Below, piece by piece: positions 1-14,650 of a stretch of DNA of 14,650 nucleotides (positions are counted from its first letter, which is position 1; every line of letters starts with the position of its first letter). This stretch comes from an uncultured Rhizobiaceae group bacterium. GTDB lineage: Bacteria; Pseudomonadota; Alphaproteobacteria; Rhizobiales; Rhizobiaceae. The notes beneath the pieces are model-generated. The model was given only the letters and a program-made list of their open reading frames with translations, had not been told where the DNA came from and did not search any database. The position numbers and the translations under genes are program-made. The stretch is from contig CALAIO010000373.1 of NCBI GenBank assembly GCA_937923355.1, positions 1-14,650 on the forward strand, read 5' to 3'.

Positions 1-23
1 GCGCTTGGAATTAGATTGGAACT

Positions 24-341
24 TTATTTTTGAACTGCGCCAGTATGTGTCACATCAATATTGGAAACGTTTTTCTCATGATTTTGCTGAGACGTAATAT
101 GCTTTAATCCGCTTGTGATTTTATGAGCCGCACTTGAAGCAATTGCCTTGCCGGTTAGGCAAGTCTCTTCATTTCGTTCGCAAAATGAAGTTATGTCTGC
201 ATAAAGTGAGTGCGCCGCACTAAAGGCTTCGTAAGTTGAAACTTGTGGTCGTACTTCCGCAGTATCAGAAACTGAACCAGTTACAGTTTCAGCTGGTAAT
301 AAAACACCCGCCACTCCAAGAGCTATGATTAGTCTAAACAT
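24..341 (-). CDS. DUF5330-like small exported protein
   Basis: This is a 105-residue protein of unknown function. Residues 1-17 form a hydrophobic N-terminus with an early Arg, consistent with a signal peptide or short membrane anchor, so the rest probably lies in the periplasm. The middle holds a pattern I associate with the Rhizobiales family DUF5330: an ITSFCERN segment followed by ETCLTGKA, giving two cysteines 8 residues apart that could form a disulfide. The C-terminal 40 residues are polar and look disordered. The ATG start is supported by a GGTGGG ribosome-binding sequence just upstream on the minus strand. It is transcribed divergently from the histidine kinase operon and shares the repeat-rich gap with it. 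The family assignment is from memory and moderately sure; the function is unknown. Confidence 0.72.
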   Translation of the reverse strand: MFRLIIALGVAGVLLPAETVTGSVSDTAEVRPQVSTYEAFSAAHSLYADITSFCERNEETCLTGKAIASSAAHKITSGLKHITSQQNHEKNVSNIDVTHTGAVQK

Positions 342-440
342 GTACCCACCTGTTTTTCATTCTGTGAGCATGTGTAACATGGAAGATTTAAGTCCCGTTT
401 TAGGACAGACAATGAATTTGACTCAAATTTTACAAACAGC

Positions 441-476
441 GTTTACCATAAGTTTTGTAAACACCTTGTTTACCAT
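441..476. promoter_or_regulatory. GTTTAC/GTAAAC element cluster in divergent gap
   Basis: The 245-bp gap at 342-586 holds two copies of GTTTACCAT in the same orientation (441-449 and 468-476), 27 bp apart. A GTAAAC at 457-462 forms a perfect inverted repeat with the GTTTAC at 468-473, with a 5-bp spacer. Such an arrangement suggests a regulator-binding region controlling the DUF5330-like gene, the kinase operon or both. TTTACCAT resembles the TTAACCAT half-site of the alphaproteobacterial cell-cycle regulator CtrA with one mismatch, but no full TTAA-N7-TTAA site is present, so naming the regulator would be speculation. The rest of the gap holds no gene I can support. Confidence 0.4.
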
Positions 477-586
477 GACATTAGAAACCCTTGCTTAAAA
501 GGCTTTATTAGAACGTTTCTTGCCATGAAATGCGCTTCATTAGGATTCCATTAAATACGTTGTGTAACCAATCTTGGTAACCATAA

Positions 587-1915
587 TTGGCGAGTAATGT
601 TTTGAGTAACGCTTTTAAAAAATCATTTAGCAAACTGACAAATGCTGTCGGTCTTCAAACGCAGGTGAAACCTGTGACAGAAGCTGTTGATGAATTTTTA
701 TCGAAAGATGCAGCAATGCTTTTGCAAAGCATGCCAGATAGTGTTTCACTCCATGACGCAAACGGAAATGCCCTATGGGTTTCTGACAAGACAAATTACA
801 TGTTTTGTCTGAATGCAGAAAATCAAAAAGATAAAGGCTTTCTCGAAGCAATTAATCCGCAAGATAAACTGGATGTTTTAAAGGCATTTTCGGATTGTAG
901 TACGTCGGGCAAAAATCAAACTGTAATGTTTAGATGTCAGTTTGCAGGCGATGATGGCAAATTTGAAGTGAGCCACTTTGAAGTGCGTATCTCGCCATAT
1001 CCTCATAAAGGTGAGATTGTTTTCCTTGCATTGGCACGTGACGTCTCTGCTGAGGCAAAACGTGAGGTTCAAGCCAAGCAGGACATTGAGAGCGCACAAA
1101 ACCTTAGCAGCACCAAAAGCATGTTTTTGTCTCACATGAGCCATGAATTAAGAACGCCGTTAAATGCAATTATCGGTTTCTCACAAATGCTCATGGGCGA
1201 GGCTGCCGTCATTATTACCGATGAAAAGAAAACTGAATACGCTGGCTTGATCAATCAGTCAGCCAGTCATTTGTTGAAGATTATAAACGATATTCTCGAT
1301 ATTTCTAAAATTGAGGCTGGAAAATTCCAAATCATTCCAGAAGTGATTAATCTCGAAGATGAGGTTCAGGCGTCGCTTAAGCTATTGGCTCCAATAGCTG
1401 ACGAGGCAGGCGTTTCCATAGCAATAAAAGCCATGGATAATCTGCCAAATATAACAGCAGATCCTAGAGCCATACAGCAAATAGTCATGAACCTGATTGC
1501 AAACGCTGTTAAGTTCTCTCACCGAGGTGACACGATAACCGTTTTGATTGAACGTAACAGACGCAAAATCGAGCTAAAAATTATTGATACTGGCCTAGGC
1601 ATGGAACAGGATACGCTCGATAAACTAGGCAGCTCGTTCTTTCAGGCAGAACAAAACACAACCAAGCGATTTGAGGGTACGGGTCTTGGACTATCCATCG
1701 TATTTGGGCTGATAAAGCTTCATAATGGGCAAGTATCGTTTGAAAGCAAGCAAGGTTCTGGCACGACAGTTTGTGTTGAACTTCCAATCTCAAATGAAAA
1801 ATCTATTCCGGTTCCAGCAGATCCAAATGAGGCAATTGTTTTCTTGAATGAAACAAGAGAACCGAACCTTTTTAGAAAGCTTGAAACCAATTCAACTGTA
1901 CGCAAGACGGGGTAA
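587..1915 (+). CDS. Soluble PAS-domain sensor histidine kinase
   Basis: This is a 442-residue two-component sensor kinase with no membrane segment, so it should sense a cytoplasmic signal or be recruited by a partner. Residues about 42-155 look like a PAS sensor domain. The dimerisation and phosphoacceptor domain has SHELRTPLNA with His186 as the predicted phosphorylation site. The ATPase domain shows the N box (Asn302, Asn306), G1 (DTGLG, 334-338) and G2 (GTGLGL, 364-369). The HisKA sequence is of the type seen in PleC/DivJ-like kinases. About 40 variable residues follow the ATPase, and no receiver domain is present, so the response regulator is encoded elsewhere. The start is a TTG directly after an in-frame TAA; no in-frame ATG occurs before residue 43. 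A second TTG at 602 is possible. Neither has a strong ribosome-binding site. It heads an operon with the two genes downstream. Confidence 0.88.
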   Translation: MASNVLSNAFKKSFSKLTNAVGLQTQVKPVTEAVDEFLSKDAAMLLQSMPDSVSLHDANGNALWVSDKTNYMFCLNAENQKDKGFLEAINPQDKLDVLKAFSDCSTSGKNQTVMFRCQFAGDDGKFEVSHFEVRISPYPHKGEIVFLALARDVSAEAKREVQAKQDIESAQNLSSTKSMFLSHMSHELRTPLNAIIGFSQMLMGEAAVIITDEKKTEYAGLINQSASHLLKIINDILDISKIEAGKFQIIPEVINLEDEVQASLKLLAPIADEAGVSIAIKAMDNLPNITADPRAIQQIVMNLIANAVKFSHRGDTITVLIERNRRKIELKIIDTGLGMEQDTLDKLGSSFFQAEQNTTKRFEGTGLGLSIVFGLIKLHNGQVSFESKQGSGTTVCVELPISNEKSIPVPADPNEAIVFLNETREPNLFRKLETNSTVRKTG

Positions 1916-1919
1916 TATT

Positions 1920-2708
1920 ATGCAACTGTTAAAACAATCTTCCATTATGGTTCTTCGCATGATGATCGAAAGGCCTGGTAGTACGGCGGGCTTGGTTGTA
2001 TTCGGGCTTGGCTTCGCTCTAATTGCTGGCAATGCCTTGTATTCGCAAGAAGGCACGCACCCGGATCCACTTTGGTCAACAGCCAAGCAACAAGATAGCC
2101 TTTCTCAAAATTTTGATGAAGAGATCGCCAAGGTAAGTCAGCCGAATACAATTACACGAAGTGTGTTAACGCAGCGCATCAGTTTGAAAAATGTGCCTGT
2201 GCCAACGGCAAGCCCTGCAAGAAGCAATTCTGTAGCTGCACAATCTTCCCTGGTTCGAGATGTTCAATCAGCCTTGGCTGATATCGGGTTTTACAAAGGT
2301 AAAATTGATGGAATTTATGGTACTGGAACAAAAACAGCGATCATGAATTTTCAACAGCGCGCCGGGATCATTCCAAATGGTGAGGCGAGTTATGGCTTGT
2401 TGAGTAATTTGAAATCTGTTCAGGCCGTTACAGGTGTTCAAAACACTGAGCAACCCGTTACACAAGTGCAGTCTGTTTCATCCTTGCCTAAGGTGTTGGT
2501 TTTTGATGCAGAAACAGTAACGCGCATACAAACGGGTCTTAAAGAAAATTTTGGTGATGAAAGCATCAGCGTTGATGGTGTTATGGGAAATCAAACCAAA
2601 AATGCAATCAAGCGCTTTCAGAAAAGATTTAAACTGGAAGCAAATGGTGAGTTGAATAACGATACCCTTCAAAAAATGCTCTCTGTTGGTGTATTAAACA
2701 GCATATAA
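1920..2708 (+). CDS. Membrane-anchored protein with two peptidoglycan-binding repeats
   Basis: The protein has 262 residues. After a short basic N-terminus (about 1-22) a hydrophobic helix (about residues 23-40) should anchor it in the inner membrane with the remainder in the periplasm. A polar linker is followed by two PG_binding_1-type repeats, each a three-helix unit. The first, around residues 103-160, contains DGIYGTGTKTAIMNFQQ; the second, at the C-terminus, contains DGVMGNQTKNAIKRFQKRF. No catalytic domain is attached, so it probably recognises cell wall rather than cutting it. The start chosen is ATG 1920, 4 bp after the kinase stop and preceded by GGGG at 1909-1912. An in-frame ATG at 1848 would overlap the kinase gene and seems less likely. 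Co-transcription with the kinase suggests a link between signalling and the envelope, which is inference. Confidence 0.82.
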   Translation: MQLLKQSSIMVLRMMIERPGSTAGLVVFGLGFALIAGNALYSQEGTHPDPLWSTAKQQDSLSQNFDEEIAKVSQPNTITRSVLTQRISLKNVPVPTASPARSNSVAAQSSLVRDVQSALADIGFYKGKIDGIYGTGTKTAIMNFQQRAGIIPNGEASYGLLSNLKSVQAVTGVQNTEQPVTQVQSVSSLPKVLVFDAETVTRIQTGLKENFGDESISVDGVMGNQTKNAIKRFQKRFKLEANGELNNDTLQKMLSVGVLNSI

Positions 2709-2755
2709 TTGGCGTTTAGATCTCAGTTAACTCAAGCAATAAGGCAACTCATCCC

Positions 2756-3097
2756 ATGCGTTTAACCAGTGCAATGTGGTTTGCTGTATTTATGAGAACT
2801 GAAAGCGCGCGCGGTGCTTATGTTTCTGTATTGAAATCTGGCGCGCAGCAGGCAGGTGCGCTTTTTATTATGCACAATCATCTGAACGGGTTGTTTGATT
2901 TATATGCACCTGCACCTCAAGCTTTGATGGATGAGCCAGATGGTGATGATCGTAAATTTGAACGCGTTCTTGAAAATGTGGGTCAACAAGAAATAGATGC
3001 TTACTTAGAAAAGCAAAAAAACTTTGATCCGGATCTATGGATTATCGAAACAGAATCAGGTTCTGGCGCAATCTCACTTTCTTTAGCAAAACATTAG
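2756..3097 (+). CDS. DUF1491 family protein
   Basis: This is a 113-residue soluble protein of unknown function that matches my memory of the alphaproteobacterial DUF1491 family. Recognisable stretches are RLTSAMWFAVFMR at the N-terminus, ARGAYVSVLKSGAQQAGALF in the middle, and a C-terminal FDPDLWIIETE segment. The length is about that of the family. It lies 47 bp behind the peptidoglycan-binding gene with no visible terminator, so it is probably the third gene of the kinase operon. An AAGG sequence upstream is a weak ribosome-binding site. Its stop lies 14 bp from the stop of the convergent DUF2336-like gene. Confidence 0.8.
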   Translation: MRLTSAMWFAVFMRTESARGAYVSVLKSGAQQAGALFIMHNHLNGLFDLYAPAPQALMDEPDGDDRKFERVLENVGQQEIDAYLEKQKNFDPDLWIIETESGSGAISLSLAKH

Positions 3098-3111
3098 AAG
3101 AGCTTTGTGAT

Positions 3112-4236
3112 TTAGGCCGTAAGTTTCATTTCCTGATGTTCTTCAGAATAAGCTTCTTGTTGTTTTGATAGCGCTGCACGTCTGGCCCTTGCTGCAAGCG
3201 ATAAAGCGTAGCGTGTAGTTGGTATATGTTTTGTTTCCTTAAAGTGTGAGTGACTGAAATCAGCACCCAGTTTCTCATAATATGTAACACACTGTGAGTA
3301 ATTCAGATTCTTATATTTATCCATCACCACTTTGAAGATTTGCGCATTACGCCCAATGTCCAAATTTGCCATAAGTAAAATTCTGGCGGCTGAAACATCA
3401 GAAACTTCCAAGGCGCAGAGAAGTGTTGCAAGCATACCTGCATTTTGGGTTCGAAGTATCTGGAAGGTTATTGGACTTCTCAATCCGCAAAAATGTTGTA
3501 TCGATATTGCAAAGCTCTTTAAATTTTTCTCTCTCATATTCGACAAGAGCTGGTTTTCCATCTGCGATAAAGTAATCATGCTATCAGTGGATTTAACGGG
3601 TTTGCCTGTAGGTTTACGTCTTAATTTTCCACCCTTGTTTGCCAAGGCTAACAAAGTTTCAGACAAATCTTTGGAACGTTTGCTTGTTTGAACAGGTGTT
3701 ATGTCCGCAGATTGAATATTTGTAATTTCCTGCTCTGCTTTATCCCAACCATCAGAAAGGTTTGAATTCTCCAAAATCTGTACAATTTCAGAGTTTTCCA
3801 AGATGGTTTCATTTGCCAATAATATTGATTTTACTTGTTCGGCAACATTATCCAATTTTAACAAGGCTTTTACATTGGTTGCATCAAGGTTTTCACGTCT
3901 TGCGATTACCTTCGCCTGTTCAATGGAGCTTTTTTCAATAATTAAGTTCAGATCAGCAGGTTGCAACACGGGCGAATAAAGAAGCGGTGATTGGGCAATT
4001 GCAATCTCTTGTGTAGCCATAAAAATGATGAGTGGTTTTGGTGTGTATGCGCTTTTGGAGATGTTTTGAGCAATCTTCTTACGTTCCACGCTATTCGTGC
4101 TTAAAATTAGCGTGTAAAATTGTTCTTGAAATAAAGTTATATCTTTTCTTGAAGGTCTGGATAGAGATGCAAAACCTTGTGACAAATCAACCAAGCTTGA
4201 TTGATTACGACTTGGTTTTAAATGATTTCTAGTCAT
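3112..4236 (-). CDS. DUF2336-like helical protein
   Basis: The protein is about 374 residues, soluble and almost entirely alpha-helical. Residues 15-200 carry repeated helical units with patterns such as IAQSPLLYSP and DLNLIIEKSSIEQAKVIARR, which I associate with DUF2336 proteins of alphaproteobacteria. That family resembles HEAT-type scaffold repeats and has no established enzymatic role. The C-terminal part (about 240-374) is basic and contains ARARRAAL near the end. I place the start at ATG 4236, preceded by the purine-rich GAAAAG. A longer reading from GTG at 4302 adds 22 residues, but its GGGAAG abuts the start codon, which is poor spacing. The gene converges with DUF1491 and diverges from the small gene at 4458. 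The family call is moderately sure; the function is unknown. Confidence 0.7.
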   Translation of the reverse strand: MTRNHLKPSRNQSSLVDLSQGFASLSRPSRKDITLFQEQFYTLILSTNSVERKKIAQNISKSAYTPKPLIIFMATQEIAIAQSPLLYSPVLQPADLNLIIEKSSIEQAKVIARRENLDATNVKALLKLDNVAEQVKSILLANETILENSEIVQILENSNLSDGWDKAEQEITNIQSADITPVQTSKRSKDLSETLLALANKGGKLRRKPTGKPVKSTDSMITLSQMENQLLSNMREKNLKSFAISIQHFCGLRSPITFQILRTQNAGMLATLLCALEVSDVSAARILLMANLDIGRNAQIFKVVMDKYKNLNYSQCVTYYEKLGADFSHSHFKETKHIPTTRYALSLAARARRAALSKQQEAYSEEHQEMKLTA

Positions 4237-4457
4237 TGTCTTTTCTTTTTCAAAAACTTTCAACAAGGCCCCATCCTCTTGAAGTGATTCGTATCTAATC
4301 ACCTTCCCATGGAAAATCTTTACAATCTGTTAACCATGTTTGGTTTGTACTGTACGTGCCGATTCATTCACTTGTCTTGATTTGGATATAAATCGCAAGC
4401 AGTCATCATCAGGTGGCTTGATAGCCGAAGCAACGATTTACTTTTTGGAGAAGTAGG

Positions 4458-4640
4458 ATGAGTAGCATTTTAAAATTCCCGTTAGAACGCGTACAGCGCA
4501 GATCATATGGAATGCCTGACATCAGCCATAATGCTGAAGTACTGGTTTTTGAAGGTGTACGATATGAAAAAAACAAGTCATCTAAAGTCAATCAATCGCA
4601 AAAGAAGGCTCTAGCGACCAAAGTTAAAATCAAACCTTAA
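4458..4640 (+). CDS. Small basic protein, unknown function
   Basis: This 60-residue protein starts at ATG 4458 with a well-placed GGAG at 4447-4450 (7-nt spacer), the main reason to believe it is real. The N-terminus MSSILKFPLERVQRR resembles the start of many short alphaproteobacterial hypothetical proteins. The C-terminal third is lysine-rich, with no membrane segment or cysteines, and could bind nucleic acid or an acidic partner. It is transcribed divergently from the DUF2336-like gene across a 221-bp gap that includes a TTAACCAT sequence near 4329, and it converges with the DUF1254 gene 23 bp away. I do not recognise its family. Confidence 0.62.
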   Translation: MSSILKFPLERVQRRSYGMPDISHNAEVLVFEGVRYEKNKSSKVNQSQKKALATKVKIKP

Positions 4641-4663
4641 TGATTTGTAGCCGTAAATATTTG

Positions 4664-5233
4664 TTACGAAGCTGGCGTAATGGCAATGTTTGTATTGTAC
4701 GGAATACATTCAGAGTTACGCAAAAAATCAACTGATTGCGTAGTCCAGCTAACATCCGGAACGAGCGCTCTGAGCAATACAAAGCCTCTTGTACTTTGAC
4801 TTTCAACCAGAATTGAAGACTCAACTTCTTCAGGCTGAGTTTGTCTGATATCTGCCATCTGGATAGGATTTACTATCACCATTCGCAGCTGGTTTTTGAT
4901 CGCTGTACGGTCGTTCATACTGTATATAACCTTACCACTTTCATCAAAAACCGATGCTGACCAAAAGTTTTTATTCTTTGGACCTTTAATCTCTACTGCA
5001 CTTTTTGTTAGGTCAAATTTACAGACTGACAATTTTAAAAACGGGTCGCTGTTTGTAATACCAACTCTTTTGCCATCGTTTATGTAATGGAATGAATCAT
5101 TACTGAAGGTACTGGCAATCTGTTTTGCAGCATCTTTTGAACCGAGCGAAGGTATCAAAAGAATGATAACGATATGGACTATTCCAGCAAGAATGAGACC
5201 GCATAGGGTTAGATATAAAAACCGGGATTTCAT
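4664..5233 (-). CDS. DUF1254-like membrane-anchored protein
   Basis: This is a 189-residue protein with one N-terminal membrane helix (about residues 7-30), followed by a beta-rich domain expected in the periplasm. The sequence around FWSASVFDESGKVIYSMNDR fits the short, stand-alone form of DUF1254 that in Rhizobiales sits directly next to a DUF1214 protein. Its ATG overlaps the stop of the upstream gene as ATGA (5230-5233), so the two should be translationally coupled and may form a complex. It is the last gene of the PBP-DUF1214-DUF1254 operon. No catalytic motif is evident and the function is unknown. Confidence 0.72.
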   Translation of the reverse strand: MKSRFLYLTLCGLILAGIVHIVIILLIPSLGSKDAAKQIASTFSNDSFHYINDGKRVGITNSDPFLKLSVCKFDLTKSAVEIKGPKNKNFWSASVFDESGKVIYSMNDRTAIKNQLRMVIVNPIQMADIRQTQPEEVESSILVESQSTRGFVLLRALVPDVSWTTQSVDFLRNSECIPYNTNIAITPAS

Positions 5234-5811
5234 TCTTCACAACCTAACAATTGTATCTTTGGCATTTGCGGATCAATCACGCCAGAATTACTTGTAATAG
5301 GAGTGTCATACAGCCTTAGCACAAGCTTGAAATCACCTTCACCAACAATCGGTAGCCAGTTACTTGATTTTGGTGATTGGCTTATTTTTACAACAAAAGA
5401 AGAGTCCGGGTAGCGAACAAGGTTTCTGGAAAAAACAGCTGAAACCAGAATGCTGTCTCTGATTATCAGTTCGCCTTTGCCATCATAGGCTGAGAGTGTC
5501 CATAGACGCGCAGATGAAGTTTCTCCGGCAACTTCATAACTACACTTTCTATTGAGCCGTTTGCCGTCTTGATCTGTAATCGCTTCAAATGCCAAGCCTT
5601 CAGCTGCACCAAGCGGTATCGTGCCATCAGCGGTGGCTTTTGCTGTTGTATATGGATCTACCTCTGCGCCTCCAACAAATGGCCATGCTGACCAAGGTCC
5701 CGTGTTAACCGCGCCAATGCCATGGGTTCTTTGCAAAGCAAAGTTTGCACTAAGCCCGCCTAATGCAAGTCCGATTAACAAGACTATGGCTACGTTGATA
5801 ATAGTGCGCAT
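5230..5811 (-). CDS. DUF1214-like membrane-anchored protein
   Basis: The protein has 193 residues with an N-terminal membrane helix or uncleaved signal (about residues 5-24). The remainder is a beta-rich domain typical of DUF1214: GPWSAWPFVGG and DPYTTAKATADGTIPLG near the N-terminus and YDTPI toward the end. Family members often pair with DUF1254, as here. The N-terminal TGPW...DPYTTA segment suggests the truncated membrane-bound form, not the large fused DUF1254/DUF1214 form. It lies 39 bp downstream of the penicillin-binding protein gene and overlaps the next gene by 4 bp, so it is the middle gene of a three-gene operon. No clear ribosome-binding site is visible. A role in the envelope is inferred from topology and neighbours only. 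Confidence 0.75.
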   Translation of the reverse strand: MRTIINVAIVLLIGLALGGLSANFALQRTHGIGAVNTGPWSAWPFVGGAEVDPYTTAKATADGTIPLGAAEGLAFEAITDQDGKRLNRKCSYEVAGETSSARLWTLSAYDGKGELIIRDSILVSAVFSRNLVRYPDSSFVVKISQSPKSSNWLPIVGEGDFKLVLRLYDTPITSNSGVIDPQMPKIQLLGCEE

Positions 5812-5850
5812 TATTTCAGGATTAACTTTTCAGACAGAAGAGGAAATGTG

Positions 5851-8040
5851 TCATTGCGTTACAACACCAGAGTTTTGTGAATTTGCAATCTCACCGTTTA
5901 ATTTAAGTGGCTTTGCATTTTGGAATATCTGCTCAATATTGCGTAGTGTTTCCTCTGATTTTTTCGACAAAAGCTTAGGTCTAAGCGGTTGCGCTTCAAT
6001 GGTTTTATCAGTTTCGACAACCTTTTGTTCAGGTTCTTCTGTTCTGCCTGGTAGTGGATTTTCGATAAATGGAATAGGCCGCAATTCAATATTTTGATGC
6101 GCGTAAGTCATAAATTTCTGCCATGTCATGGCTGGCAGTCTACCCCCTGTTAAGCGTCTTGTTGGTTGATAATTATCGTTACCAAACCAGACAGCAGATA
6201 CGTAATTACCTGTATAACCAACAAACCAGGCATCGCGATATGCTTGTGTTGTTCCGGTTTTACCAGCTGCTCTAATGCCGTTAAGTGCTGCACGTTTCGC
6301 TGTTCCCCATTCCGGGATTTGCGCCATCATTTTATTCATTGCGGCAACGGTTGTTTCCTTGAGGACCTGAGGTGGTTCTTGTACATCTTCACGAATATCA
6401 AAAAGAATATTGCCCGATGTATCCAAGATTTGTGTGAACCCATAACGGTTCAGTTTCTTGCCACCCGTCATGAAAGTACCATAGCCAGAAGCCATCTCCA
6501 GAACAGTAACGCCATTTGATCCAAGTACCATGGGCGGGTTCACCACCATTTCAGACTCGATGCCCATATCTCGCGATGTTTTAACAAGCCGGTCACCACC
6601 CAGTGCTTGCAAGCCATCACGGCCGAGATACATTTTTACGGGTACTGTATTTATAGATTTAACGAGCGCTGTTGTCATATCCATGCGACCGCGGAAGTTT
6701 GGTGTATAATTGCGCGGACACCAGTTTTTACCAAATCGAACAACGCAAACACGACCGTCTACTACTCTGGTTTTTTCTGTATAATCAAAATTATCTATGG
6801 CAGAAGCATATACATAGGGCTTGAAAGATGAGCCTGGCTGACGCTTTGCAAGTGTTGCGCGGTTGAATTGACTTTGACCGTAATCACGACCACCAACCAT
6901 TGAACGCACAGCACCTTCATGATCAATCACGACCATGGCTGCATCTCTCACATTATACTGAGAGCCAAACTGTCTTAAATGGGATTCAACGGAATCTTCC
7001 GAAGCTTTTTGTAGATCTAGATCAACAGTCGTTTTAACAATCAGATTACGCGTTTTGAATTTAACAGCGGTTTTGCGGACTTCATCATAAGCCCAATCCA
7101 GAAAATAGTTAGGCCCTTTGAGATCTTCACGGGGTACAACGCTTGCTGGTTCGCGTCTTGCTCTGACGACTTGACCTTCTGTCATAAAACCTGCCTGAAC
7201 CATATTGGTCAAAACTTCATTGGCGCGGGCTCTCGCTGCTGGCAGGTTGATGTGCGGTGCATATTTGCCAGGTGCTTTGTAAAGTCCTGCAAGCATAGCA
7301 GCTTCGGCCAAAGTCACGTCTTTGATGTTTTTGTCAAAATAATATTGAGCCGCCGCCGCAATCCCGAAGTTGCCTCCGCCCATGTAGGCGCGGTCAATAT
7401 AAAGTTTGAGGATTTCTTTTTTCGACAGATTTGTCTCAAGCCATAGTGATAGAAACGCTTCCTTGATTTTTCTGTCTAGGGTTCGCTCATTTGTCAAAAA
7501 CAGATTCTTGGCTAGCTGCTGTGTAATGGTACTGCCACCTTGAACGACAGAATTGGCACGAACATTTTCAGCCATAGCGCGTACGAGGCCTAAAAAGTCT
7601 ATGCCAATATGCTCAAAGAAACGTCTGTCTTCTGTTGAGAGAACCGCCTTGATAAAATGATCGGGAAGAGCGTCTAGTTCTTCTGCTGCATTTTGGCGAA
7701 TACCGCGGCGACCAATTTCCTTGCCATTTCTGTCTAAAAACAGAACGGAATAATCATCCTGACTGCGCCAGTCTTTTTGGGTTTCTTCAAACGCAGGTAG
7801 TGCAAGGGCCAACATGGCAATAGAGCCAATCAATCCAAGTGTTATGCCTTCATCAAAAATCTCTACAAAGAAACGTTTTAATCCTTTGACGCGAAACTTT
7901 CTAAAGAAAATAGTGATATTTTCCCAGCGTTCACCAGCGTCTGAAAACATGCGATAGAGTGAAGAATCAATCCAGGAATCGATATCGAGGAGCTTATTCC
8001 AGCCCCCACCTTTCTTCGAATTCTTAAACGGATCACGCAA
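5851..8040 (-). CDS. Class A penicillin-binding protein (PBP1A family)
   Basis: This is a 729-residue bifunctional peptidoglycan synthase that polymerises glycan strands from lipid II and cross-links their peptides in the periplasm. A 65-residue cytoplasmic N-terminus precedes one membrane helix (about 66-84). The GT51 glycosyltransferase domain shows EDRRFFEH (catalytic Glu137), QGGSTITQQLAKNLFL (167-182), a RKIKE motif (second Glu194) and KLYIDRAYMGGGNFGI. The transpeptidase domain shows the SxxK motif in PGSSFKP (Ser404, Lys407), SIN at 462-464 and KTG at 594-596. All key residues are present, so it should be active. The C-terminal tail of about 70 residues is charged and Pro/Glu-rich. The start is TTG 8040, supported by an upstream AAGG; the next in-frame Met is residue 31. 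It heads the operon with DUF1214 and DUF1254. It could be annotated mrcA/ponA-like, but which paralogue is not certain. Confidence 0.93.
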   Translation of the reverse strand: MRDPFKNSKKGGGWNKLLDIDSWIDSSLYRMFSDAGERWENITIFFRKFRVKGLKRFFVEIFDEGITLGLIGSIAMLALALPAFEETQKDWRSQDDYSVLFLDRNGKEIGRRGIRQNAAEELDALPDHFIKAVLSTEDRRFFEHIGIDFLGLVRAMAENVRANSVVQGGSTITQQLAKNLFLTNERTLDRKIKEAFLSLWLETNLSKKEILKLYIDRAYMGGGNFGIAAAAQYYFDKNIKDVTLAEAAMLAGLYKAPGKYAPHINLPAARARANEVLTNMVQAGFMTEGQVVRARREPASVVPREDLKGPNYFLDWAYDEVRKTAVKFKTRNLIVKTTVDLDLQKASEDSVESHLRQFGSQYNVRDAAMVVIDHEGAVRSMVGGRDYGQSQFNRATLAKRQPGSSFKPYVYASAIDNFDYTEKTRVVDGRVCVVRFGKNWCPRNYTPNFRGRMDMTTALVKSINTVPVKMYLGRDGLQALGGDRLVKTSRDMGIESEMVVNPPMVLGSNGVTVLEMASGYGTFMTGGKKLNRYGFTQILDTSGNILFDIREDVQEPPQVLKETTVAAMNKMMAQIPEWGTAKRAALNGIRAAGKTGTTQAYRDAWFVGYTGNYVSAVWFGNDNYQPTRRLTGGRLPAMTWQKFMTYAHQNIELRPIPFIENPLPGRTEEPEQKVVETDKTIEAQPLRPKLLSKKSEETLRNIEQIFQNAKPLKLNGEIANSQNSGVVTQ

Positions 8041-8174
8041 TTTAAAACTACCTTATGTAAACTCTGAATGATTTATACAGCATATAAAGTCGTTTTTGAA
8101 TGAAAATTATAGTGATTGCGTATAGTTTATTGAGTTCTGGTAAACGCAACTAACAGTCAAGTTGGAATTAAATT
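8041..8174. promoter_or_regulatory. Divergent promoter region, PBP / YcgN
   Basis: This 134-bp gap separates two divergent genes and must hold both promoters. On the minus strand a perfect TATAAT -10 hexamer reads from 8111 to 8106, about 65 bp before the PBP start, but no good -35 sits 16-18 bp upstream. On the plus strand TATAGT near 8119-8124 is a weak -10 candidate. The sequence TGGTAAACGC around 8140 is the complement of the GCGTTTACCA found at 440-449 in the kinase gap, so the same regulator could act at both places; a 10-bp match could also be chance. Confidence 0.35.
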
Positions 8175-8633
8175 ATGGCAAACGAGCCTTTTTGGAAAAC
8201 AAAGTCTCTTGAAGAGATGTCACAACAGGAGTGGGAATCTCTGTGTGATGGATGTGGCAAGTGCTGTTTAAACAAACTTGAAGACTGGGATACTGCAGAG
8301 ATTTACTGGACAAACATAGGGTGTGAACTGCTGGACTGTGAAAGCTGCCGATGTAAAGACTATGACAATAGGTTTGAACTTGTTCCTGATTGTATTCAAC
8401 TGACACCAGAAACAGTAAGAAGCTTAAGATGGCTACCTCCCACATGCGCTTATCGCTTAGTACGTGACGGTGAAGATCTTTTCGATTGGCACCCTTTGAT
8501 CTCTGGTGATCCAAAAACAGTTCATGAAGCGGGAGTGAGCATTAAAGGCAGGGCTATTCCTGATGACGGAAAGCCGGCAGAAGAATATGAAGATAACCTG
8601 GTTGATTGGCCTCGCGAGATTTATATTCCTTAA
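8175..8633 (+). CDS. YcgN family cysteine-cluster protein
   Basis: This is a 152-residue soluble protein of the YcgN/YkgJ (UPF0260) type. The N-terminal CDGCGKCC motif (about residues 24-31) together with the later [11 protein letters not shown] and PDC/PTCAY cysteines forms the conserved cysteine cluster of this family, which is thought to bind metal (zinc or an iron-sulfur cluster). Other family marks are [12 protein letters not shown] and the C-terminal DWPREIY. The length is normal for the family. The biochemical function is not established. The ATG at 8175 has only a weak upstream purine stretch. It diverges from the PBP operon, and its stop codon overlaps the stop of the convergent small gene. 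Confidence 0.9.
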
Positions 8634-8815
8634 GCTGTTTTGTTAGGCTTAGTCTTTTTTATTTCATCTTTTGCCAAAGGCCCTGGCAATCCACTAGAGC
8701 CATGCACACCAATTGAGTTATCATTTTCATCAAGTGCCAACGATTCGTTCTTGATGTTAGGAAGATGCTGCGTGTCTATTAAGCTTTCGCCTTTGCCTGC
8801 AATTGGTTTTGCCAC
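8630..8815 (-). CDS. Small hydrophilic protein, unknown function
   Basis: This 61-residue protein begins at GTG 8815, preceded on the minus strand by GGGAGAA with a 7-nt spacer from GGGAG (8823-8827), a near-ideal ribosome-binding site. The product is hydrophilic and probably disordered: a [12 protein letters not shown] start, an acidic middle with DENDN, a Gly/Pro-rich SSGLPGPLA stretch and a lysine-rich end. Codon use resembles that of neighbouring genes (GAT, GAA, AAA preferred). Its stop overlaps the YcgN stop, so the genes are convergent with no room for a terminator. Its 5' end overlaps the proposed 5' end of the metallopeptidase-like gene on the other strand by 44 bp. I do not recognise the family. 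Confidence 0.55.
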
Positions 8816-9374
8816 TGAACTTCTCCCAACTAGAGATGGTTTTGAATTTACACTTACAACGCTTCTATCAACACTGTTGAACGATGCAGAGCAAATGTTT
8901 GGCCCACGTGATATGTCCTATACGCCCGTGGGAATCGAGTTTTACGGAGATAGACCACAAGTCTGGTATCCCGGTATTAACAAGCATATCTCAATAATCT
9001 TAACAGATAGTGCGCGTGAAGACCCTGCTCAGGCAATTTTTCAATTGGCCCATGAAGTGACGCATCTATTATCACCAACAGGCGGCGCTAATGCTCCGGT
9101 GGTTGAAGAGGGGTTGAGTGCCTTGTTTCAACAACGCGCAAATGAAATCTATGGATTAAATCTTATTTTGGTTTCCCAGCCATATATAAACGCAACAGAA
9201 CTGACAAATATGCTGCTAAAAGGTCAGCCAAATATAATAAAGGCTTTGAGAAAAACTGAGCCTGCCTTTCATAAATGGACACCACGATTCTTAGTTTCAG
9301 AAGCAGGAATATCCCGTGATTTAGCAGAAAAACTTTGTGAGCCATTTATCGATTTTGAAAGTCGAATAAAATAA
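8772..9374 (+). CDS. HExxH metallopeptidase-like protein
   Basis: This is a protein of about 200 residues with the zinc-protease signature HEVTH at residues 94-98, followed about 14-15 residues later by EEGLSALF (Glu112/113), the arrangement expected for a gluzincin active site with two His ligands and a downstream Glu. A helix around 24-42 and a beta-rich segment before the HExxH complete a minimal catalytic core. There is no signal peptide from this start. I chose GTG 8772 because AGGAAG (8759-8764) lies 7 nt upstream. An open frame extends to a TTG at 8640, but that part is antisense to the small gene and reads poorly as protein; ATG 8895 would be a short alternative. Substrates are unknown. 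It is the last cellular gene before the GTA cluster, and any link to that cluster is untested. Confidence 0.65.
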   Translation: MSIKLSPLPAIGFATELLPTRDGFEFTLTTLLSTLLNDAEQMFGPRDMSYTPVGIEFYGDRPQVWYPGINKHISIILTDSAREDPAQAIFQLAHEVTHLLSPTGGANAPVVEEGLSALFQQRANEIYGLNLILVSQPYINATELTNMLLKGQPNIIKALRKTEPAFHKWTPRFLVSEAGISRDLAEKLCEPFIDFESRIK

Positions 9375-9394
9375 TTTAAAAATAATAGGAATTT

Positions 9395-9435
9395 ATTCTT
9401 TACACCGAAACGGTCTTGGGGTACATTCTTTATAC
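9395..9435 (+). repeat. Imperfect 11-bp direct repeat upstream of GTA cluster
   Basis: ATTCTTTACAC (9395-9405) and ATTCTTTATAC (9425-9435) match at 10 of 11 positions and start exactly 30 bp apart, about three helical turns. Each is followed by a CGGTC (9411-9415 and 9435-9439), though at different distances. Two same-face copies ahead of a capsid gene cluster suggest an activator or repressor binding site, but no known GTA regulator site is recognised here. Confidence 0.35.
9399..9427 (+). promoter_or_regulatory. Possible sigma70-type promoter of GTA cluster
   Basis: TTTACA (9399-9404) and TACATT (9422-9427) are separated by 17 bp and match the -35 and -10 consensus at 5 and 4 of 6 positions. 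Transcription would begin near 9434, giving a leader of about 120 nt before g1. It overlaps the direct repeat, so a factor bound there could control it. The match is weak and the region is AT-rich, so chance is a real alternative. Confidence 0.25.
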
Positions 9436-9451
9436 GGTCGGAGAAGTGCGG

Positions 9452-9490
9452 ATGAAGCGCTCAGTATCGTCTTTATTCAATAAAACTTGA
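9452..9490 (+). CDS. Possible 12-residue leader peptide
   Basis: ATG 9452 opens a 12-codon frame (MKRSVSSLFNKT) ending with TGA, with GGAG at 9440-9443 and an 8-nt spacer. It lies in the leader before g1. AAGCGC at 9455-9460 can pair with GCGCTT at 9498-9503, so translation could affect folding of the leader. A short frame with a ribosome-binding site is common by chance, so this is a weak call. Confidence 0.22.
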   Translation: MKRSVSSLFNKT

Positions 9491-9555
9491 AAATTTTGCG
9501 CTTTCCTCTGGAGGGGTGTTTTCGTTTGTTCAATTCAAATTGCTAGGAATATTTT

Positions 9556-9855
9556 TTGACTGATGACCGCAGTGACTTGGAGGATATTACGTTCAAGCTT
9601 CGTGATAAAATAATTGATGAGCTTGCGAGTCTTGATACGGCAAATAACAGTGAAGATGTTTCAGACGAACAGCGTTTAAAATCATACTTGGGTTTCTTCA
9701 AACTATTGCAATGTCTTGAAGAAATGATGAAACGGGTGCAACAGGAACGTGAAAAAAAATCCGACCGGGGAGTGGATATACTGGAATTCCGTCGACAGCT
9801 TGAAGAACAGATTACCAAGCTTGTCGACATCAAAAATGAGGCAAGTCTTTCTTGA
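9556..9855 (+). CDS. GTA g1: candidate small terminase subunit
   Basis: This is a 99-residue hydrophilic, helical protein, rich in Glu, Lys and Arg, with coiled-coil character over most of its length (for example LEEMMKRVQQEREKK and FRRQLEEQITKLV). It lies directly before the large terminase, the position of g1 in the Rhodobacter capsulatus GTA cluster, whose product acts as small terminase, a ring-forming partner that presents DNA to the packaging motor. Sequence similarity between such proteins is low, so position and shape carry the call. The start is TTG 9556, supported by AGGA at 9545-9548 with a 7-nt spacer; an in-frame TAG at 9544 excludes anything longer. It overlaps the large terminase by 20 bp, implying coupled translation. 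No helix-turn-helix of a cos/pac-recognising subunit is obvious, which would suit the unspecific packaging of a GTA. Confidence 0.68.
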   Translation: MTDDRSDLEDITFKLRDKIIDELASLDTANNSEDVSDEQRLKSYLGFFKLLQCLEEMMKRVQQEREKKSDRGVDILEFRRQLEEQITKLVDIKNEASLS

Positions 9856-11113
9856 AGACTTGGATGATAATGCGCTTGAGATTTTAAAAAACGATTGGCC
9901 TTTATGGGCGCGATTAAAACAAAGGCCGCCGATCAGTAATTGGAGAACCTGGTTGATGCTAGGTGGACGTGGAGCTGGCAAGACGCGAACGGGAGCTGAA
10001 TGGTTAAAAGGTGTTGCCCTAGCTGATCCGCATTTTCCAGGGAGTAGTGGTGGAAGAGTAGCGCTTGTGGGCGCAAGCTTTGATGATATGCGTGATGTGA
10101 TGGTGGAAGGGGAATCTGGATTATTGGCAATCCACAAAAAATCCGATCGCCCGCAATGGATATCATCCAGAAAAGAATTGATTTGGGAAAATGGTACGAT
10201 TGGAAAACTCTTTTCATCGGCCAGCCCGGAAGGATTGCGCGGTAATCAATTTGGCGCCGTGTGGGCTGACGAGATTTGTAAATGGCAAAATCTGCAACTT
10301 ACATGGGACATGCTTCAATTTTGTCTAAGATTAGGAAACAACCCCAGACAAGTTGTAACAACAACACCAAAACCGTTGAAACTCTTAAAACAGATCATCA
10401 AGGATCCAACAACCATAATAGTGCGTTCTACAACATCTGAAAATGCCAATAATTTGGCGAATGGCTTCTTGGAATATGTCGAGGGTATTTATTCAGGAAC
10501 ACGTCTTGGCCGTCAGGAACTGGATGGAGAAATTATTGAGCATAACGAATTTGCCTTATGGAGCAGGGAGAGAATTGAAGCTTCAAGACTTGATAAAATA
10601 CCTGATTTGAAGCGCATCGTGATTGCGGTTGATCCGCCTGCAAGTTCAGGAGCCAAGTCAGCAGCTTGTGGTATCATCGCTGTCGGCAAAACGACTGATG
10701 GTCGTTGCTGCGTTCTTGAAGACAGAACGTTGGCAAAAGCAACACCTAATCAATGGGCGGCAGAAGCCGTTGCGCTTTATCATAAGCTTGGAGCTGATCT
10801 GATTTTGGCAGAGGTTAATCAAGGTGGTGATATGGTGAAAACGGTAATTCATACCATTGATCCATCCGTGCCAGTCAGGTCCGTCCATGCAAGCCGTGGC
10901 AAATGGATAAGGGCCGAGCCGGTAGCGCTGCTCTATGAGCGCAACATGGTTTCACATGCTGGTAGATTTGCAGAATTGGAAGATCAAATGTGCGCCTTCA
11001 CACCAGATGGAATGGCAGAAGGGGTCTCTCCAGATAGAGTGGATGCGTTGGTTTGGGCTGTTACAGAACTGGCGCTTTCCAGACGTGCCGAACCACGCGT
11101 TAGGCGAGCATAA
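9836..11113 (+). CDS. GTA g2: large terminase, ATPase and nuclease
   Basis: This is a 425-residue DNA-packaging motor that docks on the portal, pumps DNA into the prohead and cuts it. The ATPase domain has Walker A GGRGAGKT (43-50), Walker B with AVWADE (141-146) and a coupling segment VVTTTPKP (173-180). The RNase H-like nuclease domain shows IAVDPP (Asp266), LAEVNQGGD (Glu326) and SPDRVDALVWA (Asp400, Asp403), so both activities look intact. The sequence NWRTWLMLGGRGAGKTRTGAEW is that of GTA-type terminases. I prefer ATG 9836, inside the 3' end of g1, because the upstream in-frame GTG at 9749 adds 29 residues that are only a shadow of g1 and precede the conserved part. There is no clear ribosome-binding site, consistent with coupling to g1. 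The stop is 25 bp before the portal start. Confidence 0.92.
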   Translation: MRQVFLEDLDDNALEILKNDWPLWARLKQRPPISNWRTWLMLGGRGAGKTRTGAEWLKGVALADPHFPGSSGGRVALVGASFDDMRDVMVEGESGLLAIHKKSDRPQWISSRKELIWENGTIGKLFSSASPEGLRGNQFGAVWADEICKWQNLQLTWDMLQFCLRLGNNPRQVVTTTPKPLKLLKQIIKDPTTIIVRSTTSENANNLANGFLEYVEGIYSGTRLGRQELDGEIIEHNEFALWSRERIEASRLDKIPDLKRIVIAVDPPASSGAKSAACGIIAVGKTTDGRCCVLEDRTLAKATPNQWAAEAVALYHKLGADLILAEVNQGGDMVKTVIHTIDPSVPVRSVHASRGKWIRAEPVALLYERNMVSHAGRFAELEDQMCAFTPDGMAEGVSPDRVDALVWAVTELALSRRAEPRVRRA

Positions 11114-11138
11114 ATTTAAAATAAATACGGGATTGAAA

Positions 11139-12311
11139 ATGAACCGATTTTTTAATTGGCTGAAACCATCAGTCAAAACAGATGGTCTTTTGGAAGAGAA
11201 ACATTCAACAGGCTCTTTAATAGCATTCCATTCGGCAGGCAATGCTATTTGGTCAAGCTTGGGAGAAGGAGGTCAGGCAAACCAGGCGTTTACCAAAAAT
11301 CCGGTGGTCTATCGCTGTGTCAGAATGATCAGTGAAGCTACAAGCTCAATGCCCTTCGCTGTACTCGAAAACAGGGTTGAATTGAACGAACATCCATTGC
11401 TTGATCTCCTGGCAAAACCAAATGCACGACAATCGGGTCCAAACTTCATGGAATGTCTCTACGGGCATTTGTTGATTTCCGGTAATGTGTACCTGACAAA
11501 AATTGAAGTTGCCGACACATTAAGAGAAATCCATATTTTGGACCCTTCCAAGGTGCAGCCAATTTTGGATGAAAAAGGTTGGCCAAAAGCATATGAATTT
11601 AGAACTGGTGCTATGTCGGTGCATTACAATCTGGATGAAATTCTGCATCTGGCTTTGTTTAATCCTTCTGATGATATCAACGGTCTTTCGCCACTGGCTT
11701 CTGCTAATATGGCGCTTGATATTCATAATGCTGCAAGCAGTTGGAACAAGGCACTCCTTGATAATTCAGCCCGTCCGTCAGGCGCATTGGTTTATGCGTC
11801 GAGTGCGGGTGAGAATTTAACTGATGATCAGTTTAATCGTTTAAAAAGTGAACTTGAAGAGGGTTATACGGGTTCAACCAAAGCAGGGCGTCCAATGGTG
11901 CTTGAGGGTGGGCTTGATTGGAAAGCGATGGGCTACAGCCCGCGTGATATGGATTTTCTACAGGCAAAAAATGGTGCTGCCCGCGAAATTGCCTTGGCGT
12001 TTGGTGTTCCGCCCATGTTGCTTGGCATACCAGGCGATAACACTTATTCGAATTATCAGGAAGCAAACCGCGCATTTTGGAGACAAACGGTTTTACCCCT
12101 GGCTCATAAAACCGCCTGCGATATTGGAAATTGGTTAGCTCATGAGTTCGATGAAAAAATATCATTGGTGCCGAATTTGGAAACGGTTGATGCGTTTTCT
12201 TCTGACCGCGAAGGGTTGTGGACACGACTTGGGCAGGCAGATTTTCTGACTGATAATGAAAAGCGTGAGGCCTTGGGTTATTTGCCTCTTGAAAATGAAA
12301 ACGCTGTGTAA
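11139..12311 (+). CDS. GTA g3: HK97-family portal protein
   Basis: The protein has 390 residues, close to the length of the R. capsulatus GTA portal. Portal proteins form a dodecameric ring at one capsid vertex, through which DNA passes and onto which the terminase and neck assemble. Family marks include NPVVYRCVRMISEATSSMP near residues 52-70, HPLLDLLAKPNA, GHLLISGNVYL, the GLSPLASA segment, and ALAFGVPPMLLGIPGDNTYSNYQEA in the C-terminal half. ATG 11139 is preceded by the weak ribosome-binding site CGGGA. The open frame extends upstream to 10935, but that extension runs out of frame inside the terminase gene and is not supported. The stop codon is directly followed by the start of the next gene, so the two are probably co-translated. 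Confidence 0.92.
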   Translation: MNRFFNWLKPSVKTDGLLEEKHSTGSLIAFHSAGNAIWSSLGEGGQANQAFTKNPVVYRCVRMISEATSSMPFAVLENRVELNEHPLLDLLAKPNARQSGPNFMECLYGHLLISGNVYLTKIEVADTLREIHILDPSKVQPILDEKGWPKAYEFRTGAMSVHYNLDEILHLALFNPSDDINGLSPLASANMALDIHNAASSWNKALLDNSARPSGALVYASSAGENLTDDQFNRLKSELEEGYTGSTKAGRPMVLEGGLDWKAMGYSPRDMDFLQAKNGAAREIALAFGVPPMLLGIPGDNTYSNYQEANRAFWRQTVLPLAHKTACDIGNWLAHEFDEKISLVPNLETVDAFSSDREGLWTRLGQADFLTDNEKREALGYLPLENENAV

Positions 12312-12650
12312 ATGTCCAGCCCAACGTTTAACTATATTAGCGAAATTCCCGAGCATGTTTGGGTGTTCGCTGCAAAAACTGTCGGGGCGATATGCGGGTC
12401 AGCAATTTCAATTGCTTACCTCTTGCCAAAAGACAGACGGGAAGCATTTTTGAGATTTTTTATCGGGACAAGCATCGGCATGATATTTGGCACTTCAGCT
12501 GGCATTAAACTGGCTGATTATCTGGATATTACGCACAGAATTTCAGCGATAGAAATTGCACTTTCCGGTGCAGCACTCGCCAGTCTTTGTGCTTGGTGGG
12601 GTTTGGGAATTTTATCGCGTCTTTCGGCACGACTGGGTTCTGCAAAGTAA
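12312..12650 (+). CDS. GTA g3.5: small three-helix membrane protein (DUF6107-like)
   Basis: This 112-residue protein starts immediately after the portal stop with no gap. It has three predicted membrane helices, around residues 17-40, 47-67 and 78-103, separated by short charged loops (PKDRRE, DITHR) and ending in a basic tail. In Rhizobiales GTA-like clusters a small membrane protein of this kind (I recall DUF6107) sits between portal and protease, at the place of orf3.5 in R. capsulatus. Its job is unknown. The topology recalls a holin, but GTA lysis genes normally lie elsewhere and nothing in the sequence proves pore formation. Confidence 0.75.
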   Translation: MSSPTFNYISEIPEHVWVFAAKTVGAICGSAISIAYLLPKDRREAFLRFFIGTSIGMIFGTSAGIKLADYLDITHRISAIEIALSGAALASLCAWWGLGILSRLSARLGSAK

Positions 12651-12671
12651 TTTTTAAAAATGGAGAATAAC

Positions 12672-13352
12672 ATGAAACAACGAGGGCTCCTGGCTCAGCG
12701 TGAAACCAAATTTGCGCCTGTTAATGTTCAAGATATCAAACTTGATGGCCGTTTTTCAGGTTATGCAAGCGTCTTTGGTGCGGTTGATCAAGGCAATGAC
12801 ATGGTAGCACAAGGGGCATTTTTCACCTCTTTAAAAAACCGTAAGCCAAGTGATGTGCGCATGTTGTTTCAACATGACCCTGATCAACCTATTGGATGTT
12901 GGAATAAAATCGTTGAAGACGAAAAAGGCCTTTATGTGGAAGGTAAAATCACGCGCGGTGTCAGGCGGAGCGAAGAAGTTCTGGAGCTGATGCGCGAAGG
13001 TGCACTGGATGGACTTTCAATTGGTTTTAAAACCAAACGGGCGCGGGTTAATCCAACCACAAAAATACGAACAATATTGGCTGCAGATTTATGGGAGATT
13101 TCAGTCGTAACATTTCCACTGCTCGAAGAAGCACGGATTGAAACGGTTAAATCTGCACAACATAAGAAGCTGCCAACTTCAAGAGAATTCGAGCGATGGC
13201 TAACGCGGGATGCGGGGCTGTCGAGGCGTGAAGCAAAAATGATTATCTCAAATGGCTTCAACGCACTCCATGGTCAGCGGGATGCGACGGTGGATCACCC
13301 TCTTGCGGATAAAATTCGCAAGGCAACTAAAATCATGTCTCAAAGGATATAG
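12672..13352 (+). CDS. GTA g4: HK97-family prohead protease
   Basis: This 226-residue maturation protease of the S78/HK97 type cleaves the capsid scaffold region (and itself) after prohead assembly. The N-terminal FSGYASVFGAVDQGND is the typical first strand block. Likely catalytic residues are His68 in MLFQHD and Ser116 in DGLSIGF, with Glu142 in LWEISVVTFP as the probable third member. The C-terminal part (about 170-196) has REFERWLTRDAGLSRREAK, a segment I associate with GTA proteases, where it replaces the scaffold tail of some phage enzymes. ATG 12672 is chosen over ATG 12660 because GGAG (12662-12665) sits 6 nt before it. The stop is 3 bp before the capsid start. Confidence 0.92.
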   Translation: MKQRGLLAQRETKFAPVNVQDIKLDGRFSGYASVFGAVDQGNDMVAQGAFFTSLKNRKPSDVRMLFQHDPDQPIGCWNKIVEDEKGLYVEGKITRGVRRSEEVLELMREGALDGLSIGFKTKRARVNPTTKIRTILAADLWEISVVTFPLLEEARIETVKSAQHKKLPTSREFERWLTRDAGLSRREAKMIISNGFNALHGQRDATVDHPLADKIRKATKIMSQRI

Positions 13353-13355
13353 TAA

Positions 13356-14615
13356 ATGAAACGACAGGAAATTCGTGCGCCTGAAGCAAAAGCTGCAACG
13401 GGGCAAGCACAAGATGTTGCAGAATGTTTTGATGAGTTTATGGAAGCATTTGAAGCTTTCAAGGAAACCAATGATGAACGTCTTGCACAAGTTGAAACGC
13501 AGGTTTCAGAAGATGTTGTAACGGTTGAAAAAATGAACCGCATCAACAAGGCTCTGGATGAACAAAAATCACTGATGGATAATCTTTTGCTTAAAGGTAA
13601 GCGTCCATCATTTGGTGGTTCTGCGGTAAATTCAATTGCTGGTATTGAACATAAACAAGCGTTCAATGATTACATTCGTGGTGGTCGTGAAGAGGGTCTT
13701 CGCCGTCATGAACAAAAAGCATTGTCTTATGGTTCCGACGCGGATGGTGGTTATCTTGTACCTGATGAAACTGCAACTGAAATTGGTCGCCGTCTGGCTC
13801 TTGGCTCACCTATTCGTTCTATTTCTGGTGTGCAGCTTGTATCATCTGCTGTTTACAAAAAACCGTTTGCAGTAACGGGCCCGGCAACAGGTTGGGCGTC
13901 TGAAACAGAACTTCGTACAGAAACGGCTTCGCCAACTTTATCAGAGCTACAGTTCCCGACGATGGAGCTATACGCAATGCCGGCTGCTACTTCGCAGCTG
14001 CTGGATGATGCGGCAGTTGACATTGATGCCTGGATTGCCAGCGAAGTGGAACAGGCTTTTGCTGAACAGGAAAGTGCTGCCTTCATAAATGGCGATGGTG
14101 TGAACAAGCCAAAAGGTTTTCTGACCCACTCAACCGTGGATGAAAGCAATTGGTCCTGGGGCAATCTTGGTACAATTTCAACTGGCAGCGACGGTGCGTT
14201 TGCAGACGAAGATGCGTCTGACACGCTTGTGGATACGATCTATTCATTAAAAGCAGGCCACCGTCAAAATGCAAATTGGGTCATGAACCGCAAAACGCAA
14301 GCTGAAGTCCGAAAGCTCAAGGATGCTGATGGCAACTATCTATGGCAGGCACCTGCAGCTGCAGGACAGGCCGCAAGTCTGATGGGCTTTGGCGTAGTTG
14401 AAGCTGAGGACATGCCTGATATGGCCTCCAACAGTCTTTCAATTGCCTTTGGTGATTTCAATCGTGGCTATTTGATTGTTGACCGGGCAGGTGTTCGCGT
14501 ATTGCGTGATCCTTATTCAGCCAAGCCATATGTCTTGTTCTATACAACCAAACGCGTTGGCGGTGGTGTTCAGGATTTTGATGCAATCAAGCTTGTAAAA
14601 TTCGGTACAAACTAA
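13356..14615 (+). CDS. GTA g5: HK97-family major capsid protein
   Basis: This 419-residue protein is predicted to form the GTA head. Residues 1 to about 100 are acidic and helical with coiled-coil character, the scaffolding delta domain removed by the g4 protease. Cleavage probably falls near residues 105-125, just before the ALSYGSDADGGYLVPDE segment that begins the mature fold. The mature part shows the HK97 core: GWASETELRTETASPTLSELQFPT (E-loop and spine region), EQESAAFINGDGVNKPKGFLT, NWVMNRKT and a C-terminal segment around FGDFNRGYLIVDRAGVRVLRDPYS. No Lys-Asn crosslink is assumed. AAAGGATATAGTAA just before ATG 13356 supplies the ribosome-binding site within the g4 end. The gene is complete and ends 35 bp before the window edge. 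Confidence 0.94.
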   Translation: MKRQEIRAPEAKAATGQAQDVAECFDEFMEAFEAFKETNDERLAQVETQVSEDVVTVEKMNRINKALDEQKSLMDNLLLKGKRPSFGGSAVNSIAGIEHKQAFNDYIRGGREEGLRRHEQKALSYGSDADGGYLVPDETATEIGRRLALGSPIRSISGVQLVSSAVYKKPFAVTGPATGWASETELRTETASPTLSELQFPTMELYAMPAATSQLLDDAAVDIDAWIASEVEQAFAEQESAAFINGDGVNKPKGFLTHSTVDESNWSWGNLGTISTGSDGAFADEDASDTLVDTIYSLKAGHRQNANWVMNRKTQAEVRKLKDADGNYLWQAPAAAGQAASLMGFGVVEAEDMPDMASNSLSIAFGDFNRGYLIVDRAGVRVLRDPYSAKPYVLFYTTKRVGGGVQDFDAIKLVKFGTN

Positions 14616-14638
14616 CAACGCTTCCTCCCTCGTTGTTG
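14613..14638 (+). terminator. Hairpin over the capsid stop codon
   Basis: AACAACG (14614-14620) and CGTTGTT (14631-14637) are perfectly complementary, with a possible extra T-G pair at 14613/14638 and a 10-nt loop of CTTCCTCCCT. The stem includes part of the capsid stop codon. No T run follows, so it is not a standard intrinsic terminator. It could attenuate read-through or protect the 3' end of an abundant capsid message. The 10-nt pyrimidine loop makes it only moderately stable. Confidence 0.35.
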
Positions 14639-14650
14639 CTCTGAAAAGAG

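Follow-up and report, generated by a model that had tools for sequence, protein, structure and literature searches.

Gene transfer agents (GTAs) of Alphaproteobacteria include the type II element BaGTA of Bartonella, which has a linked run-off replication origin. The better known type I element is the RcGTA of Rhodobacter capsulatus (rcc01682-01698), and RcGTA-like clusters were predicted in 155 of 300 Rhizobiales OTUs, about half; in the part of that survey cited here, their GTA nature awaits experimental validation (PMC6821227). The formal viriform family Rhodogtaviriformidae is so far, according to the cited section of its description, limited to the Rhodobacterales (PMC9662315). In Caulobacter, mutation of a palindrome located in the -35/-10 spacer of the gtaT promoter brought GafZ enrichment to background, as the cited passage reports (PMC11150451). 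Known GTA small terminases (TerS) all lack an N-terminal DNA-binding domain in the relevant passage of a 2024 review, and this absence as a GTA trait is put forward as a hypothesis in the cited part of PMC6854486.

The window, i.e. the whole stretch of 14,650 nucleotides analysed here, very probably carries one half, the packaging and head genes, of an RcGTA-like GTA that resides in the chromosome, is inherited vertically and would work as proposed below. Elements of this type have been described from the order before; the interpretation given by the sequence-only reading is supported. The following features were located:

24..341, minus strand: DUF5330 protein (PF17264), counterpart at L169:4714-5034 with sufE, gafZ and gafY beyond
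5851..8040, minus strand: penicillin-binding protein (PBP; transglycosylase plus transpeptidase, PF00912 and PF00905), conserved on the left side of the GTA cluster
8175..8633, plus strand: YcgN family cysteine-cluster protein, an ordinary cell gene (NCBIfam NF003501, 245 bits, cut-off 167)
8754..9374, plus strand: lineage-restricted protein with an HExxH...EEG motif (zincin-like), outside the known GTA set (alignment of 24 sequences and model)
9386..9398, plus strand: TAGGAATTTATTC box, candidate GafY (DnaA-like) site abutting the -35 element, sole match of TAGGAAWWWATYC in the window
9399..9427, plus strand: predicted g1 promoter, TTTACA at 9399-9404, spacer of 17, TACATT at 9422-9427 (footprint with L001 and L004)
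9404..9414, plus strand: palindrome ACCGAAACGGT between -35 and -10, candidate GafZ operator
9489..9523, plus strand: weak hairpin followed by a T-rich stretch within the 5' leader, which may be a terminator (score 7.8; L001 9.6, L004 14.7)
9556..9855, plus strand: g1, small terminase (TerS) without N-terminal HTH, 99 aa; TTG start, the same in the L001 ORF, in-frame stop at 9544
9836..11113, plus strand: g2, large terminase (TerL; PF03237 115 bits, PF17289 56 bits; also placed by tree); ORF opens at 9749, start uncertain
11139..12311, plus strand: g3, HK97-type portal (PF04860 293 bits; top PDB match the RcGTA portal Rcc01684, E 3e-104)
12312..12650, plus strand: small membrane-type protein of the g3-g4 interval (PF19602 DUF6107, 115 bits; in 69 of 80 loci)
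12660..13352, plus strand: g4, prohead protease S78 (PF04586, TIGR01543)
13356..14615, plus strand: g5, HK97-fold major capsid protein (TIGR01554 401 bits; top PDB match the RcGTA capsid Rcc01687, E 2e-96)

The block at 9556-14615 consists of g1 to g5 with the DUF6107 protein between g3 and g4, all on a single strand and tightly spaced (ORF and family searches). The earlier observation of a GTA head module of six close-packed plus-strand genes in g1-g5 order is thus confirmed, with corrections to two starts: g3 begins at about 11139 and not at 10935, and g2 probably near 9836 rather than 9749. TerL (Terminase_6N/6C), HK97 portal, DUF6107 protein, S78 protease and HK97 capsid all scored above the curated cut-offs, TerL and DUF6107 by Pfam only; a search of TerL against the PDB returned no match at E 0.001. 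Protein g1 falls outside any Pfam, NCBIfam or PHROG family of its own, and is recognized by a g1 profile from related clusters that was built without it (E ~1e-6). By reading of the sequence, TerL carries a Walker A (GGRGAGKT), a Walker B (VWADE) and the nuclease motifs DP and DRVDALV, while the prohead protease carries LFQH and GLSIGF; these are the motifs that had been read as catalytic. All six ORFs of the block are open and their motifs intact.

The right end of the window lies 35 bases past g5, and g6-g15 of this genome lie beyond it. The closest relative, locus L001 (capsid 95% identical, gene order identical), has g6-g15 downstream of the head genes, where the sequence-only reading had suggested to look for them, followed by housekeeping genes. 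Its tail region matched NF048004 GTA_megatron (1593 bits, cut-off 800), PF11836 GTA-gp10 and TIGR02217/02218/02219. The tape measure has just 198 aa and reaches 168 bits with NF058675 (RcGTA tape measure), below the cut-off of 220. The closest solved structures are the RcGTA capsid, portal and distal tail protein. In the survey of 80 loci of relatives, g2-g15 were all matched in 59, many loci being cut by contig ends. The cluster resembles RcGTA in the HK97 capsid and, with the tail as seen in L001, in the g1-g15 order, the GTA TIM-barrel g15 and the short tape measure; the RcGTA gene order used for this comparison draws in part on passages of PMC6854486 and PMC6821227.

The host neighbours of the cluster recur across genera, as judged from the 80 loci and from MW462191. 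Of the 80 loci, 70 extend as far as g2. A tblastn match to the PBP gene was obtained in 61 of the 80, in each case (61/61) upstream of g2 and on the strand opposite to it. The YcgN gene occurs in 22 of 80 loci, 22/22 upstream of g2 and on the same strand. Both are ordinary cellular genes upstream of the block as had been claimed; they are not immediate neighbours, since the gene at 8754-9374 lies between YcgN and g1. On the right flank, L001 and MW462191 both possess two-component, ccm and HtrA/DegP-type genes.

A gafA-type activator was also to be sought elsewhere. DUF6456 (gafZ) was detected in 59 of 60 relatives' genomes, among them that of L001; these whole-genome searches covered the genomes of 60 of the 80 loci, the Brucella loci being among the 20 left out. 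In the L001 genome, sufE and then gafZ/gafY follow leftward of the DUF5330 gene, which places the gafY-gafZ pair just past the counterpart of the window's left end and ~10 kb upstream of g1. By this comparison gafYZ is expected just left of the window in its own genome, and we infer that tail genes and gafYZ are both present there.

The g1 promoter element was found in 62 of 68 g1-upstream regions, on the plus strand every time and across several families of the order; the count comprises 67 of the 80 loci plus the window, the remainder having no g2 match or too short a sequence upstream of g2. In the window, TAGGAAWWWATYC has one match against 0.01 expected. The assignment of these sites to GafY and GafZ has one competitor, namely that an ordinary conserved sigma-70 promoter, or the site of another regulator (e.g. 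MucR, IHF), accounts for the element, which we consider possible though rather unlikely. The GafY/GafZ sites are predictions, and the consensus was derived from the very loci on which it was later tested. Moreover, a looser operator pattern is present elsewhere in many genomes and was rejected as GTA-specific, and only 9/24 IMG/VR regions and 1/19 regions of loci L198-L216 reach at least 12/15, so that the promoter sequence is not common to all RcGTA-like clusters. On the other hand, the palindrome occupies the interval between -35 and -10, where one is also located in the gtaT promoter of Caulobacter (cited passage of PMC11150451), the same kind of box abutting the promoter recurs before gafYZ in close relatives, and all 14 strict TTGACACCGTNACGGT sites detected in 48 genomes (14/14, positions compared by hand) are located between gafZ and g15. 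In the open-access literature searched, no report of a Hyphomicrobiales GTA promoter motif or of a gafA-cluster linkage was found.

Candidate terminators in the leader were enriched but not general. A score of at least 10 was reached by 18/62 leaders versus 14/186 shuffles and 3/62 antisense sequences, a score of at least 6 by 28/62 leaders versus 29/186 shuffles and 18/62 antisense sequences. A universal leader terminator was hence discarded; the window's own candidate is weak.

Head genes alone do not prove function, because broken clusters exist in relatives (G009, G027), and the window could in principle be a decaying GTA remnant in which head genes persist while the tail or the activator is dead. 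In G009, an IS21-like istA/istB takes the place of gafZ, and an IS3-like transposase interrupts g15 (IS names assigned by eye); G060, G054, G051 and G026 each have g15 in several pieces on a single contig; the G027 capsid contains an in-frame TAG; and the window's own tail genes and gafYZ lie outside of it. Nonetheless, we regard decay as highly improbable. The six window ORFs are open with intact motifs, the promoter element is kept (however, the broken G009 keeps its promoter, too), and g5 and PBP have equally low dN/dS values. Compared with L001, dN/dS was 0.025 for g5, 0.039 for g2, 0.068 for g3, 0.087 for g4, 0.23 for g1 and 0.025 for PBP, with saturation at synonymous sites in YcgN and DUF6107 when compared with L001, and in 5/9 genes when compared with L004. 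As judged from these substitution ratios, the window's cluster is under purifying selection, in agreement with the earlier reading of the intact motifs.

The least probable reading of all is that the block belongs to a temperate prophage, intact or recent, of an HK97/RcGTA-like siphovirus. Its head genes do have homologues in phages (their PHROG matches are ordinary phage head families) and IMG/VR carries many such clusters as viral contigs, but the L001 contig stretches read showed no gene for an integrase, a phage repressor or replication, the flanks of the L001 cluster had no att-like repeat, the cluster keeps the same host neighbours from genus to genus, and in the trees the TerL and capsid of the window stand apart from the phages that were included. 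The 47.9-kb contig of L001 was read by eye at 1-9000, 8005-29261 and 27000-46000, and ten right-flank proteins by family. Between its flanks (1.5 kb left versus 3 kb right) the longest shared word was 11 bases, shuffles giving a mean of 11.0 and a maximum of 15. ORF and family searches of the window itself likewise revealed none of these three gene types, and the block sits among host genes, as had been proposed. In both the TerL and the capsid tree, the window, L001 and L004 group together within the set of Hyphomicrobiales GTAs, which bears out the earlier assignments to GTAs and to a Rhizobiales-like genome. This set is supported by 100/99 for the capsid, and by 88/94 for TerL when one alphaproteobacterial TerL (L210) is included. 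The capsid placement is firm; in the TerL tree the deep forks are weakly supported and several alphaproteobacterial TerLs fall among phages. Two GenBank 'phages', MW091529 and MW462191, were considered as instances of the cluster in viruses and rejected, as their tree positions (and for MW462191 also the flanking genes) fit chromosomal GTAs.

In the trees, the GTA of the window falls among clusters of named Hyphomicrobiales genera, the RcGTA-like clusters described in the cited part of Kogay 2019 (PMC6821227). It differs from them in lacking the N-terminal part of g1, present in 43/53, and in the additional zincin-like gene between YcgN and g1. From RcGTA it differs in its activator, which is split into gafY (DnaA-like) and gafZ (DUF6456) and physically linked to the cluster in relatives, in its host, a low-GC Hyphomicrobiales-type bacterium, and in its capsid, that of RcGTA forming a long separate branch. 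Both share a TerS of ~100 aa without N-terminal DNA-binding domain and a DUF6456-type activator outside the cluster. 'Rhodobacter-type GTA', the wording of the sequence-only reading, is apt as a statement of homology, but not as a formal family, which is restricted to Rhodobacterales in the cited section of PMC9662315; the closest relatives of the window are Hyphomicrobiales. With the CcGTA of Caulobacter, as far as the cited passages of PMC11150451 describe it, the cluster shares the two proteins GafY/GafZ (here seen in relatives), a palindrome placed between the -35 and -10 elements of its first promoter and possibly a control by terminators. The CcGTA palindrome is a different one (GCGCCCG-CTGGCGC), and its terminator follows the first gene, whereas the candidates here lie in the 5' leader of a minority of loci (PMC11150451). 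BaGTA occurs in the same bacterial order and has a short TerS of 107-109 aa (cited part of PMC6854486); its TerL and capsid are clearly distinguishable from type I in the section cited of PMC9662315, and it is set apart here by that description.

The predicted N-terminal DNA-binding domain was assigned by rule to 43 of the 53 recovered g1 proteins, all 43 from relatives (counts for 53 of 71). The window's g1 has no such domain and aligns to positions 71-147 of 162 in the g1 family profile; judging from this alignment, its lineage has lost the TerS N-terminal domain, as RcGTA has. A fold search with the g1 of L065 gave mostly HTH DNA-binding proteins as top matches with a best E of 0.46, and is hence supportive but not significant. 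No report of an HTH-bearing GTA TerS was found in the open-access literature searched.

For the cluster as a whole, the following course is proposed. The host would activate gafY-gafZ. In the g1 promoter (9386-9427), GafY would then bind to the TAGGAAWWWATTC box, and the palindrome ACCG(T)NACGGT of the spacer would be the site of GafZ. RNA polymerase would read g1-g15 as a single unit, and GafZ may help it past terminators in the leader or further inside by processive anti-termination. Proteins g4 and g5 would form a small HK97-fold head with the portal g3, and TerS (g1) and TerL (g2) would package host DNA into it in headful fashion; a packaging signal would be dispensable because the TerS of the window's lineage lost its DNA-binding domain. 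A siphovirus-like tail with short tape measure would be supplied by g6-g15, and lysis would free the particles. Protein-DNA contacts, anti-termination, non-specific packaging, lysis and particle release are what we infer from these genes and sites.

On a broader proposal we are evenly divided. Loss of the TerS DNA-binding domain may not be what made RcGTA-like elements GTAs: many Hyphomicrobiales clusters retain a TerS with HTH, perhaps along with some preference for a packaging site, and the loss would have come later and more than once (window lineage, Rhodobacterales). The clusters would have a single dedicated GafYZ switch in common, with a palindromic operator in the g1 promoter and a matching box at gafYZ; the gafYZ pair, on the strand of the cluster and 19-27 kb upstream of g15, would belong to one conserved regulatory island. 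The conserved on-switch and the shortened TerS make two questions about GTAs testable. The strict operator and the linked activator suggest a way to turn a Rhizobiales GTA on and to recognize its regulon, and since nature offers clusters that have the TerS DNA-binding domain alongside others that lack it, the question of why GTAs package DNA at random becomes directly testable.

The zincin-like protein between YcgN and g1 is encoded in an ORF of 8640-9374 with a probable start at 8754. No Pfam, NCBIfam or PHROG family matched it, a PDB sequence search gave only E > 0.3, and a fold search returned no match at E 0.001 (best 0.05), its weak matches including zincins such as abylysin. Its homologue set comprises 38 proteins, the window's own included, and within the 80 loci the gene is present in two, L001 and L004.

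An ORF scan of the window found six ORFs where the sequence-only reading had placed the head module of a gene transfer agent (GTA), and profile searches bore out the proposed gene order, with a 99-aa ORF lacking a family match followed by TerL, an HK97 portal, DUF6107, an S78 protease and an HK97 capsid. The nearest solved structures for the capsid and the portal are the RcGTA capsid (E 2e-96) and portal (E 3e-104). The GTA assignment is correct and ordinary in kind; passages of PMC6821227 and PMC9662315 already report RcGTA-like clusters in Hyphomicrobiales. Its regulatory architecture and the comparison of its small terminase (TerS) raise this cluster above the ordinary. The features concerned are:

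3112-4302, minus strand: weak DUF2336/SpbR-like protein, both matches under the curated cut-offs
5851-8040, minus strand: PBP, a cell gene
8175-8633, plus strand: YcgN, a cell gene
8754-9374: lineage-restricted protein with an HExxH...EEG motif, between YcgN and g1
9386-9427: predicted g1 promoter region
9556-14615: g1-g5, with g1 (TerS), g2 (TerL) and g5 (capsid)

The locus beyond the window was read in relatives, using the best 80 of 211 loci from a scan of species genomes. The closest, L001 from another member of the uncultured Rhizobiaceae group (genome G001), encodes a capsid 95% identical to that of the window and aligns over 10.8 kb with 76% DNA identity. The tail genes g6-g15, which the sequence-only reading proposed to seek downstream, form a complete set 3' of its g5:

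downstream of g5: head-tail connector, head closure, gp17-like completion and TP901-type tail tube proteins
GTA-gp10 (PF11836)
tape measure, 198 aa
distal tail, hub and NlpC proteins (TIGR02217-02219)
g15, 1266 aa (NCBIfam GTA_megatron, 1593 bits)

All of g2-g15 were matched in 59 of the best 80 of 211 loci; contig ends truncate many of the 80. To the right of g15, L001 encodes a response regulator and histidine kinase pair, a glycine-zipper protein, CcmH/CycH, CcmE, CcmF and CcmH proteins, a hydrolase-OsmC protein and a trypsin-PDZ (DegP-type) protease. Two GenBank 'Bacteriophage sp.' records, L174 (MW091529.1) and L175 (MW462191.1), resemble chromosomal GTA clusters; in MW462191 the cluster stands between PBP and PhoP-like, ccm and HtrA genes. 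A Hyphomicrobiales-type GTA locus also stands in L050 (JAHREI010000009.1), a record titled Bacillus subtilis SK6B4, whose title or assembly is probably wrong.

Selection to keep the genes, which had been suggested from intact motifs, agrees with low dN/dS values between the window and L001 (Nei-Gojobori), with g5 at 0.025, equal to PBP (0.025), followed by g2 (0.039), g3 (0.068), g4 (0.087), the 8754-9374 protein (0.11) and g1 (0.23); these values are rough because dS mostly exceeds 1, and YcgN and DUF6107 were saturated. In phylogenies built from 49 TerL and 29 capsid rows, the window groups with L001 and L004 among Hyphomicrobiales GTAs, a set supported by 100/99 for the capsid and, plus L210, by 88/94 for TerL. 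The RcGTA capsid clusters with the GTAs (92/72) and has a long branch. The deeper forks of the TerL tree are weak, and several alphaproteobacterial TerLs fall among phages. GTA decay does occur in the group and is visible when it occurs, since in G009 (L016; L217:3656-7139, L218) an IS21-like istA/istB replaces gafZ between gafY and sufE and an IS3-like transposase splits g15 (both IS named by eye), with the promoter element retained. The capsid gene at G027:C59:9890-11128 (behind L027) has one in-frame TAG, which may mean that this cluster is decaying as well, or may be a sequencing error.

Left of the window's first gene, L001 carries sufE, gafZ (DUF6456, PF20057), gafY (DnaA C-terminal HTH, PF08299) and mucR, the arrangement that a passage of PMC9638019 describes around gafA in Hyphomicrobiales; gafY and gafZ form a split GafA-type activator pair. 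The gafZ stop lies ~10 kb upstream of g1 in L001, and by alignment that of the window should lie ~0.45 kb left of base 1. The gafA-like activator that the sequence-only reading proposed to seek was present beside the L001 locus and, as DUF6456, in 59/60 relatives' genomes searched, a set biased towards the window's nearest kin. Placed relative to g15, the capsid or the g1 promoter, DUF6456 is upstream on the same contig and strand in 45/60 genomes and on a separate contig in two (G053 and G030, despite 18 and 42 kb of sequence 5' of the capsid); an early contig end masks its position in 12, and G009 lacks it. The distance to g15 is 19.3-27.1 kb (39 genomes). In an order-wide sample, 82/121 genomes held both DUF6456 and the GTA-gp10 family: upstream, same strand and within 41 kb in 33, on one contig in another arrangement or at greater distance in 10, and on different contigs in 39. 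The part of PMC9638019 that describes the mucR-sufE neighbourhood of gafA gives no linkage of gafA to the GTA cluster.

A block 5' of g1 is common to the window, L001 and L004 and conserved far better than the leader after it. It reads ATAGGAATTTATTC, then TT(G/T)ACA-17-TACATT, then TACG(G/A)TCGGAGAAGTGCGG, and the palindrome ACCGAAACGGT shares its first base with the end of the -35. Across 68 regions 5' of g1 (from the window, which scores 13, and from 67 of the best 80 of 211 loci), the best match to TTGACACCGTNACGGT reached at least 12/15 positions in 62, always on the plus strand (62/62), a count that is descriptive because the consensus was first derived from the same loci; 14/1360 shuffled regions reached 12, none higher, and coding controls 0/70. 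Position, strand and co-occurring boxes are stronger evidence than the match count. Elsewhere the element is rarer, with scores of at least 12 in 9/24 IMG/VR regions and 1/19 regions from class-drawn genomes (L198-L216); scores stopped at 9-11 in three real phages and were 12 and 13 in two records mislabelled as 'phage'. Strict TTGACACCGTNACGGT occurred 14 times in 14 of 48 genomes, each between gafZ and g15 (coordinates compared by hand), and was absent from the other 34; a looser form was also found elsewhere.

The adjoining box ATAGGAATWTATTC occurred seven times in three close genomes (reversed control 0), six at gafYZ or the g1 promoter and the seventh on G001 C175 (L225, ~8669), where a small ORF of 86 aa and one resembling a glycosyltransferase follow it. 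This third copy of the box (ATAGGAATATATTC) in the closest relative's genome may mark a further GafY regulon member, or be chance. A looser box gave 26 sites in 14 of 25 genomes and none in 11 (reversed control 1), with 17/26 at gafYZ or the g1 promoter (by hand) and 9 elsewhere or undecided. GafY bears a DnaA-like HTH. A conserved TTATCCCC (TTTTCCCC in L169), which we take to resemble a DnaA box, lies ~50-100 bases before gafY in L169, L171, L172 and L173. According to a passage of PMC9638019, R. capsulatus GafA uses its C-terminal part to bind the RcGTA promoter at its -35/-10 region. Together with the observations above, this leads us to propose 9386-9427 as a candidate GafYZ-responsive promoter. 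Terminator-like leader hairpins scoring at least 10 are enriched, not general (18/62 leaders vs 14/186 shuffles and 3/62 antisense); L004 scores 14.7, L001 9.6 and the window 7.8. The 8754-9374 protein was modelled with mean pLDDT 84 and gave weak, zincin-like fold matches only; the 38 such proteins found are all named no further than 'hypothetical'.

TerS g1 was recovered in 53/71 loci, window included. By profile, its N-terminal part is covered by rule in 43/53 (L031 by a non-significant match) and ambiguous in 3/53, and the match begins only at position 40 or later in 7/53 (window, L001, L004, L003, L006, L067 and L005). At L005:5700-6290 g1 is apparently frameshifted, the profile halves matching in different frames with the N-terminal part still there. 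The window's g1 cannot extend further 5', since a stop at 9544 closes its frame. The AlphaFold2 model of the L065 g1 has three N-terminal helices (block mean pLDDT 85-97) and then long helices, with a pTM of only 0.38; its N-terminal segment matches PHROG small-terminase families (E 8e-4 and 5e-3) and Terminase_5 (0.0074, below cut-off), and a fold search gave mostly HTH DNA-binding proteins, none significant. Among eight long g1 scanned by family search, that of L035 weakly matched an Xre-type HTH (0.034, below cut-off) and the other six had no HTH-type match, so that family support for a putative HTH is thin. In loci of other origin, an ORF 5' of g2 reaches the g1 N-terminal part in 7/25 (L174, L175, L197, L199, L201, L202 and L207), 3/25 match the later part only and 15/25 lack a convincing match. 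Passages of PMC6854486 propose that absence of the N-terminal DNA-binding domain defines GTA-type TerS (92-125 aa), and a passage of PMC11841831 describes the putative TerS of known GTAs as all without it. The 99-aa g1 of the window agrees with the GTA-type TerS as described there, whereas 43 of the 53 recovered g1 do not.
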